A stretch of 64,000 nucleotides of DNA from Bacteroidota bacterium. Lineage in GTDB: Bacteria > Bacteroidota > Bacteroidia > UBA7662 > JAIXUI01. Below the pieces are notes generated by a model. That model was not told the origin of the DNA, did not search any database, and saw only the letters and a program-made list of their open reading frames with translations. The stretch is taken from contig JAIXUI010000054.1 of assembly GCA_027484125.1 (NCBI GenBank), forward strand, positions 1 through 64,000. The letters are read 5' to 3'. Positions 1 to 64,000 of this stretch are shown here, one piece after another; positions within the stretch are counted from its first letter, which is position 1; each line of letters begins with the position of its first letter. The position numbers were made by a program, and so were the translations under genes.

Positions 1-580
1 GCTATCTGATATTATTTGTACTTCGTCTAATGCGGTTCAAATTGTGGAAAGCCTGCCTGATGATCAACCAATCATTTTTGCACCTGATAAAAACTTAGGT
101 GCTTATATCAATAAAAAAACAGGTCGAAACATGCTCCTTTGGAATGGTGCCTGTCAGGTTCATGAAATCTTTTCTCTTGATAAAATTAAGAAACTCAGGG
201 AATTAAATCCAGAGGCTGAATTTATCGCCCACCCAGAATGTGAAGAGGAAATTCTATCGCTGGCTTCTTTTATTGGAAGCACCACTGCACTTCTGAATTA
301 CAGTCTTAAATCTTCTGCCAATGCCTTTATTGTAGCGACTGAAACTGGTATTCTTCACCAAATGGAGAAAGCAGCACCTCATAAAAAATTTATTCCTGCG
401 CCTCCTGACAATGGATGTGCCTGTAACGATTGTCCACATATGAAGCGAAATACCATGGAAAAAATTTATCTCGCCCTTAAATACGGTCAACCTACTATTG
501 AGATGGATGAATCTTTGAGAGCAGCAGCTGAAAAACCAATTCGCAGGATGCTCGATCTTTCTGCGAAATTAGGTCTCTAA
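1..580 (+). CDS. nadA: Quinolinate synthase NadA, C-terminal part
   Basis: This is the C-terminal ~190 residues of quinolinate synthase, the [4Fe-4S] enzyme that condenses iminoaspartate with dihydroxyacetone phosphate in de novo NAD synthesis. The reading frame is open from base 2, and the peptide read through the left edge begins [11 protein letters not shown], a conserved NadA segment with a cluster-ligand cysteine. The GTG at 44 is therefore internal and not the start. The segment [11 protein letters not shown] near codon 140 supplies the last conserved cysteine, followed by the usual [13 protein letters not shown] helix. The gene is cut by the window edge, so its start and the first cluster ligand are not visible. 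It is followed after 24 bases by the aminotransferase gene. Confidence 0.95.
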
Positions 581-604
581 TTTCGAGCGCTGTATTGTAC
601 AGGT

Positions 605-1762
605 ATGCCACATTATTCCTCCCTGATTTTAAGTAAGCTCCCTAATGTTGGAGTAAGCATCTTTTCTAAAATGACACGCCTCGCCTTCGATAATAAGGCT
701 GTCAATCTCGCTCAAGGTTTTCCAGACTTTCACCCTCCTGCTCAGCTGATGGATTTATTTGGAAAAGCCATGGCTGATGGTTTTAACCAGTACGCGCCTT
801 CTGATGGTTGGATGCCTCTTCGTGAAATTATTGCAGAAAGGGTTCAAGAGGCCTATCAAGCTTACTACAATCCTTTAAATGAAATAACCATTACTTCTGG
901 TGCTACTCAAGCTCTTTATTCAGCGTTTGCAACTTTCATTCAGGAAGGTGACGAAGTTATTTTATTTGAGCCTGCTTACGATAGTTATGCACCAGCTATT
1001 AAACTACAAGGTGGAATTCCGGTTTATGTTCCACTCAAACCTCCAAGTTTTGAGTACGATTGGGAATGGGTAAAGAGAAGCATCAATAAAAAAACCAAGA
1101 TGATCGTAGTGAATTCTCCCCATAATCCTACCGGCAAAATCTTAACTGATGCAGACTTGTCTGCCTTAGACCGACTTACTCACAACAACGATATCCTCAT
1201 TCTAAGCGATGAAGTTTACGAGCACATGGTTTTTGATGGAAAACAACATAAAAGTGTTGCTTCTCATCCTCAATTAAGAAACCGCGCTTTAGTCATTTCT
1301 TCTTTTGGGAAAACCTACCACACCACAGGCTGGAAAGTGGGTTATCTCTGTGCACCAGCTGAATTAACAACTGAGTTCAGAAAAGTACACCAGTTTACCG
1401 TATTTTCAGTAAATACGCCTGCTCAAGTGGCTTATTCCAACTTTATGAAAGTGGATCAAAGTGCCTTACATTTATCTGACTTTTACCAGCAAAAACGGGA
1501 TTTTCTTCTCGATGGACTTCGTTCTACTCCTTTTCAAGTACTTAAGCCAGAAGGTGCTTATTTTCTTTTAGCTGATTACAGTACTATTAGTCAATTAGAT
1601 GATATTTCCTTTACTGAATGGTTGTGTAAAGAGTTTGGGGTCGCCTTGGTTCCATTATCGCCTTTTTATCACATGAATCCAGACCTTAAATTGGTACGAT
1701 TTTGTTTTGCAAAGAAAGAAGAGACCCTTCAAGCTGCATTAAACCGACTAAGTAAGTTGTGA
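605..1762 (+). CDS. Methionine/glutamine-type class I aminotransferase (YbdL-like)
   Basis: A fold-type I PLP aminotransferase of 385 residues. The start region with NLAQGFPDF, the SPHNPTGK motif and the PLP-lysine segment SSFGKTYHTTGWK (Schiff-base lysine K236) match the YbdL / kynurenine-glutamine transaminase K group, which transaminates methionine and aromatic amino acids with glutamine or 2-oxo acids. It overlaps the following nitrilase-family gene by 4 bases (GTGA), so the two are probably translationally coupled. An omega-amidase next door fits a glutamine-transaminase role: glutamine as amino donor gives 2-oxoglutaramate, which the amidase clears. The family is certain; the preferred amino acid is inferred. 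Confidence 0.9.
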   Translation: MPHYSSLILSKLPNVGVSIFSKMTRLAFDNKAVNLAQGFPDFHPPAQLMDLFGKAMADGFNQYAPSDGWMPLREIIAERVQEAYQAYYNPLNEITITSGATQALYSAFATFIQEGDEVILFEPAYDSYAPAIKLQGGIPVYVPLKPPSFEYDWEWVKRSINKKTKMIVVNSPHNPTGKILTDADLSALDRLTHNNDILILSDEVYEHMVFDGKQHKSVASHPQLRNRALVISSFGKTYHTTGWKVGYLCAPAELTTEFRKVHQFTVFSVNTPAQVAYSNFMKVDQSALHLSDFYQQKRDFLLDGLRSTPFQVLKPEGAYFLLADYSTISQLDDISFTEWLCKEFGVALVPLSPFYHMNPDLKLVRFCFAKKEETLQAALNRLSKL

Positions 1763-2526
1763 GAATTCACTGGTTACAAACTGATATTATCTGGAAAGAC
1801 AGATTAGCAAATCATGCGCATGTTTCGCATTTACTTGAGCAAATACAGCCCAACGAGGTTGACATGGTAGTACTCCCTGAAATGTGGAATTCTGGTTTCT
1901 GCATGGAACCTGCTGATTTAGCTGAATCTCATGAAGGTGAAACCTGGAGCTGGTGTCTAAAGCAAGCTCAAAGATTAAATGCTTTGGTACTAGGGAGCTG
2001 GGTTACGACCGATTCGGGTCTTTTCTACAATCGGTTACATGTGGCATTTCCTGACGGTCGCCATTTGCACTATAACAAGCGCCATTTGTTTGCCTATGCG
2101 GGAGAGGACCAACATTATGCATCAGGCCGCGAAATTTTGGATTTTGTTTGGAAAGGATTTACAATTAGACCATTAGTTTGTTTTGACCTACGCTTTCCCG
2201 TTTGGAGTAGAACTACTTCAACAGATCTGCTAATCTATGTGGCTAACTGGCCAGAAGCTAGAATTACAGCTTGGGACCAACTCCTTGCAGCTAGGGCCAT
2301 CGAAAATCAATGTTTCGTTCTTGGTGTAAATCGAACCGGTATTGATGGTTACGGAATACCTTATGTGGGTCACTCAGCTTTGTATCAATTTGATGGAAAA
2401 CAACTTCATTACTCGGAAAAAGCCAATGATCAAGTTTCGTTTGTCTTGTTAAAAGAAGAGCTTGACAAGTTTAAAACAAGATTTCCTTTTCATCTTAGTG
2501 CCGATTCCTTTACTCTCAATTCATGA
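1759..2526 (+). CDS. Omega-amidase, carbon-nitrogen hydrolase family (YafV/Nit2-like)
   Basis: A 255-residue nitrilase-superfamily hydrolase. The E-K-C triad is visible as E41 (LPEMWN), K107 (YNKRHLF) and C141 (VCFDLRFP). The FDLRFP and YNKRHLFAYAGE contexts are those of YafV/Nit2 omega-amidases, which hydrolyse 2-oxoglutaramate or 2-oxosuccinamate to the oxo acid and ammonia. The start is a GTG that overlaps the TGA of the aminotransferase; no ATG lies near the beginning of the conserved region. Pairing with the upstream transaminase makes the pair an irreversible transamination module, probably for methionine salvage. The stop overlaps the next gene (ATGA). Confidence 0.88.
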   Translation: MRIHWLQTDIIWKDRLANHAHVSHLLEQIQPNEVDMVVLPEMWNSGFCMEPADLAESHEGETWSWCLKQAQRLNALVLGSWVTTDSGLFYNRLHVAFPDGRHLHYNKRHLFAYAGEDQHYASGREILDFVWKGFTIRPLVCFDLRFPVWSRTTSTDLLIYVANWPEARITAWDQLLAARAIENQCFVLGVNRTGIDGYGIPYVGHSALYQFDGKQLHYSEKANDQVSFVLLKEELDKFKTRFPFHLSADSFTLNS

Positions 2527-2885
2527 AAAATCCAGAAATAGAGCATCATTTTAAAACCTTATGCATGAAGCTTTCCGATCATTTCGGGAAAGAACCTGAT
2601 CTTCAGGCTATTCTCTTTTTAATTGGTGTGGATGAATTGAATCTTATCAAGACCAAATTCAATAAAGAAGAAAAGCAGGACCTAATGCATGTAGGTGTAT
2701 GTAAGGTTTTGAGCTACTCAGATTATTATGAGTTGGCTGGATTAGACGAAGAAGGATGGCCACATTATAACTGCCTTAAACCTCTAAGCAACATGAACTT
2801 GCTAGAACAGGAAGATCTGATTAAAGCACATGTGGTCTTTCACTTTCAACAAATTAACTTTTTAGAAGCAGACATCTCCCTTTAA
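2523..2885 (+). CDS. Conserved small hypothetical protein
   Basis: A 120-residue soluble acidic protein whose function I do not recognise. It has no signal peptide and no membrane segment, and a helical N-terminal half. It looks like one of the small uncharacterised Bacteroidota proteins. The ATG overlaps the preceding omega-amidase stop (ATGA), so it is probably translated with that gene; the next gene starts 12 bases downstream. Its position supports it being real, as does a reading frame filling the space exactly, but nothing in the sequence indicates catalysis. Confidence 0.75.
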   Translation: MKNPEIEHHFKTLCMKLSDHFGKEPDLQAILFLIGVDELNLIKTKFNKEEKQDLMHVGVCKVLSYSDYYELAGLDEEGWPHYNCLKPLSNMNLLEQEDLIKAHVVFHFQQINFLEADISL

Positions 2886-2896
2886 CTTTAATACGC

Positions 2897-3598
2897 ATGA
2901 AAAGAATCATTTTGCTTTTTATCGCTTTTGGAATAGCGATTTCAGCCCATTCTGCAGGTTCAACCTCTGATAAAACTAAGAAGGGAAAGAAACCTAAAGC
3001 AGAAAAATTGACCAAAGTAGAGATTGAAACCTCTTATGGTACTATGATAGCAGTGTTATACAACAGTACACCGCTGCATCGAGACAATTTCTTAAAATTG
3101 GCTAAAGACGGCTTTTACGATGGTACCTTGTTTCACCGCATTATTCGCAATTTTATGATTCAAGGTGGTGATCCCGAATCAAAAAATGCGGCTCCAGAGA
3201 AGCAATTAGGTAATGGAGGGCCTGGATACACCATTCCCGCAGAATTTGTGGATACGCTTTATCACCGAAAAGGTGCGTTAGCTGCTGCTCGTTTAGGCGA
3301 TTTCGTTAATCCAAAAAAAGAATCTTCCGGAAGTCAATTTTATATTGTGCAAGGGGCCCCTGTTCCACCAGAGCAACTCACCATGATGGCAGCTCAATCT
3401 GGAAGAAAGTACACGAAAGAACAACAGCAGGTGTATGCCAAGGTTGGAGGGACTCCACACCTAGATGGTGGATACACTGTTTTTGGTCAAGTGATTTCCG
3501 GTTTTGATGTGTTAGATAAAATTGCAGCAGTAGCTACAAAACCAGGTGATCGTCCGGTTAGTGATGTAGCCATGAAAGTTAGGATTCTAAAGAAGTGA
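2897..3598 (+). CDS. Secreted cyclophilin-type peptidyl-prolyl isomerase
   Basis: A 233-residue protein with an N-terminal signal peptide (about residues 1-20, lysine-arginine then a hydrophobic core ending near SAHSA), a short lysine-rich linker and a cyclophilin domain from about residue 40 to the end. Diagnostic segments are FHRIIRNFMIQGGDP, containing the catalytic arginine, GSQFYIVQG and the C-terminal GFDVLDKIA. It would catalyse proline isomerisation in the periplasm and help fold exported proteins. The domain carries an insertion after the QFYIVQG strand (about residues 155-185), common in Bacteroidota cyclophilins. It overlaps exonuclease III by 4 bases. Confidence 0.92.
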   Translation: MKRIILLFIAFGIAISAHSAGSTSDKTKKGKKPKAEKLTKVEIETSYGTMIAVLYNSTPLHRDNFLKLAKDGFYDGTLFHRIIRNFMIQGGDPESKNAAPEKQLGNGGPGYTIPAEFVDTLYHRKGALAAARLGDFVNPKKESSGSQFYIVQGAPVPPEQLTMMAAQSGRKYTKEQQQVYAKVGGTPHLDGGYTVFGQVISGFDVLDKIAAVATKPGDRPVSDVAMKVRILKK

Positions 3599-4365
3599 TT
3601 CGGGTAGCCACTTATAATGTAAATGGGATACGTTCTGCATTAGGCAAAGGACTTATTGACTGGTTTCGAGAAACCAATCCAGATGTGCTATGTCTTCAGG
3701 AAATCAAAGCAGACGAAAGCACTTTTGATGTTAAACCATTCGAAGAACTTGGTTATCAGGTCCGCATATTTCCTGCTGAAAAGAAAGGATACAGTGGTGT
3801 TGCTATCGTAACTAGGTTACCCATCCTACATGTTGAATACGGTATCGGTAATGCTGTTTATGACCGAGAAGGCAGAGGTATTCGACTCGATTTTGATCAA
3901 TTCTCTGTACTTTCTGTTTACCTTCCTTCCGGATCATCTGGTGAGGAAAGACAAGCATTCAAGATGGAAATGCTTAGTTGGTTTCTACCCTACATCCAGC
4001 AGATTAAACAGCAATTTCCCAGATTGATTGTTGCTGGCGATTTCAACATCTGCCATAAACCTATCGATATTCATGACCCGGTTAGGAATGCGACTTCAAG
4101 CGGATTCTTACCAGAAGAACGAGCCTGGATGGATCAATGGGTGAATGCCGGACTCACTGACAGTTTCAGATTCCTAAATCCTGAAACAAAAGATGCCTAT
4201 AGTTGGTGGACATTTAGAGCAGGAGCAAGAGGAAAAAATAAAGGCTGGAGAATTGATTATCAATTTATTACAGAAGATCTCGTTGATTTTCTAGTATCCA
4301 GTTGTATGCATCCTCATGCTGTTCATTCTGATCATTGTCCGGTGGTGACGGATTTTCAATTCTAA
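3595..4365 (+). CDS. xthA: Exodeoxyribonuclease III
   Basis: A 256-residue endonuclease/exonuclease/phosphatase-fold enzyme of the ExoIII/AP endonuclease family, acting in base-excision repair. The N-terminal NVNGIRSA, the metal-binding glutamate E36 in CLQEIKAD, D149-x-N151 in GDFNICHKPIDI and the terminal D246-H247 pair in HSDHCPV are all present, so the catalytic set is complete. The length matches the family. The start is a GTG overlapping the TGA of the cyclophilin gene; the translation beginning IRVATYNVNG fits the family N-terminus, so this start is well supported. Confidence 0.95.
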   Translation: MIRVATYNVNGIRSALGKGLIDWFRETNPDVLCLQEIKADESTFDVKPFEELGYQVRIFPAEKKGYSGVAIVTRLPILHVEYGIGNAVYDREGRGIRLDFDQFSVLSVYLPSGSSGEERQAFKMEMLSWFLPYIQQIKQQFPRLIVAGDFNICHKPIDIHDPVRNATSSGFLPEERAWMDQWVNAGLTDSFRFLNPETKDAYSWWTFRAGARGKNKGWRIDYQFITEDLVDFLVSSCMHPHAVHSDHCPVVTDFQF

Positions 4366-4372
4366 TTAATTC

Positions 4373-7300
4373 ATGAAGAGTAATTCATTCAACAGTCTAA
4401 AAGACAAACTCGAAGCCTATATCCGGAAATACTATAAAAACCGGATCATCAGGGGTAGTCTGTTTTTTACAGGAAGCTTACTCTCGGTATTTTTACTGCT
4501 GGTCTTTGCAGAGCAGATTTTATGGCTTTCACCGTTCTGGAGAAGTGTACTCTTCTTTGGTTTCGTGGGTTTGAGTTTCTACTTTCTGCTGCTCTGGCTC
4601 ATCATTCCTCTCCTTAAGCTTAACCAAATTGGCCAACGTTTATCGTATGAACAGGCGGCAAGGTTAATTGGGCAGCATTTTCCGGAAGTCAATGACCGAT
4701 TGCTCAATACTTTACAACTAGAAAACCAGTTGGAGGAGCGGTCGGAAGAAGATGTATTCTTGGCTGCTTCAATTGATCAGAAGATAGCCTTGCTTAAGCC
4801 CGTTCCATTTGCAAACGCCATCAATTTTAAAGAGAACTACAAGTACTTGAGATGGGTAGCCATTCCTATGTTAATGCTGCTTTTCATTTCAGCTATTTCG
4901 CCTGATTGGATTAGTAAACCTGCTTCAAGACTGGTTCGTTTCAATGAGGAATTTGTTCCGGAAGCGCCATTTCAAGTCAATATTAAGAATCAATCACTTC
5001 AAGCCACTCAGTTTGAAGACTTTAATCTTTCAGTTGAGACCCAGGGTAAATTAATTCCCAAAGAATTATTCTTAGAAATTGGAAATCAACGTTTTAGGAT
5101 GAACCAAGAGCGGAAGAACAGTTTCTATTATTTGTTTAATCAAGTTCAAAGGAATCTTGAATTCCGATTTGTCTCAGGCGAGTACACTACACAGACTTAT
5201 CTGCTGAAGGTTGTTCCCCGCCCTGTCATTAAGGGAATGACGGTTAAACTTGATTATCCTGATTACCTCAATAAAAAAGATGAAGTACTAAGCGACCGTG
5301 GCGACTTTACAGTTCCGGAAGGAACAAAGTTAGCCTGGGTAATAGAAGGAGAGCACATTGATCAACTTCAGCTTTTATGGTCAGGTAAGCCATTAGACGT
5401 CAGGAAGATAGAAGGATCTAATCGCTTTGAATCTAAACTAATCATCAGACAATCAGGTAATTACCTGATTTCTACATCCAATAATCAATCTTCTATTAAA
5501 GATTCTGCTGCTTATGCGGTAATAGTTACCAAAGATGAATATCCAGCAATAAGGATGTTTGAATCAGCGGATAGTTTAAACAAAGCCATTCGATACTTTG
5601 AAGGAGAAATTGCTGACGATTATGGAATTAGTCAGCTTTTATTTCGTTATCGAACTATAGTTGACGACAATAAGAAAGCTGGGAATTGGACAACCACAAA
5701 ACTTCCTTTTCAAGCAAACAATCTTCAGCAGAGGGTATTACACTTCTTTGACATTGAGGCACTTTCTCTTCCTCCAGGTCAAACTATTGAGTACTTTTTT
5801 GAAGTTTATGACAACGATGGGGTAAATGGGGCTAAATCCAGTAGAACTGAAACTTTCCGATTCAGACAAGAAAGTGTCAAGGAAATGGAGAAAGCTACAG
5901 AAACGCGATCTGATCAGATTGCATCCTCATTAAAGGAAGCGGTGAAGGAGACCAAGAAAATTCAGCAAGAAGCAGAGCAGCTAAGAAAGAAATTGAGAGA
6001 TAAGCAGGATTTAAGCTGGGAAGATAAGAAGGCAGTAGATCAACTCTTGAAGAAGCAGCAGCAGATAGAGAAAACCTTGGAAGAGGTGAAGCAACTATCT
6101 GAACAGAATCTGAAACAGATGGAGAAGACTGATCCGGAGGAGCAACAGCTTTTAGAAAAGCAAAAAGAGCTTCAGGAAATGCTAGAAAAAACATTGAACG
6201 ACGACCTGAAGAAACTAATTGAAGAAATCCAAAAACTTCAAGAGAATAAAGCAGACCCAGCAGAGCTACAAAAGCAGCTGGATAACATGAAAGTTGACAA
6301 CAAGGATTTACAGAAAGAGCTTGATCGAATGCTTGAATTCTTTAAAGAACTTGCTGTAGAACAAAAGATGGACAAGGTGATGGAGAAATTAGATGACCTT
6401 GCCAATCGTCAGGAGAAGCTATCTCAAGATGATCAATCTTCTAAAGAGGAGCAACTCAGCAAGCAGGAAGAGTTGAATAAGGAATTCAAAGACCTGAAAG
6501 AAGAATTGAAAGACTTGAAGGAGAAGAACGAACAACTTGAATCTCCTAAGGATATGGGCGAGATGGAAAAAGAATCTTCTGAGATTGAACAGGAGATGAA
6601 GTCAGGTCAGGAAAACTTAAACAAAGGACAACAAAAAGCCGCTAAGAAGAACCAAAAGCAGGCTGCTCAAAAGATGCAACAGATGTCTGCGAACATGAAG
6701 CAGCGTAAGCAACAGCAAGAGCAAGAAGAGATGCAGGAGGACATGCGTGCTCTTCGAATGTTGCTAGACAATTTAGTTAAACTATCTTTTGCTCAAGAGG
6801 GACTGATAGATAGGTTAAAAGACAATACCCAATATGGTCCTATCTATGTAAAAATCGCACAAGAGCAGTTTAAACTGAAAGAGGATGCTCGTTTAATTGA
6901 AGATAGTTTACAAGCACTTTCTAAACGTGTGATGCAGTTGAAGAGCTTCATAACCAAAGAAGTTACTGATATGAATCAACATCTGGAAGCATCTATTCAA
7001 GCATTAGGAACACGCAATACGCCTTTGGCAAAAGTTAAACAGCAATATGTGATGACTTCTGTTAATAACCTGGCAGTTATGCTTTCAGAAGTTCTCAAGC
7101 AGATGCAGCAACAGCAGCAACAGCAGCAGCAAGGTCAAGGTTCATGTGCAAAGCCTGGAAAGAAGAAGCCTGGAGGTGGAGCATTATCAAAGCTTCAGAA
7201 GCAGTTAAACGAAGATCTACAGAAGTTGAAAGAAGGGCAAAAACCTGGTCAACAAAGTCCTAAGCCGGGGCAGCGTCAAAGTGGACAAGGAAAAGAGTTT

Positions 7301-7747
7301 GCTCAAATGGTTGCTAGGCAACAAGCTATTCGAAGAGAACTGCAAAAGTTGAATGAACAGCTTAAGAAAGAAGGGAAGGGGGGAAAACCCGAACAAGGAC
7401 AAATAGAGAAAGCTTTGCAAGAAATGGAGAAGACGGAGCGGGAGTTGTTGAATAAAAGCTTAAGTCAAGAAACCCTTAATAGGCAACAAGATATACTAAC
7501 TCGGTTATTAGAATCTGAGAAAGCGGAGCGCGAGCGAGGAGAAGAAGAAACCAGGAAGAGCAATACAGCTGACCAGAATATATTGAATAGACAGAGAGCT
7601 TTTGAGCAATTTAAACTTCAGAAACAAAGAGATACTGAAAGCCTTAAAAGCATAAGTTTGGATTTGCAGCCATTTTACCGTCAAAAAGTTGATGGTTATA
7701 TGAATAACCTGTTAAAGAAGAAAAGTGAAGGGCCAAATCGTTTTTGA
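4373..7747 (+). CDS. DUF4175-type large coiled-coil membrane protein
   Basis: A 1124-residue protein of the type annotated DUF4175 in Bacteroidota. Two hydrophobic helices (about residues 25-52 and 58-82) and a third (about 158-178) anchor it in the inner membrane. A beta-rich region follows to about residue 500, then a very long charged coiled coil rich in K, E and Q (about 505-880), a nine-glutamine run near residue 920 and further glutamine/lysine-rich helices to the C-terminus. No enzymatic motif is seen. Large periplasmic domain plus coiled coil suggests an envelope or scaffold role, but the function is unknown. Its end overlaps the RsbW-like gene by 23 bases. Confidence 0.85.
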   Translation: MKSNSFNSLKDKLEAYIRKYYKNRIIRGSLFFTGSLLSVFLLLVFAEQILWLSPFWRSVLFFGFVGLSFYFLLLWLIIPLLKLNQIGQRLSYEQAARLIGQHFPEVNDRLLNTLQLENQLEERSEEDVFLAASIDQKIALLKPVPFANAINFKENYKYLRWVAIPMLMLLFISAISPDWISKPASRLVRFNEEFVPEAPFQVNIKNQSLQATQFEDFNLSVETQGKLIPKELFLEIGNQRFRMNQERKNSFYYLFNQVQRNLEFRFVSGEYTTQTYLLKVVPRPVIKGMTVKLDYPDYLNKKDEVLSDRGDFTVPEGTKLAWVIEGEHIDQLQLLWSGKPLDVRKIEGSNRFESKLIIRQSGNYLISTSNNQSSIKDSAAYAVIVTKDEYPAIRMFESADSLNKAIRYFEGEIADDYGISQLLFRYRTIVDDNKKAGNWTTTKLPFQANNLQQRVLHFFDIEALSLPPGQTIEYFFEVYDNDGVNGAKSSRTETFRFRQESVKEMEKATETRSDQIASSLKEAVKETKKIQQEAEQLRKKLRDKQDLSWEDKKAVDQLLKKQQQIEKTLEEVKQLSEQNLKQMEKTDPEEQQLLEKQKELQEMLEKTLNDDLKKLIEEIQKLQENKADPAELQKQLDNMKVDNKDLQKELDRMLEFFKELAVEQKMDKVMEKLDDLANRQEKLSQDDQSSKEEQLSKQEELNKEFKDLKEELKDLKEKNEQLESPKDMGEMEKESSEIEQEMKSGQENLNKGQQKAAKKNQKQAAQKMQQMSANMKQRKQQQEQEEMQEDMRALRMLLDNLVKLSFAQEGLIDRLKDNTQYGPIYVKIAQEQFKLKEDARLIEDSLQALSKRVMQLKSFITKEVTDMNQHLEASIQALGTRNTPLAKVKQQYVMTSVNNLAVMLSEVLKQMQQQQQQQQQGQGSCAKPGKKKPGGGALSKLQKQLNEDLQKLKEGQKPGQQSPKPGQRQSGQGKEFAQMVARQQAIRRELQKLNEQLKKEGKGGKPEQGQIEKALQEMEKTERELLNKSLSQETLNRQQDILTRLLESEKAERERGEEETRKSNTADQNILNRQRAFEQFKLQKQRDTESLKSISLDLQPFYRQKVDGYMNNLLKKKSEGPNRF
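5451..5470. repeat. Perfect 20-bp palindrome inside the DUF4175 gene
   Basis: The half-site AATCAGGTAA is followed immediately by its exact reverse complement TTACCTGATT, with no spacer. It lies in coding sequence (peptide SGNYLIS), about 1.1 kb downstream of the gene start. A palindrome of this length is a plausible dimeric-regulator or nucleoid-protein site, but nothing nearby shows a promoter. Confidence 0.9.
7106..7132 (+). repeat. CAG/CAA tract encoding nine glutamines
   Basis: Nine consecutive CAG or CAA codons in the C-terminal part of the DUF4175 gene. Mixed codons lower the slippage risk, but three consecutive CAGs remain at the end. Changes in copy number would be in frame. Confidence 0.95.
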
Positions 7748-8123
7748 GAATGGCTTAGAGGATTGGCCTTTATTAGACCAATTCATTAGTGAGCTCAATG
7801 AAGAACACACCCTTACCGATAGAGCAAAGTTTGGGTTAAGGCTTGTACTGAGTGAAGCTGTTGCTAATGCTATTAAACATGGAAATAAGAGCGAGCATGG
7901 CAAGAAGGTTTGGTTGTCTTGGAATCTGAACTATCCCTTTTTAGAGCTCCAAATTAAAGATGAAGGTGAAGGTTTTCAATTTGAAGATATTTCAGATCCT
8001 ACTCAACTTCATCTGCTACATAAAGAGGGCGGTAGGGGAGTTTTTCTCTTAAAACAATATTGCTTAGAAGTTAGATATGAGTACGTAAACAAAACACTTG
8101 TTTGTAAACTAAGCCTCGACTGA
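7725..8123 (+). CDS. RsbW-like histidine-kinase-type ATPase domain protein
   Basis: A stand-alone 132-residue HATPase_c_2 protein resembling anti-sigma/serine kinases such as RsbW and SpoIIAB. The N-box SEAVANAIKHG, the G1 box KDEGEGF and the G2-like GGRGVFLLK are all present, giving a complete ATP-binding Bergerat fold. The start is a GTG inside the end of the DUF4175 gene (23-base overlap, preceded by AAGAAGAAAA), and the stop shares one base with the ybeY ATG. In Bacteroidota such proteins occur without an obvious sigma-factor partner, and no anti-sigma antagonist or sigma factor is seen nearby. Partner and target are unknown. Confidence 0.85.
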   Translation: MKGQIVFENGLEDWPLLDQFISELNEEHTLTDRAKFGLRLVLSEAVANAIKHGNKSEHGKKVWLSWNLNYPFLELQIKDEGEGFQFEDISDPTQLHLLHKEGGRGVFLLKQYCLEVRYEYVNKTLVCKLSLD

Positions 8124-8557
8124 TGATTTTATTTCATTTGCAAGATGTAAAGTTCCACGTGGAACATAAACAAAAGATTAAACAGTGGATTAAGCAGATT
8201 GCTAAGTTTCAGAAAAAGCAATTAGGTGACATTAATTTTGTTTTATGTTCAGATCAGTATTTATTGGAGATTAATCAACAGTATTTAAATCATGACGATT
8301 TTACAGATATTATAACCTTTCCATCAGAAGATCGTGAAGGATATATTGGTGGAGATATTTATATTAGTATTGATCGTGTCCGAGAGAATGCACTTACTTT
8401 TCAGGTAACTACTTATCAAGAACTTTTACGTGTATTTGCTCATGGTATTCTCCACTTGTGTGGGTATGAGGATACCAGTAAAGAATTGAAAGCCCATATG
8501 TCGGCTTTAGAAGATCAATGTTTAGAGATGTTTCACGTGGAACCTAACCAGATATGA
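8123..8557 (+). CDS. ybeY: Endoribonuclease YbeY
   Basis: A 144-residue UPF0054 metalloprotein involved in 16S rRNA 3'-end maturation and ribosome quality control. The metal motif reads HGILHLCGYED, with H107 and H111 present and D117 where the E. coli enzyme has the third histidine. I believe this substitution is usual in Bacteroidota, so it need not mean loss of activity. The gene overlaps the upstream ATPase gene by one base and the downstream gene by four. Two parS-like palindromes lie inside it, encoding FHVEH near residue 11 and FHVEP near residue 137; both fall outside the catalytic core. Confidence 0.93.
   Translation: MILFHLQDVKFHVEHKQKIKQWIKQIAKFQKKQLGDINFVLCSDQYLLEINQQYLNHDDFTDIITFPSEDREGYIGGDIYISIDRVRENALTFQVTTYQELLRVFAHGILHLCGYEDTSKELKAHMSALEDQCLEMFHVEPNQI
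8152..8165. promoter_or_regulatory. parS-like ParB binding site 1
   Basis: GTTCCACGTGGAAC is a perfect 14-base palindrome with a CACGTG core, close to the widely conserved bacterial parS (TGTTTCACGTGAAACA). It matches 13 of 16 positions when extended by one base each side. It lies within the first 15 codons of ybeY. A second copy lies 365 bases further on. Confidence 0.75.
8530..8543. promoter_or_regulatory. parS-like ParB binding site 2
   Basis: GTTTCACGTGGAAC, extended to TGTTTCACGTGGAACC, matches 14 of 16 positions of the bacterial parS consensus and is palindromic in 12 of 14. It overlaps the last codons of ybeY. Its spacing from site 1, and the fact that both preserve the reading frame as FHVE, suggest selection for the DNA site within coding sequence. 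Confidence 0.75.
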
Positions 8558-9078
8558 AGAATAATCGTTTGTGTATTTTTCTTTTTTTAATGGTAACTCT
8601 AAATGGATTTGCACAAGAGCAGCTGGATAGAATTGTTAAACTTGATGGCACTATCTTAAGAGGCAATGTAATGAGTATCGATGATAGATTTCTACGTTAT
8701 TCTTTGCCAGGTCGGTCAACAGCCATTTTAGTACATAAATCCTGTGTTTTTGAAGTGAAATATGCATCAGGTCGAACTGAATTGGTCAATCAAAAAATTG
8801 TGGTAAACAGTACCTCAGATTGGAAGAATGTAAAGTTTACCGCTAATCCTTCGGATACCGAGTGCTTGCAATTTCAAGGTATTGTTGAGGAGCATACCAA
8901 AGAAATTCTTGGATTTCTACGTTTGTCTCGCTCCGATATTCCTCTTGTAAGGAAAATAAAGAAACGGGCTGCCCGAAATAAAGCCCATATTATTTACCTT
9001 GCTGAACCACCCGCTGATTTTAAATATCAGTCATGGCAGTTTCCTAATCTCATCTACGGTCGTTGTTTTAGTTACTAA
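8554..9078 (+). CDS. Secreted hypothetical protein
   Basis: A 174-residue protein with a signal peptide (about residues 1-20, hydrophobic CIFLFLMVTLNGFAQ ending in a typical Bacteroidota AQ cleavage region). The mature part starts DRIVKLDGTILRGNV, a beta-strand pattern common in small secreted Bacteroidota proteins of unknown role. No catalytic motif or lipobox is seen. It overlaps ybeY by four bases (ATGA) and is followed after 6 bases by the amidohydrolase gene. I do not recognise a function. Confidence 0.75.
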   Translation: MKNNRLCIFLFLMVTLNGFAQEQLDRIVKLDGTILRGNVMSIDDRFLRYSLPGRSTAILVHKSCVFEVKYASGRTELVNQKIVVNSTSDWKNVKFTANPSDTECLQFQGIVEEHTKEILGFLRLSRSDIPLVRKIKKRAARNKAHIIYLAEPPADFKYQSWQFPNLIYGRCFSY

Positions 9079-9084
9079 TCCTTT

Positions 9085-12000
9085 ATGCTGCGAATTTTTA
9101 CATTTTTAATTGTCCTCCTTGCAATTCAGGCTAATTCACAATCCCTGAGGAGAGATAATGGTGCACGTGATAATCGTTCTTCTACTTACTTGATCCAAGC
9201 AGCACGAATTGTGGTTGACTCTGGGACTTTTTATGAACCTGGTGAAATGCTAGTTCAAAATGGTACCGTGATTGCTGTTGGAAAATCCGTTACTTCAAAA
9301 TACCCGGTAATTCGTCTTAAATACCCCGATGCATGGATTTATCCCGCATTTATTGACCTCTACACTAATTATGGTTTACAAACCGCACAAGCCCCTGCAT
9401 CAGGCAGAAATAGAAGTGATCTTTCTGGCCCACAATTAGATCCTGCTCGCCAAGGTCCTTTTGGCTTTAATGATGCCATTAAAGCGCATAATCAAGCTAG
9501 TCTTTTCTTTCAACCAGATTCTGAGCAAGCTAAGAAACTTCGCCAAATGGGAATTGCTGTCGCTCATCTTGTACCTCAAGATGGAATCGCTAGAGGAACC
9601 TCCGCTTTGGTTAGTCTAGCTAACCAAGTAGGTGAAGAAGTACTCATGCGTGATAAAGTATCAGCTGCTTTCTCTTTTAATAAAGGTTCTTCCAGACAAA
9701 TTTATCCTACTTCTCTCATGGGGTCCGTCGCTTTGTTGCGCCAATCTCTGTATGATGCACAATGGTGGAAATCTTCCAAACCAGATGGTCTTTATGATAT
9801 TAGCCTTCAGTCGCTCTCCCAAGCATTTGATATGCCTTGGACTATGCTTGCACAAGATAAATGGGATAACCTAAGAGCAGCGAAAATTGCAACTGAGTTT
9901 TTAATAAAACCTTGGATAATGGCGTCAGGCTTTGAGTATCAGTATATCCAAGAAACTAAACAAGCTGCGAATGCCTTTTACATATTACCCCTTACTTTCC
10001 CTGCTCCATTAGATGTAGAAGATCCTTTGGATGCAGAAAATGTTTCTACTGAATACCTTAAACATTGGGAATTGGCTGTAACCAATCCAATCGCTTTTGC
10101 AAAAGAAAGAATTCCGTTTTCATTGTCTTCTTTCGGTCTTGAATCTCAAGATAACTTCTGGAAAAATAACCGTAAAGTAATCAAAGCAGGTCTCTCTTCT
10201 GAACAATGGCTTGCTGCCTGGACAATTACGCCTGCTAAGCAACTAGGCTTCGATAAACAATTAGGAGCCCTTAAACCTGGTTATCTCGCTTATTTTAACA
10301 TCACTTCGGGTCCATTAGCGGATGCAAAAACACAAATTCTTGAAAATTGGATTGGCTCTGATCGACTCGTGTTTAAATCAATTGACTCCGTTGATTATCG
10401 AGGAGTTTATCAAAACGATAAATTAAAAATCAGTATTGGTGGTACTCGTTGGGATCAGGAATGGAAAATCTTCTATAAGGATTCTCTCAGTAAGGCAGTT
10501 CAAGTTACTACAAAACCCGAAGCTTGGTTAATCAATCCTGCATCTGCCGATTCAAGTCTTGCCGGATGGGGTACCCTTTCTATAAAATGGCAGCTTGGCC
10601 AGTTAGAAGGTTATGCTTTCAAACCAGATGGAAGCAGAGAATTTATTCAATTGAAAAAAATTAGTGCTGTTACAGAAAAGACAGGAAAAAAAGCTGAAAA
10701 GGATACCGCCAATAATTTAGCTAAAGCTCAAATCTGGTTTCCCTTTACCGATTATGGAAGGGAAACATTGCCAAAACAAGAAATAGTACTGATAAAAAAC
10801 GCTACTGTTTGGAATAATATAGATGCTAGTCCACTTCAGAATACAGATGTATTAATAGGAAATGGTAAAATCCTGGCAGTAGGAAAGAAACTTCAACCAA
10901 GTCAATTCCTCTCTAAAGACCAAAAGTTTAAAGAATTAGATGCTTCCGGAAAACACCTCACACCGGGAATTATTGATGAACACTCCCATATCGCCATCTC
11001 AAAAGGCGTAAATGAATCTGCCCATAGCATTGGTTCAGAAGTGAGAATAGGAGATGTAATTCGTCCTAATGACATCAATGTATATCGGCAATTAGCCGGT
11101 GGTGTTACAGCCGCCCAATTGCTTCATGGATCTGCAAATACCATCGGAGGCCAAAGTGCTCTAATAAAATTGAAGTGGGGACTCGGTCCTGAAGCATTTA
11201 AAATTGATAAAGCTGAAGGCTTCATCAAGTTTGCTTTAGGGGAAAATGTAAAACAAAGTAATTGGGGGGAAAGAGAAACAGTAAGATTTCCTCAAACAAG
11301 AATGGGAGTGGAGCAAGTTCTCATGGATGCATTTAGCAGGGCCAAAGAATATAAAGTCCTCTGGAATCAATATAAAATGGGCCAAATTAAAGTCCGCCCT
11401 CGCCAAGATCTTACGCTTGAAGCTTTAGTAGAAATTCTTGATAGTAAACGTTTCATTACATGCCACTCTTATGTTCAAAGTGAAATCAATATGCTTATGA
11501 AAGTAGCTGAAAAACAGGGATTTAGAGTAAATACCTTTACCCATATCTTGGAAGGATATAAGCTTGCAGATAAATTGAAAGCCCACGGTGCAGGTGCTTC
11601 TACTTTCTCTGATTGGTGGGCGTATAAGTATGAGGTAATGGAGGCAATTCCATTTAATGCTGCTTTATTACATCGAATGGGAGTAACAACAGCCGTTAAT
11701 TCAGATGATGCTGAAATGGGTAGAAGGTTGAATCAGGAAGCAGCTAAAGCAATAAAATACGGTAAACTCAGCGAGTCCGAAGCATTAAAGTTGGTAACCC
11801 TCAATCCAGCTAAACTGCTTCATTTAGATCACCGCCTTGGATACATCAAAGCTGGTTACGACGCGGATGTAGTACTTTGGGATGGAAATCCGCTAAGTGT
11901 TGGAAGTCAGGCACTTATAACTTGGATTGAAGCTACTCCGTATTTCGATCGAGCCGAAGACGCTAACTTAAACCAACGTAATCTTGAGGAACGTCGTAGA

Positions 12001-12105
12001 ATCATTAAATTGATGAAAGTCGCACGTCAGGCTGGTGAAAAAACCCAACCAGTAGTTCCAGTAATCGAGCACGATTATCATTGTGATACGGAAGAAATAG
12101 ATTAG
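9085..12105 (+). CDS. Secreted tandem amidohydrolase family protein
   Basis: A 1006-residue exported protein (signal peptide about residues 1-19) with two amidohydrolase-like halves. The C-terminal half (about 560-1000) has the imidazolonepropionase-like metal site: TPGIIDEHSHIAIS, CHSY and THILEG histidines and the late NSDDAEMGRR aspartate, then a DADVVLWDGNPL tail. The N-terminal half (about 30-420) has the same layout but the first motif reads YPAFIDLYTNYG, lacking HxH, and there is a tail of the PGYLAYFNI type, so it looks catalytically dead. Such ~1000-residue pairs are common in Bacteroidota. The substrate is unknown; cyclic amides or dipeptides are possible. It is periplasmic by its signal peptide. 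Confidence 0.88.
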   Translation: MLRIFTFLIVLLAIQANSQSLRRDNGARDNRSSTYLIQAARIVVDSGTFYEPGEMLVQNGTVIAVGKSVTSKYPVIRLKYPDAWIYPAFIDLYTNYGLQTAQAPASGRNRSDLSGPQLDPARQGPFGFNDAIKAHNQASLFFQPDSEQAKKLRQMGIAVAHLVPQDGIARGTSALVSLANQVGEEVLMRDKVSAAFSFNKGSSRQIYPTSLMGSVALLRQSLYDAQWWKSSKPDGLYDISLQSLSQAFDMPWTMLAQDKWDNLRAAKIATEFLIKPWIMASGFEYQYIQETKQAANAFYILPLTFPAPLDVEDPLDAENVSTEYLKHWELAVTNPIAFAKERIPFSLSSFGLESQDNFWKNNRKVIKAGLSSEQWLAAWTITPAKQLGFDKQLGALKPGYLAYFNITSGPLADAKTQILENWIGSDRLVFKSIDSVDYRGVYQNDKLKISIGGTRWDQEWKIFYKDSLSKAVQVTTKPEAWLINPASADSSLAGWGTLSIKWQLGQLEGYAFKPDGSREFIQLKKISAVTEKTGKKAEKDTANNLAKAQIWFPFTDYGRETLPKQEIVLIKNATVWNNIDASPLQNTDVLIGNGKILAVGKKLQPSQFLSKDQKFKELDASGKHLTPGIIDEHSHIAISKGVNESAHSIGSEVRIGDVIRPNDINVYRQLAGGVTAAQLLHGSANTIGGQSALIKLKWGLGPEAFKIDKAEGFIKFALGENVKQSNWGERETVRFPQTRMGVEQVLMDAFSRAKEYKVLWNQYKMGQIKVRPRQDLTLEALVEILDSKRFITCHSYVQSEINMLMKVAEKQGFRVNTFTHILEGYKLADKLKAHGAGASTFSDWWAYKYEVMEAIPFNAALLHRMGVTTAVNSDDAEMGRRLNQEAAKAIKYGKLSESEALKLVTLNPAKLLHLDHRLGYIKAGYDADVVLWDGNPLSVGSQALITWIEATPYFDRAEDANLNQRNLEERRRIIKLMKVARQAGEKTQPVVPVIEHDYHCDTEEID

Positions 12106-12145
12106 GCCTGTATCCTGCCGCTTTTCAACCTAACTTTGAGCCGTT

Positions 12146-14545
12146 ATGAAGGTGTCCTATCAAGGGTTGAAACAATATGCCCCTTTCAGCCAGCAGCCGG
12201 AAGAATTGGCCGCATTGCTAACAGACTTAGGTCTGGAAGTGGAAGAAATCGAAACGGTTGAAGCTGTTAAAGGTGGCCTTAAAGGAGTTTTTATCGGTGA
12301 AGTAAAAGAAGCTGTTCAGCATCCGAATGCGGATCGGCTTCGCGTTTGCCTCGTTACGCTGGACGGTGAAACTACCCGGCAGATTGTTTGTGGAGCGCCT
12401 AATGTAGCTGCCGGGCAAAGAGTTGCCATAGCTACCGAAGGAACAGAAATCCATCTTCCTGATGGAACTTCCTTCGTTATAAAGAAATCCAAAATCCGTG
12501 GTGAGGAATCCAACGGAATGATTTGCGCTGAAGATGAACTTGGCCTCGGTAACGATCATGCCGGAATCATGGTTTTACCTTCAGATGCGCCACTTGGCCA
12601 GCCTTTATCCTCGTATTTGGGAATTGAGGCTGATTATGTATTTCATATCGGATTAACACCCAACAGAACAGACGCAATGGGTCATGAGGGCATTGCCCGG
12701 GAATTGGCCTATGTCTCAGGTCTTCCTTTTCAGATTCCAGGAGATATCCTAACAATTGAGCAAAGCCATTCGCCTGTAAAATTAGAGGTTACTGATAGCA
12801 GCATTTGTTCAGTGTATTCCGGACTTGTGATACGTGGAACAAAAGCCGTGGAATCACCGGAGTGGTTGAAAAAAGCCTTGATTACGCTTGGTCTTAAGCC
12901 AATGAATGTCTTGGTGGATGTTACCAATTACTTGTTACATCATACCGGTCAGCCATTGCATGCTTTCGATTTGTCAACATGGGCTTCTCAACAGGTTTTC
13001 GTAAGAATTTCAAAAGAAGGTGAGAAAATCAAGTTGCTCACAGGCGAAGAAAAGCAACTTCCCGCTGGAATACCAGTGATATCCGACAACAAGGAACCCA
13101 TGGCGATTGCCGGAATTATGGGTGGATTACCGCACAGCATTTCTTCAAATACCACCGACATCTTCCTTGAAAGCGCCTGTTTTAATCCAACCCTTATCCG
13201 TAAAGCTTCTCGCCAAGTTGGCATTAAAACCGATTCTTCTTACCGTTTCGAACGTGGTACAGATCGCCAAGCACCGGTTAACGTGCTCAAACGCGCCGCT
13301 TCCATGATTATTCAGCTTGCCGGCGGAACCATCGACGGTGGAATCACTCATTTCACTGCCGACAACATCGAGCCAGTAAACCTCAACTTAAGGTTACCCA
13401 AGTTGAATCAGGTATTGGGACATCGTATGGATAAAGAACAAGTTGAAAAGATTCTCACAGGTATTGGATATACTGTTTCGGCAAGTACAAAAGACCATAT
13501 TTCCTTAATTATTCCTACTAACCGGGTGGATGTAAAGAGGGAAATTGATGTGATGGAGGATGTTCTGCGTGTCTATGGCCTCAATAATGTACCGGATACC
13601 GGAAGACTTTCCTATGCTGCTTCTTGGCCGGTGCGTTCTACCCGCCATGAATGGACCGAACGCCTTTCAGGATTTTTTGCTTCCAGAGGTTTTCAGGAAA
13701 TTATGGCTTTATCGTTCTCTTCAGACACCTCCGACCTCGAGAACCCTTCTCGAGTAAAACCTGCTAACCCGCTCAACGAAAGCCTTAAAAGCCTTAGAAC
13801 AAGTCTGTTAGAGGGAGGTTTACAGGCGATCTCTCATAATCAACGCAGGCAAAATCCTGATTTAAAGTTCTTTGAAACTGGAAGAACTTATCAGCTATCA
13901 GAATCCGGAAAACTCATAGAAGAGCCTTGGTTAGCACTTTGGTTGACCGGAAAAACTGACCCAGAGAATTGGCAGCTCACTAGAAAAGCCACTGATTACT
14001 ACACCCTCAAAGCTCATTTGGAGCAATTGACAGCTGCTTTTGGCTGGGGAGAGTTCCAAATTTCTGTTGACAGCAATCCTACTTTTGCCTTTTCAGCTCA
14101 GATTGCTTGCAACAAAAAGCAAGTTGGTAGAATAGGCAAAGTGTCGAAAAGCTTGTTGAAACGCCATGATTTAAAACAAGAGGTGTATTACGCAGAGCTT
14201 CGTTTAGACACACTTTGGTCGTTGAATGCCAAATCTGATCGTAATAAGCAAGAGCCGCCCAAGTTTCCTTCTGTTAGACGCGACTTGGCTTTGGTTATAG
14301 ATAAGCAAACCACCTTCGATACATTAGTGAAAACTGCACGCCAAACGGAAAAGCAGTTGTTGCAAGAAATCAACCTGTTCGATGTATATGAAGGGGAAAA
14401 GCTTGAACAAGGTCAGCAGTCCTATGCATTGAGTTTTATCCTTCGTCATCCAGAGAGAACCCTCACTGATACAGAAGTGGAAAAGGTGATGCAGAAATTA
14501 ATCGCTAACTTTGAGCGGCAACATCAAGCCAAAATCAGACAATAA
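12146..14545 (+). CDS. pheT: Phenylalanine--tRNA ligase beta subunit
   Basis: The 799-residue beta chain of the alpha2-beta2 phenylalanyl-tRNA synthetase. The domain order is complete: an N-terminal tRNA-binding (EMAP-like) domain (about 40-150, with HPNADRLRVC), the B3/B4 editing domain (about 200-400, with DVTNYLLHHTGQPLHAFD), B5 (about 400-480), the catalytic-core-like domain and a C-terminal ferredoxin-fold anticodon-binding domain (from about 705, FPSVRRDLAL). The pheS gene is not adjacent. It starts 40 bases after the amidohydrolase and ends 3 bases before the small coiled-coil gene. Confidence 0.97.
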   Translation: MKVSYQGLKQYAPFSQQPEELAALLTDLGLEVEEIETVEAVKGGLKGVFIGEVKEAVQHPNADRLRVCLVTLDGETTRQIVCGAPNVAAGQRVAIATEGTEIHLPDGTSFVIKKSKIRGEESNGMICAEDELGLGNDHAGIMVLPSDAPLGQPLSSYLGIEADYVFHIGLTPNRTDAMGHEGIARELAYVSGLPFQIPGDILTIEQSHSPVKLEVTDSSICSVYSGLVIRGTKAVESPEWLKKALITLGLKPMNVLVDVTNYLLHHTGQPLHAFDLSTWASQQVFVRISKEGEKIKLLTGEEKQLPAGIPVISDNKEPMAIAGIMGGLPHSISSNTTDIFLESACFNPTLIRKASRQVGIKTDSSYRFERGTDRQAPVNVLKRAASMIIQLAGGTIDGGITHFTADNIEPVNLNLRLPKLNQVLGHRMDKEQVEKILTGIGYTVSASTKDHISLIIPTNRVDVKREIDVMEDVLRVYGLNNVPDTGRLSYAASWPVRSTRHEWTERLSGFFASRGFQEIMALSFSSDTSDLENPSRVKPANPLNESLKSLRTSLLEGGLQAISHNQRRQNPDLKFFETGRTYQLSESGKLIEEPWLALWLTGKTDPENWQLTRKATDYYTLKAHLEQLTAAFGWGEFQISVDSNPTFAFSAQIACNKKQVGRIGKVSKSLLKRHDLKQEVYYAELRLDTLWSLNAKSDRNKQEPPKFPSVRRDLALVIDKQTTFDTLVKTARQTEKQLLQEINLFDVYEGEKLEQGQQSYALSFILRHPERTLTDTEVEKVMQKLIANFERQHQAKIRQ

Positions 14546-14548
14546 CCC

Positions 14549-14842
14549 GTGGATATCCATATCCTGAACGATAAAATGAATCAGTTGGAGCAACGTATCC
14601 TCCAACTGATTCAAGAGAAGGAACAATTGAACGCTGAGAATAAAGTGCTCCAGCAAAATCTCGTTCAATTACGTCAACGAATTGCTGACCAGGAAAAGCA
14701 AATTCAGGCGTCAAGGAAACCACGGACTCAACTGAGTTTGGATCTTGATTTTGCAGCAGTAACACCCCCGGAAGAAATCAAGAAAAAATTACACGAGTAT
14801 ATTAAGGAACTGGATAAGTGTATCGCTATTCTAAGTGCCTGA
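14549..14842 (+). CDS. Small coiled-coil protein between pheT and zapA
   Basis: A 97-residue protein dominated by a heptad-patterned helix (about residues 10-55, many Q, L, E), followed by a short C-terminal part. No motif identifies it. Its position, between pheT and zapA, recurs in Bacteroidota and suggests a link with ZapA in division, but that is inference. The reading frame opens with a GTG at 14549; an internal ATG at 14576 giving MNQLEQRILQ is an equally plausible start, since neither has a clear Shine-Dalgarno sequence. Its end overlaps the long-start version of zapA. Confidence 0.7.
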   Translation: MDIHILNDKMNQLEQRILQLIQEKEQLNAENKVLQQNLVQLRQRIADQEKQIQASRKPRTQLSLDLDFAAVTPPEEIKKKLHEYIKELDKCIAILSA

Positions 14843-14858
14843 AGAAGTTTTAATTCCA

Positions 14859-15185
14859 ATGAACACCCTCTCTATTGATATACTGGGCCGCTCTTACACC
14901 CTTTCAGTGAATGAAAAGGAAGCTGTAGCGGTAACACAAGCAGCAGAAGAGCTTCGTGAGAGGCTGGCCTTGCTTCGTAGCCGATATCAAGTTCAGGACC
15001 CTGTTGATCTTTTAGCCATGTCAGCATTGAATTTGCTGGCTGAATCTAAGTCTGAGCCAAAAGCATCAACAGCCCCTATTTCCACATCTCCTGCACCAAT
15101 ACATGACCTCGATTCATGGAATAAGTTGCAGGAGAGATTGGACCAACTCATTGGTTTATTTAATAATCAGGATTCAGAAAAGTAA
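14859..15185 (+). CDS. zapA: Cell division protein ZapA
   Basis: A ZapA-family FtsZ-associated protein that cross-links FtsZ filaments at the division ring. The N-terminal globular part reads MNTLSIDILGRSYTLSVNEKE, followed by the AAEELRERLALLRS helix and a C-terminal coiled-coil segment interrupted by an S/A/P-rich linker (about residues 68-85). I chose the ATG at 14859 (108 residues) over the GTG at 14835 because the family begins right at this point and GAAGAAG lies 11 bases upstream. It precedes rny by 42 bases. Confidence 0.85.
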   Translation: MNTLSIDILGRSYTLSVNEKEAVAVTQAAEELRERLALLRSRYQVQDPVDLLAMSALNLLAESKSEPKASTAPISTSPAPIHDLDSWNKLQERLDQLIGLFNNQDSEK

Positions 15186-15227
15186 ACGCTTTCCAACCTT
15201 AAGGCTCTAAAAACCCACTATAAGCCC

Positions 15228-16871
15228 ATGGGCCTCTTGGAAATAATTATACCTCTAATTACACTCGCTGCCGGTGTAGGCATCGGTCGCTATGTCCTTC
15301 AACAAGTTTACAAAGGACAGGAAAAGGATTTTGAATCGAAAAAAGAGCTTGCTGAAGTTGAAGCACGCCGAATTTTAAAAGAAGCTGAGATCAAAGCCGA
15401 ATCTTTTCGTAAAGAGAAAGAATTGGCTGCTCAAGAGAAGTTTCTTTCGCTTAAAGCCCGCCAAGACGACGAACACAATAAGCGAATGCAGGCCCTTATC
15501 CAGAAGGAAAATTCGCTCAAGCAAAAAGAGCAAAGCATCGCTGATAGAATAGGACAATCTCAAAAGCGTGAATCGGAACTTGCTAAACAAGCTGATGACC
15601 TCAACAGACGCTCGGATGAACTCAATAAGCGTTCCGATGAACTCAACAAGAAGAATGATGACCTCAATAAATTGACGGATTCTATCAATAGCAAGCGCGA
15701 GGAAATCGAAAAAGAACACCAAACCATGTTGGCCAAATTGGAGAAAATAGCCAACATGACCGCAGAAGAAGCGAAAAACCAACTCATCGATTCCATGAAG
15801 GCAGAAGCCCGTACCCAGGCCATGTCTTATGTAAAAGATGTCGTAGAACAAGCCAAACTTACCGCCAACAAGGATGCACGGAAAATCGTGGTTGAAACCA
15901 TTCAACGTACCGCTACCGAGCACGCCATTGAAAATGCAATCTCCGTTTTCAACATCAAGAATGACGATGTTAAAGGGCAAATTATCGGTCGTGAAGGACG
16001 TAACATCCGTGCATTAGAAGCTGCTACAGGGGTAGAGGTTATTGTAGATGATACTCCTGAAGCCATTGTATTAAGCTGTTTTGATCCACTACGTCGGGAA
16101 ATCGCTCGCCTTGCGCTGCACCGCCTCGTAACCGATGGCCGTATTCACCCTGCTCGTATTGAAGAAGTGGTGACTAAAGTGCGCAAGCAACTGGAAGAAG
16201 AAGTCATGGAAATCGGGGAACGTACTTGTATCGACCTTGGAATCCATGGGTTACACCCGGAACTTATCAGAATGGTTGGTAAAATGCGCTACCGTTCTTC
16301 TTACGGACAAAACCTGCTGCAACACAGCCGTGAAGTTGCCAATCTTTGTGCTACTATGGCTTCTGAATTGGGTCTCAACCCAAAACTAGCCAAGCGTGCT
16401 GGCTTACTCCATGACATTGGTAAAGTACCCGACGATAATCCTGAATTGCCACACGCCATCCTCGGAATGCAGCTCGCGGAAAAATACAAGGAGAACCCAA
16501 TTATCTGCAATGCCATTGGTGCTCACCACGATGAAATTGAGATGACAGACCCTATCTCAGCCATCGTTCAAGCCTGCGATGCTATCAGTGGTGCACGTCC
16601 TGGTGCTCGCCGTGAAATGGCAGAAAGCTACATGAAACGTCTGAAAGAGCTGGAAACGCTTGCTCAGAATTACAAAGGCGTTGAAAAAGCATTCGCTATT
16701 CAAGCAGGTCGTGAACTTCGGGTAATCGTTGAGTCTGAAAAAGTTACTGATGATCAAGCCGATATACTCGCAGTTGATATTGCGAATAAAATTCAAACCG
16801 AAATGCAGTATCCCGGCCAAATCAAGGTAACCGTGATTCGCGAAAAAAGAGCAGTGAGCTACGCCAAGTAA
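15228..16871 (+). CDS. rny: Ribonuclease Y
   Basis: A 547-residue membrane-anchored endoribonuclease initiating mRNA decay. The order is an N-terminal transmembrane helix (about 3-25), a long charged coiled coil (about 25-215, with several near-identical SDELNK/DDLNK heptads around residues 125-150), a KH RNA-binding domain (about 235-300, [15 protein letters not shown]) and an HD domain whose metal pair is H395-D396 in [10 protein letters not shown]. Length and architecture match the family. It ends 21 bases before a strong inverted-repeat terminator. Confidence 0.96.
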
Positions 16872-16892
16872 CCCTTACATTCATTCGTCAAC

Positions 16893-16926
16893 AACAAAAA
16901 AGCCTGCAATCGCAGGCTTTTTTGTT
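16893..16926. terminator. Bidirectional Rho-independent terminator between convergent genes
   Basis: A perfect 15-base inverted repeat (core AGCCTGC/GCAGGCT, loop AATC) flanked by A6 on the left and T6 on the right. It can terminate rny on the + strand and the lipoprotein gene coming from the - strand, whose stop is 4 bases away. Confidence 0.93.
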
Positions 16927-16929
16927 AGG

Positions 16930-17679
16930 CTAAAATAAGCTTCTTGGATTCCTTCTCTCTGGAACCTGATCTTCCACATTTTGATACAGCAATAATGCAC
17001 TACTTAAGGAAGAAACCAAAAGTTGTTGTGGTGGTTCTAAGTTCCGTTGTACCCATACCTTCCCACGGTTAATCAACTCAACCGCACCCAAGACCTGTCC
17101 ATTTTGGACAAACTCATAGCCCAGTACACCTGGGCCAGACCAAGAATTGGCGCGATTAAATCTTGTTACAGGCTGTATCAGAATGGAATCTTGACCATTC
17201 CTTGCAAATCCACCTACTTCTCGAAATAAATTTCCTGCAACACTGTGCATGAGAAATTCCCACGTTTGATTGCTATCGCCATTTAAGACGACAACTCCTG
17301 CAAAGGAGTTTTCATAATCAAGGGTAATGCGGAAGAAATCACGTAGCAGCGGTAATTCTTTACTCTGAAACTTGCTCACCGCCATCACTTCGGCCATGCT
17401 ACTATCCACTGAATATTGGGTGAAGGAAAGCCGTTGCCTGGCACCTTGGAAATGAACAAAAAATGGAATCTGATAAGATCTTGTCCAACCTCTTTTTACT
17501 CTAGAAGTAGTGAAAGCTCCGTAAGTAAGTTTTTGTCTGAATAAAAATCCTTGACGCCCGCTTACTCTCCAAGCCGGAGTTTGCGCCAGTTTGGAATCGC
17601 TTAGGGCCATATCCGGAGTTTGGCAAGCGCTGATAACAGCTCCTACTCCCACTAATCCTATCAAAAGCCACTTCTTCAT
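16930..17679 (-). CDS. Putative lipoprotein of unknown function
   Basis: A 249-residue lipoprotein starting at MKKWLLIG, with lipobox ISAC placing the lipidated cysteine at residue 19. The reading frame continues upstream to 17787, but that extension would run through the terminator of the neighbouring gene and bury the signal peptide, so the ATG at 17679 is preferred. The mature part is beta-rich with no motif I recognise. It converges on rny, sharing the bidirectional terminator, and lies downstream of another lipoprotein on the same strand. Confidence 0.78.
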   Translation of the reverse strand: MKKWLLIGLVGVGAVISACQTPDMALSDSKLAQTPAWRVSGRQGFLFRQKLTYGAFTTSRVKRGWTRSYQIPFFVHFQGARQRLSFTQYSVDSSMAEVMAVSKFQSKELPLLRDFFRITLDYENSFAGVVVLNGDSNQTWEFLMHSVAGNLFREVGGFARNGQDSILIQPVTRFNRANSWSGPGVLGYEFVQNGQVLGAVELINRGKVWVQRNLEPPQQLLVSSLSSALLLYQNVEDQVPERRNPRSLF

Positions 17680-17735
17680 GAATACCATTTTTGCCGACGC
17701 ACTTTCTAAATTCATGCCATTTAGCGTTAACACCA

Positions 17736-17759
17736 ATAAAAAAACCCGCCTAAGCGGGT
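17736..17759 (-). terminator. Rho-independent terminator of the upstream minus-strand lipoprotein
   Basis: Read on the - strand: stem ACCCGC/GCGGGT with a 4-base loop (arms 17744-17749 and 17754-17759), followed by a run of Ts (the + strand As before 17744). It separates the two minus-strand lipoprotein genes into two transcripts. Confidence 0.85.
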
Positions 17760-17780
17760 CTTTCTCTTCATTCATTTTGA

Positions 17781-18617
17781 TTACCAAAGTGTAATCTGGC
17801 GTGTTCCGCCTCTTACCGATACAGTAGCAGTATTATCGCAAGCGCCATTGCCATAATCGATGGTTCTAGTGGGCTTATCCGCTCTACTGACGGTTCTAAC
17901 TCCTGAAACTATCCAGCGGCAGCCAACTTCTTTACGCAATGGGCTGGTAATGGTTGTGCTCCAAGTTAACCCGGTTCTTCCTGTTCCTGTAGATCCACCA
18001 GTAATTAAGAACACATCATCTGAACGTACCGCAGTACTATATCCCTGAATCCAAGTTACTCTGCGGTTTGCAGTCCATCGAACGGTATCAGCAGTTCCTG
18101 CAGGAACCATCTTACCATTCACATTCACGTCCCAGTAAAAATTACCATCCCCATCAGGGCCATCAAAACGCCTGGTTTTTGAACCAAGTAATTGATTGTC
18201 GTTCACAAAATACTGATCATAAGTAATAGTGTGAGTAGAACCAGCTGTTCGCCATTGTCCGGTCCAACTAACCAACACTTTTCCTCGACGATAACGTCCA
18301 TCTCGGCATAAGCAATTAGTACTTCCAAAATCTATTGTCATGGTTTTCGGACTTACGGTAGTATCTCGGGTAATTGTGGCACACCCACTCAACATACTAT
18401 ATTCACCGTTTTCTCGGAAATTTGTCATAGTTCCTGAGATGGCTTCATCTGCCATATTTTCCACATCGGTATCATGCCCTTCAGCAAGCGCATTATCCTT
18501 GGTGTCGGTAATATCTTCTATCGTATCTTCATCCTTATCTTTTTTACAAGATTGGAAACCGGTTGTGAGCACTAGGCCAAGGCCAATTAGTGTCATGGAG
18601 CGAAGCAACTTTTTCAT
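17781..18617 (-). CDS. Putative lipoprotein of unknown function
   Basis: A 278-residue protein with a lipoprotein signal (about residues 1-23) and cysteine 24 in FQSCKKDKDE; the lysine/aspartate-rich stretch after the cysteine is typical of exported Bacteroidota lipoproteins. The mature part is rich in T, R, G and W, with four later cysteines, suggesting a beta-sandwich surface protein. I see no catalytic signature. Its terminator lies just after the stop. The upstream region runs into the structured element at 18690-18860, which may limit its promoter to the ~70 bases beyond the start. Confidence 0.78.
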   Translation of the reverse strand: MKKLLRSMTLIGLGLVLTTGFQSCKKDKDEDTIEDITDTKDNALAEGHDTDVENMADEAISGTMTNFRENGEYSMLSGCATITRDTTVSPKTMTIDFGSTNCLCRDGRYRRGKVLVSWTGQWRTAGSTHTITYDQYFVNDNQLLGSKTRRFDGPDGDGNFYWDVNVNGKMVPAGTADTVRWTANRRVTWIQGYSTAVRSDDVFLITGGSTGTGRTGLTWSTTITSPLRKEVGCRWIVSGVRTVSRADKPTRTIDYGNGACDNTATVSVRGGTRQITLW

Positions 18618-18689
18618 GTCGGTTTATTTGATTTGTCGGTCTGACTTCTATAAAACTAGTCAGGTTTAAAAAGGCTTTTTCTTTTTTTT

Positions 18690-18860
18690 GGGCGTGCCCC
18701 TGCGCCAATCAGCTTTTGCTTGAAGTTTGAAACCAACTATGGCGCAGGGTCGGTGCCTTGCGGGGTTTCGTACCGGGAAATGGCCGTGAACAGGAAACTT
18801 ATTTTAACATGATTAAGGCCATTTCCCGGTACCCCTTCGGGCCCGCTAGTCACCTCACGC
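18690..18860. repeat. Hairpin-rich structured intergenic element (REP-like)
   Basis: Nested inverted repeats fill this gene-free stretch: GGGCGTGCCC (18690-18699), a perfect 10-base pair CCCTGCGCCA/TGGCGCAGGG (18698-18707 with 18740-18749), and a perfect 15-base pair starting TACCGGG (18771-18785 with 18817-18831, 31-base loop). The opening TTTTTTTGGGCGTGCCCCTGCGC followed by GCGCAGGGTCGG resembles, from memory, a repeated intergenic element found in many Bacteroidota genomes. Only one copy is in this window, so repetitiveness cannot be shown here. A short minus-strand open frame across it is not a gene. Confidence 0.65.
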
Positions 18861-19121
18861 GTATGGCTCACAAATGTTTCCAGCTGAAGTAGTATCAGAT
18901 AATTGCACGTACAGATACTGCTTGCGTGGTATTGCATTAATTTCTGTTCGATTTTAAGTACCAAGGCTTGAATTCCCCCATCTCCTTTATCTCAATTCTA
19001 TTTTAAAAGCCAAGATATTCCAACAGAATCCCGAACGTTAATTCGAAATTGCCATTATAGAATGATTAAACTTATATTTTATCGCTATTTTGCGAGGATA
19101 AATGATGAAAATCCGAATAGT
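18861..19121. other. Non-coding stretch upstream of the amylase-family gene
   Basis: AT-rich sequence between the structured element and the amylase-family start, presumably with its promoter. I see no convincing TAnnTTTG box, no RNA gene and no further strong hairpin. Confidence 0.5.
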
Positions 19122-21947
19122 ATGAAGAAATTCCTCACAGCCTGTCTTGCTTTTTCTGCTTGGTGTTCGCAGGGAAATGCTCAGGTAACGACACAGCCGC
19201 TTTTTCCTCGCGATGTAAATGACTCCGTAACTGTAATCTTCGACGCGACTGGTGGCAATGGTGCGTTAGCAGGAATACCGGGTCCTATCTTTATGCATGC
19301 GGGTGTTGTAACCAACCTTAGTGCTAATAATACTGGTTGGCGACATGTTCGTGGAAACTGGGGAACTAACGATCCGGTTGTTCGGATGGACTCTATTGCG
19401 CCTAATCGCTGGAGGAAGAAATACCACATTCGTAATTTCTATGGAACAGCAGGAGTACCTGCCAATGAGCAAATTCGCCGCTTGGCTTTTGTTTTTAGAA
19501 ATACCAACGGATCAATTGTTGGTCGTGCTGCCGACGGCGGCGACATCTTTGTTGATGTCTTGCAAACCGGACAGCTAGGATTAAGAATTACTCAGCCAGT
19601 TAGTTTTCCTCAAATTGTAGAGCTAAACAACCAAGTTAATGTTACAGCCATCTCTTCGGACCCTTGTACTTTAAGGGTATACAGAGACAATGTGCTTCAA
19701 ACCACCACCGTAAATGATACCATTCAATATGGCGTGAACGTAAACGCGGTTGGAAGACATTGGGTAAAAGTAGAGGCAGAGTTAGCTGGAAATATTCGTG
19801 TTGATTCCTTCTATTATATGGGAAGAGGTCCTGTCAACATTGCACCACTTCCAACAGGTGTAGAGGACGGTATTACTTACAAAAACGACTCAACCGTTAT
19901 CCTTACCTTGTTTGCGCCCTTTAAGCAATATGTTTATGTAATAGGTGAAATGAGTAATTGGGAAGTAGATACTCCTTATTACATGAATAGAACACCCGAT
20001 GGTAAAAGATATTGGGTGGAACTCAAAAACCTAACACCTGGCAAAGAGTATCAGTATCAGTATTTTGTTGATGGCACTTTGCGTGTAGGAGATCCTTATT
20101 GCGAAAAAGTTAGCGACCCTTGGAATGACAGCTTTATTTCATCCGCAACCTATCCAAACCTCATTCAATACCCAACAGGTAAAACCAGCGGTATTGTGTC
20201 TATTTTCCAGACCAATGCGCCTTCATACACTTGGCAAAATCCTAACTTCTTTAGACCGCTAAAATCGAACTTAGTTGTTTATGAATTATTAGTTCGGGAC
20301 TTTGTAACTACACGACGCTATAAAACAGTGGCAGATTCTTTGAATTACTTAAAGAACATGGGCATCAACTGTATCCACATTATGCCCATCATGGAGTTTG
20401 AAGGAAATGATTCTTGGGGATATAACCCTATGTATTTCTTCGCTGCCGACAAAGCTTATGGCACGAAAAACGAGCTTAAAGCACTTATCGACTCTTGCCA
20501 CGCTAAAGGAATCGCCATTGTATTAGATATGGTGCTTAATCATGCTTTCGGTCTCAATCCTTATGTGCGCTTATGGTGGGATGCAGCCAACGACCGACCA
20601 GCTGCCAATAGTCCATTCTTTAACCCCATACCTAAGCATGACTTCAATGTAGGTTATGACTTTAACCATGAGAGTCCTGATACTAAGTATTTCACATTTA
20701 GGGTCTTGAAGCATTGGCTGCAGGAATTCCGCTTTGATGGATTCCGCTTCGACCTTTCTAAAGGTTTTACCCAAAACAACACCCTTGGAAATATCGGCGC
20801 TTGGAATGCAGTTGACCAAAGTCGTATTAACATCTGGAAAGCCATCTACGATTCTTGCCAGACTTATTCTCCCGGGTCTTATGTCATTCTTGAGCATCTT
20901 TCAGATAATCCTGAAGAAAAGATTCTAGCTGATTATGGCATGATGCCTTGGGGAAAAATGACAGATCCTTACAATGAAGCAGCTATGGGTTGGATTCAAA
21001 ATTCTGATTTCAGCTGGATTTCATGGAAAGCACGTAATTACCAGCAGCCTAATTTGCTTGGGTATATGGAAAGCCATGATGAAGAGCGCCTCATGGTGAA
21101 AAACATGCAGTTTGGAAACTTTAATGCCAACTACAGCACCCGGGATACCACCACTGCATTAGAGCGCATGGCACTGGTAGCCAGTCATTTCTTTACAGTT
21201 CCAGGTCCAAAATTATTATGGCAGTTTGGTGAAATGGGCTACGATGTACCAATTAACTTTAATGGAAGAACAGGTGTAAAACCAATTCGTTGGAATTATC
21301 TGAATGATTGGAGAAGAGCGAAACTCCAAAAAGTTTATGCAGCCCTAATTAAGCTCAAAACGATGGAACCTGCTTTCAGGTCTCCTAATTTCCAAACGTT
21401 CTTTAGTGGGCAGATGAAAAGCTTGCTGATTACAGACCCATCGATGAATGTAATTGCCCTTGGTAACTTTGGAATTACTTCCGGTAACCATACCGTAAAC
21501 TTCCCTTCAGCAGGTCGTTGGTATGAGTACTTCACAGGTGATAGCATCAACGTGGCGACTGCCGGAAACATCACATTTAGTGTTCTACCAGGCGAATATC
21601 GAATTTATACTACCAAACGACTTGCTCGTCCTGATGTGATGACCAGTATTGACGAACCCTTTATCAACAATACTGCACAGCTTTTCGGTAACTATCCAAA
21701 CCCATTCAGCCAAATAACCAACATTGAGTTTTCTGTAGATGAGCCAACGAGTGTCGTGCTACAAGTATTCGATTTACAAGGAAGAAAAGTACGTACCCTC
21801 GTCAATGCCATGCGTCAGGAAGGCCATTACAATGAAACTTGGGACGGCCGAGATGATGCAGGACAGTTGTTGCCTAATGGTTTGTACGTTTACGAACTTC
21901 GTGCCGGTAAACGTTACGCAAACCGAAAGCTGATGATCGCAAGATGA
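19122..21947 (+). CDS. Secreted alpha-amylase family (GH13) protein with T9SS sorting domain
   Basis: A 941-residue exported glycoside hydrolase. Signal peptide about 1-20 (MKKFLTACLAFSAWC..NAQ); N-terminal beta domains including a CBM48-like region around residues 250-340; GH13 barrel about 380-780. The conserved regions are readable: I (LDMVLNHAFG), II (GFRFDLSKG, nucleophile D544), III (ILEHLS, acid/base E591) and IV (ESHDEER, H652-D653). The last ~85 residues (GNYPNPFSQITNIEF ... LPNGLYVYEL ... KLMIAR) form a type A T9SS sorting domain. I chose the ATG at 19122 because the earlier in-frame ATG at 19062 puts 20 polar residues before the signal. It overlaps the next gene. Confidence 0.93.
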   Translation: MKKFLTACLAFSAWCSQGNAQVTTQPLFPRDVNDSVTVIFDATGGNGALAGIPGPIFMHAGVVTNLSANNTGWRHVRGNWGTNDPVVRMDSIAPNRWRKKYHIRNFYGTAGVPANEQIRRLAFVFRNTNGSIVGRAADGGDIFVDVLQTGQLGLRITQPVSFPQIVELNNQVNVTAISSDPCTLRVYRDNVLQTTTVNDTIQYGVNVNAVGRHWVKVEAELAGNIRVDSFYYMGRGPVNIAPLPTGVEDGITYKNDSTVILTLFAPFKQYVYVIGEMSNWEVDTPYYMNRTPDGKRYWVELKNLTPGKEYQYQYFVDGTLRVGDPYCEKVSDPWNDSFISSATYPNLIQYPTGKTSGIVSIFQTNAPSYTWQNPNFFRPLKSNLVVYELLVRDFVTTRRYKTVADSLNYLKNMGINCIHIMPIMEFEGNDSWGYNPMYFFAADKAYGTKNELKALIDSCHAKGIAIVLDMVLNHAFGLNPYVRLWWDAANDRPAANSPFFNPIPKHDFNVGYDFNHESPDTKYFTFRVLKHWLQEFRFDGFRFDLSKGFTQNNTLGNIGAWNAVDQSRINIWKAIYDSCQTYSPGSYVILEHLSDNPEEKILADYGMMPWGKMTDPYNEAAMGWIQNSDFSWISWKARNYQQPNLLGYMESHDEERLMVKNMQFGNFNANYSTRDTTTALERMALVASHFFTVPGPKLLWQFGEMGYDVPINFNGRTGVKPIRWNYLNDWRRAKLQKVYAALIKLKTMEPAFRSPNFQTFFSGQMKSLLITDPSMNVIALGNFGITSGNHTVNFPSAGRWYEYFTGDSINVATAGNITFSVLPGEYRIYTTKRLARPDVMTSIDEPFINNTAQLFGNYPNPFSQITNIEFSVDEPTSVVLQVFDLQGRKVRTLVNAMRQEGHYNETWDGRDDAGQLLPNGLYVYELRAGKRYANRKLMIAR

Positions 21948-23185
21948 TGCTAAAGAGATTTATATGGATAATCTGTGGCCTGTTGTGCTGGCATTTTGCC
22001 GGTGCACAGGCCACAGGTCGTATAAAACGCGTGTTGTTTATAGGTAATAGTTATACGGCCGTAAACAATCTTCCAGATTTGGTTTCGCGATTTGCCGCTT
22101 CAGCGGGAGATTCTGTATATGCAGCTATGAGTACGCCCGGTGGATTTACCTTTCAGGCTCATTGCACTTATGTACCTACCTTAAGCTTAATCCAACAATC
22201 AGGTTGGGATTATGTAGTGCTTCAAGAACAAAGTCAACGACCAGCATTTCCAATTAATCAAGTTCAACAAGAAGTTTTTCCCTTTGCAAGGGTGTTAGAT
22301 AGCCTAATTCATAGGTATAATCCATGTGCTAAGGTTGTATTCTACAGAACTTGGGGCAGACAGCATGGTGATCAAGCTAATTGTGCTCAGTGGCCTCCTG
22401 TTTGTACTTATAACGGTATGGATAGCCTCTTGGCTTTGAGGTATCGTCAAATGGCTGACTCTAATCTGGCTTTTATTAGTCCTGTAGGAGAGGTGTGGCG
22501 TAGCGTAAGAGCACAATTCCCTCAAGTAACTTTATATCAATCAGATGGTAGTCATCCTGAAATTGCAGGTTCTTATCTAGCTGCTGCCTCGTTTTACAGC
22601 ATTTTTTTTCGTACAAATCCAGAGTTAGCATCTTTTCGTGCAGGTATTGATAGCGTTGTTGCTTCTTTGTTAAGAAAAGTAGTCCGTCAGGTAGTGTTCG
22701 ATTCGTTGTCTTTCTGGAACGTTGGAAAATGGGATCCAATAGCTGATTTTTCCTTCGTAACCAATGGCCTTTCGTTGCAGCTAAATAACCAATCACTGTT
22801 TAGTTCAAATAGTTTATGGCATTTTGGTGATGGTCAGTTCGATACATCTTGGTCGCCAATTCATCATTATGCACAACCAAGAACCTACTTAGTTTCATTA
22901 AAATCAGAAAGTTGTGGTTTGAAGGATTCCATAGCTCAATCTATAACTCTTACTACAACCAATTCGGATGGAAAAATCCAAGTAGATGATGACATCTTTG
23001 TTAAGGAATTTGATGCTTATCGTTGGCTCTGGAATGTAAAACCAACTAGTATCTCAGTTATAACGCTTTCAGGTAAGCAAATTCAGTGTTTTACCGAAAA
23101 CAAAATTTCCGCAACACCAGGTTCAGTCCTTATTCTTTACTGGAAACGAAGCGGAAAAAGTTATGCCCGAAAGCTACTATTCTGA
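21944..23185 (+). CDS. Secreted SGNH-hydrolase-like protein with PKD domain
   Basis: A 413-residue exported protein: signal peptide (about 1-22), an SGNH/DUF4886-like domain (about 27-235) with FIGNSYTAVNN as block I (serine nucleophile), VLQEQSQ, and DGSHPEIAGSYLAA carrying the late Asp-His pair, then a PKD-like domain (about 265-345, WHFGDG). The C-terminus (about 350-413) ends SGKSYARKLLF, which resembles a short T9SS sorting tail. It may deacylate a glycan or peptide, but the substrate is unknown. It overlaps the amylase gene (ATGATG), so the two probably form an operon of secreted carbohydrate-active proteins. Confidence 0.8.
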   Translation: MMLKRFIWIICGLLCWHFAGAQATGRIKRVLFIGNSYTAVNNLPDLVSRFAASAGDSVYAAMSTPGGFTFQAHCTYVPTLSLIQQSGWDYVVLQEQSQRPAFPINQVQQEVFPFARVLDSLIHRYNPCAKVVFYRTWGRQHGDQANCAQWPPVCTYNGMDSLLALRYRQMADSNLAFISPVGEVWRSVRAQFPQVTLYQSDGSHPEIAGSYLAAASFYSIFFRTNPELASFRAGIDSVVASLLRKVVRQVVFDSLSFWNVGKWDPIADFSFVTNGLSLQLNNQSLFSSNSLWHFGDGQFDTSWSPIHHYAQPRTYLVSLKSESCGLKDSIAQSITLTTTNSDGKIQVDDDIFVKEFDAYRWLWNVKPTSISVITLSGKQIQCFTENKISATPGSVLILYWKRSGKSYARKLLF

Positions 23186-23608
23186 AAAATAACGCACTAC
23201 TTGCCTAGGAACGAGGCTATCTTAATAAAAACATAATAAGACAAAAAAATTATTCAAGTAGCTCTAAATCAACTTGTTTATAGAACTGAATTAATAGAAA
23301 CAACTTGGGGTATGAATAGATATTCCTGTCCTAAATACGCATGGTTTGTTAACTTTGCTGTGACTTAAAGGGCGAAGCTGTGTCCAATTGAGAACTATAT
23401 ATTTGTATTTTTCTAATAATTAACAGCCTAATTGCCCTTATTTCAAACAGTTGTATGATTTTCTTACATATAACAACAACTTTTTAAACTTGTTTTATGA
23501 AAGAGGTCATTAATCAGATTCCAATGTATGTTAAACTCCGCTCGTAAAGGTGTATAACCCTAAACGTGTAAATTTTAAAAAAACTGAGAAAGATAAAATT
23601 TCGCCCAA
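23186..23608. other. AT-rich leader region before the polysaccharide locus
   Basis: A 423-base gene-free stretch that must carry the promoter for the large locus. TATATTTG at 23398-23405 fits the Bacteroidota -7 box TAnnTTTG, but I find no TTTG at the expected spacing upstream. No terminator with a T-tract follows the SGNH gene, and no UpxY-type antiterminator gene or RNA gene is present. A long untranslated leader of about 200 bases would result if the box is used. Confidence 0.4.
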
Positions 23609-24880
23609 ATGAACGTTTCTGACAGAAAAATAGCCGTAATCGGCCTTGGCTACGTGGGTCTCCCACTAGCTGTTGAGTTTGGTAAAAAAGTCAACACTGT
23701 GGGCTTTGATATCAATTCGGCGCGTATTGAAGAGTTAAAAAAAGGATTTGATCGTACGCTCGAAGTAGATTCAGATAACCTGAAATCAGCAAGTAAAATT
23801 ACTTTCACCACCCAGCTCGATGATATTCGTGATTGTACCATCTTCATCGTTACTGTTCCAACTCCAACCGATCGTCACAATAGACCTGATTTAACTCCAC
23901 TTTACAAAGCGAGTGAAACGGTTGGAAAAGTGCTTAAAAAAGGTGACATCGTGGTATATGAATCAACGGTGTACCCTGGTGTAACGGAAGACGAATGTGT
24001 ACCAGTTTTGGAGAAAGTTTCTGGAATGAAGTTTAACCAAGATTTTTACTGTGGTTATTCACCAGAACGTATCAACCCTGGTGACAAAGAGCACACAGTA
24101 ACTAAAATTTTGAAAGTTACTTCAGGCTCAACTCCTGAAGTGGCCGAAATTGTTGACCAACTTTATAAAACCATCATTGTTGCCGGAACTTTTAAAGCTG
24201 CAAGTATTAAAGTTGCAGAAGCGGCTAAGGTTATTGAAAACTCTCAGCGCGACATCAACATCGCTTTCGTAAACGAGCTTTCTAAGATTTTTAATCTTAT
24301 GGGAATCGATACTCAAGATGTTTTGGATGCAGCAGCTACCAAATGGAACTTCCTTAAATTTAAACCCGGACTCGTTGGTGGCCATTGTATCGGTGTTGAT
24401 CCATATTACTTAGCACAAAAAGCACAAGAAGTTGGCTACCATCCGGAAATCATTCTTGCTGGCCGCCGCCTTAATGACGGTATGGGTCAATACGTTGCTG
24501 ACCAAGTCATCAAGCACATGGTTCGCAAAGACTTGAGAATCATGGGAGCTAAAATTCTTGTCCTTGGTATTACCTTCAAAGAGAATTGCCCTGACATTCG
24601 CAACTCTAAGGTTATCGATGTGATTCACGAACTTAAAGCTTTCCATACTGATGTCAGTGTTTACGACCCATGGGCAGATGCGGAAGAAGTGAAGCATGAG
24701 TACAACTTAGAACTTTGTACGGAAGCAGAAATGAAAGCCACTCAATTCGACGCTGTTGTACTGGCTGTATCTCACAAAGAATTTGTAAACCTTGATGTGA
24801 AAACCATCACTAGCAAAAATGCAGTGATTTACGACATTAAATCATTCTATGACAGGGCCATGGTTGATGCCCGTCTATAA
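23609..24880 (+). CDS. tviB: UDP-N-acetyl-D-glucosamine 6-dehydrogenase (TviB/WbpA-type)
   Basis: A 423-residue UDP-sugar dehydrogenase converting UDP-GlcNAc to UDP-GlcNAcA by two NAD-dependent oxidations. The N-terminal NAD fold opens with AVIGLGYVGLPLAVEFG, then YESTVYPGVTED, and the catalytic C260 lies in GGHCIGVDPYYL; the C-terminal UDP-binding domain has LGITFKENCPDIRNSK. Sequence context resembles Vi-antigen TviB and Pseudomonas WbpO/WbpA rather than UDP-glucose dehydrogenases. As the first gene of the locus it would feed both the TviC branch (UDP-GalNAcA) and the WbpB/E/D branch (UDP-ManNAc3NAcA). It shares one base with tviC. Confidence 0.93.
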   Translation: MNVSDRKIAVIGLGYVGLPLAVEFGKKVNTVGFDINSARIEELKKGFDRTLEVDSDNLKSASKITFTTQLDDIRDCTIFIVTVPTPTDRHNRPDLTPLYKASETVGKVLKKGDIVVYESTVYPGVTEDECVPVLEKVSGMKFNQDFYCGYSPERINPGDKEHTVTKILKVTSGSTPEVAEIVDQLYKTIIVAGTFKAASIKVAEAAKVIENSQRDINIAFVNELSKIFNLMGIDTQDVLDAAATKWNFLKFKPGLVGGHCIGVDPYYLAQKAQEVGYHPEIILAGRRLNDGMGQYVADQVIKHMVRKDLRIMGAKILVLGITFKENCPDIRNSKVIDVIHELKAFHTDVSVYDPWADAEEVKHEYNLELCTEAEMKATQFDAVVLAVSHKEFVNLDVKTITSKNAVIYDIKSFYDRAMVDARL

Positions 24881-25890
24881 TGCCTAATATTTTGACTTAC
24901 CCTATTTATCACCAAACTAATCTTGCTACCAGACGCATTCTGGTAACAGGTGGTGCCGGATTTATCGGCTCCAATCTGGTTCGGTATCTTTTGAGAAACG
25001 GTGTCGGATTGGTTCGTGTATTGGATAATCTTGCCACTGGAAATCTTGATAACATCAAGAAATTTATTGGTAGACCTGATTTTGACTTTGTCGAAGGAGA
25101 TATTCGCAACCCGGAAGATTGTGTTAGAGCAGTTGATGGAATGACGGATGTACTTCACCAGGCAGCATTAGGATCCGTTCCTAGATCAATCAACGATCCA
25201 TTGACTTCTAACGCGGTCAACATTGGAGGGTTTCTCAATATGTTAGTGGCTGTAAAAGAGGCAGGTATCTCCAAAATGGTTTATGCCGCATCTTCTTCAA
25301 CTTATGGTGACAGTCCGCACTTGCCTAAAACGGAAGATAGAATCGGGAAACCTCTTTCACCCTACGCGGTAACCAAATATGTGAACGAACTCTATGCCGA
25401 TGTCTTTCATAAAGTTTATGGAGTTAATACCATCGGTCTCAGATACTTCAATGTTTTTGGTCCTTGGCAAAATCCAAACGGAGCTTACGCTGCAGTAATT
25501 CCTAAATTCATTGGACTTGTCCTGCAAAACGAAGCACCACTCATCAATGGTGATGGTGAGCAAAGCAGAGATTTTACTTTCGTAGAAAATGCAATCCAAG
25601 CCAATATCTGTGCAATGGAAGCAACTTCTCCGGAAGCATTAAATCAAGTTTATAATATCGCATTCGGAGAAAGAACAACCCTCAATGGCATGTGGGAAAT
25701 TCTTGCAAACCTCTCAGGAACTTCGTTGAAGCCCTCTTATGGCCCTTCAAGAGCCGGCGATGTTAGAGATAGCCTAGCAGATATCTCAAAAGCACGAAAA
25801 CTTCTTGGGTATAATCCTCTTTTTGATTTAAAAACAGGTCTTGAAAGCACCTACCAGTGGTTTCTTAATGTTGAATCAGAGACGAAGTGA
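24880..25890 (+). CDS. tviC: UDP-GlcNAc(A) 4-epimerase, TviC/WbpP type
   Basis: A 336-residue short-chain dehydrogenase with ILVTGGAGFIGSN at residue ~20, SSSTYGD and the YAVTKY catalytic Tyr-Lys pair. The ~15-residue N-terminal extension (YPIYHQTN) before the Rossmann fold and the DGEQSRDFTFVEN segment are features of the TviC/WbpP 4-epimerases, which interconvert N-acetyl-gluco and -galacto UDP-sugars. Paired with TviB it should yield UDP-GalNAcA, the Vi-antigen precursor. It overlaps tviB by one base and neuB by four, so the three are transcriptionally and probably translationally coupled. Confidence 0.92.
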   Translation: MPNILTYPIYHQTNLATRRILVTGGAGFIGSNLVRYLLRNGVGLVRVLDNLATGNLDNIKKFIGRPDFDFVEGDIRNPEDCVRAVDGMTDVLHQAALGSVPRSINDPLTSNAVNIGGFLNMLVAVKEAGISKMVYAASSSTYGDSPHLPKTEDRIGKPLSPYAVTKYVNELYADVFHKVYGVNTIGLRYFNVFGPWQNPNGAYAAVIPKFIGLVLQNEAPLINGDGEQSRDFTFVENAIQANICAMEATSPEALNQVYNIAFGERTTLNGMWEILANLSGTSLKPSYGPSRAGDVRDSLADISKARKLLGYNPLFDLKTGLESTYQWFLNVESETK

Positions 25891-26894
25891 AGAAGACTTT
25901 AATTATTGCGGAAATAGCCCAAGCCCATGATGGAAGCTTGGGAATTCTACATTCCTATATCGATGCCTTGGCCGAAACCGGGGTTGATGTAGTCAAATTC
26001 CAAACTCATATAGCGGAAGCAGAAAGTTCTTCATTTGAACCCTTTAGAGTCAATTTTTCTTATGTTGATAAAACGCGCTTCGATTATTGGAAGCGGATGG
26101 GTTTTACTGAAGAGCAATGGGCTGGAATTAAAGCGCACTGTGAAGAAAAAGGAATGGAATTTATGTCTTCTCCTTTTTCTGTTGAAGCAGTAGAGCTGCT
26201 GGAACGTCTCCAAGTGAAACGATACAAAATAGGCTCTGGAGAAGTTTCAAACTTGCTGATGCTGGAGCATATTGCGCGTACCGGTAAGCCAATCATTCTT
26301 TCGTCCGGTATGAGTTCTTATGCAGAACTCGATTACACCATTGATTTTCTGAAAACAAAAAATGCAGAGTTAAGTCTGCTTCAGTGTAACACAGAATATC
26401 CAACTCCACCTGAACGCGTTGGTATTCAGGCCATGCTCGAAATGAAACAGCGTTATCAAATTCCAGTTGGATTGTCAGATCATTCTGCAACCTTGGCTGC
26501 TCCACTTTGTGCTGTAAGTCTGGGTGCTGAAATTCTCGAATTCCATGTGGTTTTCGATAGAAGAATGTTTGGACCAGATGCAGCATCCTCCCTGGAGATT
26601 GACGAGGTTAAGCAGTTGGTGCAGGCTGTGCGTCAGGTTGAAGTGATGCGTGATACCCACGTTGATAAAAACGATGTCGAAAGATTTTCTACAGCAAAAG
26701 TCATTTTTGGAAAAGCACTCGCTGTAAGAAGCAACTTGCCAGCCGGACATCAAATTAAATTCGAAGATTTGGAAACCAAAAAACCTGCAAACCAAGGTAT
26801 TCCGGCTTCTCAATTTCAAACAATTATCGGACGAACGCTGAAGCATCCGCTTTCTGCACAGTCTTTCCTCAACTTTGAAGATTTGGTTGAATGA
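25887..26894 (+). CDS. neuB: N-acetylneuraminate-type nonulosonic acid synthase NeuB
   Basis: A 335-residue NeuB-family enzyme condensing phosphoenolpyruvate with an N-acetyl-hexosamine such as ManNAc. The TIM barrel runs to about 265 (VKFQTH, KIGSGE, LSSGMSS, LQCNTEYPTP, GLSDHS), then a C-terminal SAF/antifreeze-like domain (from about 275: LPAGHQIKFEDLETKKP). Two motifs differ from classical NeuB: IAQAHDGSLG in place of the usual GVNHNGS, and EFHVVFDR in place of EKHFTLD, although the metal-binding histidines remain. It may therefore belong to a subfamily with another nine-carbon product such as legionaminic acid. The start is a GTG overlapping the tviC stop. Confidence 0.88.
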   Translation: MKKTLIIAEIAQAHDGSLGILHSYIDALAETGVDVVKFQTHIAEAESSSFEPFRVNFSYVDKTRFDYWKRMGFTEEQWAGIKAHCEEKGMEFMSSPFSVEAVELLERLQVKRYKIGSGEVSNLLMLEHIARTGKPIILSSGMSSYAELDYTIDFLKTKNAELSLLQCNTEYPTPPERVGIQAMLEMKQRYQIPVGLSDHSATLAAPLCAVSLGAEILEFHVVFDRRMFGPDAASSLEIDEVKQLVQAVRQVEVMRDTHVDKNDVERFSTAKVIFGKALAVRSNLPAGHQIKFEDLETKKPANQGIPASQFQTIIGRTLKHPLSAQSFLNFEDLVE

Positions 26895-28048
26895 CCAGAA
26901 GAAAAATTGCCGTAGTTGTTACGGCTAGGCCGAGTTATAGCAGAATTAAAACTGCGCTCAGAGCCATACAACAACATCCTGATTTAGAATTGCAATTGAT
27001 TATTGCCGCTTCAGCCTTGCTGGATCGATATGGTTCTGCTGTAAACTATATTCAGAAAGATGGTTTCGAAATTACCGCCAAGGTATTCAACGTGCTAGAA
27101 GGTGAAAATCTTACTGCAGCTGCCAAAACCACAGGTATCGGAATTTTGGAACTTTCAACGGTGTTCGACAACCTTCGTCCGGATATCGTGGTTACAGTAG
27201 CTGACCGTTTTGAAACCATGGCTACTGCTATCTCTGCTTCCTATATGAACATTCCATTAGCGCATGTTCAAGGAGGCGAAGTCACTGGAAATATTGACGA
27301 AAAGGTAAGACATGCCATTACCAAACTCGCCGACTATCACTTTACAGCTTCTGAAAGTGCACGTGAGCGTGTAATCAAACTAGGTGAACACGAAGACCGC
27401 GTTTGGAATACCGGTTGCCCCTCTATTGACTTGGCAGCGGAAGTTTTGCAAAGCCCGGCGCTAGATTTCGACCCGTATCAAAAATATGGTGGAGTTGGAG
27501 CTAAACCCGATTATAGCAACGGTTACGTAGTAGTGATGCAGCATCCTGTAACCACAGAGTACAAAGAATCCAGGGTTCATATCGAAGAAACCCTCCATGC
27601 AATTAGCGAACTCGACATACCGGTATTCTGGTTTTGGCCCAATGTTGATGCTGGTGCCGATGGTACTTCTTCTGGAATTCGTTCTTTCCGTGAAAAGAAT
27701 AAACTCAACCATGTTCATTTCTTCAAGAACATGGAACCCAATGATTTCCTTCGCCTTATTTACAATAGCAAAGCGTTAATCGGAAACTCAAGCGTAGGTA
27801 TTCGAGAAAGTGCATTTTTAGGTGTTCCCGTGGTAAACATTGGTTCTCGTCAAAACATGCGTGACCGAGGCGCTAATGTGATAGATGTAGAATATGAGAG
27901 GGCTGCAATTCTTAAAGCCATTGAAACTTGCAGTGTTAACCCAAAACCAACTCAAGATCATGTGTACGGTGGGGGAGATGCCGGTAAGAAAATAGCAGAT
28001 TTGTTGGCATCTGTTCCATTGAGTTTCCATAAAACGCTTGCTTATTAA
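26891..28048 (+). CDS. neuC: Hydrolysing UDP-GlcNAc 2-epimerase NeuC
   Basis: A 385-residue GT-B-fold epimerase of the NeuC type, releasing UDP while forming ManNAc (or the 2,4-diacetamido equivalent in the legionaminic pathway). Family segments are VVTARPSYSRIKTAL, VTVADRFETMATAISA, HVQGGEVTGNIDE, VRHAITKLADYHFT and the C-terminal IGNSSVGIRESAFLGVPVVNIGSRQ. The immediate neighbours neuB and neuA (overlaps of 4 and 1 base) make its product the NeuB substrate. The GxRQ-type end and hydrolysing signature separate it from the WecB-like epimerase at 45.8 kb. Confidence 0.92.
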   Translation: MTRRKIAVVVTARPSYSRIKTALRAIQQHPDLELQLIIAASALLDRYGSAVNYIQKDGFEITAKVFNVLEGENLTAAAKTTGIGILELSTVFDNLRPDIVVTVADRFETMATAISASYMNIPLAHVQGGEVTGNIDEKVRHAITKLADYHFTASESARERVIKLGEHEDRVWNTGCPSIDLAAEVLQSPALDFDPYQKYGGVGAKPDYSNGYVVVMQHPVTTEYKESRVHIEETLHAISELDIPVFWFWPNVDAGADGTSSGIRSFREKNKLNHVHFFKNMEPNDFLRLIYNSKALIGNSSVGIRESAFLGVPVVNIGSRQNMRDRGANVIDVEYERAAILKAIETCSVNPKPTQDHVYGGGDAGKKIADLLASVPLSFHKTLAY

Positions 28049-28749
28049 TGAGAGCAATAGCATTAATTCCTGCGAGAGGCGGCTCAAAAGGAGTTCCAGG
28101 AAAAAACATTGCACCTGTCTTAGGTAAACCCCTCATAGCGTTTAGCATTGAAGTAGCAATAGCATCAAATGCCTTCTCTGAAATTTGGGTTAGTAGTGAT
28201 GACGAAGCTATTCTCAATGTTGCTAGGCAATATCCTGAGGTTAAAATTCACCATCGTGATGGCTCTATCGCTCAAGATCACAGCCATATTAGTCTCACAA
28301 TCAAAGAGATCTTAGATATCTCAGATTCTAAAGCTGAAGCACTGGTGTTACTTCAGCCTACTTCTCCAATGAGGACGCCAGAACAGGTTATAGAGAGTAT
28401 TGCTTATCTGGAAAAGTACCCAGAAGCCAATTCTGTAATTTCAGTTTGCGCCATGCATGACATGCATCCAGCAAGGATGTATTGGATAGAGCAAGATGAG
28501 CCTTTCCTCAAGTCGATGATGCCTGAATTGGAAAACACCAGGAGACAGGAAATCCCGGCAGCATGGTATCGCAATGGCGCCATCTATGTAGTAAGAAAAC
28601 CAGCTTTTTACCAAGCAGGAACCATTATGGCACCGCCTAGTGTAGGTTACGCTATGCCTGCTTCTCAATTACTCAACATTGATGAGCCACGTGATATATT
28701 AATTGCTGAAGTAGTCATGAAAGAGTGGCTTAAAGCTTTGAACAAGTGA
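28048..28749 (+). CDS. neuA: CMP-nonulosonate cytidylyltransferase NeuA
   Basis: A 233-residue nucleotidyltransferase activating a sialic-type acid with CTP. The CTP-binding IPARGGSKGVPGKNI, the VLLQPTSPMR motif and the metal-binding acidic LLNIDEPRD near the C-terminus are present. Length matches the core NeuA domain without the O-acetylesterase extension. Its ATG shares one base with the neuC stop. A second, more divergent family member lies at 32.7 kb, so the locus seems to make two CMP-activated acids. Confidence 0.92.
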   Translation: MRAIALIPARGGSKGVPGKNIAPVLGKPLIAFSIEVAIASNAFSEIWVSSDDEAILNVARQYPEVKIHHRDGSIAQDHSHISLTIKEILDISDSKAEALVLLQPTSPMRTPEQVIESIAYLEKYPEANSVISVCAMHDMHPARMYWIEQDEPFLKSMMPELENTRRQEIPAAWYRNGAIYVVRKPAFYQAGTIMAPPSVGYAMPASQLLNIDEPRDILIAEVVMKEWLKALNK

Positions 28750-28781
28750 TGGTCTATTTAAGCAAATCTTAGCGGTATCAA

Positions 28782-30185
28782 ATGAAAAAAATTGTTTACT
28801 TGGTTTCTCACGGTCATACCGCAAGAGGAATTATTCAAACAGGGTTGATAAAAAAACTTCTTGATTGTCATTTAGACGTACACGTATTCGCGATTGAAAG
28901 TGGCAATGAACAACTTCGCCAAAAGGTAACTTCTTCGGGAGGAAAGATTCATTTCTTTAAGCCTATGGATGGAAGAAGCTCATTCTTTAGTGAATGGTTT
29001 CGAGTTTATATGTTGGAAGACATCAAAGCCAATCCAGCGTTATGGGAGAAACATTTAAGGAGGATAGATAAGTCTCAAACGCCTCTACTTCGAAGAATAA
29101 TTGCAAGAGTTTTTAGGGTTATTTCTTTGATTTCTAACGCTTTTCCAATTCTGAAGAAGTTGTATCTCAGCATTGAGCGTTCAAGCAATCATGATGAAGA
29201 AATAAAGAAGAAGCTATTAGAAATTAAACCTGATTTAATCGTTTCTACAAGACCTGTAGACCGTTGGGAAGGTGTAGTGCTTGGTACCGCTCGTCTTTTG
29301 AAACTTAAACGTCTTCTAAATATTCTAAGCTGGGATAATATAACTAGCAAGGGTTATTTCCGTGAGGAAGGCGACTATTACTTATCATGGGGCCCAATAA
29401 TGACTCAGGAAATTGAGGAGTTCTATCAAGTTTCCAGAGACAACATCATTGAGACCGGCGTAGCACATTTTGACCTTCATTTTGAAAGCAGAACAGAAGG
29501 GAAACAGAAAGTGTGGCTTGAAAAGCTCGGTTTAAACCCTGATTATCCGTACATCTTTTTCTGCATGAGCGCACCTTATTTTTGTCCGGATGAAATTGAT
29601 ATTATTGAGTGGTTGGCAAAACGTGTTAAAGAGAAGCAATACGGAGACAATATGCAATTCATAGCTCGACCACATATGCAAAATATCAAGGGGAGAACAG
29701 CAGACACTACTTGGATTGGTCGTTTAAAAGCCATTGTTGGGGAAAGGGTTGCCGTCGATTTTCCAGATATGGAAGACAGTGAAATGACTTGGCATATGAA
29801 GCATGATGATATGGAGAAAATGTCAGCGCTTCTTGCTCACTCAACTATTGCAATGAATTCTTGCTCTACTGTAGCCATTGAATCTGTAATTGCTGACAGA
29901 CCAACTGTGATGCCCATGTTTGATGTGCACCAAGGATATCAAGAGTGGCAATCGGTAAAAAGAACAGGTGAGTTTACCCACATGAAAAAGTTTGTAGCTC
30001 TTGGAGGGGTTGAAATTGCCAAATCATTTGATGAGCTTGACGATTTTATTCGCAAAAATCTTACTGATCCTGATAGATTGAAGGCAAAGCGCCTTTATTC
30101 AGCTGAGCAAGAATGTTACAAAATAGATGGAAAAAGCACTCAGCGAGTAGCTGAGGCAATAGCTCAATTTGCGAATAGGCACTGA
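28782..30185 (+). CDS. Putative GT-B-type surface-glycan glycosyltransferase
   Basis: A 467-residue soluble protein with an N-terminal HGHTARGIIQTGLIKKL segment and a C-terminal nucleotide-binding-like half (YIFFCMSAPYFCP, QFIARPHMQN, STIAMNSCSTVAIESVIADRPTVMPM). The ARPHMQ plus NS-S-TVAIES pattern resembles CDP-glycerol glycerophosphotransferase- and capsule-type GT-B enzymes, where the histidine contacts the donor. There is no signal peptide; hydrophobic stretches near residue 110 are short. Donor and acceptor are unknown. It sits between neuA and the GDP-mannose 3,5-epimerase gene with short gaps. Confidence 0.6.
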   Translation: MKKIVYLVSHGHTARGIIQTGLIKKLLDCHLDVHVFAIESGNEQLRQKVTSSGGKIHFFKPMDGRSSFFSEWFRVYMLEDIKANPALWEKHLRRIDKSQTPLLRRIIARVFRVISLISNAFPILKKLYLSIERSSNHDEEIKKKLLEIKPDLIVSTRPVDRWEGVVLGTARLLKLKRLLNILSWDNITSKGYFREEGDYYLSWGPIMTQEIEEFYQVSRDNIIETGVAHFDLHFESRTEGKQKVWLEKLGLNPDYPYIFFCMSAPYFCPDEIDIIEWLAKRVKEKQYGDNMQFIARPHMQNIKGRTADTTWIGRLKAIVGERVAVDFPDMEDSEMTWHMKHDDMEKMSALLAHSTIAMNSCSTVAIESVIADRPTVMPMFDVHQGYQEWQSVKRTGEFTHMKKFVALGGVEIAKSFDELDDFIRKNLTDPDRLKAKRLYSAEQECYKIDGKSTQRVAEAIAQFANRH

Positions 30186-30317
30186 TTAGGTGCTCAAAAA
30201 TTTAGATTTTTAATGATATAGCTCTTTATCGATAGACCAATAGTTTGAATAGAGAGTTTTACGGAAAACTAAAATTCTAAATTGGCAGTTATGTTTCAGA
30301 AACAAAGTTAAAACAGC

Positions 30318-31280
30318 ATGAAAAATGCATTAGTACTAGGAGCCGGCGGATTCATCGGAGGGCACTTGGTAAACCGGCTTAAGAAAGAAGGATTTTGGGT
30401 TAGAGGAGTGGATCTCAAAACTAATGAATACGGCAATAATCACTCAGACGACTTTGTTCTGGGAGATTTGCGAGACCCTGCTTTCTGTGACACACTTTTT
30501 GATCGTCAGTTTGATCATGTTTATCAGCTTGCAGCTGATATGGGAGGTGCCGGTTATATCTTTACAGGAGATCATGATGCCGATGTCATGCATAATTCGG
30601 CATTAATTAATCTTAACATCGTTCACCTATGTCAAAAAAATCAGGTTGAACGTGTTTTCTACTCCTCCTCTGCTTGTATATACCCAGAGTATAACCAACT
30701 AGACCCAGATAATCCAGAATGTTCTGAAGCATCTGCTTATCCTGCTGCTCCAGACAGTGAATACGGTTGGGAAAAACTTTTCTCAGAGCGCCTTTATCTT
30801 TCATATGCCCGCAATTATGGTTTGAAAGTTAGAATTGCTCGCTTTCACAACATCTTTGGCCCATGTGGAACATGGAAAGGTGGAAAAGAAAAAGCTCCCG
30901 CAGCAATTTGTAGAAAAGTGGTAGAAGCTGAAGAAAATGGCGTGATTGAAATTTGGGGCGATGGTCTTCAAACACGCTCGTTTCTATACATAGAGGAATG
31001 TTTGGAAGGCGTAAGAAGACTAATGGAATCTGATTTTGAAGGACCAGTAAATATTGGCTCGGATGAAATGGTTACTATAAATCAACTTGCAGAAATGACC
31101 ATAGCCTTGTCTGGCAAAAATATAACCATTCGAAATATTCCAGGTCCTACTGGTGTACGCGGACGAAATTCAGATAATAAACTTATTCAAGAGAAATTAG
31201 GGTGGAAACCTGATTGGCCCCTTCAAAAAGGTATGGCCAGTACCTTTAGCTGGATTATGCAGCAAGCAATGAAATCTTAA
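30318..31280 (+). CDS. GDP-mannose 3,5-epimerase (plant-type GME)
   Basis: A 320-residue SDR enzyme strikingly like plant GDP-D-mannose 3,5-epimerase, which forms GDP-L-galactose and GDP-L-gulose. Shared segments include ADMGGAGYI, SSSACIYPE, EYGWEKL, GPCGTWKGGKEKAPAA, WGDGLQTRSF, VNIGSDEM and GPTGVRGRNSDN. The catalytic residues known from the Arabidopsis enzyme (C145, Y174, K178, K217) map onto C120, Y149, K153 and K192 with identical spacing. A 132-base gap precedes it, so it may have its own promoter. It implies an L-galactose or L-gulose residue in the surface glycan. Confidence 0.88.
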   Translation: MKNALVLGAGGFIGGHLVNRLKKEGFWVRGVDLKTNEYGNNHSDDFVLGDLRDPAFCDTLFDRQFDHVYQLAADMGGAGYIFTGDHDADVMHNSALINLNIVHLCQKNQVERVFYSSSACIYPEYNQLDPDNPECSEASAYPAAPDSEYGWEKLFSERLYLSYARNYGLKVRIARFHNIFGPCGTWKGGKEKAPAAICRKVVEAEENGVIEIWGDGLQTRSFLYIEECLEGVRRLMESDFEGPVNIGSDEMVTINQLAEMTIALSGKNITIRNIPGPTGVRGRNSDNKLIQEKLGWKPDWPLQKGMASTFSWIMQQAMKS

Positions 31281-31320
31281 TTTAAGCAGTTATTCATACC
31301 GTTATTTCTGCAAACACACC

Positions 31321-32595
31321 ATGATCCAAGCAACCCTACAGCATCACGATAGCCAAGAAAATCTTGTAAGCACTAGCGCGAAGGTTATGTCCGCTTATGT
31401 TTACATTTTTCTTGTTGGCTCCCTTTTTGGAAACTTTGCATCTTCCAATTTAAATCAATTTGTATTGTGGGTACTTGGACCTTGTGTATTGTTCTATATT
31501 TTATCAAAGAATGTATCGAAAATAACCAAGTTGCCTATTGAGATAAAATTGTTTGGCGCATTACTTCCAATCGCCATGTTTGGTTTAATTAACGTGGAAG
31601 ACTCAGATGGCTACTTCAGATATTTCAAAGTTATTCTGTCAAACTGGCTATTAATGATTATGGTTTTTGCGTCAGTTGAACGCCCAAGTGAAATTAAACT
31701 GTTGCTTAAATCTGTATTTTTTGCGTCAATGACTGTTGTTCTTCTTAGTGTTTTTATAAAAGACCCAACCCAAGATGCAACAGATGAATACTACAGGTTA
31801 ACAGGTATTACCGGTAATGCTAATGGATTAGCAACCTTTTCGAGAATTGGTGTTTTACTTGCTTTGTTCTATACTTTCACATCAGAAGGGATAATTAGAA
31901 GGGTGTTTTATCTTGGACTAATCATCCTTTGTATCAATGTTATCATTCTTACCGCATCTCGTGGAGCATTTGCTAATATTTTATTGTCTTTAACGCTCTT
32001 CTTCATTTTTCGGAAGCTAAGTGGTGGAAGGCTTATAATGGCGCTAATTTTTGCTTATCTGCTTTATTTGATGTTCCTTACCTTTGGTGAGGACCTTTTT
32101 GGTGACACGTATCTCTATCGACGAATTACTCGAAACGAATCTGTTGATAATGCGGTTGAATCTGAAGCAAGAATTTCCTTGTATTTCCGAACTTTTGATT
32201 TGTTTTTAGATAATCCGATTCTTGGAGCAGGGTTAAATCAAGTAAAGAAAAAACTAGGTAGTATTAGCCATTCTGACTTTCTGGATATCGCCGCACAAAC
32301 TGGAATTTTTGGATTTATAGCATATTTCTCAATCTACATTCGTCTATTTCGTAGAATTGTCAAGAACTGGGCCTTCAACAATAAAATATACAACGACTTT
32401 TCTTCAACGTTTTTTATGACCTTGTTTGTATCTGAGATTATTTATGGAATTTCTAATCCTAATTGGTTTTCTCAGGTAAACATGTTCATATTAGCAATCA
32501 TCATCACTCATTATTCTATTTTGGATAAACAGTCGATTTTGTTGACACGACAAAACAGGTTGTTTAGAAATGCGCCTTCTTTTAGCCCCAATTGA
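31321..32595 (+). CDS. O-antigen polymerase/ligase family membrane protein (Wzy-like)
   Basis: A 424-residue protein with about ten to twelve predicted transmembrane helices and the Wzy_C signature: an ITASRGAFANI stretch near residue 220 and a periplasmic loop, ending in DNPILGAGLNQ then SHSDFLDIAAQTGIFGFIAY. This is the polymerase or ligase of a Wzx/Wzy-type pathway, acting on the periplasmic face of the inner membrane on undecaprenyl-linked repeat units. Wzy and WaaL-type ligases cannot be separated by sequence alone; the locus context favours Wzy. No flippase gene accompanies it in the window. Confidence 0.85.
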   Translation: MIQATLQHHDSQENLVSTSAKVMSAYVYIFLVGSLFGNFASSNLNQFVLWVLGPCVLFYILSKNVSKITKLPIEIKLFGALLPIAMFGLINVEDSDGYFRYFKVILSNWLLMIMVFASVERPSEIKLLLKSVFFASMTVVLLSVFIKDPTQDATDEYYRLTGITGNANGLATFSRIGVLLALFYTFTSEGIIRRVFYLGLIILCINVIILTASRGAFANILLSLTLFFIFRKLSGGRLIMALIFAYLLYLMFLTFGEDLFGDTYLYRRITRNESVDNAVESEARISLYFRTFDLFLDNPILGAGLNQVKKKLGSISHSDFLDIAAQTGIFGFIAYFSIYIRLFRRIVKNWAFNNKIYNDFSSTFFMTLFVSEIIYGISNPNWFSQVNMFILAIIITHYSILDKQSILLTRQNRLFRNAPSFSPN

Positions 32596-32685
32596 TAATA
32601 GTGAAAACGGTTTGTTGAGAATAAGCGAGTATCCCGAAGTTCGGTTATTTACAATTCGATAGCACAAACTCTTAATTCTCAAATA

Positions 32686-33438
32686 ATGAAACAAGGTAAA
32701 TTTCTAACAGTTGTCCCTTCCCGACTTGGAAGCAATCGAGTTCCAATGAAAGGAATGCGCTTGTTAGGAGGAGTTACACTTCTTGAGCATACGCTCAATG
32801 CCATTAAATCGAGTAAACATCTTGGAGAGGGTATTTATATCAACTCTGATGCTATCCAGTGGAAGGAAATAGCCAACAAACTTGGTGTAAACTTCTATCA
32901 CAGACGTGCAGAACTAGCCACCAGCACCTCTATGATTGATGATTATTTATATGACTTCATGAAAACAGTCCCTTCTGATTTTCTTGCTGTCATTACCCCA
33001 ACAGCACCATTTATTACAGGTAAAATTATTGATGAGGCAATACAAACTTACCTGGAGTCTGAAGCAAATACGCTCATTTCTTGTGAGAAAATACAGACTC
33101 ATTGCTTCTTCAATGGCCAATCACTCAATTTCTCTTGCAGTGGTCAATTGCCTCGATCACAGGACTTGCAACCTGTTCATGCCCTGAATTTTTCGATAGC
33201 GCTTTATGACACGAAAAAATTCATGGCTTCGTATGAAGCAAATGGTTTTGCTGTTCTCAGCGGAGATATTTTAACTTATCCCCTTGAGGGATTTGCAACC
33301 ATTGATATTGATGAAGAAGACGATTTCATCAGAGCAGAACTGGCTATTAAGTTTAAAGAAGCGCAAACAAGTTATCAGCCAAGCTATTCAGAGTTTGTTC
33401 AAGATTTGATTTCTACAGGAAAAGACACTAGAAATTAG
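32686..33438 (+). CDS. Second cytidylyltransferase-like (NeuA/KdsB superfamily) protein
   Basis: A 250-residue nucleotidyltransferase related to acylneuraminate cytidylyltransferases. The nucleotide loop reads VPSRLGSNRVPMKG, close to the PARxGSKRxPxKN pattern, and VITPTAPFI plus a terminal FATIDIDEEDDF carry the metal-binding region. It is clearly different from neuA at 28 kb. The following HAD phosphatase and GAPDH-like genes suggest a separate CMP-activated acid. The substrate cannot be deduced. A 90-base gap separates it from wzy. Confidence 0.8.
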   Translation: MKQGKFLTVVPSRLGSNRVPMKGMRLLGGVTLLEHTLNAIKSSKHLGEGIYINSDAIQWKEIANKLGVNFYHRRAELATSTSMIDDYLYDFMKTVPSDFLAVITPTAPFITGKIIDEAIQTYLESEANTLISCEKIQTHCFFNGQSLNFSCSGQLPRSQDLQPVHALNFSIALYDTKKFMASYEANGFAVLSGDILTYPLEGFATIDIDEEDDFIRAELAIKFKEAQTSYQPSYSEFVQDLISTGKDTRN

Positions 33439-33495
33439 TTTTTTCTTTAGAACCTTCATGGGGAAAATTCACCTCGTTGGGTTTTCCATACTACT

Positions 33496-34134
33496 ATGTT
33501 AAAAAGCCTTCCTCCAACCATTATCCTTGATGTTGACGGTGTCATTTTTGACTCTAATCAACTCAAGGAACAAAATATTAAGCGAGCTGCTTCTCAAGTG
33601 CTTCATGGGGTTGCTCTAAACGATTTTGTCCATCGATTTACCTCTCAAAATGGTATAACCCGACAAACTAAAATAGCCTTTCAATTTGGCGAGAATACTC
33701 CTAATTATCACTTGGTGCTCAACGCTTATGAAGAGCTAAATAATACGAGCTTATACTCAGTTGATTTCACTAATAATGCCAAAGAGATAATAGAAGAGCT
33801 CTCAAGAACATCCAGATTGATAGCTTTATCAGGAGGTGAAGAAAGAGAGGTCAAAAGGCTTTTTGATGTTAAGGAAATCACAGCTTTTTTTGACAAAATT
33901 TGCGGAGGCCCCAAAGGAAAGAAAGAGCACCTTGATGAGCTCAATCTTAAAGGAGAAGTTTGGTTTTTTGGGGATAGCAAAATGGATTATGAAAGCGCCA
34001 AACACATTGGAGCAAAATTCATATTTCTCTCCGATTACACACAAATGACGGATTGGGAAGCTTTCTTTTCAGATAAAAATGAAGTAAGTGTAAGTGATAA
34101 CCTTGCTACTTTTTTTGGATTTAAAAACACTTAA
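33496..34134 (+). CDS. HAD-family phosphatase
   Basis: A 212-residue haloacid-dehalogenase-superfamily hydrolase. Motif I is LDVDGVIFDS with D12 (nucleophile) and D14, motif II is IALSGG, the conserved lysine is in GPKGKK, and motif IV is FFGDSKMDYESA. A helical C1 cap lies about residues 20-85. In nonulosonate and Kdo pathways a HAD enzyme removes the phosphate from the 8- or 9-phosphate before CMP activation, so its position right after a cytidylyltransferase is suggestive. It precedes the GAPDH-like gene by 9 bases. Confidence 0.85.
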   Translation: MLKSLPPTIILDVDGVIFDSNQLKEQNIKRAASQVLHGVALNDFVHRFTSQNGITRQTKIAFQFGENTPNYHLVLNAYEELNNTSLYSVDFTNNAKEIIEELSRTSRLIALSGGEEREVKRLFDVKEITAFFDKICGGPKGKKEHLDELNLKGEVWFFGDSKMDYESAKHIGAKFIFLSDYTQMTDWEAFFSDKNEVSVSDNLATFFGFKNT

Positions 34135-34143
34135 AAACCAGAT

Positions 34144-35199
34144 ATGTTGAAAATTGGAATTAATGGATTCGGAAGAATTGGCCGAGCCATTTTCAGAAAC
34201 AACCTCGACAAGAAGATGTTTGAGGTTGTGGCGATTAACGATGTGAATCCAAACATCAAGAATATTGCCTACACGCTCAACTACGACACTTTGTATGATC
34301 GTCTTCATGTTTTATATAAAGCTGAAGGAAATAGTTTAATGAGTGAAGATGGTCATGTGATTGCTGTCACCCACGAGAAGAGTATCAATGATGTGGATTG
34401 GGCGGCTCATGGTTGTGATTTCGTTATCGACGCTTCTGGTGTTTATAGTAATGTAGTGGATGCACACAAACTAATTGAGCGGAAAGGTGTGAAAAGAGTT
34501 TTTATCACCCATTGCCCCAATAATGTGGACTTTACTATGGTTCTAGGAGCCAATGAAACCGATTTAGATTTAGACAAACAGTTTGTTATTTCTACGTCAA
34601 TCTGTGATGCTACAGCCATAGCTCCAGTCATGAAAGCAGTGTCAGATCGTTTTGGAATTACCCATGGTTATGCTACTACTTTGCACCCTTGGTTAAATTA
34701 CCAAAATTTGATGGATGGGCCTGCTAGTTCTTGGTCAGTGCCTGGTGAAATTTACCACCATTTTGCTCTTGGCCGTTCTGCTATTGGAAACATGATTCCA
34801 AAGCCAACCACTGCCATTACCGCAACTTGTTCAGTGCTTAAGAAACATGGAATCACCGAGGATATTATTGGTTCCTTTTCCTACCGTACTCCAACCGCGA
34901 TTGTTGGTAGTGCTGACTTAACGCTTCACTTAAGAGATCGTGCAGAGACTAAAGACGTTTTGGCGATGTTTGAAGAAATGGAACAAACCCAGTTTTGGCC
35001 TATTATTCATAATAATTGGGAGCCATTAGTTTCTCTAGATTTTAAAAAGGCCGACTTTGCTGCAGTGGTAGATCATCGCTGGACCAATGTCATTCAAGGT
35101 CATATGCTCAAGCTAGTACTTTGGTACGACAATGAATGGGGATATGCCGCTCGAGTTCTCGATCAATTAAAATTGGTTCAGAATAAGTTAGGTCTTTAG
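34144..35199 (+). CDS. Divergent glyceraldehyde-3-phosphate dehydrogenase-like enzyme
   Basis: A 351-residue GAPDH-fold protein in a polysaccharide locus. The NAD domain (INGFGRIGRAIF, INDVN) and the C-terminal WYDNEWGYAARVLD are canonical. The active-site segment reads STSICDATAIAP instead of SNASCTTNCLAP: the nucleophile C154 and the general base H181 remain with the normal spacing of 27, but the phosphate-binding threonine after the cysteine is aspartate and the STG Pi-site loop is KPT. I infer an aldehyde or aldehyde-phosphate dehydrogenase with another substrate (compare erythrose-4-phosphate dehydrogenase). It is followed directly by a terminator. Confidence 0.85.
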   Translation: MLKIGINGFGRIGRAIFRNNLDKKMFEVVAINDVNPNIKNIAYTLNYDTLYDRLHVLYKAEGNSLMSEDGHVIAVTHEKSINDVDWAAHGCDFVIDASGVYSNVVDAHKLIERKGVKRVFITHCPNNVDFTMVLGANETDLDLDKQFVISTSICDATAIAPVMKAVSDRFGITHGYATTLHPWLNYQNLMDGPASSWSVPGEIYHHFALGRSAIGNMIPKPTTAITATCSVLKKHGITEDIIGSFSYRTPTAIVGSADLTLHLRDRAETKDVLAMFEEMEQTQFWPIIHNNWEPLVSLDFKKADFAAVVDHRWTNVIQGHMLKLVLWYDNEWGYAARVLDQLKLVQNKLGL

Positions 35200-35211
35200 T
35201 CTATACAATCA

Positions 35212-35249
35212 GGCCTGCTTATTTTTAAATAAGCAGGCCCAATTTTTTT
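35212..35249 (+). terminator. Rho-independent terminator inside the polysaccharide locus
   Basis: A perfect 13-base stem (GGCCTGCTTATTT at 35212-35224 with its complement at 35227-35239), 2-base loop, followed by CAATTTTTTT. It follows the GAPDH-like stop by 12 bases and ends one base before the next ATG, so it should uncouple the downstream genes unless read through. Confidence 0.93.
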
Positions 35250-35250
35250 A

Positions 35251-36312
35251 ATGGCAACATTGTTTATTATTTCCAATCCTACGCAATATTTAAATGCGAT
35301 AGAGTTGGTAACACAATTTCCAAATCGGTTTACAAACAATAAATTGGTTGTAATTACTGATTTCACCGAAGGAATAGAAAGAATAGATCAAATATTAGCA
35401 AAATCTTATTGGGATGAAAAAAAGATGATCCCCCTTCGATCTTCCGGATATGCACCATCTGATTGGAGAAGTTGGCGTCATGCGTATTTAGCAGCTACTG
35501 AATATATTAAAACGATTACTTATGACCAACTGGTATTAGGTAATTTAGGTGATCCTTTAATTTATGCAATTCTTCAAACTGTTTATAATCCGGCAATAAA
35601 ACCTGTAGTTGTTGATGATGGAACACCTACTATCAATATATTAGCCTGCAGGAGACAAGGTCTGGATTACGAACGTTTTCATTCACCCAGAGGTATTCAA
35701 TTAATAAAGTCACTTCTTGCATTTCGATTTTATATAGGATTTAAAAAACCTCTTAAATCGTATGAGTTTTTTACTTTATTTCCAGCAGAAGCCAGCAACC
35801 AAGATATAGTTGTGCTTAATAAAATGCTCACGCTTAAATCTTTCTATAAAAATCAATCTATCAATCAAAAAATAGTTTATTTCGTAGGTTCTCAAATAGT
35901 AGATAAGGGAATGGTAGATGAAATACTTTATCTAAATGCTCTAAAAAATATTGTAGCTGATTTTCAGTCAAGAGGAAAACAAGTTCAATACATTATACAC
36001 AGAAGCCAATCAAAAGCTTTTCAAAATAAAGTTTCTGAAATTGTTGAAACAATTTCTTTTAATCTTCCACTTGAATTTGCCTTACGCGACAGAGAGGTTC
36101 CGGGTACGTTTGCCGGCTTTTTCTCAACAGCGTTGTTTACTTTGAACGCCATTCATTCTAAGTCAAACGTGATAGCATTTGAATTTCCCTCACAAGCGCT
36201 TCATGATTCTAAATTAGAATCGATTCAAGATGTTTTGGCGATTTATTCACTTTTGAAAAATACAGAGGGAATTAAAATTCGGACAATAGAAACCTCCGGA
36301 AGAATAAACTAG
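35251..36312 (+). CDS. Putative sialyltransferase-like glycosyltransferase, AT-rich
   Basis: A 353-residue protein I assign tentatively to the bacterial sialyl/polysialyltransferase-like GT-B group. It has a D/E-D/E-G-type motif (VVVDDGTPTI, about residue 126), a QYIIHRSQS segment at the position of the HP motif, and GTFAGFFSTALFTL resembling the serine motif that contacts CMP. The HP proline is missing, so the call is cautious. Three sampled 60-base lines have only about 28-32% G+C, lower than neighbouring genes, hinting at separate acquisition. Its ATG sits just after a terminator T-tract with no clear Shine-Dalgarno site. The upstream neuBCA genes supply the expected donor. Confidence 0.55.
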   Translation: MATLFIISNPTQYLNAIELVTQFPNRFTNNKLVVITDFTEGIERIDQILAKSYWDEKKMIPLRSSGYAPSDWRSWRHAYLAATEYIKTITYDQLVLGNLGDPLIYAILQTVYNPAIKPVVVDDGTPTINILACRRQGLDYERFHSPRGIQLIKSLLAFRFYIGFKKPLKSYEFFTLFPAEASNQDIVVLNKMLTLKSFYKNQSINQKIVYFVGSQIVDKGMVDEILYLNALKNIVADFQSRGKQVQYIIHRSQSKAFQNKVSEIVETISFNLPLEFALRDREVPGTFAGFFSTALFTLNAIHSKSNVIAFEFPSQALHDSKLESIQDVLAIYSLLKNTEGIKIRTIETSGRIN

Positions 36313-36315
36313 AAA

Positions 36316-37263
36316 ATGCCTAAAATTGCAATTACAGACTACTTCACTGAAGATAGCGTAGAAAGAGAAATACTTGGAGATTTAGTAGGAATTGGTCCAG
36401 ATTCAGATACTGAAGTTTTATTGGTGTGGCATGAACACATCAACGAAGCATACATCCGTCAATTTCCAAAAGTAAAAGCTGTTCAACGTTATGGCGTTGG
36501 GTATGACACCCTAGATCTTCCATTTCTGTTAAGTAACGGAATCAGGTGTTGCAACAATCCTGATTATGGAACAGATGAAGTTGCTGACACTGCTGTTGCG
36601 ATGATAATGAACATTGCCCGCGGAATAAGTCAGTATAATCATTTGGCTAAAGGCTATTTTGCTGATTGGCAGGAGAATATCAATCCTCTCGTGAAGCGCA
36701 ATAGTGAGACTGTGGTAGGTGTAATAGGTTCAGGGCGAATAGGTGGATCTGTGGTGCTGAAGTGTAATGCGCTCAAATTTAAAACCGTAATTTTTGACCC
36801 TTTCAAGGAGCGTGGCCATGAAAAAATGCTTGGAACCAAACGAGTAGATTCAATAGAAGAGTTACTCGAAATTTCCGATATAATATCCTTGCATGCCCCG
36901 TTAAACTCAAAAACCAAAGGCATGGTTGATGAGCATTTTATTGCGAACATGAAACCAGGAGCCTCCCTTGTAAATACAGCTAGAGGCGGTTTAGTAAAGA
37001 ATTTAGATATACTTTTAGAAGGGTTACTAAGCGGAAAACTCAATCAGGTTGCTTTGGATGTATTGGTTCATGAACCACCTCAATCAGAACCGCTAATCGA
37101 TGCTTGGCGAGCAAACCATCCAGAGATTGCCGGTCGATTAACAATTAATCCTCATACGTCTTACTATTCTCAGGAGTCGTATCTGGAATTGAGAAGAAAT
37201 GCTGCGAAGAATGCACTGCGCCTTTTAGAAGGTAAGGAAGCATATAATATACTTTCTGAGTAA
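36316..37263 (+). CDS. D-isomer 2-hydroxyacid dehydrogenase
   Basis: A 315-residue NAD-dependent 2-hydroxyacid dehydrogenase of the SerA/PdxB/CtBP superfamily. The Rossmann motif is VGVIGSGRIGGSV, and the catalytic Arg-Glu-His set is readable in NTARGGLV, LVHEPPQSEP and NPHTSYYS. It lacks an ACT domain, so it is not a classical SerA. Within a surface-glycan locus it could make or oxidise a 2-hydroxy acid used as a substituent, such as lactate or glycerate. With the GAPDH-like gene it echoes the Epd/PdxB pair that oxidises erythrose 4-phosphate. It starts 3 bases after the preceding stop. Confidence 0.88.
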   Translation: MPKIAITDYFTEDSVEREILGDLVGIGPDSDTEVLLVWHEHINEAYIRQFPKVKAVQRYGVGYDTLDLPFLLSNGIRCCNNPDYGTDEVADTAVAMIMNIARGISQYNHLAKGYFADWQENINPLVKRNSETVVGVIGSGRIGGSVVLKCNALKFKTVIFDPFKERGHEKMLGTKRVDSIEELLEISDIISLHAPLNSKTKGMVDEHFIANMKPGASLVNTARGGLVKNLDILLEGLLSGKLNQVALDVLVHEPPQSEPLIDAWRANHPEIAGRLTINPHTSYYSQESYLELRRNAAKNALRLLEGKEAYNILSE

Positions 37264-37358
37264 AGCAAAAAGAAAATTAATGGATTGCTTCATGTTTTTG
37301 AACATCCAATAATGGCCGTTCTGTTTACTGGTAGAATTTAATTTGAATAAAAAGAAGA

Positions 37359-38492
37359 ATGAAAAAACTGACCATCTGCAACGTTACAAGTATGCACGAC
37401 TGGAACGATGATCGTATTTTTGAGCGAGCATCGGTAGGTTTGGCTGCTGCTGGTCATGATGTTTACTTTGTTGCACCTGCTGACCAAGATAAAATAGTAG
37501 AAGGCGTAAAAATTGTTTCAATTGCACAACGCACGAGATTAGGCAAACATTTAATGGGACCATTTGATGCATTCAGAAAAATGCGGTCCATTAAAGCAGA
37601 TGTTTATCATTTCTATAACCCCAATATGCTTTTAATCATGGGTATTTGGGCTAAGCTTAGTGGCGCTAAAGTGTTTGTAGATATTCATGAGAATTATGAG
37701 TCGAGGGTAGACAAACTGCCACTACCCGGCTTTTTAAGAAGGCCTTTGATAAAGTTCTATCGCTGGCTTGAGAATACATTATGTGGCATGTTGTCGGGTG
37801 TTACCGTTGTTACCGAAAGCATGCGTCAGAAAATGTTGGCTTCCGGAGTTCCTATTTTGGTTGTCGATAATGTTCCGTACTTAAAGCGATTAGAAGGAAT
37901 TGAATTGGCTAAAGAAAAACATATTCGTCCTACGATAATAACGTCAGGTTCTCATTCAGAAGCCAGAAACTGCTTGGAAGCAGTAGAGGCACTTCCAATG
38001 ATTGTTAAAGAAATACCAGATGTTCAAATGATGTTTGTAGGACGATTTACTCCTGCAAGCTATGAACAGGTTTTGAAAGACAAGGCTAAGGAATTAGGTG
38101 TTGAAGCCAATTTCTCTACTGAAGGAATGCTGCCTTGGTTGGAGAATTTTAAACGTGTTTCAAGAGCGCATATTGGGTGTGTTTTCTATAATGATAATCT
38201 TAATAACAGGGTTACCTTGCCCAATAGGCTATATGAATACATGTATTGTGGGCTTGCTGTTTTAGGTGAGAATTTTCCGGAGGTGAAGAAAGTATTAGAT
38301 AAGTCTAATGCTGGAGCTGTAGTTGATTCTAAAAATCCTGAATCCATTGCAAAAGCGTCTATTTCTTTATTGAAGGAAGCTTCTACACGAGAGCAATGTT
38401 CAGCTAATGCGATGTACGCAGTTAAGACCACCTATAACTTTGAAAGGGCGCTGGACGAGCTAATTCGCTTTTATCAAAAATCGCTAGCATGA
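37359..38492 (+). CDS. Glycosyltransferase family 4
   Basis: A 377-residue GT-B glycosyltransferase. The N-terminal domain has the HDWNDDRIFERAS and FVDIHENYESRVDK segments; the C-terminal nucleotide-sugar-binding domain (from about 185) has IITSGSHSEARN, MMFVGRFT, and the late LPNRLYEYMYCGLAVLGENFPEV, which is the E-x7-E-like donor-binding region. It is a retaining transferase acting at the cytoplasmic face on undecaprenyl-linked intermediates. Donor and acceptor are not predictable. A 95-base gap precedes it, and its stop overlaps the CapK-like gene by 4 bases. Confidence 0.88.
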   Translation: MKKLTICNVTSMHDWNDDRIFERASVGLAAAGHDVYFVAPADQDKIVEGVKIVSIAQRTRLGKHLMGPFDAFRKMRSIKADVYHFYNPNMLLIMGIWAKLSGAKVFVDIHENYESRVDKLPLPGFLRRPLIKFYRWLENTLCGMLSGVTVVTESMRQKMLASGVPILVVDNVPYLKRLEGIELAKEKHIRPTIITSGSHSEARNCLEAVEALPMIVKEIPDVQMMFVGRFTPASYEQVLKDKAKELGVEANFSTEGMLPWLENFKRVSRAHIGCVFYNDNLNNRVTLPNRLYEYMYCGLAVLGENFPEVKKVLDKSNAGAVVDSKNPESIAKASISLLKEASTREQCSANAMYAVKTTYNFERALDELIRFYQKSLA

Positions 38493-39832
38493 ATAACCTA
38501 AAAGCGCTTGCCTTTAATGCTGCTTTATTTTATGAGCATCTTACGAATAAAGAAGCTACCAAGGCCAATCAAATACTGGATCGTGCGGATCAGCTAGACA
38601 GAAATGGCATCCTTCAAATGAAAGAGGAGGCTTTTCAAGATATCATCAAGCACACATTAGAATACTCTTCCTACTATAAAGAGATAGCTCAACAACGTGG
38701 ATTAACAGCAAGTGATTTTAAATCAATTGCGGATTTGAATAAATTGCCTTATTTAACCAAAGACATCATCAAATCAAGAAGGAACGACATTATAGTCAAT
38801 AATATTCCCGAAAGTGAATGCATCAAACGAACTTCTGGTGGCACCACAGGAGAACCTATTTACATAGAAGTAGATAAGCAATGCCGGACCAATGATCTTT
38901 ACTTCTATTACAGAGGGTTAAGGTGGATGGGTTGGCAGCCTGGGTACCAGATGGTGAAATTTTTTGGCGGTAGTTTATCAGGTCAAAACGCTCCTACATT
39001 AAGAAATAAGATTAAGAAATACCTGTCTGGAGAAGTTTTTCTTCCTGCATTTAATTTCAATAAAGACACCGCACTTCAATACTTGGATACCGTAAAAGCT
39101 CAAGGCGAAACCTTTGTTCAAGGGTATGTTTCTTCTATTTATAACCTAGCTGTTTTAACCAAAGAACTTAACTACAAAGGGCTGAAAATAAAAGGAGCAT
39201 TTACCACAGCAGAACAACTTCCCGATGAACAAGCACAGTTCGTCAAAGAAGTACTTGGTTGTGATGTTAAAGCTTTTTACGGATGTGCAGAAATTAACTG
39301 TCTTGGTTTTCAAACCATTATGGGTGGTAGATACATCAGTCCTGATGAGATTATTCATATTGAATCGACCCAACATCCAGATTTACCTTTGGATAATGCG
39401 TTTCTTCTAACCTCTCTTTTCAACAAAAAAACACCGCTACTTCGTTATCTCAATGGTGACAATGGAACGTTAGGTTCACATGGTAAGTACTCCACCATAG
39501 AAGAGTTGTCTGGCCGGTCGGCGGATATGTTCCGAAGAAAAGATGGAAGTTTAATTTCTTCTATTGTGGCGACCCAAACCATGCAAATTACCGGGTTGAC
39601 TCATAAAGTAAAGAAATATCAACTCTGGCAAACCGCTATTGATAAGGTAGAAATTCCTTATCTGCCATTTCTAGAATCTGAACCGCTAAGTGCAGAGGAA
39701 CGCAAACACATCGAGGCCATGTATAAAAAACGTTTAGGTGACGAATTTGAAGTAACCATGTATCTGTCCGATCAGTTTGTTCAAAGTGCTTCAGGTAAAC
39801 ATCGCCTCATGATTAACAAACTAAATTCGTAA
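38489..39832 (+). CDS. CapK/PaaK-type AMP-dependent ligase
   Basis: A 447-residue adenylate-forming protein of the phenylacetate-CoA ligase/CapK family, which is frequent in capsule loci. The ATP-binding loop is RTSGGTTGEPIYIE (about residue 112), followed by FFGGSLSG, GAFTTAEQLP and FYGCAEINCLGFQ; the C-terminal domain (about 345-447) is complete. It should activate a carboxylic acid as adenylate or thioester, but the acid is unknown. It overlaps the glycosyltransferase before it and precedes the ATP-grasp gene by 6 bases. Confidence 0.88.
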   Translation: MNNLKALAFNAALFYEHLTNKEATKANQILDRADQLDRNGILQMKEEAFQDIIKHTLEYSSYYKEIAQQRGLTASDFKSIADLNKLPYLTKDIIKSRRNDIIVNNIPESECIKRTSGGTTGEPIYIEVDKQCRTNDLYFYYRGLRWMGWQPGYQMVKFFGGSLSGQNAPTLRNKIKKYLSGEVFLPAFNFNKDTALQYLDTVKAQGETFVQGYVSSIYNLAVLTKELNYKGLKIKGAFTTAEQLPDEQAQFVKEVLGCDVKAFYGCAEINCLGFQTIMGGRYISPDEIIHIESTQHPDLPLDNAFLLTSLFNKKTPLLRYLNGDNGTLGSHGKYSTIEELSGRSADMFRRKDGSLISSIVATQTMQITGLTHKVKKYQLWQTAIDKVEIPYLPFLESEPLSAEERKHIEAMYKKRLGDEFEVTMYLSDQFVQSASGKHRLMINKLNS

Positions 39833-39838
39833 ATAGGC

Positions 39839-40894
39839 ATGAAACAGTATTTGCTTCCACTATATTTTCAATACAGATTTACCAAATATTTCTTTCAATT
39901 CATAAAGCCAATTGGCATTAAGAACCTTATTTGGTGTTATTTTAATGGGTTTTTTCCTAAGAACTTCGTTCTGTTTAATTTGGCCAAAAACAATCCCAAA
40001 TTATTTGTAAGTGATTTTGAAGAAAACTTTAGAATATCCAGAATCAATAAAAATCCACAGGTGCTGAATAATAAGTTAGTATTTCCTGAAATTATTGGAT
40101 CATTCTTTAAGGCGCCCAAAATACATGCTTTAATTTATCAAGGAAGATTTTTGCCTTATAAGCCCGAATCTAATTTTACAGAATCGGCGGCACTTGAATA
40201 TTTGAAATCCGGAAATGCTATCATCATGAAACCAATAGATGGTGATGGTGGAATAGGAATTGTAAAAGTGAACTTCGATACCTACCAAAACCAATATAAT
40301 TGGAATGGAAACTTCATTCATGAGGCGGAATTATTACGTAGGTTTTCAACATTGAACAACTATTTGGTCAGTGAATTTGTGAAGCAAGGTGAATATACGT
40401 CAGCGCTTTACGCTAATGCTGTGAATACGATCAGGATTATGTCCATGATTGATCCGGAAAATAGCCAGCCTTTTGTTGCTTTTGCAGCTCATAGAATAGG
40501 CAACGATAAGTCGGCTCCGGTTGATAACTGTGCAATGGGTGGATACACTGCCCCAATTGACGTTAAGACGGGAAAAATGGGAGCTGCCTCAGCTTCTAAA
40601 TTCGAAGGAATGGAAAAGCCGCATTATCCTGTTCATCCAAACTCGGGAAACCCGATTGAGGGAATTGTTATTCCGCATTGGGAGCAACTCAAACAAGAAA
40701 TCTGTGCACTTCATGGACGGCTCAGTTATATCAATTACATCGGTTGGGACATCGTTTATGCTGCCGACGGACACTTCTATCTGCTTGAAGGAAACGACCA
40801 AGTAGATTTAAAGCTTCATCAAGTTCATAGCCCGCTTTTACTCGATGAAGCGGTCAAAAAATTCTACACTTACCATAAGGGAATTAAAGGATAA
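39839..40894 (+). CDS. Sugar-transfer-associated ATP-grasp protein
   Basis: A 351-residue protein of the ATP-grasp family found in polysaccharide loci (ATPgrasp_ST-like). Key parts are KPIDGDGGIGIVKV (glycine-rich loop, about 125-140), NTIRIMSMID, the DNCAMGGYTAPIDVKTG segment, HPNSGNPIEGIVIPHWEQL and the end IGWDIVYAADGHFYLLEGN with the metal-binding acids. ATP-grasp enzymes activate a carboxylate as acyl phosphate and join it to an amine or thiol. With CapK, FemAB-like and AsnB-like neighbours it suggests amide-linked substituents on the glycan. It shares one base with the next gene. Confidence 0.85.
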   Translation: MKQYLLPLYFQYRFTKYFFQFIKPIGIKNLIWCYFNGFFPKNFVLFNLAKNNPKLFVSDFEENFRISRINKNPQVLNNKLVFPEIIGSFFKAPKIHALIYQGRFLPYKPESNFTESAALEYLKSGNAIIMKPIDGDGGIGIVKVNFDTYQNQYNWNGNFIHEAELLRRFSTLNNYLVSEFVKQGEYTSALYANAVNTIRIMSMIDPENSQPFVAFAAHRIGNDKSAPVDNCAMGGYTAPIDVKTGKMGAASASKFEGMEKPHYPVHPNSGNPIEGIVIPHWEQLKQEICALHGRLSYINYIGWDIVYAADGHFYLLEGNDQVDLKLHQVHSPLLLDEAVKKFYTYHKGIKG

Positions 40895-41895
40895 TGGCGG
40901 GGAAGGTAAGTTTTGAATTTCACATCTATCAGCCAGAGCAATTTGGTGCATGGGATGAGTATGTGCGTTTGCACCCCAATGGAACACTTTTTCACACCAC
41001 TTCTTGGTTGAAAAGAATCAAAGGTGAACTTTCGGTCTTTGTAGTTGAGAAAGAAGGAATAATAGTTGGCGGATATGCCGGCTTATCCTATATAAAAAAT
41101 AGGCAAAAGGGATTTCATGTTCCACCATTAACGCCCTACACCGGACCATTGGTAAGCAGATCTTGGGAGAAAAAATCTGTTCAAGAAGAGCATGATGTTT
41201 TAAACTTTCTTTTAGAAAATCTCCCCAACGCTCCCCATTGGGATTTCATGTATGCTGTTGAAGATACGTTTATTCACCCCTTCCATTGGAAAGGATTTAG
41301 CTCTTCAATGGGCGTATCTTATGTAATCAATAAGCCCTACGACACATGGCTCTCCGGGATGAATAAAAACAAAATTCGAGAGTATAAAAAACTTGAAGAA
41401 GCGGTTCAAAAAGGAGAATTAAAAGTAACGCTTAATGGGCCAATAGCTCCAATTCTGGATCTTAATCAAGTTACAGCTTCCAGAAATGGGTTCTCTTTTG
41501 ACCGTCCAACTTTAGAAGCACTATTTTCTCCAACAGATCATTCATGTACCCGAACCATGTTAATCGAATCTGCGGAATTTGGGCCACTTAGTGGTTCTAT
41601 CATGGTGTTCGATGACAAAGGAATGTACAACCTCATCAATGGTTCTGTAAGAGTAGACCATCCCGTGTATAAGACTATCAACCTTTATGCACTTTGGGAT
41701 GGGATTCAATTCGCGCTTTCGAGTGGAAGATTCTTCGATTTTGAAGGCTCGATGCTCAAAGGGGTAGAATCGTTTTATCGATTAATGGGCGGCGAGTATC
41801 AATACAAAATGAGGTTTCAAAAAACCAATTCTATCCCATATTTGCTAGCTCGCTTATTTCTTCAGTTTAAAAGCGAACGTAAATCCCTTAAATAA
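40894..41895 (+). CDS. FemAB/GNAT-fold acyltransferase-like protein
   Basis: A 333-residue protein of the FemAB/BioF2-like acetyltransferase clan. Typical parts are TLFHTTSWLKRI near residue 30, a basic KNKIREYKKLEEAVQKG helix, SGSIMVFDDKGMYNLINGS, and the end DFEGSMLKGVESFYRLMGGE. FemAB relatives transfer aminoacyl groups from tRNA to peptidoglycan; related glycan-locus proteins may N-acylate sugars. The donor here is unknown. It overlaps both neighbours by one base, so it belongs with the ATP-grasp and AsnB-like genes as one functional block. Confidence 0.82.
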   Translation: MAGKVSFEFHIYQPEQFGAWDEYVRLHPNGTLFHTTSWLKRIKGELSVFVVEKEGIIVGGYAGLSYIKNRQKGFHVPPLTPYTGPLVSRSWEKKSVQEEHDVLNFLLENLPNAPHWDFMYAVEDTFIHPFHWKGFSSSMGVSYVINKPYDTWLSGMNKNKIREYKKLEEAVQKGELKVTLNGPIAPILDLNQVTASRNGFSFDRPTLEALFSPTDHSCTRTMLIESAEFGPLSGSIMVFDDKGMYNLINGSVRVDHPVYKTINLYALWDGIQFALSSGRFFDFEGSMLKGVESFYRLMGGEYQYKMRFQKTNSIPYLLARLFLQFKSERKSLK

Positions 41896-43664
41896 TGATT
41901 GCCGGATTTTATTGGGGAAATGAGCAAGATGTGCCTGCTGTAACGCAATTATGGGAGGCTGCTGGATTGAACACCATCAATATGGGCAGCGTTGCGGGAA
42001 AACAACTTTTGTTGGCCCCAAAAATTCTGATAGAAACAACTTTGGTGGTAACCTCCGCCGAATGGAAAGCAACCGCGGTGGGCGTATTTATTTACAAAGG
42101 ATTTGTTGCAGAAGAGGCTGTTCGATTAGCTTTAACGGATCTTGAACATCATCGATTTGATGAACTTGCGGTAAGGGGGACATTTGCATTCCTTGTCTAT
42201 AATGAAGAGCATCTTAAAATTTGGCTTGATGCAACAGTTATACAGCATTTGTATGTGAATAAAGCCCAAAAAGCACTTTCTACTTCTTTCCTAGCTTTGG
42301 TAGAAACGCAATCAAATAGAACTCCTCAACTAGAATCTTTCCAAGAACTGTTACTAACGGGCACTCAGATTGGCCCTGAAACCTTGGTAAAAGGAATTTT
42401 CAAAACAGAGCCTCATTATATTCCTGAGATAGCCGGTGTAGAAATTAAGATTTGCAAGCGGCCTACTCAGGAATCAGACTACAAGTCAAGAGAAGAAGCT
42501 CTTGACCATGCTCAAGCCCATTTAGAAGCCTGTTTCAACGATTACCGCGGTTTGGCTACCGCTCACGGAGCGCTGCTGGGTTTAACAGGTGGCCTCGATA
42601 GTAGGTTGAACTTAGCTGTTGCTTTGAAAAAGTGGCCAAAGCCCATTGAAGTTTATACGAATTGCAGAATCCGAAAAGGTAAAGAGCAGGTAATTGATGA
42701 GCCACTAGCTCAAAAAGCAGCAGAAAGTGTTGGCTTGACCTTGCGCGCAGGATGGATGGTTCATCCTTTAGATATGGATGATGTGCAACTGGCGGAGGTT
42801 ATGGAGCAGTCCTATCAGTTTTTTGATGGCCATGGCAGAATGCACGCCCAATGGTTTGAGGATTACAATACTGCAAGATTTAAGAAAGCGCTGATGGGTA
42901 ATCGGCTTTTCGGATTGAGTGGAATTGGGGGAGAACAGTACCGGAATTTTGAAGGAATGCTAACTCCAACTTGGAGTCGGGATTATTTTATTCGATATCA
43001 TCTTGCCTTGAATTATTGTGGTCCTGTTTTTAAAAATCAACAGGCTGAAGATTCCTTTGCTGATTCGCTTGGTGAACGGGTTTGGAGTAAAATTAAACCT
43101 GCAAAATCAGACAGAGTTTCACACTCGGAAGTCAAACAATACCTCAACGAAATACTGATAAGCAATCGTTTAGGAGCAAGAAACAATGCCGAGAACCGCT
43201 TGGCTTGGTTTGCTAGCCCTTTTACAGACCCCGGTGTGAGTATTCCTGCTTATGGCTTAACCAAATGGCTGGGAAGTTCTATCGAGTTTGAAAAAGATTT
43301 GATAGTAAGGCTTAATGATTCATTAGCGAATGTTCCTCTTGATTATGGCATACGCCCTAAAGACGACTTATCGTTAAAAATGAAAATCAAACCTTGGGTT
43401 CGCCATTTCACTCCTTCAAGATTGTGGGTGGACAAGCGTATTGGCCCATTGTCGGAACCGGGTTCTTATCAATTGTTTAATGAGCTTTCGGCTCAATCCA
43501 CCTTAATAAAAACTTGTGTGGAAGAAGTGAACAAACTTTCACTTCCCATCCATTTGAATAGACTTTGTGCATTGCCTGATTTTATGCCGATTGTAGTCAA
43601 TATGGGCTACTTTTTACTTAAGCTCAAGCAACCTTCTTTAAGTACTAGAGTAAAATATGAATGA
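41895..43664 (+). CDS. Asparagine-synthetase-like amide ligase lacking the glutaminase cysteine
   Basis: A 589-residue AsnB-superfamily protein. The C-terminal adenylating domain has the PP-loop GLTGGLDSR (T231 to S236). The N-terminal half (about 1-190) keeps the class II amidotransferase layout, but the protein starts MIAGFYW rather than MCG, so the nucleophilic cysteine is absent, and no other early cysteine could replace it. Either ammonia or another amine is the acceptor, as in beta-lactam synthetase relatives. In loci making GalNAcA, AsnB-like proteins amidate the uronic acid (for example WbpS and Francisella WbtH). It overlaps both neighbours. Confidence 0.85.
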   Translation: MIAGFYWGNEQDVPAVTQLWEAAGLNTINMGSVAGKQLLLAPKILIETTLVVTSAEWKATAVGVFIYKGFVAEEAVRLALTDLEHHRFDELAVRGTFAFLVYNEEHLKIWLDATVIQHLYVNKAQKALSTSFLALVETQSNRTPQLESFQELLLTGTQIGPETLVKGIFKTEPHYIPEIAGVEIKICKRPTQESDYKSREEALDHAQAHLEACFNDYRGLATAHGALLGLTGGLDSRLNLAVALKKWPKPIEVYTNCRIRKGKEQVIDEPLAQKAAESVGLTLRAGWMVHPLDMDDVQLAEVMEQSYQFFDGHGRMHAQWFEDYNTARFKKALMGNRLFGLSGIGGEQYRNFEGMLTPTWSRDYFIRYHLALNYCGPVFKNQQAEDSFADSLGERVWSKIKPAKSDRVSHSEVKQYLNEILISNRLGARNNAENRLAWFASPFTDPGVSIPAYGLTKWLGSSIEFEKDLIVRLNDSLANVPLDYGIRPKDDLSLKMKIKPWVRHFTPSRLWVDKRIGPLSEPGSYQLFNELSAQSTLIKTCVEEVNKLSLPIHLNRLCALPDFMPIVVNMGYFLLKLKQPSLSTRVKYE

Positions 43665-44604
43665 GAATCTGAGAAAAACGCTTTTGTACTTTCAGCCAAT
43701 TGAAACGTACTGGCGACTTTCCAATCCTGATAACCATCGGTTTTTAAAAGAAAGCCCTATTGGGCTTTATCCACTTTCTTTTAAGGATCGAATAGCACAG
43801 GGCCATTACCCAGCATTTGATGAAGAGGGAATACCAGTCTTTCCGTTTTTAAAAGGAGGTAAACTGGTACACTTCTATACAGGAATGTGCAGTTTTAGCT
43901 TTGGGTTATGGGAGCTTTATTTGCTTACCGGAGATCAAAGCCACGCTGACAGACTCCTCAAAGTTGCAGGATTTATACTTAGAACAGCCATAGATGTTCC
44001 CGGCGAAGCGGCTGTTTTGCTTGATTTTGACGACGAAACAGAAACCACGGGAATTACTTGTGCCATGAATAATGGCGAAGCTATTTCTGTATTGAGCCGA
44101 GCGTTTGTCCTCACTCAAGACGATCGTTATAAAAAGTTGGCGCTGAAGTTGGCCAAAGCATTAGAGTTTCCTTATGGCCCGCATGGCCTCAATGGACATC
44201 TTCCCGATGGCGGAGAGATATGGTACCTCGAAGGAGGCAAGTACATTCTAAACGGACACATTTACACCTTATTTGGTTTATATGAACTAGGTAAAATTGC
44301 GGATGAGGTTTGGATTAAAACGCTCTTTGAAAAAGGATACGCTTCTGTAGCTTCTGCTTTGTCAAGATTTGATTCTGGTTACTGGTCTTATTACTGGCTC
44401 AACAAGCCTTATTATGTAGCAAGTATCATGTATCACAATTTGCACATTTGTCAGCTGGATGCTTTATATCAACTAACAGGAAACGAGGTGTTCAAGCAAT
44501 ATGCAGATCGTTTTCGAAGCCACGCAGCATCTCCGATTAACAGAGCTCGCGCTGCTTATAGGATAGCGAATGCCAAGTTTACTCGAATGCTAGGTAAACG
44601 ATGA
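43657..44604 (+). CDS. D-glucuronyl C5-epimerase-like protein
   Basis: A 315-residue protein matching the C-terminal catalytic region of D-glucuronyl C5-epimerases, the enzymes that turn glucuronate into iduronate in heparan-type polymers. Recognisable segments are LVHFYTGMCSFSFGLWELY, the tyrosine-rich SGYWSYYWLNKPYYVAS and MYHNLHICQLDALYQLTG. There is no signal peptide and no membrane helix, so it would act in the cytoplasm on lipid-linked glycan rather than after export. The substrate is probably one of the locus uronic acids. It overlaps the AsnB-like gene by 8 bases and the next GT by 4. Confidence 0.78.
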   Translation: MNENLRKTLLYFQPIETYWRLSNPDNHRFLKESPIGLYPLSFKDRIAQGHYPAFDEEGIPVFPFLKGGKLVHFYTGMCSFSFGLWELYLLTGDQSHADRLLKVAGFILRTAIDVPGEAAVLLDFDDETETTGITCAMNNGEAISVLSRAFVLTQDDRYKKLALKLAKALEFPYGPHGLNGHLPDGGEIWYLEGGKYILNGHIYTLFGLYELGKIADEVWIKTLFEKGYASVASALSRFDSGYWSYYWLNKPYYVASIMYHNLHICQLDALYQLTGNEVFKQYADRFRSHAASPINRARAAYRIANAKFTRMLGKR

Positions 44605-45788
44605 AAAGAAAAGTCTGTTTGTTTGTGGGAGGTTTTCCAAGCGAAGACAATCCGGCACATGGCGTTTTCAATCTTCGTGCAGCACAAGGTTTGGCACCTT
44701 TGGTAGATCTAACGGTTGTGCAACTACGAATGTGGCTTCCCAAAAGAAAGTTTAAAAGTGTTAGCCAGCATCCTGACGGCTTTAAGCTTATCGTACTATG
44801 TATTCCTTTTATTCCGAAGTTTGAAAACGCACTTCTGAATCTTAATTCTCTGGTTATAGCCATTATTTCTTCTTTACTCCTTGCTAAAGAAAGAAGGCAA
44901 TTTGAAGTGGTACATTCTGTTAGTACACTTACTGGTATTGTACCCGCACTTTGGCCAGGAAAGCAAAAGTTTGTTCATGTGGTACAGTCTATAGGGGCAG
45001 ATTTAAACTCCGAAATGCCTGTTGTGAAAAACAGCTGGGCGGTTAAAAAGCTTCTGAAATCAATTGACTCTGCTACTTTTAATAGTAAGCAGCTGCTATC
45101 GCAATACGAAAGCTTATTAGGAAAAGCCCCCCATTCAAGAATAATCTACCGTGGCGTAAACGTAGACAAATTCACTGCACAACCCTTTCCAAAGGAAGAA
45201 TCAATTTCTTTTCTTTTTATCGGAGGGCTTCCCGCTTACCCTAATTTTGTATTCAAGGATAATACGAAGGGAGGAAAAACACTGATGGAGGCATGGAAAC
45301 AAATAGACGCGATGGAATTTCAACTGCGTCCGAGGTTGGTGTTTGCGGGTCCAGAATCGGTAAAACCCGAGTCGGAAATGTGGAGAAAATCGCTTCGATA
45401 TCCTGAAAGTGTTGAAATGCCCGGTGTCATAAAACCGGCAGATCTTCAGAAAAGAATGGCTGAAAGTGCGGCAGTAATTGTTCCATCTATGGAAGAAGGC
45501 CTACCCAATGCTGGAATGGAAGCAGCAGCTTCAGCCAGAATGCTGATTGCCACTCCGGTAGGCGGAATCCCTGAAATTACCAGGGACCGCGAAACGGCTT
45601 TGATTTTTCCGGCTGGAAATGCCAATGAATTGGCAAAGTGCTTAGAAGAAGCCATTCGAAATCCTGAAACCACCCGCCAACGTGGTGAAAAAGCCAGAGA
45701 ATTGATGGTATTGCACTTTCGCCATACCGATTTTGCTCCTCAATATGCGAGTTTGTATGAGGAGTTAATCAACTTGAAAAAAGACTAA
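44601..45788 (+). CDS. Glycosyltransferase family 4
   Basis: A 395-residue GT-B enzyme. Readable parts are the N-terminal LFVGGFPSEDNPAHGVFN, YRGVNVDKF at the domain linker, FLFIGGLP, and the donor-binding MEEGLPNAGMEAAASARMLIATPVGGIPE, which contains the conserved E-x7-E pattern of GT4. It should be a cytoplasmic retaining transferase adding one sugar of the repeat unit. Donor unknown. Overlaps of 4 bases upstream and one base with the epimerase gene downstream show tight coupling. Confidence 0.9.
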   Translation: MKRKVCLFVGGFPSEDNPAHGVFNLRAAQGLAPLVDLTVVQLRMWLPKRKFKSVSQHPDGFKLIVLCIPFIPKFENALLNLNSLVIAIISSLLLAKERRQFEVVHSVSTLTGIVPALWPGKQKFVHVVQSIGADLNSEMPVVKNSWAVKKLLKSIDSATFNSKQLLSQYESLLGKAPHSRIIYRGVNVDKFTAQPFPKEESISFLFIGGLPAYPNFVFKDNTKGGKTLMEAWKQIDAMEFQLRPRLVFAGPESVKPESEMWRKSLRYPESVEMPGVIKPADLQKRMAESAAVIVPSMEEGLPNAGMEAAASARMLIATPVGGIPEITRDRETALIFPAGNANELAKCLEEAIRNPETTRQRGEKARELMVLHFRHTDFAPQYASLYEELINLKKD

Positions 45789-46909
45789 TGAAAAAGAAAA
45801 TACTGTTTGTTTTTGGCACCAGACCTGAAGCCATAAAGATGGCTCCTCTGGTTCGCTCTTTTGCTGCATTAACAGATCGCTTCGATGTTCGCGTTTGTTT
45901 AACCGGACAACATCGCCAGATGCTCGATCAGGTGATGGAGTTTTTTGATTTGAAGGCCGACTACGACCTCAATCTGATGTTGCCTAATCAAACCCTTTTC
46001 GACATTACAGCTAATGCGCTAAAAGGGCTTGAGCCGGTACTTGAAGATTTTCAGCCAGACGGCGTATTTGTTCAAGGCGACACCACCACCGCTTTTGCTG
46101 GAGCACTTGCTGCATTTTATAAGAAGGTGAAAGTGCTTCACTTAGAAGCCGGGCTGCGTTCCGGACAGAAATACTCCCCTTTCCCTGAAGAAATTAATAG
46201 GATTCTTGCTGGCCACATAGCAGATTTCCACTTCGCACCAACTCCTCAAGCGCAGCAGAATTTGGCTTCTGAGGGAATCAAAGACAACGTTTGGGTGGTA
46301 GGGAATACTGTAATTGATGCCTTGCTCTTGGGGTTAGACCTCATTAAAACACGTGGTGAAAAACCATATCAGGAGAAATTTAGTTTTCTAAAACCAGGTT
46401 TGAGAACCATTTTGGTAACTGGCCATAGAAGGGAAAGCTTTGGAAAGCCTTTCGAAGCCATTTGTAATGCTATTAACACGCTCGTGAATGAATTCGATGA
46501 CGTGCAAGTGGTTTACCCGGTTCATTTGAATCCGAACGTTAGAGAAGTGGTTTACAAAACACTTTCCGGAAACGACCGGATTCACCTGATTGAGCCACTT
46601 GACTACCCCTATTTGATTTGGCTGATGAGCCAAAGCTACCTGGTGCTCACCGATTCCGGTGGTATTCAGGAAGAAGCACCATCCTTAGGTAAGCCGGTAT
46701 TGGTAATGCGTGAAGTAACAGAGCGAATAGAAGGGATTCAAGCCGGTACAGCGCTTTTAGTTGGAACTGATGAAGAGAAAATTCTTATGGAAGCGCGTAA
46801 GCTACTGACTTCACAAGAAGCGTATGCTCAGATGTCTAACGCTACGAATCCTTATGGGGATGGAACTACTTCTGCAATGATTGCTGATTTGACTTGGAAT
46901 AACCTTTAA
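45788..46909 (+). CDS. wbpI: Non-hydrolysing UDP-GlcNAc-type 2-epimerase (WecB/WbpI)
   Basis: A 373-residue GT-B-fold 2-epimerase with the WecB hallmarks FGTRPEAIKMAPLV, LTGQHRQMLDQVM, VQGDTTTAFAGALAA, HLEAGLRSG, EEINR, GHRRESFGKP and LTDSGGIQEEAPSLGKPVLVMR. WecB converts UDP-GlcNAc to UDP-ManNAc; WbpI performs the same inversion on UDP-2,3-diacetamido-glucuronate. Because wbpB follows by 16 bases and wbpD and wbpE lie within 7 kb, WbpI is the more economical reading, though sequence alone does not separate them. No other UDP-ManNAc-using gene is obvious nearby. Confidence 0.88.
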   Translation: MKKKILFVFGTRPEAIKMAPLVRSFAALTDRFDVRVCLTGQHRQMLDQVMEFFDLKADYDLNLMLPNQTLFDITANALKGLEPVLEDFQPDGVFVQGDTTTAFAGALAAFYKKVKVLHLEAGLRSGQKYSPFPEEINRILAGHIADFHFAPTPQAQQNLASEGIKDNVWVVGNTVIDALLLGLDLIKTRGEKPYQEKFSFLKPGLRTILVTGHRRESFGKPFEAICNAINTLVNEFDDVQVVYPVHLNPNVREVVYKTLSGNDRIHLIEPLDYPYLIWLMSQSYLVLTDSGGIQEEAPSLGKPVLVMREVTERIEGIQAGTALLVGTDEEKILMEARKLLTSQEAYAQMSNATNPYGDGTTSAMIADLTWNNL

Positions 46910-46925
46910 TTTGACCACCAGAACG

Positions 46926-47960
46926 ATGTCTGAAATTGTAAAATTTGTTGTTGCGGGCTGCGGCCATATTGGCAAGCGCCATGCTGAAATGATAGTTCGA
47001 AATCCGGAAGCTGAATTGGTAGCGATGATCGATACCAACCCTGCCATGGAAGCGGAAGTCAAAGAAAAGTTTAACGTTCCGTTTTTCACCTCTTTGGAGG
47101 CGTTTTTCGCTTCAGGGTTGAAAACAGACGCTGTTACTGTTGCCACTCCCAATGGAGTGCATGCTTCTTTAAGTATTCAAGCACTTGAAAATAGCTGCCA
47201 TGTAATCATTGAAAAGCCAATGGCATTGACTAAGGCAGACTGTGAAAAAATCATTTTCAAGTCGCTTCAAATGTCTAAAATGGTTTTTGTGGTAAAACAA
47301 AACCGCTACAGCCCACCCTCAAAATGGTTGAAAGAAGTGGTTGAGAAAAAAATCATCGGAGATGTGCTCATGGTACAAACCAATTGTTACTGGAACCGAG
47401 ATGAGCGTTATTACAAAAAAGGCGGATGGAAAGGTTCTCGAGAGTTAGATGGCGGAACACTGTTTACCCAGTTCAGCCACTTTGTGGACATCATGTATTG
47501 GGTTTTCGGAGATGTGAAAAACATCAAAGCCAACTTTGCCAACTTTAATCACCAAAGCACCATTGAGTTTGAAGATTCAGGCATGGTAGTTTTCGATTTC
47601 ATTAACGGAGGTATGGGAGTAATCAATTATTCCACATCCGTTTGGGATAAAAACATGGAAAGCTCCATGACAGTGGTGGGTACGAAAGGAAGTTTGAAAA
47701 TCGGCGGACAGTACATGAATGAAGTGGAGTATTGCCACATCGAAAATTATACCCTTCCACAATTGGCAGAAACCAACCCACCAAACGATTATGGACCCTA
47801 TAAAGGTTCGGCTGCCAACCACCATTATGTGATAGAGAACGTAGTAGATACGCTTCTTGGAAGAGGAAAAATTGACACCAATGCCTTAGAAGGCCTCAAG
47901 GTCGTGGATATTATTGAGCGTATTTACGAGCATAATCCGTTTATCGGGCAGGCAGAATAA
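46926..47960 (+). CDS. wbpB: UDP-GlcNAcA 3-dehydrogenase (WbpB/WlbA-type oxidoreductase)
   Basis: A 344-residue Gfo/Idh/MocA oxidoreductase: N-terminal NAD domain with VVAGCGHIGKRHAEM, EKPMALT with the conserved lysine, then a C-terminal alpha/beta domain (KGGWKGSRELDGGTLFTQFSHFVD). This set of motifs identifies WbpB/WlbA, which oxidises the 3-position of UDP-GlcNAcA for transamination. I chose the ATG at 46926 (SEIVKFVVAGCG); an upstream TTG at 46911 is in frame but adds only five residues. Partner genes are wbpE, wbpD and the 2-epimerase. Confidence 0.92.
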   Translation: MSEIVKFVVAGCGHIGKRHAEMIVRNPEAELVAMIDTNPAMEAEVKEKFNVPFFTSLEAFFASGLKTDAVTVATPNGVHASLSIQALENSCHVIIEKPMALTKADCEKIIFKSLQMSKMVFVVKQNRYSPPSKWLKEVVEKKIIGDVLMVQTNCYWNRDERYYKKGGWKGSRELDGGTLFTQFSHFVDIMYWVFGDVKNIKANFANFNHQSTIEFEDSGMVVFDFINGGMGVINYSTSVWDKNMESSMTVVGTKGSLKIGGQYMNEVEYCHIENYTLPQLAETNPPNDYGPYKGSAANHHYVIENVVDTLLGRGKIDTNALEGLKVVDIIERIYEHNPFIGQAE

Positions 47961-47974
47961 GATTGCCTCCGGAA

Positions 47975-48751
47975 ATGAAGATTATTGTTTCACACGATGT
48001 TGACCACCTTCGATTAGGGGAACATCTCACAGACCGTTATTTGCCGGGAACGCTTTATCGTTCGATAATTTCGAAGATGAAAGGCGAGCCCTTTAATTTC
48101 TGGAAGCGTTTCGCCTTCAGGACGGAGAGGCTACGCGAGCTTAGGGCATTTAATCAAAGTTTCGGCATCAGTGAAACCTATTTTTTCGCTACACGAAAAG
48201 GATTGTCACTTTCCTATGCGTATCAAGAAGCAGCACCACATATCAAGCGACTTTTTCTTGAAGGCGTAGAGATAGGGCTTCACGGCCAATCTCCCGACAG
48301 TTTAGAAGGGCTTCAGGAGGAGGTTCGTAGGTTGAAGGAAATTCATCAAGGAGAGCTTGTTGGCATTCGCAATCACTACCTTAGAAAAACCCCAAACACC
48401 TTGAAGTACATGGAGGCTTGTGGTTTTCGATATGATTCTACACATATGGGAATTGAAGCTCCATTCCAATCGGGTTCGTTGTGGGAAATTCCAATTTCAG
48501 TTATGGATGTAACAAGCCTTTCTCCCATCCATAATCATTTTCCTGAAGCTTGGGAAAACACCATGAAAACCTTGGAAGAAGCTCATGCAGCTAATTTGCC
48601 CTATTTTGTAGTGAACTTTCACGACCTATACTTCTCTGATGGTTGGAAAATGCATCGAAAATGGTACACCACCTTAATTGAGCATTTCCACCAAAAACAA
48701 TATTCCTTCATTAGTTTTAGAGAAGCGCTGACAGAACTTAGTCAGGCCTAA
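47975..48751 (+). CDS. NodB-like polysaccharide deacetylase family protein
   Basis: A 258-residue protein starting MKIIVSHDVDHLR, whose SHDVDH is the NodB metal motif. Other family features are ETYFFATR, EIGLHGQSPDS (second histidine motif), GIRNHYLR and FVVNFHDLYFSD. Members of this cytoplasmic subfamily occur in polysaccharide loci and may deacetylate an N-acetyl sugar or lipid-linked glycan. I chose the ATG at 47975; a TTG at 47963 would add four residues. A second, unrelated-looking deacetylase-type gene lies at 50.6 kb. Confidence 0.78.
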   Translation: MKIIVSHDVDHLRLGEHLTDRYLPGTLYRSIISKMKGEPFNFWKRFAFRTERLRELRAFNQSFGISETYFFATRKGLSLSYAYQEAAPHIKRLFLEGVEIGLHGQSPDSLEGLQEEVRRLKEIHQGELVGIRNHYLRKTPNTLKYMEACGFRYDSTHMGIEAPFQSGSLWEIPISVMDVTSLSPIHNHFPEAWENTMKTLEEAHAANLPYFVVNFHDLYFSDGWKMHRKWYTTLIEHFHQKQYSFISFREALTELSQA

Positions 48752-48762
48752 CGGCTAGTGAT

Positions 48763-50019
48763 TTGAGAGTTTGGATATTTAATCAATATGCGACATCGCC
48801 TAAAGAGCCAGGTGGTACCAGACACTTTTCTTTGGCAAAAGCGCTTGTGATGAAAGGGCATGAGGTAACTATTTTTGCCTCAAGTTTTCATTACAGCAAG
48901 CATACTGAAACCCAGCAATTTGAGGAATCCTCTTTTTGGAAAGAGGATTCTATTGAAGGTGTTCAATTTATTTGGTTTAAAACCATTCCTTATAAGAGTA
49001 ACAACTGGAGACGCTACTTAAACATTTTGGATTACACATATAAAATCAAAATGTTTGATTACTCCTTGTTGGAGAAACCTGACGTAATAATTGGCTCATC
49101 CTTTCACTTGCTCACTCCTTGGATATCAGGTAGGTTAGCTCAAAAACTCAGGGTTCCTTTTGTTTCAGAGATACGGGATTTATGGCCTGAAACACTTATT
49201 GCTTTAGGTACATCCAAGTACCATCCATTGGTGTTGTTGATGGCGCATTTAGAAAAGCGCATCTACCGGTCTTCCTCTCGAATTATAGTGCTTTTTCCAA
49301 AAGCGCATGAGTACATTCTAAATCTTCGGCTGGGCATTTCAAGAGATGATATTGTTCAAATTCCCAATGGCGTTGATTGTAGGCAATTTGCTGAAGAATC
49401 AACCGATACATTAGTAAGTGGAGAACCGAGTATTATTAATAAAAGATCAGAAACGTTAACCATAGTCAATGCGGGATCATTGGGCAATGTTTATTGTCTC
49501 GACAGTTTGCTCGATGCCATGAAAATCCTTCAAGATACCCAAATACCAGTACACCTTTACTTGGTTGGAGATGGAGTAAAAGCAAAAGAACTAAAAAAGC
49601 AGGCTCAAGAACTTAGGCTAGAAAATGTTACTTTTCATGAACCGGTTAGTAGGGAGCAAATACCGGCTCTGTTATCAAAAGCAGATATTTTGTATGCCAG
49701 TATAATGGACTCTCCACTATATAGATGGGGAATGAGTTTGAATAAAATAACCGAATACATGGCGGCTGCTAAACCCATTGTTTTTGGATACAATCAGCCG
49801 GATAATCCAATAAATGAATCAGGATGCGGATTTACCGTTCCTGCCAATCAGCCAAAGGCCCTAGCGGAAGTACTTCAAAAGCTGGTTGCCATGACCGAAA
49901 CAGAAAGAAAAACTTTAGGAAAGCGAGGAAGACTTTTTGCCGAGAAGCATTATGACTTTAGCATTCTTGGAGAGAAGTTAACCTCACTTTTAGAAACAGT
50001 AGTTAAAGAAAACACCTAG
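48763..50019 (+). CDS. Glycosyltransferase family 4 (WbuB/WcaI-like)
   Basis: A 418-residue GT-B transferase beginning LRVWIFNQYATSPKEPGGTRH, the characteristic WbuB/WcaI opening with the glycine-rich acceptor loop. Others are ASSFHY, SEIRDLWPETLIALG, PNGVDCRQF, LVGDGVKAKELKKQA and the MSLNKITEYMAAAKPIVFGY donor region. WbuB relatives transfer N-acetyl-fucosamine or related amino sugars. The start is a TTG at 48763; no in-frame ATG lies between the preceding stop and the conserved N-terminus. The wbpD gene follows directly. Confidence 0.88.
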   Translation: MRVWIFNQYATSPKEPGGTRHFSLAKALVMKGHEVTIFASSFHYSKHTETQQFEESSFWKEDSIEGVQFIWFKTIPYKSNNWRRYLNILDYTYKIKMFDYSLLEKPDVIIGSSFHLLTPWISGRLAQKLRVPFVSEIRDLWPETLIALGTSKYHPLVLLMAHLEKRIYRSSSRIIVLFPKAHEYILNLRLGISRDDIVQIPNGVDCRQFAEESTDTLVSGEPSIINKRSETLTIVNAGSLGNVYCLDSLLDAMKILQDTQIPVHLYLVGDGVKAKELKKQAQELRLENVTFHEPVSREQIPALLSKADILYASIMDSPLYRWGMSLNKITEYMAAAKPIVFGYNQPDNPINESGCGFTVPANQPKALAEVLQKLVAMTETERKTLGKRGRLFAEKHYDFSILGEKLTSLLETVVKENT

Positions 50020-50598
50020 ATGAAACAATACTTTGCCCATGAGACAGCAGTCGTTGATGAAGGCTGCGAAATAGGAGAAGGCACCAAAATTTGGCACTTT
50101 TCTCACGTGATGTCCAATTGCAAACTTGGAAAAAACTGCAATTTGGGACAGAATGTAGTCGTGTCACCCGAAGTGGTGTTGGGAAATAATGTGAAAGTTC
50201 AGAACAATGTTTCCATCTACACCGGGGTCACATGCGATGATGATGTATTTCTTGGCCCTTCCATGGTATTCACCAATGTTACCAATCCTCGTTCAGCGGT
50301 AAACCGTCGCGGACAGTATTCAAGAACCCACGTAGGAAAAGGAGCAAGCATCGGAGCCAATGCTACCATTGTTTGTGGCCACGATATTGGGGCGTTTGCC
50401 TTTATAGGAGCGGGTTCTGTAGTTACTAAGAACATACCAGCCTACGCCTTGGTGGTTGGAAATCCGGCTCGTCAAATTGGTTGGATGTCGGAATATGGAC
50501 ATAGGCTTGAGTTTAATGATCAAGGACTGGCCATTTGCCCAGAAAGTGGTGACCAGTATAAGCTATCCGAAAACGGAGTTAGTAAGGTAGAAGCATGA
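50020..50598 (+). CDS. wbpD: UDP-2-acetamido-3-amino-glucuronate N-acetyltransferase (WbpD)
   Basis: A 192-residue left-handed beta-helix acetyltransferase with hexapeptide repeats through about residue 150: IGEGTKIWHFSHVMSN, CNLGQNVVVS, NNVSIYTGVTCDDDVFLGPSMVF and GAGSVVTKNIPAYALVVGNPARQIGWM. The IWHFSHVM and TNVTNPRS segments are typical of WbpD/WlbB, which acetylate the 3-amino group in the UDP-ManNAc3NAcA pathway. Its start is adjacent to the GT stop, and its end overlaps the next gene by four bases. Confidence 0.92.
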   Translation: MKQYFAHETAVVDEGCEIGEGTKIWHFSHVMSNCKLGKNCNLGQNVVVSPEVVLGNNVKVQNNVSIYTGVTCDDDVFLGPSMVFTNVTNPRSAVNRRGQYSRTHVGKGASIGANATIVCGHDIGAFAFIGAGSVVTKNIPAYALVVGNPARQIGWMSEYGHRLEFNDQGLAICPESGDQYKLSENGVSKVEA

Positions 50599-51320
50599 TA
50601 GTGGCAACTAGTAGGGCCGATGATATGCAGGATTACAGCGCATTGTTGCGCCAATTCCTGGATGCCGGATATACATTTGTAGATTATCACCACCAGTCCA
50701 AAGCTGAAGGAGAAATAATCCTACGTCATGACATTGACTATGATACCGGATTTGCATTGGAAACAGCAAAGAAAGAAGCGGTACTTGGCATCCAAGCTAC
50801 TTATTTCTTTTTGTTACGGTCTGAATTTTACAACCCTTATTCAGAAGTAGATTTCCGCAATATCATGGAAATCAAAAGTCTGGGTCATACCATCAGCATT
50901 CACTTTGACCCCTTGCTGTATGTAGATTTTCACGGCGGATTGGCTGAAGAAGTCAGCATGTTTAAGGCCATGTTTGGGGAAGAAGTAAAAATGATCAGCT
51001 TGCACCGCCCCAACGAGTATTTTCAAGCACTAACAACACCAATCAACGGAATCATGCATACCTATATGCCACGCTTCTTTAAAGAACTGGCCTATTATGC
51101 AGATTCGACCGGTAAATGGCGCTTTGGGCATCCGCTTGATTCGGAAGTATTTAATCAGAAGAAAAGTCTTCAGCTTTTGATTCATCCGGTATGGTGGTGT
51201 GTTCCGGGAGCGGATCAACATGAAAAACTCAGGCATTACTTTTCGACCCGAAACACCCGCATGAAAGATCTTTTTTCTGCTAACTGTATTCCATTTAGAG
51301 CAATTTATGACAGCATCTGA
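50595..51320 (+). CDS. Polysaccharide deacetylase-like protein
   Basis: A 241-residue soluble protein with RHDIDYDTGFALETA, a NodB-type Asp-containing motif, then YFFLLRSEFYNP, ISIHFDPLLY (second histidine motif) and ISLHRPNEYF, ending LLIHPVWWC. This is a distinct deacetylase-like family common in sugar-modification loci, of unproven activity. It overlaps wbpD by four bases and the formyltransferase gene by 14, so it may prepare an amino group for formylation. Confidence 0.7.
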   Translation: MIVATSRADDMQDYSALLRQFLDAGYTFVDYHHQSKAEGEIILRHDIDYDTGFALETAKKEAVLGIQATYFFLLRSEFYNPYSEVDFRNIMEIKSLGHTISIHFDPLLYVDFHGGLAEEVSMFKAMFGEEVKMISLHRPNEYFQALTTPINGIMHTYMPRFFKELAYYADSTGKWRFGHPLDSEVFNQKKSLQLLIHPVWWCVPGADQHEKLRHYFSTRNTRMKDLFSANCIPFRAIYDSI

Positions 51321-52302
51321 GCGCATAGCAGTTTTTGGCTGTAAAAGCACCACCCAGTTTCTTATTGAATCGCTGGAACAAGCGGGAGTAAGAGTAAGTC
51401 AGCTAATCACCATCAGCCCTGCCATGGGAGAGAAGCATGAAGTGGCAGACTACTCAGATTTGGCCGACTGGGCTAAAGTGAGAGGAATTGCGGTATACGT
51501 TGCAAAAACGTATTCATTAAAAAACGAGCAGGATTTAGCAACCATTGCTGCTATGAATCTTGATTTGGCGTTTGTTATTGGCTGGCAGCGTTTAATTCCC
51601 GAAGGCGTGTTGCGTAGTTTAAGAGTAGGAGCTTTCGGTATGCATGGTTCCAGCATGAATCTTCCCTTGGGACGCGGACGCTCGCCCATGAATTGGTCCA
51701 TACTTGAAGGAAGAAAGGTGTTTTATACGAATCTTTTCCAATACGATCCGGGTGTTGATTCCGGTGATGTGGTGGATACCTTCAAGTTTCAGATTCTGGA
51801 CACTGACACAGGCGAAACCATGCATTACAAGAACCTGCTGGCTATGAAGTACTTGATTGAGCGGAATTTAAAATCGTTGCTTTCAGGCCACTACTCACTT
51901 AGCGGACAACGCACAGATCTTGAACCAACCTATTATCCCAAGAGAAGTCCATCAGATGGAGCTATTGACTGGAGATTAGACGTTTTTCAACTAGAGCGAT
52001 TTATCAGAGCAGTAACGCGGCCATTTGCGGGCGCCTTTACTTTTATTGGAACTGAGCGCATCACTATTTGGTCTGCTACGGTTTTTGACCATGAAGAATA
52101 TGGCTATGGTAATTTAAAAGAAGGACAGATAGCAGCAGTTTTTCCTTCCGGCAAATTTCTAGTTAAAGCTTTTGGCGGTTTGCTTTTGGTTCAAGAATAC
52201 GAAGGAGCGACACCAGCAATTGGAACATTGATGCATGCAGGAGGAGCCACCATCAAGGTATTCCCTAGAAATTCTCAGGGATATTTTGATGTAGAAGAAT
52301 AA
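51307..52302 (+). CDS. Formyltransferase family protein (sugar N-formyltransferase-like)
   Basis: A 331-residue protein of the Fmt/ArnA-N/GART-like formyltransferase family using N10-formyltetrahydrofolate. Readable parts are VIGWQRLIP, GMHGSSMNLPLGRGRSPMNWSI (histidine of the active-site loop) and DPGVDSGDVVDTFKF, whose GVDSGD supplies the catalytic aspartate. The C-terminal domain (from about 205) is OB-like. Sugar formyltransferases such as ArnA, VioF and QdtF act on amino sugars, so an N-formylated residue is likely. It overlaps the deacetylase-like gene by 14 bases. Confidence 0.82.
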   Translation: MTASERIAVFGCKSTTQFLIESLEQAGVRVSQLITISPAMGEKHEVADYSDLADWAKVRGIAVYVAKTYSLKNEQDLATIAAMNLDLAFVIGWQRLIPEGVLRSLRVGAFGMHGSSMNLPLGRGRSPMNWSILEGRKVFYTNLFQYDPGVDSGDVVDTFKFQILDTDTGETMHYKNLLAMKYLIERNLKSLLSGHYSLSGQRTDLEPTYYPKRSPSDGAIDWRLDVFQLERFIRAVTRPFAGAFTFIGTERITIWSATVFDHEEYGYGNLKEGQIAAVFPSGKFLVKAFGGLLLVQEYEGATPAIGTLMHAGGATIKVFPRNSQGYFDVEE

Positions 52303-52371
52303 ACAAGTTTTCCGAAGACGGTTCGGCAGTTAATTTTGAAGCAGGAAAGGCGTGAAGCGCCAAACTCAACT

Positions 52372-53490
52372 ATGAAGAAACTTCAGATGGTGGATCTGGT
52401 CACCCAATACCAGAATATGAAGCCGGAGATTGATGCAGCGATTCAGGAAGTTCTGGATACTGCGGCCTTTATAAAAGGGCCGGCTGTAAAGCGCTTTGAA
52501 GACAATCTTGCGGTTTACACAGGAGCCAAACATGTAATTGGGTGTGCCAACGGTACCGATGCACTTCAAATTGCCATGATGGCGCTTGGATTAAAGCCAG
52601 GAGATGAAGTCATTACGGCCAGTTTTACATACGTGGCTACGGCAGAGGTTATCGCCTTATTAGGCCTAAAGCCTGTTTTGGTAGATGTTCATCCAGAGCA
52701 TTTCACCATTGATCCTGAGGCCATTAAACACGCTATTACACCGAAAACCAAAGCCATTGTTCCTGTTCATTTGTTCGGACAGTGTGCAGATATGGCTCCT
52801 ATCCTTGAGATCGCAGCCGCTCACAGCTTGTATGTCATCGAAGATACAGCACAAGCTATTGGTGCAGTTTACACCTTCCCGGATGGACGAAAGGCTCAAG
52901 CCGGAACTATGGGAACCATTGGTACCACCTCTTTCTTCCCATCTAAAAACCTTGGATGCTATGGCGACGGTGGCGCCATTTTCACCAATGATGACGAGCT
53001 GGCAAAGAAACTCCGAATGGTGGCCAATCATGGTCAATCAATTCAGTATTACCACGATGAAGTAGGTGTAAACTCTCGCCTTGACACCATTCAAGCGGCC
53101 ATTCTTGATATTAAACTAAAACGTCTTGATGATTATGCTGCAGCAAGAAATGCAGCAGCAGATTTCTATGACCAAGCATTTGCCAATCATCCCAAAGTGA
53201 AAACTCCGGTTAGGGTTACATCCTCTACCCATGTTTTCCACCAATACACCTTGTTGTTGTCAGAAGGTATTGATAGAGATGCCATCAAAGCAAAACTTGC
53301 AGAGGTTGGCGTACCAAGTATGGTTTATTATCCAGTGCCTTTGCATAAGCAGAAGGCCTATCAAATGGATGGAGATTTTCCTGTAACGGAGCGTCTTTGC
53401 GCAGGTGTAATCTCTCTTCCTATGCACACGGAAATGGATGAAGAGCAGTTGGCCTACATTAGCCAACATTTTCTTCAAGTACTTGCATAA
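52372..53490 (+). CDS. wbpE: UDP-2-acetamido-hexuluronate 3-aminotransferase (WbpE)
   Basis: A 372-residue DegT/DnrJ/EryC1/StrS aminotransferase. The start KKLQMVDLVTQY, the ASFTYVATAEVI and DTAQAIGA segments, and the PLP lysine K192 in FFPSKNLGCYGDGGA match WbpE/WlbC, which aminates C3 in the ManNAc3NAcA route. An in-frame TTG at 52336 extends the frame by 12 residues, but the ATG at 52372 is right at the family N-terminus and was chosen. The initiating transferase gene follows 3 bases later. Confidence 0.92.
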   Translation: MKKLQMVDLVTQYQNMKPEIDAAIQEVLDTAAFIKGPAVKRFEDNLAVYTGAKHVIGCANGTDALQIAMMALGLKPGDEVITASFTYVATAEVIALLGLKPVLVDVHPEHFTIDPEAIKHAITPKTKAIVPVHLFGQCADMAPILEIAAAHSLYVIEDTAQAIGAVYTFPDGRKAQAGTMGTIGTTSFFPSKNLGCYGDGGAIFTNDDELAKKLRMVANHGQSIQYYHDEVGVNSRLDTIQAAILDIKLKRLDDYAAARNAAADFYDQAFANHPKVKTPVRVTSSTHVFHQYTLLLSEGIDRDAIKAKLAEVGVPSMVYYPVPLHKQKAYQMDGDFPVTERLCAGVISLPMHTEMDEEQLAYISQHFLQVLA

Positions 53491-53493
53491 AGC

Positions 53494-54162
53494 ATGATTT
53501 ACCAGCGCCTCGTAAAAGAGTTGTTGGACCGAGTCATAGCATCAGGTTTACTCCTGCTTTTAAGCCCGGTTATCGTATTGGTAACCGGGCTTATTTGGGT
53601 TAAAACGGCCAAGAACCCCATTTTCACTCAATCGAGGCCAGGCTATCGGGAGCGAATCTTCACATTGTATAAGCTTAAGACCATGACAGATGAGTGTGAC
53701 GAGCATGGCCAATTACTTCCTGATAATCAGCGTACTACAACCATTGGAGACTGGATTAGAAAATATTCATTAGATGAGCTTCCTCAACTTTGGAATGTGG
53801 TAAAAGGAGACATGAGCTTAGTTGGACCTAGGCCACTACTTGTTCAATATCTTCCACTTTACAACGATTATCAAAGAAAACGCCATCTGGTAAAACCCGG
53901 GATAACCGGACTAGCCCAAGTAAATGGAAGAAACAAGCTGAGTTGGGAAGAGAAGTTCGAATTTGATGTGTACTATGTGGAGCATATCAGTGCTTGGCTT
54001 GATTTAAAGATTGTTCTGCTCACTTTTCAAAGTGTATGGCTGAAAAAAGGTGTTAATTACAACGAGGACACAACCTCAACGTATTTCATGGGTAACCCTT
54101 CGGAGTCAGATAAAGCGCTTATGAAGCAACCAAGGGATATAAAAGGTGAGGCGTCAACTTAA
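53494..54162 (+). CDS. Small initiating phosphoglycosyltransferase (PglC-like), module 1
   Basis: A 222-residue monotopic PGT transferring a sugar phosphate from UDP-sugar to undecaprenyl phosphate. Features: re-entrant membrane helix (about 8-40, LLLLSPVIVLVTGLIW), FTQSRPGYRERIFTLYKLKTM, the catalytic DELPQLWNVVKGDMSLVGPRPL and the GITGLAQVNGRN end. Lacking the WbaP/WcaJ N-terminal membrane domain, it belongs to the short PglC type. A perfect 12-base inverted repeat (53561-53572 with 53582-53593) lies in the membrane-helix codons. It ends the first module; a 77-base gap follows. Confidence 0.92.
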   Translation: MIYQRLVKELLDRVIASGLLLLLSPVIVLVTGLIWVKTAKNPIFTQSRPGYRERIFTLYKLKTMTDECDEHGQLLPDNQRTTTIGDWIRKYSLDELPQLWNVVKGDMSLVGPRPLLVQYLPLYNDYQRKRHLVKPGITGLAQVNGRNKLSWEEKFEFDVYYVEHISAWLDLKIVLLTFQSVWLKKGVNYNEDTTSTYFMGNPSESDKALMKQPRDIKGEAST

Positions 54163-54239
54163 AAACAGGAAAGAATTAATCGGGTTGGCTTGCTTAATAT
54201 TGCAGGCTGAAAGTTGATTTAGCCAAGAACTTTACATAG

Positions 54240-55349
54240 ATGATATATCTGTCGCCACCGCATTTAGGGGAAAAAGAAGCTCAACTGGTGCAGGAAGCCT
54301 TACTTTCCAATTGGATTGCACCACAGGGCCCTCACTTAGATCGGTTTGAGCAGGATTTGGCGGCAAAACTCCAAGCGCCTTATGTGGTTGGAGTTTCATC
54401 AGGAACTGCTGCCATACACCTAGGATTACGCGCCTTAGGGGTTGGCCCTGGAGATGAAGTAATTACTCCTTCCTTTTCATTTATTGCCTCCGCTTCACCC
54501 ATAACATTTTTAGGAGCAAAACCAGTATTTGTAGATAGCGAACCCGGCACTTGGAACATGGATCCTGAGCTGTTGGAACAAGCTTTAAAGAATCGCAGAG
54601 CAACAGGAAAAAAGGTGAAGGCCATAGTGATGGTTCACGCCTACGGAATGCCAGCCATGACGGATGAAATTCTTTCTTTGGCCAAAACGTATGAAGTACC
54701 AGTGCTAGAAGATGCTGCAGATGCGCTTGGGGCTACCCTTCAAGGAAAGCAAGTGGGTACATTTGGAGATATTGGAGTCCTTTCATTTAATGGAAATAAA
54801 ATCATTACAACATCAGGAGGGGGGGCTTTATTAACCCCGCATGAGCAGCACGCCCAATTTGTTCGCTATTTGGCAACTCAAGCAAAAAGCCCTGTACCCC
54901 ATTACGAACATGCTGAAATAGGCTACAACTACCGGTTGAGCAATGTTCTTGCAGCGATAGGTATAGGGCAGATGGAAGTTTTAGAAGATAGAATAAGCCG
55001 CCGTCGGGCCATTTTTGCTGAGTATCAGCAAAGTTTGGAACCTATAAGCGCTATATCCTTTCCTCAGGAACGCTCAGGAGCGCGTTCTAACCGCTGGCTG
55101 ACCATTATTAGAATGGCTCAAGGTGGATGGGAAAGGCTACATGAGCAGTTGAAAGCTCATGCCATAGAAAGCCGCCCAGTTTGGAAGCCCTTACATCTTC
55201 AGCCGGCATTTTCGGGTGTTACGAGTTATCTGAATGGAGTTTCTGAAACCTTGTTTAGCCAATGTTTGTGCCTACCATCCGGCAGTGCGATGACAGGAGA
55301 GCAAATACAGGAAGTGGTAGAAATAATTAAAAAGCACCAAAGCCTATGA
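54240..55349 (+). CDS. DegT-family sugar aminotransferase (PglE-like)
   Basis: A 369-residue PLP enzyme with SPPHLGEKEAQLVQEAL, TPSFSFIASA, EDAADALGA and the lysine K187 in FNGNKIITTSGGGAL. The NKIITTSGGGAL pattern is typical of PglE/LegC-type 4-aminotransferases acting on UDP-4-keto-6-deoxy-GlcNAc. The matching 4,6-dehydratase (PglF) is not in the window. It overlaps the next gene by 4 bases and begins the second module after a short gap. Confidence 0.9.
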   Translation: MIYLSPPHLGEKEAQLVQEALLSNWIAPQGPHLDRFEQDLAAKLQAPYVVGVSSGTAAIHLGLRALGVGPGDEVITPSFSFIASASPITFLGAKPVFVDSEPGTWNMDPELLEQALKNRRATGKKVKAIVMVHAYGMPAMTDEILSLAKTYEVPVLEDAADALGATLQGKQVGTFGDIGVLSFNGNKIITTSGGGALLTPHEQHAQFVRYLATQAKSPVPHYEHAEIGYNYRLSNVLAAIGIGQMEVLEDRISRRRAIFAEYQQSLEPISAISFPQERSGARSNRWLTIIRMAQGGWERLHEQLKAHAIESRPVWKPLHLQPAFSGVTSYLNGVSETLFSQCLCLPSGSAMTGEQIQEVVEIIKKHQSL

Positions 55350-56353
55350 CGACTATTGCGGTTATCATGCCCGTTTTTAATGAGGAAAAAGTCATCGAAC
55401 AAGTGGTGAATTCCTTATTAAATCAGGATCAAACCGGATTTAAACTGGCTATATATCTGATAGATGGCAAGTCGGAGGATGGAACAGTTAGGATTATCGA
55501 GCGAATCCAACAAACCCATTCAGAGGTTCACCTTTTAATCAATGAAAAGAGGAAAACACCGTTTGCATTTAATTTAGGTTTACAAGCTACCGATGCCACT
55601 TACGTGGCAATGTTGGGAGCACATACCGTTTATGATCAAAACTATCTCCGCGTTTGTTTGGAGGAATTGATAAAAACCAATTCTGCCGGATGTAGTGGGG
55701 TAATTCGCCCACAGACGCAATTTAGAGACGACGAAGCCCGACTTTGTTATTGGGTAAATACCTCAGTATTCGGAGTGTCTGGAAGTTCATTCAGAACAAT
55801 GCAAGAGGGATATGCTGATTCAATACCCTACGCAGTTTTTAAACGAGATGCCTTACTTCAAGTAGGAGGGTACAACGAAACGCTGATAAGAAATCAGGAT
55901 AATGATATGAACCAGCGCCTGATAGATGCCGGACATAAGTTGTATTTAACAGGAAAAACGGCGTTTATCTATCAAGGAAAGAGCACTATCGGTGGGTTAA
56001 TGCAATATGCATTTACCAATGGAAAATGGAATGCCTATTCGTTCCGGTATTTCCCAAAGAGTATGAGAATCCATCATTTGATACCTTTTTTCTTTTTCCT
56101 TTATGTATGCATACTGCCAATTGTAGGGATTGCAGGTTGGATAGAACTTCTTCCTAATTGGTTAGTTTGGCTAGTGTTTTCGGGTATTTTCTTTTACTTG
56201 ATACTTTCCATGTTGGAGTCATTGCGCATTGTTTCCAGAGAGAAGCAGTGGATAGGACTTCGATGTTTTTACTTGTTTCCACGTTTTCATTTTTCTTACG
56301 GTAGAGGCACCTTTACCGGATTTTTAACCCCTAAAGACCAATTTCAATCATGA
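55346..56353 (+). CDS. Glycosyltransferase family 2 (ExoA-like)
   Basis: A 335-residue GT-A transferase. The N-terminal domain has VIMPVFNEEKVIEQVV, a Rossmann-like LIDGKSEDGTVRII, and the DxD-like region around LGAHTVYD; IRNQDNDMNQRLIDAGHKL is the acceptor loop. Two or three transmembrane helices lie at the C-terminus (about 245-295: FFFFLYVCILPIVGIAGW and LVWLVFSGIFFYLILSML), so it is membrane-associated. It is an inverting transferase with unknown donor. Confidence 0.9.
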   Translation: MTTIAVIMPVFNEEKVIEQVVNSLLNQDQTGFKLAIYLIDGKSEDGTVRIIERIQQTHSEVHLLINEKRKTPFAFNLGLQATDATYVAMLGAHTVYDQNYLRVCLEELIKTNSAGCSGVIRPQTQFRDDEARLCYWVNTSVFGVSGSSFRTMQEGYADSIPYAVFKRDALLQVGGYNETLIRNQDNDMNQRLIDAGHKLYLTGKTAFIYQGKSTIGGLMQYAFTNGKWNAYSFRYFPKSMRIHHLIPFFFFLYVCILPIVGIAGWIELLPNWLVWLVFSGIFFYLILSMLESLRIVSREKQWIGLRCFYLFPRFHFSYGRGTFTGFLTPKDQFQS

Positions 56354-57570
56354 TGAAAATACCTTTTTCGCCACCCTACATTGACGATGATGTAATTCAG
56401 GAAGTTACCGACTGTTTGAAATCCGGATGGATAACTTCTGGGCCGCGTGTAAAAGCGCTGGAGGAAGAAGTGATGAAGTATACCGGGGCTGAAGCGGCCA
56501 TGTGTGTAAACTCCTGGACTTCAGGAGCTGCATTGATTTTAAAGTGGTGGGGCATAGGCGAAGGCGATGAGGTTATTGTTCCAGCTTATACTTACTCCGC
56601 AACAGCGTTAACCGTTCACCACGCAGGGGCTAAGCCAGTGATGGTGGACACAGGTGTTGATTTTAATGCCACAGTGGAGAATATCAAAAACGCGATAACT
56701 CCACGCACTAAAGCCATTATGCCCGTAGATATCGCCGGCTGGCCTTGCGATTACGATGCAGTTATGGCGCTGGTAAATGACCCGGCTGTAAAAGCTATGT
56801 TTCAAGCAGGTAATGAGTTACAAGCGAAGCTTGGCAGAATTTTGGTGATTTCAGATGCAGCTCACTCAATAGGAGCTAAGTATAAAGGAAAGAGAACAGG
56901 GACTCAAGTTGATATTACTATTTTTTCCTTCCATGCTGTTAAGAACGTAACCACTTCAGAAGGAGGTGCTATTTGTCTTTGTTTGCCAGAGCCTTTCGAC
57001 AATACAGAAGTGTATCGATATCTCAAGGTTTTTGGATTGAATGGACAGACCAAAGATGCTTTTTCGAAGAGCCAAGCCGGTGGAGGTGGATGGCGCTATG
57101 ACATCATCACAGCAGGTATTAAAGTGAATATGCCTGACGTTTGTGCGGCGATAGGTTTAATACAGCTTCGTAAATACAACGATTTGCTTTTGGCAGAACG
57201 TCGTCGGGTTTTTGACACCTATGCCAAACTGTTCAGCGACAAACCATGGGCTCAACTTCCTCCTGGAGAAGATGAAAACAGAACCAGTTCGTTTCACTTA
57301 TATGCACTTAGAATAATTGGAGTTACGGAAGAACAGCGCGATCGAATGATCGAGTATGTTTCTGAAAAAGGCGTTTCCGTGAATGTGCATTTTATACCAA
57401 TGCCTATGTTGACCTTTTTCAAGGGCCAAGGCTACAACATTGCTGACTATCCGGTTGCATATGATAACTTCTCCAGAGAAATCTCCTTGCCCATTTATCC
57501 GCAACTTACCTTGGAACAGCTCCAGTACATTGCTACGGCCATAGAAGAAGCCTACCAATCGATACAGTAA
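56350..57570 (+). CDS. DegT-family sugar aminotransferase
   Basis: A 406-residue aminotransferase with PFSPPYIDDDVIQEV, VPAYTYSATALTVHHAG, DAAHSIGA and lysine K198 in FSFHAVKNVTTSEGGAI. The sequence resembles ArnB/WecE/PseC-type enzymes. It contains an insertion (about residues 135-160) relative to PglE-type enzymes, so it may use a different keto sugar. It overlaps the GT2 gene by four bases and the following PGT gene by one. Confidence 0.88.
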   Translation: MMKIPFSPPYIDDDVIQEVTDCLKSGWITSGPRVKALEEEVMKYTGAEAAMCVNSWTSGAALILKWWGIGEGDEVIVPAYTYSATALTVHHAGAKPVMVDTGVDFNATVENIKNAITPRTKAIMPVDIAGWPCDYDAVMALVNDPAVKAMFQAGNELQAKLGRILVISDAAHSIGAKYKGKRTGTQVDITIFSFHAVKNVTTSEGGAICLCLPEPFDNTEVYRYLKVFGLNGQTKDAFSKSQAGGGGWRYDIITAGIKVNMPDVCAAIGLIQLRKYNDLLLAERRRVFDTYAKLFSDKPWAQLPPGEDENRTSSFHLYALRIIGVTEEQRDRMIEYVSEKGVSVNVHFIPMPMLTFFKGQGYNIADYPVAYDNFSREISLPIYPQLTLEQLQYIATAIEEAYQSIQ

Positions 57571-58163
57571 TGATGTTAAAGCGCGTTTTTGACTGGTTGT
57601 TTTCCCTTATTTTTCTAATTGTACTGAGTCCTGTCTTTTTAATACTTGCTATTTGGATAAAGCTGGACTCTAGAGGTCCAGTTTTCTATAAGCAACAGCG
57701 AGTTGGAAAAGATGGGAAGGATTTTTGGTTGTACAAATTCAGAAGCATGAGGGTGGGATCAGATAAAAGCGGGTTGCTCACAGTTGGAGGTCGAGATCCG
57801 CGAATCACCTCTTCCGGCTATTTTATCCGCAAGTATAAGTTGGATGAGTTTCCTCAGTTAATCAATGTGTTCTTGGGTGAAATGTCGGTAGTTGGTCCAC
57901 GACCGGAAGTAAGGAAATATGTGAATCTTTACAATGCAGAACAGCTTCGTGTTTTGAGTGTAAGACCCGGAATTTCAGATTTTGCTTCCATCCGATACAG
58001 AAATGAGAACGACTTGCTGGAAAAAGCTGAAAATCCTGAGCAATTTTACATTGATGAAGTAATGCCGGAGAAGCTGCGAATTAATCTTGAGTATGTGGAG
58101 AAAGCCAATCTGGCTACCGATATACGCATCATATTCGCCACATTAGCCGCAATTTTTAAATAG
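57570..58163 (+). CDS. Small initiating phosphoglycosyltransferase (PglC-like), module 2
   Basis: A 197-residue monotopic PGT with the N-terminal re-entrant helix (about 8-32, LIFLIVLSPVFLILAIWI), GPVFYKQQRVGKDGKDFWLYKFRSM, DEFPQLINVFLGEMSVVGPRPE and a short RPGISDFASIRY end. It differs clearly from the PGT at 53.5 kb and presumably loads a different sugar, such as a 4-amino sugar from its neighbours. The upstream aminotransferase overlaps by one base. Confidence 0.92.
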   Translation: MMLKRVFDWLFSLIFLIVLSPVFLILAIWIKLDSRGPVFYKQQRVGKDGKDFWLYKFRSMRVGSDKSGLLTVGGRDPRITSSGYFIRKYKLDEFPQLINVFLGEMSVVGPRPEVRKYVNLYNAEQLRVLSVRPGISDFASIRYRNENDLLEKAENPEQFYIDEVMPEKLRINLEYVEKANLATDIRIIFATLAAIFK

Positions 58164-58212
58164 TAGAAGGAGTTGGGGCTTTTCAAGAGCCTTGAATTTT
58201 AAATTCCATGGT

Positions 58213-58845
58213 ATGGTTGAAGTATTAGCGCTCCAGAAGAAGGACCTTCCAATAGTTGTTGATGTTCACTTGAAAGCCTTCAAAGGCTATATGAATGCAG
58301 CACTCGGGAAACAATATGTATATGCGTTTCTGCAATGGTTTTTGGAAGATGCCAGAGCCTTAGCCTTTTGCGCACACCATGCGGGTCGTCCGGTAGGTTA
58401 TTTAGTAGGTGCACAGCTTGGTTACGATGCAGATTTGAACAAGAAGCTGCTGGGGTCCGGCGTTATCGCCATCCTGACACATCCTGCGATTTTCTTTCAT
58501 CCTCAATTTGTGAGAAACATTAAATCAAGGCTAAACCTGTTGTTAGGAAAGAAAAAGCCCCAAACTTCAATTCAATTTAAAGAGCCGGAAGGTGTAGGCA
58601 TCTCACTTGTTGGAATTGCTGCAGATCCACATTCTGGGATCAAAGGAGTAGGTTCTGCATTAATGAAAGCGTTTATGGCAGAAGCGAAAAAGCGGGGTTA
58701 CCGTTATACTCGCCTTTCGGTTTATGAGGAGAATAAAATTGCCAGAGGGCTCTATGAGAAATCTGGTTGGAAATGCCTGAATAAGGCTAATGGGGTGCTG
58801 TATTATTACTATTTCCTAGACGAAGGAGCAACGAATTCCAACTAG
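58213..58845 (+). CDS. GNAT-family N-acetyltransferase
   Basis: A 210-residue acetyltransferase with the acetyl-CoA motif GIAADPHSGIKGVGSALMKAF and the C-terminal RLSVYEENKIARGLYEKSGWK typical of RimI-like GNATs. The N-terminal part has VLALQKKDLPIVVDVHLKAF. I chose the ATG at 58213; a TTG at 58192 is in frame. With PglE-type aminotransferases nearby, it may acetylate a 4-amino sugar (compare WecD), although a PglD-type enzyme follows. Confidence 0.82.
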   Translation: MVEVLALQKKDLPIVVDVHLKAFKGYMNAALGKQYVYAFLQWFLEDARALAFCAHHAGRPVGYLVGAQLGYDADLNKKLLGSGVIAILTHPAIFFHPQFVRNIKSRLNLLLGKKKPQTSIQFKEPEGVGISLVGIAADPHSGIKGVGSALMKAFMAEAKKRGYRYTRLSVYEENKIARGLYEKSGWKCLNKANGVLYYYYFLDEGATNSN

Positions 58846-58857
58846 TTTTCTTCTGAA

Positions 58858-59490
58858 ATGAAACCGATAGCAATTGTAGGATATGGTGGATTAGGTCGAG
58901 AAGTGGCCTTGTTAATTCATCAAATTAATGTGATAGAGCCTCGGTGGAAACTTATTGGATATCTAGATGACAACCAATTACAAGATACAACCTCATTTAA
59001 AGTGCCTTTTTTAGGCCCAATCAATTACGCAAGTTCGCTTTCTCCTGAAGTTGCACTGGTTATTGGTGTTGGCACGCCTTCATTAAGAATCAAGTTGGCG
59101 AATCTAATTGGTGGCGCCCATGATTTTCCTAATTTAATTCATCCTAGCGCTGTTTACAGTGAGCAAAACTGGAACATTGGCGTAGGAAATATCATCACCT
59201 CTCACTGTTCCTTTACTACGGGCATCACCATTGGCAACTTTAATGTTTTCAATACTAAGATTACGATTGGTCATGATGTGGTGATAGGAAATGGCAATGT
59301 TTTTAATCCAACTACTTGCATATCCGGCCATGTAAGCATAGGTCATCGTAACCTTTTTGGTGTCAATTCTGTAGTATTACAAACAAGAAGTGTAGGGAAT
59401 GACAACCAACTAGCTGCAGGTTCAGTATTAATGAGTTCTATGCGCCATGGTGAAACTTGGCTTGGTGTTCCTGCTTTAAAAGTTGAATGA
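58858..59490 (+). CDS. PglD/NeuD-type sugar acetyltransferase
   Basis: A 210-residue two-domain protein: N-terminal Rossmann-like PglD_N domain (IAIVGYGGLGREVALL, LIGYLDDN) and C-terminal left-handed beta-helix with hexapeptide repeats (GNIITSHCSFTTGITIGNF, IGNGNVFNPTTCISGHVSIGH, HRNLFGVNSVV). PglD acetylates UDP-4-amino sugars, NeuD acetylates sialic acids. The catalytic histidine lies in the SHCSF or GHDV repeat region. It overlaps the ACP gene by 4 bases. Confidence 0.88.
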   Translation: MKPIAIVGYGGLGREVALLIHQINVIEPRWKLIGYLDDNQLQDTTSFKVPFLGPINYASSLSPEVALVIGVGTPSLRIKLANLIGGAHDFPNLIHPSAVYSEQNWNIGVGNIITSHCSFTTGITIGNFNVFNTKITIGHDVVIGNGNVFNPTTCISGHVSIGHRNLFGVNSVVLQTRSVGNDNQLAAGSVLMSSMRHGETWLGVPALKVE

Positions 59491-59702
59491 TGGAAACATT
59501 CGTTTTGAAACTATCCGAAATTGTTAATGAAGATATTTCCTATTTAGCGGAAGATAGGCTTCTGGCTGAAATTCCCATGTGGGACTCCATGTCGATGCTT
59601 GTGTTTGTAGCATTAGCGGATCAAGAGTATGGTAAAAAGCTTAAATCTTCTCAAGTAAAATCAGCCCAAACCGTAGGGGATTTATACGACTTGCTTACAT
59701 GA
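59487..59702 (+). CDS. Dedicated acyl carrier protein
   Basis: A 71-residue acidic helical protein with the phosphopantetheine-attachment motif MWDSMSML, S34 being the probable attachment serine in place of the usual DSL context. Length and helix pattern fit an ACP. The overlap with the KAS III gene (4 bases) and with PglD (4 bases) indicates it serves this locus and not general fatty-acid synthesis. Confidence 0.85.
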   Translation: MMETFVLKLSEIVNEDISYLAEDRLLAEIPMWDSMSMLVFVALADQEYGKKLKSSQVKSAQTVGDLYDLLT

Positions 59703-60652
59703 AAGTAACGATTAACAAGATAAAAATTAGTGGAATAAGCGCTTGTGTGCCTCGGCAACAGCGCTTTTTTTCTGATACCCCTGAAACGATGCGAATCACC
59801 CGTTCTACGGGGATACATTCGGTGCGAATAGTTGAAGCGTCTCAGGATGCGGAAACCTTGGCAGTGGCCGCCGCCGCCAACTTGTTGGAAAAATTGAACA
59901 TTAATCAAGAAGAGCTGGGCGCTCTTGTTTGGGTAAGTCAAAGCCCCAGCAAGCCAATGCCCTATGGTGCGGCAAGACTCGCTCGAGCCTTAGGTCTGTC
60001 AACCCATGCTGCGGTGTTGGATATTGCCTCTGGGTGCGCAGGTTACATACAAGGGATATTACAGGGAGCCTTGATGATACAGGCAGGAGCCGCTTCTAAA
60101 GTTCTGGTACTTGCTGCAGAGGCCAACTCCAGGATTATTCATCCTGACGACGCTTCTTTAGCCATGTTGTTTGGAGATGCCGGGACTGCCACTTTGTTAG
60201 AGCAAGGAACAGATTCAATGGGGTTTGAGATACACCATGATGGAAGCGGCGATGCCTTTCTTACTACCAATGCGCAAGGCCTTCTCACCATGGATGGCAT
60301 GGAGGTGTTTCAATTCAGTATTCAACGGGTTCCTGAACTTTTGAAATCTCTCTGTGAAACCCATGGGTTATCCATCAAGCAAGTTCCACTTTTTGCGATG
60401 CATCAAGCGAATGCATTCATCCTTCAATACATTGCCAAGAAGATGAAGCTTTCAGAAGAGCAAATGCCTTTTTTGGCAGACGGTTTTGGAAATACAGGCC
60501 CAGCATCAATTCCATTGTTGCTTTGTGTTTTGTCAGAGCAGCAACGCCTTCCCAATCAAATTGTTATGGCTGGTTTTGGAATAGGACTCCAGTGGGGTGG
60601 GGCAATAGCTTCTATGGCTGATACCCAAGTGTTGCCTGTTCAAATCATTTAG
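59699..60652 (+). CDS. 3-oxoacyl-ACP synthase III-like (FabH family)
   Basis: A 317-residue thiolase-fold synthase with a full Cys-His-Asn triad: C113 in DIASGCAGY, H235 in MHQANAF and N265 in GFGNTGPAS. The LFGDAGTATLLE segment and the GAGIG-type GFGIGLQWGGA end are FabH-like. Coupled to a dedicated ACP and sugar acetyltransferases, it probably builds a short 3-oxoacyl chain for glycan decoration. No ketoreductase or dehydratase gene follows. It is the last gene of the locus. Confidence 0.9.
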   Translation: MKVTINKIKISGISACVPRQQRFFSDTPETMRITRSTGIHSVRIVEASQDAETLAVAAAANLLEKLNINQEELGALVWVSQSPSKPMPYGAARLARALGLSTHAAVLDIASGCAGYIQGILQGALMIQAGAASKVLVLAAEANSRIIHPDDASLAMLFGDAGTATLLEQGTDSMGFEIHHDGSGDAFLTTNAQGLLTMDGMEVFQFSIQRVPELLKSLCETHGLSIKQVPLFAMHQANAFILQYIAKKMKLSEEQMPFLADGFGNTGPASIPLLLCVLSEQQRLPNQIVMAGFGIGLQWGGAIASMADTQVLPVQII

Positions 60653-60928
60653 TATCTCAACGAAGCAGGGCAAATAACTAGAGCGTTTATGCGAAGTGCC
60701 AAACACGACAAAGTGTTGTGTTTAACCTGGAGCCCCCTCCCTTTTGGCACTCCGCATTAAACGCCTAAAAGCTGTGCTTTTAAAATTCTCCGACTCGAGA
60801 AAAAAGTAGGTTGACCAGTTAGAAGCAGTGCCGGAGAATGTTTCACAAGTATAGCATTTGTTAATCTGTTGCCATTCTTTCGATGGAAAATTGCAACTTG
60901 ACCGGGGTTGACCTTTGTTGACCTTGGC
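60653..60928. other. Non-coding stretch after the polysaccharide locus
   Basis: It contains the long palindrome 60683-60764, a perfect 8-base pair ATTCTCCG/CGGAGAAT (60785-60792 with 60832-60839) and three GTTGACC copies (60810-60816, 60907-60913, 60917-60923). I see no gene or RNA here. Confidence 0.55.
60683..60764. repeat. Long imperfect palindrome, possible mobile or REP-like element
   Basis: A 21-base left arm GCGTTTATGCGAAGTGCC.. (60683-60703) pairs with a 22-base right arm (60743-60764) with one mismatch and one unpaired base, around a 39-base centre that has its own CACGACA/TGTTGTG hairpin. The outer stem plus the small inner hairpin suggest a structured element. Only this copy is in the window. 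Confidence 0.75.
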
Positions 60929-60967
60929 AAAAAAACGCCCAATAGAGCTTTTATTGGGCGTTTTTTT
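60929..60967. terminator. Strong Rho-independent terminator upstream of polA
   Basis: Perfect 16-base inverted repeat (core ACGCCCAATA/TATTGGGCGT) with A7 before and T7 after and a 7-base loop. It closes the polysaccharide transcript on the + strand and would also work on the - strand. Confidence 0.93.
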
Positions 60968-61163
60968 ATTTTACTAAGCTGAAATTATGCATTAAAAATT
61001 CGACATTGATTTTAGTTAAATCCAACTGAGAAATTTGTTAAAATAGTTAACACGCTGATTTTTTGCTCGATAGCTTTTTTCGTATTCCATTCTGTTTTAA
61101 TCGAAAGATTAACCTTTCATGGATAGATCTGGGTGACAAGCGCCCATTTTCAGATATTGCAAC
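60968..61163 (+). promoter_or_regulatory. Probable polA promoter region
   Basis: About 196 AT-rich bases between a terminator and the polA ATG must contain the polA promoter. I cannot point to a convincing TAnnTTTG box and no Shine-Dalgarno sequence is obvious. Confidence 0.4.
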
Positions 61164-63935
61164 ATGAATGACCGCAAGCTCTTTTTGCTGGATGGCATGG
61201 CGCTGATGTACCGTGCTTACTTCGCCTTCAGCAACAATCCAAGGGTGACCTCCTCCGGGCTCGACACCTCAGCTGTGTTTGGCTTTGCAACCGCACTACT
61301 CGATTTGATGCAGCGTGAAAAACCAACGCACCTTGCGGTGGTCTTCGATACGGATAAGCCCACTAAACGCCATGAAATGTTTGAGGCTTATAAAGGCCAT
61401 AGGGAAGAAATGCCTGAGAGCCTTCGTAAATCCATTCCTTATATTATTCGACTTATTGAGGCTTGGCGAATTCCACTACTCATGATGGACGGTTATGAAG
61501 CCGACGATATTATTGGAACATTAGCCTGGAAGTATGCTGATAGAGGTTATACTGTTTACATGATGACTCCTGACAAAGATTTCGGCCAATTGGTTCGAGA
61601 TCGGGTTTTCATTTATAAGCCAGCCCGAATGGGTAATGGCATTGAAATTCTTGGAGTTCCAGAGATTTTGGCCAAATGGGAAATAGAACGACCTGATCAG
61701 GTCATTGATATACTCGGACTTTGGGGCGATGCTTCTGATAATATTCCCGGAATTCCCGGAATAGGCGAAAAAACCGCTAAGTCATTAATTGCTCGGTACG
61801 GCAGTATGGAAGGCATTATTGCTCATACTCATGAATTGAAGGGAAAGCAAAAGGAAAATGTAGAGGCTTTTGCGGCTCAAGGGTTACTCTCCAAGCAGCT
61901 TGCAACGATTGACACCGAAGTGCCCATAGACGTAGAGGAATCACAGTTGATTTTAGAGAAACCAGATCCTGAATTAATGAAGCCATTGCTTCAAGAGCTA
62001 GAGTTTCGAACGATTTCACGAAAGATTTTGGGTGAAACAACCCCGATTCAAACTGATTTATTTGGGCAGGCTGTTGAAGTAAGTACGCCGAATGAGGAAG
62101 AACTTTCAGCTCCAGCAACCTTGCGTACCTGGAAAGATACCAACGCAACGTACCATTTGGTGCAAAGCCGGAGTGCCCTCCAGCAGCTTTCTGACTTACT
62201 CCTTCAGCAATCGGCCTTTTGTTTTGATACTGAAACCAGTAGCTTAAATCCGCATACTTGTTCCCTCGTTGGATTGTCGTTTTGCTTTGAGCAAGGCCAC
62301 GCTTGGTATGTAAGTGTGCCAGGCAATGAACTGACACTCAACGAGATTTTGGAGATTCTTCAGCCCGTATTGGAGTCAGAGACAATCCTGAAAATTGGCC
62401 AAAACATCAAGTTTGATTTGCAGGTTTTGGCTTGTCAAGGAATTGCGGTTAAAGGCCAACTTTTCGATACCATGATAGCGCACTACCTGCTTGAGCCGGA
62501 TTTACGTCATGGGATGGACTTTTTGGCTGAGACTTATCTTCAATACTCGCCAATTTCAATTACAGAGTTGATAGGCAAGAAAGGAAAAGACCAAGGCACT
62601 ATGGCCGATGTGGCTCCTGAGTTGGTTGCGCGATACGCTGGTGAAGATGCCGACATCACTTGGCAACTCTATCAGTATTTTGCACCACTTCTACCACAGA
62701 ATGGGGTAGATGCACTTTTTCATCAGGTTGAAATGCCCTTGGTTCGGGTACTTGCTGAAGTTGAGCTCACCGGAGTTGCCATTGACCCCCAAGCGCTTGC
62801 CGATTTCTCCAAAACATTGGAGCAGCAGGCTTTGGCCCTAGAACAAGAAATCTATCAGCTTGCGGGAACGAACTTCAACATTGGCTCGCCCAAACAACTC
62901 GGCGATGTGTTGTTTGAATGGATGAAACTTGATCCGAAAGCTAAAAAGACAAAGACGGGTCAGTATAAAACCGATGAGGAAGTATTGAGTTACCTCGCGG
63001 CTTCGCATCCAATCGCACAAAAAGTTCTTGATTATCGCGGCATCCAAAAGCTAAAGTCCACGTATGTTGATGCGCTTCCTGGCATGATTAATCCGAAGAC
63101 AGGCCGCGTTCACACCAACTACCACCAAGCGGTTGCCGCAACCGGCCGATTGAGCAGCCAGAATCCAAACCTTCAAAATATCCCGGTGAAAACCGATCAA
63201 GGCAGAGAAGTTCGGAAAGCATTTGTGCCTGGAACTTCTGGAAAGGTCTTGCTTTCAGCCGACTACAGCCAGATAGAGCTGCGGCTGATAGCGGAAATCA
63301 GCGGAGATCCTGCCATGCGGGAAGCATTCCGCCAAGGCATGGATATTCACACCGCCACAGCAGCAAGGGTTTATCACGTTGACCCTTCTGAAGTAGGCTC
63401 TGAGTTAAGAAGGAACGCTAAGACAGTAAATTTTGGTATCATCTACGGCATTTCCGGCTTCGGACTTTCGCAACGGTTGGGAATTCCAAGGGGCGAAGCC
63501 AGCGAGCTGATCAAGAATTACTTCGCTACTTATCCTCGCATAAAAGCCTATATGGACGAGACCATCCAGAAGGCCAAGGAACAAGGCTATGTTGAAACGC
63601 TGATGGGACGCCGCCGCTACATCCGCGACATCAACTCAGCGAATGCAACCGTGCGTGGTTATGCAGAACGAAATGCCATCAATGCACCGATTCAAGGCTC
63701 CGCGGCCGACCTGATTAAGGTGGCCATGATTAACATCTGGAAACGGATGAAAGCAGAGAATCTGGAGAGCAAGATGATCATGCAAGTGCACGACGAATTG
63801 GTGTTCGAAGTGCCCGAGCATGAAGTAACTACCATGAAAGCGTTGGTAACCTGGGAGATGGCACATGCCATGCCTACCACCGTACCACTCGAAGCCGAAG
63901 CCGGCATCGGGCACAACTGGCTGGAGGCGCATTAA
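61164..63935 (+). CDS. polA: DNA polymerase I
   Basis: The 923-residue family A polymerase with all three domains. The 5'-3' exonuclease/FEN domain (about 1-290) has LLDGMALMYRAYFAF, GYEADDIIGTLA and IPGIGEKTA. The 3'-5' proofreading domain is intact, with D355 and E357 in FDTETSSL and the later YAGEDADITW. The polymerase domain has motif A D700 in LSADYSQIELRL, motif B KTVNFGIIYG and motif C H876-D877-E878 in QVHDELVFEVP. It follows its own terminator-separated promoter region and ends near another probable gene. Confidence 0.97.
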   Translation: MNDRKLFLLDGMALMYRAYFAFSNNPRVTSSGLDTSAVFGFATALLDLMQREKPTHLAVVFDTDKPTKRHEMFEAYKGHREEMPESLRKSIPYIIRLIEAWRIPLLMMDGYEADDIIGTLAWKYADRGYTVYMMTPDKDFGQLVRDRVFIYKPARMGNGIEILGVPEILAKWEIERPDQVIDILGLWGDASDNIPGIPGIGEKTAKSLIARYGSMEGIIAHTHELKGKQKENVEAFAAQGLLSKQLATIDTEVPIDVEESQLILEKPDPELMKPLLQELEFRTISRKILGETTPIQTDLFGQAVEVSTPNEEELSAPATLRTWKDTNATYHLVQSRSALQQLSDLLLQQSAFCFDTETSSLNPHTCSLVGLSFCFEQGHAWYVSVPGNELTLNEILEILQPVLESETILKIGQNIKFDLQVLACQGIAVKGQLFDTMIAHYLLEPDLRHGMDFLAETYLQYSPISITELIGKKGKDQGTMADVAPELVARYAGEDADITWQLYQYFAPLLPQNGVDALFHQVEMPLVRVLAEVELTGVAIDPQALADFSKTLEQQALALEQEIYQLAGTNFNIGSPKQLGDVLFEWMKLDPKAKKTKTGQYKTDEEVLSYLAASHPIAQKVLDYRGIQKLKSTYVDALPGMINPKTGRVHTNYHQAVAATGRLSSQNPNLQNIPVKTDQGREVRKAFVPGTSGKVLLSADYSQIELRLIAEISGDPAMREAFRQGMDIHTATAARVYHVDPSEVGSELRRNAKTVNFGIIYGISGFGLSQRLGIPRGEASELIKNYFATYPRIKAYMDETIQKAKEQGYVETLMGRRRYIRDINSANATVRGYAERNAINAPIQGSAADLIKVAMINIWKRMKAENLESKMIMQVHDELVFEVPEHEVTTMKALVTWEMAHAMPTTVPLEAEAGIGHNWLEAH

Positions 63936-63939
63936 GAAA

Positions 63940-64000
63940 GTGAATATAGAACGCTTCAAAAATTCATTTACCGAACTTCGGCCATTGTTTTTGCAGCAAC
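63940..64000 (+). CDS. Possible start of a further CDS, truncated by window end
   Basis: A GTG at 63940, 4 bases after the polA stop, opens a frame encoding NIERFKNSFTELRPLFLQQ up to the right edge with no stop. Too little sequence is visible to identify it, and the choice of start is uncertain. Confidence 0.4.
   Translation, partial: MNIERFKNSFTELRPLFLQQ

Follow-up and report, generated by a model that had tools for sequence, protein, structure and literature searches.

The well-studied CMP-activated sugars, namely Kdo and the sialic, legionaminic and pseudaminic acids, are 3-deoxy acids formed by condensation with PEP, and the NeuA, PseF and KdsB families of cytidylyltransferases load 2-ulosonic acids. 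We analyzed a 64,000-nucleotide stretch of contig JAIXUI010000054.1 from a Bacteroidota bacterium (assembly GCA_027484125.1; referred to as the window from here on) and describe a gene module at positions 32686-37263 that resembles the Kdo (KdsA-KdsC-KdsB) and nonulosonic acid (NeuB-NeuA, LegI-LegF and PseI-PseF) pathways in its terminal CTP_transf_3/KdsB-type cytidylyltransferase, in a HAD phosphatase that would act before activation (a KdsC-like role) and in a sialyltransferase-like glycosyltransferase. Unlike these pathways, the module contains no PEP-dependent synthase (KdsA/NeuB); a GAPDH relative and a 2-hydroxyacid dehydrogenase take its place, and other loci may add an enzyme of the pyruvate-aldolase type or of the FAH fold. 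We found no published description of this gene set in a full-text literature search, in line with the first-pass annotation, which knew of no described pathway with these genes. The four-enzyme module, which is present in surface-sugar loci of many phyla, probably oxidizes a sugar phosphate to an unusual acidic sugar that is then activated with CMP.

Domain assignment with Pfam and NCBIfam profiles, together with fold matching for the transferase, was used to describe the five open reading frames, which lie on one strand with intergenic gaps of 3-57 bp (Table 1). All five genes named by the first-pass annotation (cytidylyltransferase, HAD phosphatase, GAPDH-like protein, transferase and 2-hydroxyacid dehydrogenase) are present where it had placed them. 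Because a terminator-like hairpin separates the GAPL and transferase genes, the five genes may not form a single transcript.

Table 1. Features of the module and its surroundings in the window
Feature	Position	Strand	Remarks
Glyphos_transf-like (PF04464) transferase	28782..30185	+	32.6 bits, cut-off 22.1
CTP_transf_3 cytidylyltransferase, NeuA/PseF/KdsB-type	32686..33438	+	PF02348; proposed CMP-loading step
HAD-family phosphatase	33496..34134	+	PF13419
GAPL, divergent GAPDH-superfamily dehydrogenase	34144..35199	+	PF00044/PF02800
Terminator-like perfect 12-bp hairpin, then T run	35212..35239	+	between GAPL and transferase genes
GT-B transferase, polysialyltransferase/NST sialyltransferase-like	35251..36312	+	fold matches; proposed user of CMP-activated acid sugar
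D-2-hydroxyacid dehydrogenase (2HADH), module-specific subfamily	36316..37263	+	PF02826/PF00389

GAPL shares with the glycolytic type I GAPDH its fold, its NAD site and the catalytic Cys and His residues (Cys-154 and His-181, corresponding to Cys-149 and His-176 of the glycolytic enzyme), both of which are invariant in the alignment. It differs in carrying STSICDAT in place of SNASCTTN, a replacement already pointed out in the first-pass annotation, in changes at the Pi site (Ser-148 and Thr-150 replaced by Ile and Asp) and the Ps site, in a longer S-loop and in its location away from any pgk/tpi context. The score of GAPL on the NCBIfam model for GAPDH-I was 226 bits (cut-off 367), and on the Epd models it was lower still, at 178-187 bits against cut-offs of 531-539. 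In the tree, GAPL did not cluster with Epd and fell into a separate clade of its own with the motif S[TSN]SICDA..HPWL[SN]YQN. The ordinary GAPDH of the same genome adjoins pgk elsewhere (on C66), which, together with the separate clade, bears out the view that the GAPDH relative in the module is not the glycolytic enzyme. We propose that GAPL would carry out a non-phosphorylating oxidation of an aldose phosphate.

The domains of the 2HADH and its catalytic triad (Arg-223, Glu-253 and His-280) place it in the D-2-hydroxyacid dehydrogenase superfamily. Its subfamily signature (WH, R.GVG[YF]D, PDYG and INPH) is not shared by two further 2HADHs encoded in the genome and, as judged from sequence, the WH..PDYG subfamily is specific to GAPL loci. 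The dehydrogenase had been described as SerA/PdxB-like; its SerA/CtBP-like character stands, its PdxB character does not, as it scored 168 bits on the 3-phosphoglycerate dehydrogenase (PGDH) model (cut-off 454) and 91 bits on the PdxB model (cut-off 434), in the latter case matching part of the profile only. The proposed parallel with the Epd-PdxB branch of vitamin B6 synthesis extends to the succession of a GAPDH-superfamily dehydrogenase and a 2-hydroxyacid dehydrogenase, and Salmonella Epd has also lost the phosphate-site Thr-179. The module differs, however, in its glycan-locus setting, and on chemical grounds a C4 compound could not be an ulosonate in ring form: a tetrose-derived 2-oxo acid would be unable to form the cyclic 2-OH normally used by CMP-ulosonate synthetases. 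The parallel is therefore weak, since the two genes fall outside the Epd and PdxB families and a 2-oxo acid of four carbons is too short for the ring that is required.

The cytidylyltransferase matched PF02348 with 63 bits (cut-off 22.6), and its closest solved relative is the CMP-Neu5Ac synthetase NeuA of Neisseria meningitidis, with which it shares the metal-binding Asp pair of the DID motif. It reached no PseF, NeuA or KdsB equivalog cut-off among the NCBIfam models (59.5 against 205.7 for PseF), and across GAPL loci the same slot is occupied by NeuA-, PseF- or KdsB-like members. The HAD protein (46 bits on PF13419) contains the catalytic motifs DxD, SGG, Lys and GDS..D, and motifs I-IV are conserved in its relatives. 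The transferase gave no Pfam match. Its AlphaFold model (pLDDT 82) was matched best in the PDB by the polysialyltransferase structure 5wcn, with 5wc6 and the NST structure 2yk5 also among the top matches, at a moderate TM of about 0.53. As would be expected of an enzyme with a CMP-ulosonate donor, it thus models as a bacterial polysialyltransferase-type GT-B enzyme. Homologs are located directly 3′ of the dehydrogenase gene in three relatives, with an invariant DDG motif, and the homolog in L025 scored 20.3 bits on the sialyltransferase Pfam model (cut-off 23.3). With respect to the GT38/GT52 motifs, the window transferase has the DDG and a His followed by Arg instead of Pro. A PF04464-like gene lies directly 5′ of HAD-GAPL in L024, L025, L026 and L027, and the PF04464-like protein of the window may thus serve the module as a second transferase. 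In several phyla, proteins of ∼620 amino acids are encoded after the 2HADH; their AlphaFold model, of low confidence (pLDDT 59), displayed a generic GT-B signal only.

To determine how often these genes occur together, as the first-pass annotation had suggested, we collected 52 loci from >10 phyla on the GAPL sequence alone (including L097, in which the end of the contig truncates GAPL). Within 5 kb of GAPL, a 2HADH of the WH..PDYG subfamily was present in 36/52 loci, a CTP_transf_3 in 36/52 and a HAD of either of two families in 33/52, compared with 0/12 for all three around ordinary GAPDHs; the Campylobacterota-type loci had 2HADH and CTP_transf_3 in 0/17. The co-occurrence of the module partners is far above chance. 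All four core genes were found together in 26 loci, with the recurrent order P-G-C-(A/F)-D or G-P-C-(A/F)-D (P, HAD; G, GAPL; C, cytidylyltransferase; A/F, HpcH or FAH; D, 2HADH), and NeuB-like genes were near GAPL in only 5 loci, outside this order. Sequence distances of GAPL correlated with those of the 2HADH (ρ = 0.29, with 2 of 1000 permutations as high) and of the FAH-fold proteins (ρ = 0.71, 0 of 1000). We note that 12 loci contain GAPL without 2HADH and CTP_transf_3, some of them adjoining glycerate kinases and other nucleotidyltransferases, indicating that the GAPL product may feed other chemistries.

Most GAPL loci carry one extra enzyme, either an aldolase of the HpcH/HpaI family or a protein of the FAH fold, and the two swap in a single slot between the cytidylyltransferase and the 2HADH. 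The first-pass annotation missed this slot because the window has neither. The closest relatives of the HpcH proteins are KDGlucarate/HpaI/YfaU aldolases, and solved "hydroxyketoacid aldolase" structures are among the matches of these proteins, and the FAH-fold proteins of the loci lack the hydrolytic His that is present in the genome's own FAHD1-like protein. Both the HpcH/HpaI pyruvate aldolases and the FAH superfamily, to which the optional fifth gene thus belongs, handle metal-bound 2-oxo acid enolates; we found no description of a role for either in glycan synthesis in the literature searched. The four core genes occur without aldolase or FAH in the window, L024, L029 and L087, and the genomes of these loci contain no HpcH relative and at most housekeeping-type FAH matches of 28-29% identity; the window genome has no dedicated FAH or HpcH copy elsewhere.

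We propose, with about an even chance of being right, that the module makes a CMP-activated 2-ulosonic (acidic) sugar for a surface polysaccharide by oxidation and not by PEP/pyruvate condensation, the sequence being aldose phosphate, aldonate phosphate, 2-oxo acid, ulosonate, CMP-ulosonate and glycan. GAPL would oxidize an aldose phosphate at its aldehyde group, yielding the free aldonate phosphate with no uptake of phosphate. The 2HADH would then act at C2 and produce a 2-oxo-aldonate (phosphate), from which the HAD enzyme would remove the phosphate; the cytidylyltransferase would load the cyclic ulosonate onto CMP, and the polysialyltransferase-like enzyme would transfer the ulosonate from CMP. 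The HpcH/HpaI aldolase or His-less FAH-fold enzyme may add a step (C3 epimerization or aldol chemistry) that is absent from the window variant. We infer the order of steps, the non-phosphorylating mechanism and the CMP-ulosonate product, and the substrate chain needs at least five carbons if the ring must close. The first-pass interpretation of an undescribed gene set, with a non-glycolytic GAPDH relative, that leads to an acidic precursor activated with CMP is supported, as the genes do recur together elsewhere, and only its Epd/PdxB parallel has to be given up. Some points run counter to the oxidative route. The tested relatives of every module enzyme are too distant to fix the substrate; GAPDHs use open-chain aldehydes, and the ring form predominates in aldose phosphates of five or more carbons; and a purely oxidative route leaves the aldolase or FAH-fold enzyme of most loci without explanation.

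In an alternative route, GAPL, 2HADH and HAD would make a short 2-oxo acid (e.g. hydroxypyruvate or its C4 homolog), and the HpcH or FAH-fold enzyme would condense either this acid or pyruvate with an aldehyde, giving an ulosonate that is then activated with CMP. Such a route fits the aldolase relationships of HpcH, the exchange with a His-less FAH protein and the resemblance of aldolase, HAD and CMP-synthetase to KdsA-KdsC-KdsB. We nevertheless regard it as unlikely, as the core occurs without either enzyme in four loci whose genomes hold no dedicated copy, and a glyceraldehyde 3-phosphate substrate would give 3-phosphoglycerate, already a central metabolite, making a dedicated GAPL superfluous. 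A CDP-linked acid, formed by a nucleotidyltransferase acting on an aldonate phosphate and polymerized by a glycerophosphotransferase-like enzyme, is suggested by the IspD-/MobA-like nucleotidyltransferases, some with Glyphos_transf, beside GAPL in L036, L040, L057, L058, L060 and L086 and by the PF04464-like gene 5′ of the module in the window's subgroup. However, where the 2HADH is present the nucleotidyltransferase is a CTP_transf_3/KdsB member, a type that acts on the anomeric OH of ulosonates, and the HAD enzyme would strip the phosphate, so that we consider this variant very improbable.

The module might also combine two adjacent functions, with the cytidylyltransferase and a separate NeuB-NeuC-NeuA set at 25887-28749 (NeuB, UDP-GlcNAc 2-epimerase and another CTP_transf_3) serving an ordinary nonulosonic acid, and GAPL, 2HADH and HAD making a small acid substituent, e.g. 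a glycerate-like one, attached to the glycan by another enzyme, e.g. the product of the CoA-ligase-like/adenylating-ligase-like gene downstream at 38489. The glycerate kinases next to GAPL in L036, L040 and L095 are in keeping with such a substituent, but the CTP_transf_3 is in or beside the tight GAPL cluster in the 36 loci counted above and the window already encodes a separate NeuA, which makes the division improbable. That ordinary GAPDH and SerA duplicates, or Epd and PdxB for vitamin B6, merely ride in a polysaccharide island accounts for the relationship at the level of the fold, and we find it barely credible in view of the distinct GAPL clade with its altered catalytic motif, the module-specific 2HADH subfamily and the recurrent association in many phyla. 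A glycolytic duplicate was rejected on account of the pgk-linked GAPDH elsewhere in the genome, and the vitamin B6 reading on model scores and the tree. Separately, a phosphonate reading was set aside: a PEP-mutase-type gene is seemingly near the Balneolales loci L053, L054 and L056 on a look at the sequence, and it is not in most loci.

If the oxidative route is correct, it would be new and would probably lead to a new monosaccharide on bacterial surfaces, giving many phyla either a new class of sugar or a source, as yet unknown, of a rare one. There would then be a second route to nucleotide-activated ulosonic acids, in which an aldose phosphate is oxidized at both C1 and C2 and the resulting acid sugar retains the 3-OH, although we put this forward tentatively and lean against it. 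Unusual ulosonic acids do exist, as the 4-deoxy-2-hexulosonic acid of Escherichia coli K3 (listed among the references of PMC10433991) illustrates, with no demonstrated link to the genes discussed here. A GAPDH clade devoted to surface glycans would, furthermore, account for proteins that now resemble glycolytic GAPDH. The combination of SICDA/HPWL.YQN with WH/PDYG provides a sequence signature for finding the module in genomes, and the enzymes of the synthetic steps, all predicted to be soluble, are open to assay.

Carriage by a plasmid or phage was rejected: no plasmid matched at 1e-50, and the phage and IMG/VR matches were ordinary GAPDHs of about 27-33% identity. The module was present in 0/197 other genomes among close relatives and in 3/396 genomes within the phylum, which suggests that it is accessory and spreads horizontally.

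All five ORFs of the module (window 32686-37263) were present in the layout that the first-pass annotation had described, on the plus strand with intergenic gaps of 3-57 bp, and none reached an NCBIfam equivalog cut-off. The NeuB-containing set is for an ordinary nonulosonic acid, and the genes after the module resemble those of loci whose glycans are decorated with acyl groups or amino acids.

Features of the window and of genomic loci found by GAPL homology (L handles)
Locus	Position	Feature
Window	25887-28749	Separate NeuB, UDP-GlcNAc 2-epimerase and NeuA-like set, same glycan locus
Window		ORF 1, CTP_transf_3
Window		ORF 2, HAD
Window	34144-35199	ORF 3, GAPL, Gp_dh_N/C
Window	35212-35239	Perfect 12-bp terminator-like hairpin with T run, between GAPL and transferase genes
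Window	35251-36312	ORF 4, transferase, no Pfam match
Window		ORF 5, 2-Hacid_dh
Window	38489-43664	After module: adenylating-ligase-like protein (weak PaaK-type match), sugar-transfer ATP-grasp, unassigned 333-aa protein, asparagine-synthase-like gene
L036	5747-7039	Glycerate kinase
L040	6008-7159	Glycerate kinase
L095	8726-9952	Glycerate kinase
L057	8225-11290	IspD-type cytidylyltransferase and CDP-glycerol glycerophosphotransferase homologue
L058	5024-7641	As L057
L060	5706-8345	As L057
L036	4138-5283	Dehydroquinate-synthase-like protein, with short-chain dehydrogenase
L065	6938-8071	As L036:4138-5283
L066	11757-12881	As L036:4138-5283
L021	2596-7078	Adjoining GAPL module: second 2-hydroxyacid dehydrogenase and cytidylyltransferase, cyclase (PF04199), apparent inositol-phosphatase and sugar-isomerase genes
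L045		Cyclase just after GAPL
L038	13431-16431	Beside GAPL module: apparent DRE-TIM 4-hydroxy-2-oxovalerate-type aldolase, KdsB-like and HAD genes
L062, L063, L067, L069-L073, L076-L078, L080-L082, L084, L085, L088		Campylobacterota-type GAPDH paralogue

The GAPDH relative (GAPL, a name also used for its clade) is not the normal glycolytic GAPDH that the first-pass annotation had allowed for: the 3.33-Mb, 99.7% complete genome encodes one other GAPDH, 32% identical to GAPL, which carries SNASCTTN and lies directly upstream of pgk. GAPL retains the catalytic Cys and His. Alignment to Bacillus GAPDH (1gd1) revealed that Arg231 is also retained, that Ser148 and Thr150, which bind inorganic phosphate (Pi), are replaced by Ile and Asp, that Thr179 and Asp181, in the substrate-phosphate site, are replaced by Leu and Tyr, and that GAPL has an S-loop longer by about ten residues. 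The lost Pi site suggests that the thioester in GAPL would be hydrolyzed, releasing a free acid, as in Epd; in Salmonella Epd, Thr179 is also replaced, by Met.

GAPL occurred in 0 of 197 related genomes and in 3 of 396 genomes of the phylum (61-68% identity). Searching 84,980 species genomes with a four-sequence alignment yielded 80 loci, and motif sorting of these with the window and the phylum-search loci (two loci left unscored) gave 52 GAPL loci, 17 Campylobacterota loci (STSSCNAT/HPLLNHQ) and 12 ordinary-GAPDH loci. GAPL and the Campylobacterota group formed a single clade, set apart from both ordinary GAPDH and Epd by a long branch with support of only 0.60, with the latter group nested inside GAPL (0.995). 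Record titles placed the GAPL loci in Bacteroidota, Calditrichaeota, KSB1, Omnitrophota, Myxococcota/Deltaproteobacteria, Oligoflexia, Alphaproteobacteria, Gammaproteobacteria (SAR86), Firmicutes (Paenibacillus, Defluviitaleaceae, Faecalicatena), Prochlorococcus, Chloroflexi, Chlamydiae, a Woesearchaeota bin and further groups; single taxon names may be wrong, since many of the records are metagenome bins. The Campylobacterota paralogue lies in housekeeping contexts, sometimes beside gap-pgk or tpi-like genes, and may act as the only GAPDH or stand in for Epd in vitamin B6 synthesis.

Within 5 kb of GAPL, in loci selected by GAPL sequence only, we found a 2-hydroxyacid dehydrogenase (2HADH) in 36 of 52, CTP_transf_3/KdsB in 36, HAD (two families) in 33, FAH (PF01557) in 19 and HpcH/HpaI (PF03328) in 11; these counts include L097, where a contig end cuts GAPL, are lower bounds because of contig ends, and come from loci that are not independent within one phylum. 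The co-occurrence that the first-pass annotation had proposed to look for was borne out, as all four families of the window were together in 26 of the 52, whereas such partners were found beside none of the 12 ordinary GAPDHs and none of the 17 Campylobacterota genes. The recurrent order was HAD-GAPL-CTP-(FAH or HpcH)-2HADH or GAPL-HAD-CTP-(FAH or HpcH)-2HADH. Pairwise distances correlated with those of GAPL (2HADH, 0.29; cytidylyltransferase, 0.35; HADs, ~0.42; FAH, 0.71), values equaled or exceeded in at most 2 of 1000 permutations. Further, the 2HADHs form a subfamily with a signature shared across phyla (WH near residue 38, R.GVG[YF]D, N.PDYG, INPH), which two further 2HADHs encoded by the window genome lack.

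The module is recurrent and apparently undescribed, and we infer that it serves synthesis of a nucleotide-activated ulosonic acid. The cytidylyltransferases of this slot belong to families that activate 2-ulosonic acids at the anomeric hydroxyl, and ring closure needs at least five carbons. The recurrent gene set with a non-glycolytic GAPDH relative stands from the earlier interpretation, but its Epd/PdxB-like parallel does not, because erythrose 4-phosphate, via erythronate 4-phosphate, would give a 2-oxo acid too short to be a direct substrate. The simplest scheme with the four core genes alone would have GAPL oxidize an aldose phosphate of at least five carbons to an aldonate phosphate, 2HADH convert this to the 2-oxo-aldonate phosphate, HAD remove the phosphate and the cytidylyltransferase form a CMP-ulosonate for transfer to the glycan.

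The main rival to this purely oxidative route is an aldol scheme. In the fifth slot FAH and HpcH are interchangeable (both lie within 5 kb only in L053, whose HpcH is a distant member), and both families bind the enolate of a 2-oxo acid through a divalent metal. The HpcH members are closest to 2-keto-3-deoxyglucarate/HpaI/YfaU aldolases and the FAH members to HpaG and relatives. In an alignment that included a human FAHD1 row, NYAAH of the window genome's FAHD1-like protein corresponds to NYKDL or NYKGV in the FAH members; these are unlikely to be hydrolases, since they lack the His of the hydrolytic dyad. However, the window, L024, L029 and L087 carry the four core genes with neither enzyme. 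In their genomes FAH matches were either absent or of the housekeeping type (28-29% identity) and HpcH relatives were absent, three of the HpcH searches being without a positive control. The core pathway must therefore run without a fifth-slot enzyme or with a borrowed housekeeping one.

AlphaFold, run on four homologous transferases (pLDDT 82), gave as top PDB folds 5wcn (E 7.5e-13), a CDP-bound bacterial polysialyltransferase, and 2yk5, the Neisseria sialyltransferase NST; one homologue scored 20.3 bits against PF07388 (cut-off 23.3). DDG is invariant among the four, and HR replaces the usual sialyltransferase HP motif in the window protein. A homologue directly follows 2HADH in L024, L025 and L027, and other GAPL loci encode DUF115/MptE-like proteins (PF01973, a family to which Maf flagellin-glycosylation proteins belong) or, with low confidence, large GT-B-like proteins.

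Twelve GAPL loci have neither 2HADH nor CTP_transf_3, and among these MobA-type (L036, L040) or IspD-type nucleotidyltransferases adjoin. In three of these loci lacking 2HADH, GAPL adjoins a glycerate kinase, from one family in L036 and from another, unrelated one in L040 and L095. Such neighbors are consistent with GAPL supplying aldonate phosphates for more than one type of activated acid. The L057, L058 and L060 sets could possibly make a CDP-linked acid polymer, and the L038 set is perhaps another CMP-ulosonate route. In the three loci with a dehydroquinate-synthase-like protein, which are unrelated, that protein and the short-chain dehydrogenase are near GAPL.

Follow-up and report, generated by a model that had tools for sequence, protein, structure and literature searches.

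A rare Bacteroidota gene set built around a cysteine-less AsnB-like protein: a candidate system for amide-linked decoration of surface polysaccharides

Gene content of the locus

The stretch of Bacteroidota DNA analysed here (the window; 64,000 nucleotides) carries an operon-like run of genes on one strand, from 19062 to 60652, that extends far beyond the four adjoining genes singled out in the initial annotation. These four encode a CapK protein, an ATP-grasp ligase of the ATPgrasp_ST family, a FemAB-type transferase and an AsnB-like protein (Table 1). All four lie on the forward strand with spacings of +6, −1 and −1 bases, in agreement with the positions and gaps given in the initial annotation, and its assignment of each to a family is borne out by profiles, folds and motifs. 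Close packing is the rule across the whole locus: the upstream glycosyltransferase gene overlaps CapK by 4 bases, the AsnB-like gene overlaps the C5-epimerase-family gene by 8 bases, and 23 of the 37 gaps within the run are no longer than 10 bases. The four genes are therefore not singled out by their spacing, and their adjacency was rejected as evidence.

Table 1. Genes of the four-gene block and selected neighbours (window coordinates).
Product	Position	Strand	Length or basis
GT4-type glycosyltransferase, directly 5′ of CapK	37359..38492	+	
PaaK/CapK-type adenylate-forming enzyme	38489..39832	+	447 aa
ATPgrasp_ST (sugar-transfer associated ATP-grasp) carboxylate-amine ligase	39839..40894	+	PF14397
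FemAB/FemX-fold tandem-GNAT transferase	40894..41895	+	AlphaFold/Foldseek, profile
AsnB-like amide synthetase without Cys nucleophile	41895..43664	+	TIGR01536 trace, fold
D-glucuronyl C5-epimerase C-terminus family protein	43657..44604	+	PF06662, E 1.5e-35
Glycosyltransferase, 3′ of the C5-epimerase-family gene	44601..45788	+	homologue in L004
NodB/CE4-like deacetylase-like protein	47963..48751	+	homologue in L004, profile
Second NodB/CE4-like protein	50595..51320	+	homologues in other loci, profile

Other parts of the run are occupied by genes of sugar metabolism. The segment 23609–28749 contains TviB/TviC-like, NeuB, NeuC and PseF-like cytidylyltransferase genes, which together would serve to make a GalNAcA-type uronic acid as well as a sugar of the sialic-acid type. 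In 32686–37263, genes for a cytidylyltransferase, a HAD phosphatase, a GAPDH-like protein, an unmatched protein and a 2-hydroxyacid dehydrogenase adjoin one another and may provide a donor of unusual type, either a small acid or a polyol; the GAPDH-like protein is divergent, lies far below all GAPDH cut-offs and has STSICDATA in its catalytic Cys region. Finally, 45788–53490 encodes WecB, a WlbA-like protein, a hexapeptide acetyltransferase, an aminotransferase and a formyltransferase (51307), probably a route to a diamino-uronic acid or an N-formyl sugar.

The window CapK bears the adenylation motifs SGGTTGEP (116), YGCAE (264) and GRSAD (342), together with the C-terminal lysine of PaaK/CapK enzymes in an SGK sequence (437). 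It resembles phenylacetate-CoA ligases (PDB 4r1l, E 6e-8) and lies below all NCBIfam cut-offs, scoring 35.6 bits against the PaaK model TIGR02155, whose cut-off is 646.3. The ATP-grasp protein is a member of PF14397 (E 1.6e-41; 142.8 bits, curated cut-off 31.4), and its metal site is kept as D304...E317-x-N319.

Recurrence among Bacteroidota genomes

A scan of genome contigs with an alignment of AsnB-like proteins yielded at least five distinct further loci (L003, L004, L005, L006 and L008), all from Bacteroidota; L003 and L007 are one locus and were counted once. A divergent relative in L029 (genome G211; E 3.5e-16), located at 9267–10602, is cut by the contig end and was left out of the counts; a deacetylase-like gene lies nearby. 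Across the six loci among the matches listed, the full-length AsnB-like proteins are 24–34% identical. The protein is rare, being found in 2 of 395 genomes of the class and 1 of 396 of the phylum, so that the statistics are small.

In all five other loci listed, the ATPgrasp_ST gene is the immediate neighbour of the AsnB-like gene, while in the window the FemAB gene stands between them. The ATPgrasp_ST proteins exceed the PF14397 cut-off in all six AsnB-like loci among the matches listed (E 5e-30 to 2e-41), and each of the five other loci among these matches has a FemAB-like gene no more than about 7 kb from the AsnB-like one. Both partners are infrequent in the class sample: the ATPgrasp_ST family occurs in 6 of 148 other genomes (~4%) and FemAB of the window type in 7 of 197 (~4%). 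The probability that all five other genomes would hold ATPgrasp_ST, or this FemAB, by chance is ~1e-7 for each with the neighbourhood ignored, a rough figure that takes the five genomes as independent, most of them being from outside the class sample.

The set is missing from control loci. Neither CapK nor FemAB was found near ATPgrasp_ST in five loci without an AsnB-like gene (two of them on short contigs), and none of FemAB, ATPgrasp_ST and AsnB-like was found beside other CapK genes in 13 distinct loci (14 examined, those with the nearly identical CapK proteins of L071 and L073 being counted as one). The initial annotation had proposed a co-occurrence search as a check. Its outcome supports the Cys-less AsnB, ATPgrasp_ST and FemAB, which occur together beyond chance in six of six loci among the matches listed; it does not support CapK as a fixed member, since half of these loci have a RimK-like ATP-grasp instead and all 13 control relatives lack the partners.

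Three of the loci (the window, L006 and L008) have CapK; in L003, L004 and L005 an unrelated RimK-like ATP-grasp protein takes its place. In L004, the RimK-like gene lies exactly between ATPgrasp_ST and a glycosyltransferase gene 62% identical to that at 37359 in the window, with FemAB also alongside; a homologue of the glycosyltransferase at 44601 (37%) directly follows the AsnB-like gene of the same locus. The window CapK clusters weakly with those of L006 and L008 (support 69/79). On the six-taxon AsnB tree, the window pairs with L004, and L006 with L008. A single clade of CapK loci was rejected by the AU test both for the AsnB-like protein (p 0.001) and for the ATP-grasp (p 5e-5), and thus CapK and the RimK-like protein appear to have been swapped at least twice on the AsnB tree, which with six taxa is suggestive, not firm. 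Such repeated swapping suggests, in turn, that the two proteins do an equivalent activating job.

A literature search that excluded the survey of Iyer et al. 2009 (Mol Biosyst 5:1636) found no description of the four-gene combination; this survey reportedly deals with ATP-grasp, GS-like and GNAT-like amidoligases, and is cited where polysaccharides and proteins are said to be modified by amide bonds. FemAB and AsnB-type genes occur together in much the same way in the XrtA/PEP-CTERM exopolysaccharide loci (TIGR03019 FemAB, TIGR03108 amidotransferase), from which the present loci differ in that the AsnB-like protein has no Cys and FemAB is below the TIGR03019 cut-off: the relatives in L005–L008 match this model weakly (E 1e-6 to 5e-16, all under the cut-off), and the window FemAB matches neither TIGR03019 nor any family in a Pfam scan. 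The gene set is a real and rare variant of polysaccharide amide-decoration systems, undescribed in the literature searched, and its chemistry we infer.

The FemX-fold and AsnB-like proteins

Despite the lack of family matches, the window FemAB has the tandem GNAT fold of FemABX aminoacyl-tRNA transferases. Its AlphaFold model (pLDDT 76) retrieves FemX in Foldseek (probability 1.00, E 1e-13), and a profile built from six FemAB sequences retrieves Staphylococcus aureus FemX (PDB 6snr, E 8e-20). In the alignment, a C-terminal [FY]K motif is seen in L003, L005, L006, L008 and FemXSa, while the window and L004 have FY, with Tyr at the position of Lys. Lys305 of FemXWv is reported to be catalytic (PMC12945691), and the Lys of the motif probably corresponds to it: the residue count fits, with the FemXWv alignment ending before the motif. 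Because this Lys is missing, the use of tRNA by the FemAB proteins of the window and L004 is doubtful. The window FemAB may take a non-tRNA donor, for which CapK could furnish an acyl-AMP or acyl-CoA; this is no neat fit, since L004 shares the FY motif yet is without CapK.

Tandem GNAT folds are shared by FemX and by the aminoacyl-tRNA-dependent transferases of the Orf11/Sbb17 type from the BD-12 and streptothricin pathways, all of which differ from the window FemAB by the motif Lys that is Tyr here. Orf11 glycylates an amino-sugar intermediate, and streptothrisamine is such an intermediate to which a FemABX-type enzyme transfers glycine from Gly-tRNA (PMC12945691).

The AsnB-like protein is very divergent: TIGR01536 is its only family match (E 2e-6), no family is recognised in a Pfam scan, and single-sequence searches of PDB and of plasmids with it gave no match. 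It begins with MIAGFY and therefore lacks the Cys2 nucleophile that defines glutamine-hydrolysing asparagine synthetase B. The loss of Cys, already noted in the initial annotation, extends to the five full-length relatives, being found in six of six such members among the matches listed (the window, L003–L006 and L008). The ATP-binding motif of the synthetase domain, usually of the SGGxDS type, is kept as TGGLDSR at 231, and TGGxDSR is invariant in all six; this GGxDSR PP-loop and a loop SGIGGEQYRN are unchanged among AsnB-like proteins that are only about 30% identical. The equivalent of the catalytic Lys of AsnB and beta-lactam synthetase was sought in the window protein and not located. Canonical Cys-bearing AsnB genes accompany the Cys-less gene in L003 (3644–5494) and L005 (10181–12103).

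A structural model of the AsnB-like protein (pLDDT 72) has a two-domain AsnB fold without Cys, as in beta-lactam and carbapenam synthetases. Foldseek gave 1q15, 1q19 and 1m1z as best matches (probability 1.00, TM 0.44–0.60), ranking carbapenam synthetase, TsnB9, beta-lactam synthetase and E. coli AsnB in this order. In the profile search, too, the best PDB chain was CarA (1q15, E 0.0014), so that 1q15 is both the best sequence match and the best structural match. Given that carbapenam and beta-lactam synthetases have the folds nearest to the model, the AsnB-like protein likely forms an amide from an amine that is not ammonia derived from glutamine. The likeness to CarA and beta-lactam synthetase comprises the two-domain AsnB fold, the missing Cys nucleophile and the retained PP-loop. 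These enzymes differ in performing an intramolecular beta-lactam closure and in belonging to antibiotic clusters, whereas the AsnB-like proteins occur in polysaccharide loci, always beside an ATP-grasp ligase (six loci among the matches listed).

Possible acceptors and the proposed module

Besides the enzymes above, a NodB/CE4-like deacetylase-like gene is present in all six AsnB-like loci among the matches listed, and also in the partial L029. These genes were identified by homology to that at 50595 (L003, L005, L006, L008, L029 and L058–L060) or to that at 47963 (L004). A profile of the family, built from the two window proteins and their relatives, finds chitin and peptidoglycan deacetylases in PDB (E 4e-4 to 0.01); for the 47963 protein, deacetylase membership comes from the profile (E 4e-4), phmmer by itself giving only E 0.1. 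With such a gene in all six listed loci, an amino sugar whose amine has been freed by deacetylation is no less plausible as the acceptor than a uronic carboxylate, and we place it somewhat ahead. The glycylation of an amino-sugar intermediate by a FemABX-type enzyme (PMC12945691) provides a precedent.

The uronic acid named as the acceptor in the initial annotation is a real possibility, though on balance an unlikely one. An amine or amino acid would then be amide-linked to the C6 carboxylate, activated by the AsnB-like protein or ATPgrasp_ST, and the C5-epimerase would act later. The window does have uronic acid precursor genes, namely TviB-like UDP-GlcNAc 6-dehydrogenase and TviC-like 4-epimerase genes at 23609–25890 and WlbA/WecB-like genes at 45788–47960, and the C5-epimerase-family gene overlaps that for the AsnB-like protein. 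There is, moreover, a precedent: the ATP-grasp domain of Campylobacter jejuni Cj1438 (Cj1438C, a C-terminal TupA-like amidoligase) amidates glucuronic acid of the capsule with serinol-P or ethanolamine-P (PMC11800379). It resembles the present case in making an amide bond on a sugar by ATP-grasp within a surface polysaccharide cluster, and differs in that one enzyme suffices, with GlcA and amine phosphates as its substrates; the available part of the source establishes no PF14397 membership and describes no AsnB-like, FemAB or CapK partner (PMC11800379). Against the uronic carboxylate, the genes annotated around the AsnB-like gene in the five other loci listed include none that was recognised as a uronic-acid gene, such precursor genes being present elsewhere in all six genomes; the C5-epimerase family (PF06662), a single-copy gene in the window genome, is absent from the five other genomes searched and was rejected as part of the conserved set; and the recurrent deacetylase-like gene is left unexplained.

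It is improbable, but conceivable, that the locus makes two decorations, one by FemAB with the deacetylase and a DUF354-type transferase, the other by the AsnB-like protein with ATPgrasp_ST and CapK or its RimK-like substitute. FemAB and the AsnB/ATP-grasp pair may indeed be two independent functions, because in L058–L060 a core of FemAB, DUF354-type transferase and deacetylase exists without AsnB-like or ATPgrasp_ST, and the FemAB genes of the AsnB-like loci among the matches listed do not form one clade in the tree. Nevertheless, FemAB of this uncommon type is found in six of six AsnB-like loci among these matches, and in the window its gene, flanked by those for ATPgrasp_ST and the AsnB-like protein, overlaps each of them by 1 base.

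Simple amidation, in which the Cys-less AsnB would use free ammonia or that released by another glutaminase to form a primary uronamide, the remaining genes being unrelated, is highly improbable. AsnB-type enzymes are able to use ammonia instead of glutamine, and a canonical Cys-bearing AsnB is near in L003 and L005; but the window locus has none (those of the same genome are on contigs C29 and C35), the pairing with a second carboxylate-amine ligase is conserved, and the closest folds are mostly of enzymes with a nucleophile other than glutamine-derived ammonia. The view of the initial annotation that this is not simple amidation is supported as regards glutamine-dependent amidation, for which the Cys is missing. 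Lastly, a degenerate, non-catalytic scaffold retained for complex formation is scarcely credible given the invariant PP-loop and SGIGGEQYRN loop at ~30% identity, even if the divergence from every Pfam family and the catalytic Lys that was not located would suit it.

The best explanation, to which we assign a chance slightly below even, is that Bacteroidota have a rare module, passed about between lineages as it appears, by which an (amino)acyl side chain is joined through an amide to the repeat unit of a surface polysaccharide. The side chain would be attached in the cytoplasm. At the core would stand two ATP-dependent carboxylate-amine ligases: ATPgrasp_ST, expected to proceed via an acyl phosphate, and the Cys-less AsnB, which would proceed via an acyl adenylate and, like carbapenam and beta-lactam synthetases, take an amine that does not come from glutamine as ammonia. 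The FemX-fold transferase would attach a further aminoacyl or acyl group, and an interchangeable activating enzyme (CapK here, RimK-like ATP-grasp elsewhere) would supply an acid that varies. As acceptor we favour an amine that the recurrent CE4-like deacetylase would unmask over a uronic carboxylate. Established here are the families and folds, the missing Cys, the recurrence and the exchange of CapK for the RimK-like protein, whereas the order of steps, the substrates, the acceptor and the presence of the product on the polysaccharide are inferred. Against the proposal speak the small number of full-length loci listed (six, at 24–34% AsnB identity), the missing FemAB Lys in the window and L004, the occurrence of this FemAB type without the AsnB/ATP-grasp pair in L058–L060, the dependence of the deacetylase assignment on a profile hit of E 4e-4, and the catalytic Lys of the AsnB-like protein that was not located.

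In a more far-reaching form, which we consider rather unlikely, this would be a previously undescribed modular system of “glycan peptide synthesis” in Bacteroidota, where unrelated enzymes, namely an acyl-phosphate ligase, an acyl-adenylate ligase and a tandem-GNAT transferase, work together; once the deacetylase had freed a surface sugar, they would assemble on it a short side chain, peptide-like or acylated, and the CapK/RimK-like slot would vary the acid and hence the surface.

If the proposal is true, a Cys-less AsnB beside ATPgrasp_ST would be a signature that predicts amide-linked decorations of surface polysaccharides from sequence alone. It would also add to the AsnB family a divergent branch unseen by Pfam, whose nearest structural relatives are beta-lactam makers, and the CapK/RimK exchange would represent a testable way in which these bacteria vary the side chain while keeping the machinery.
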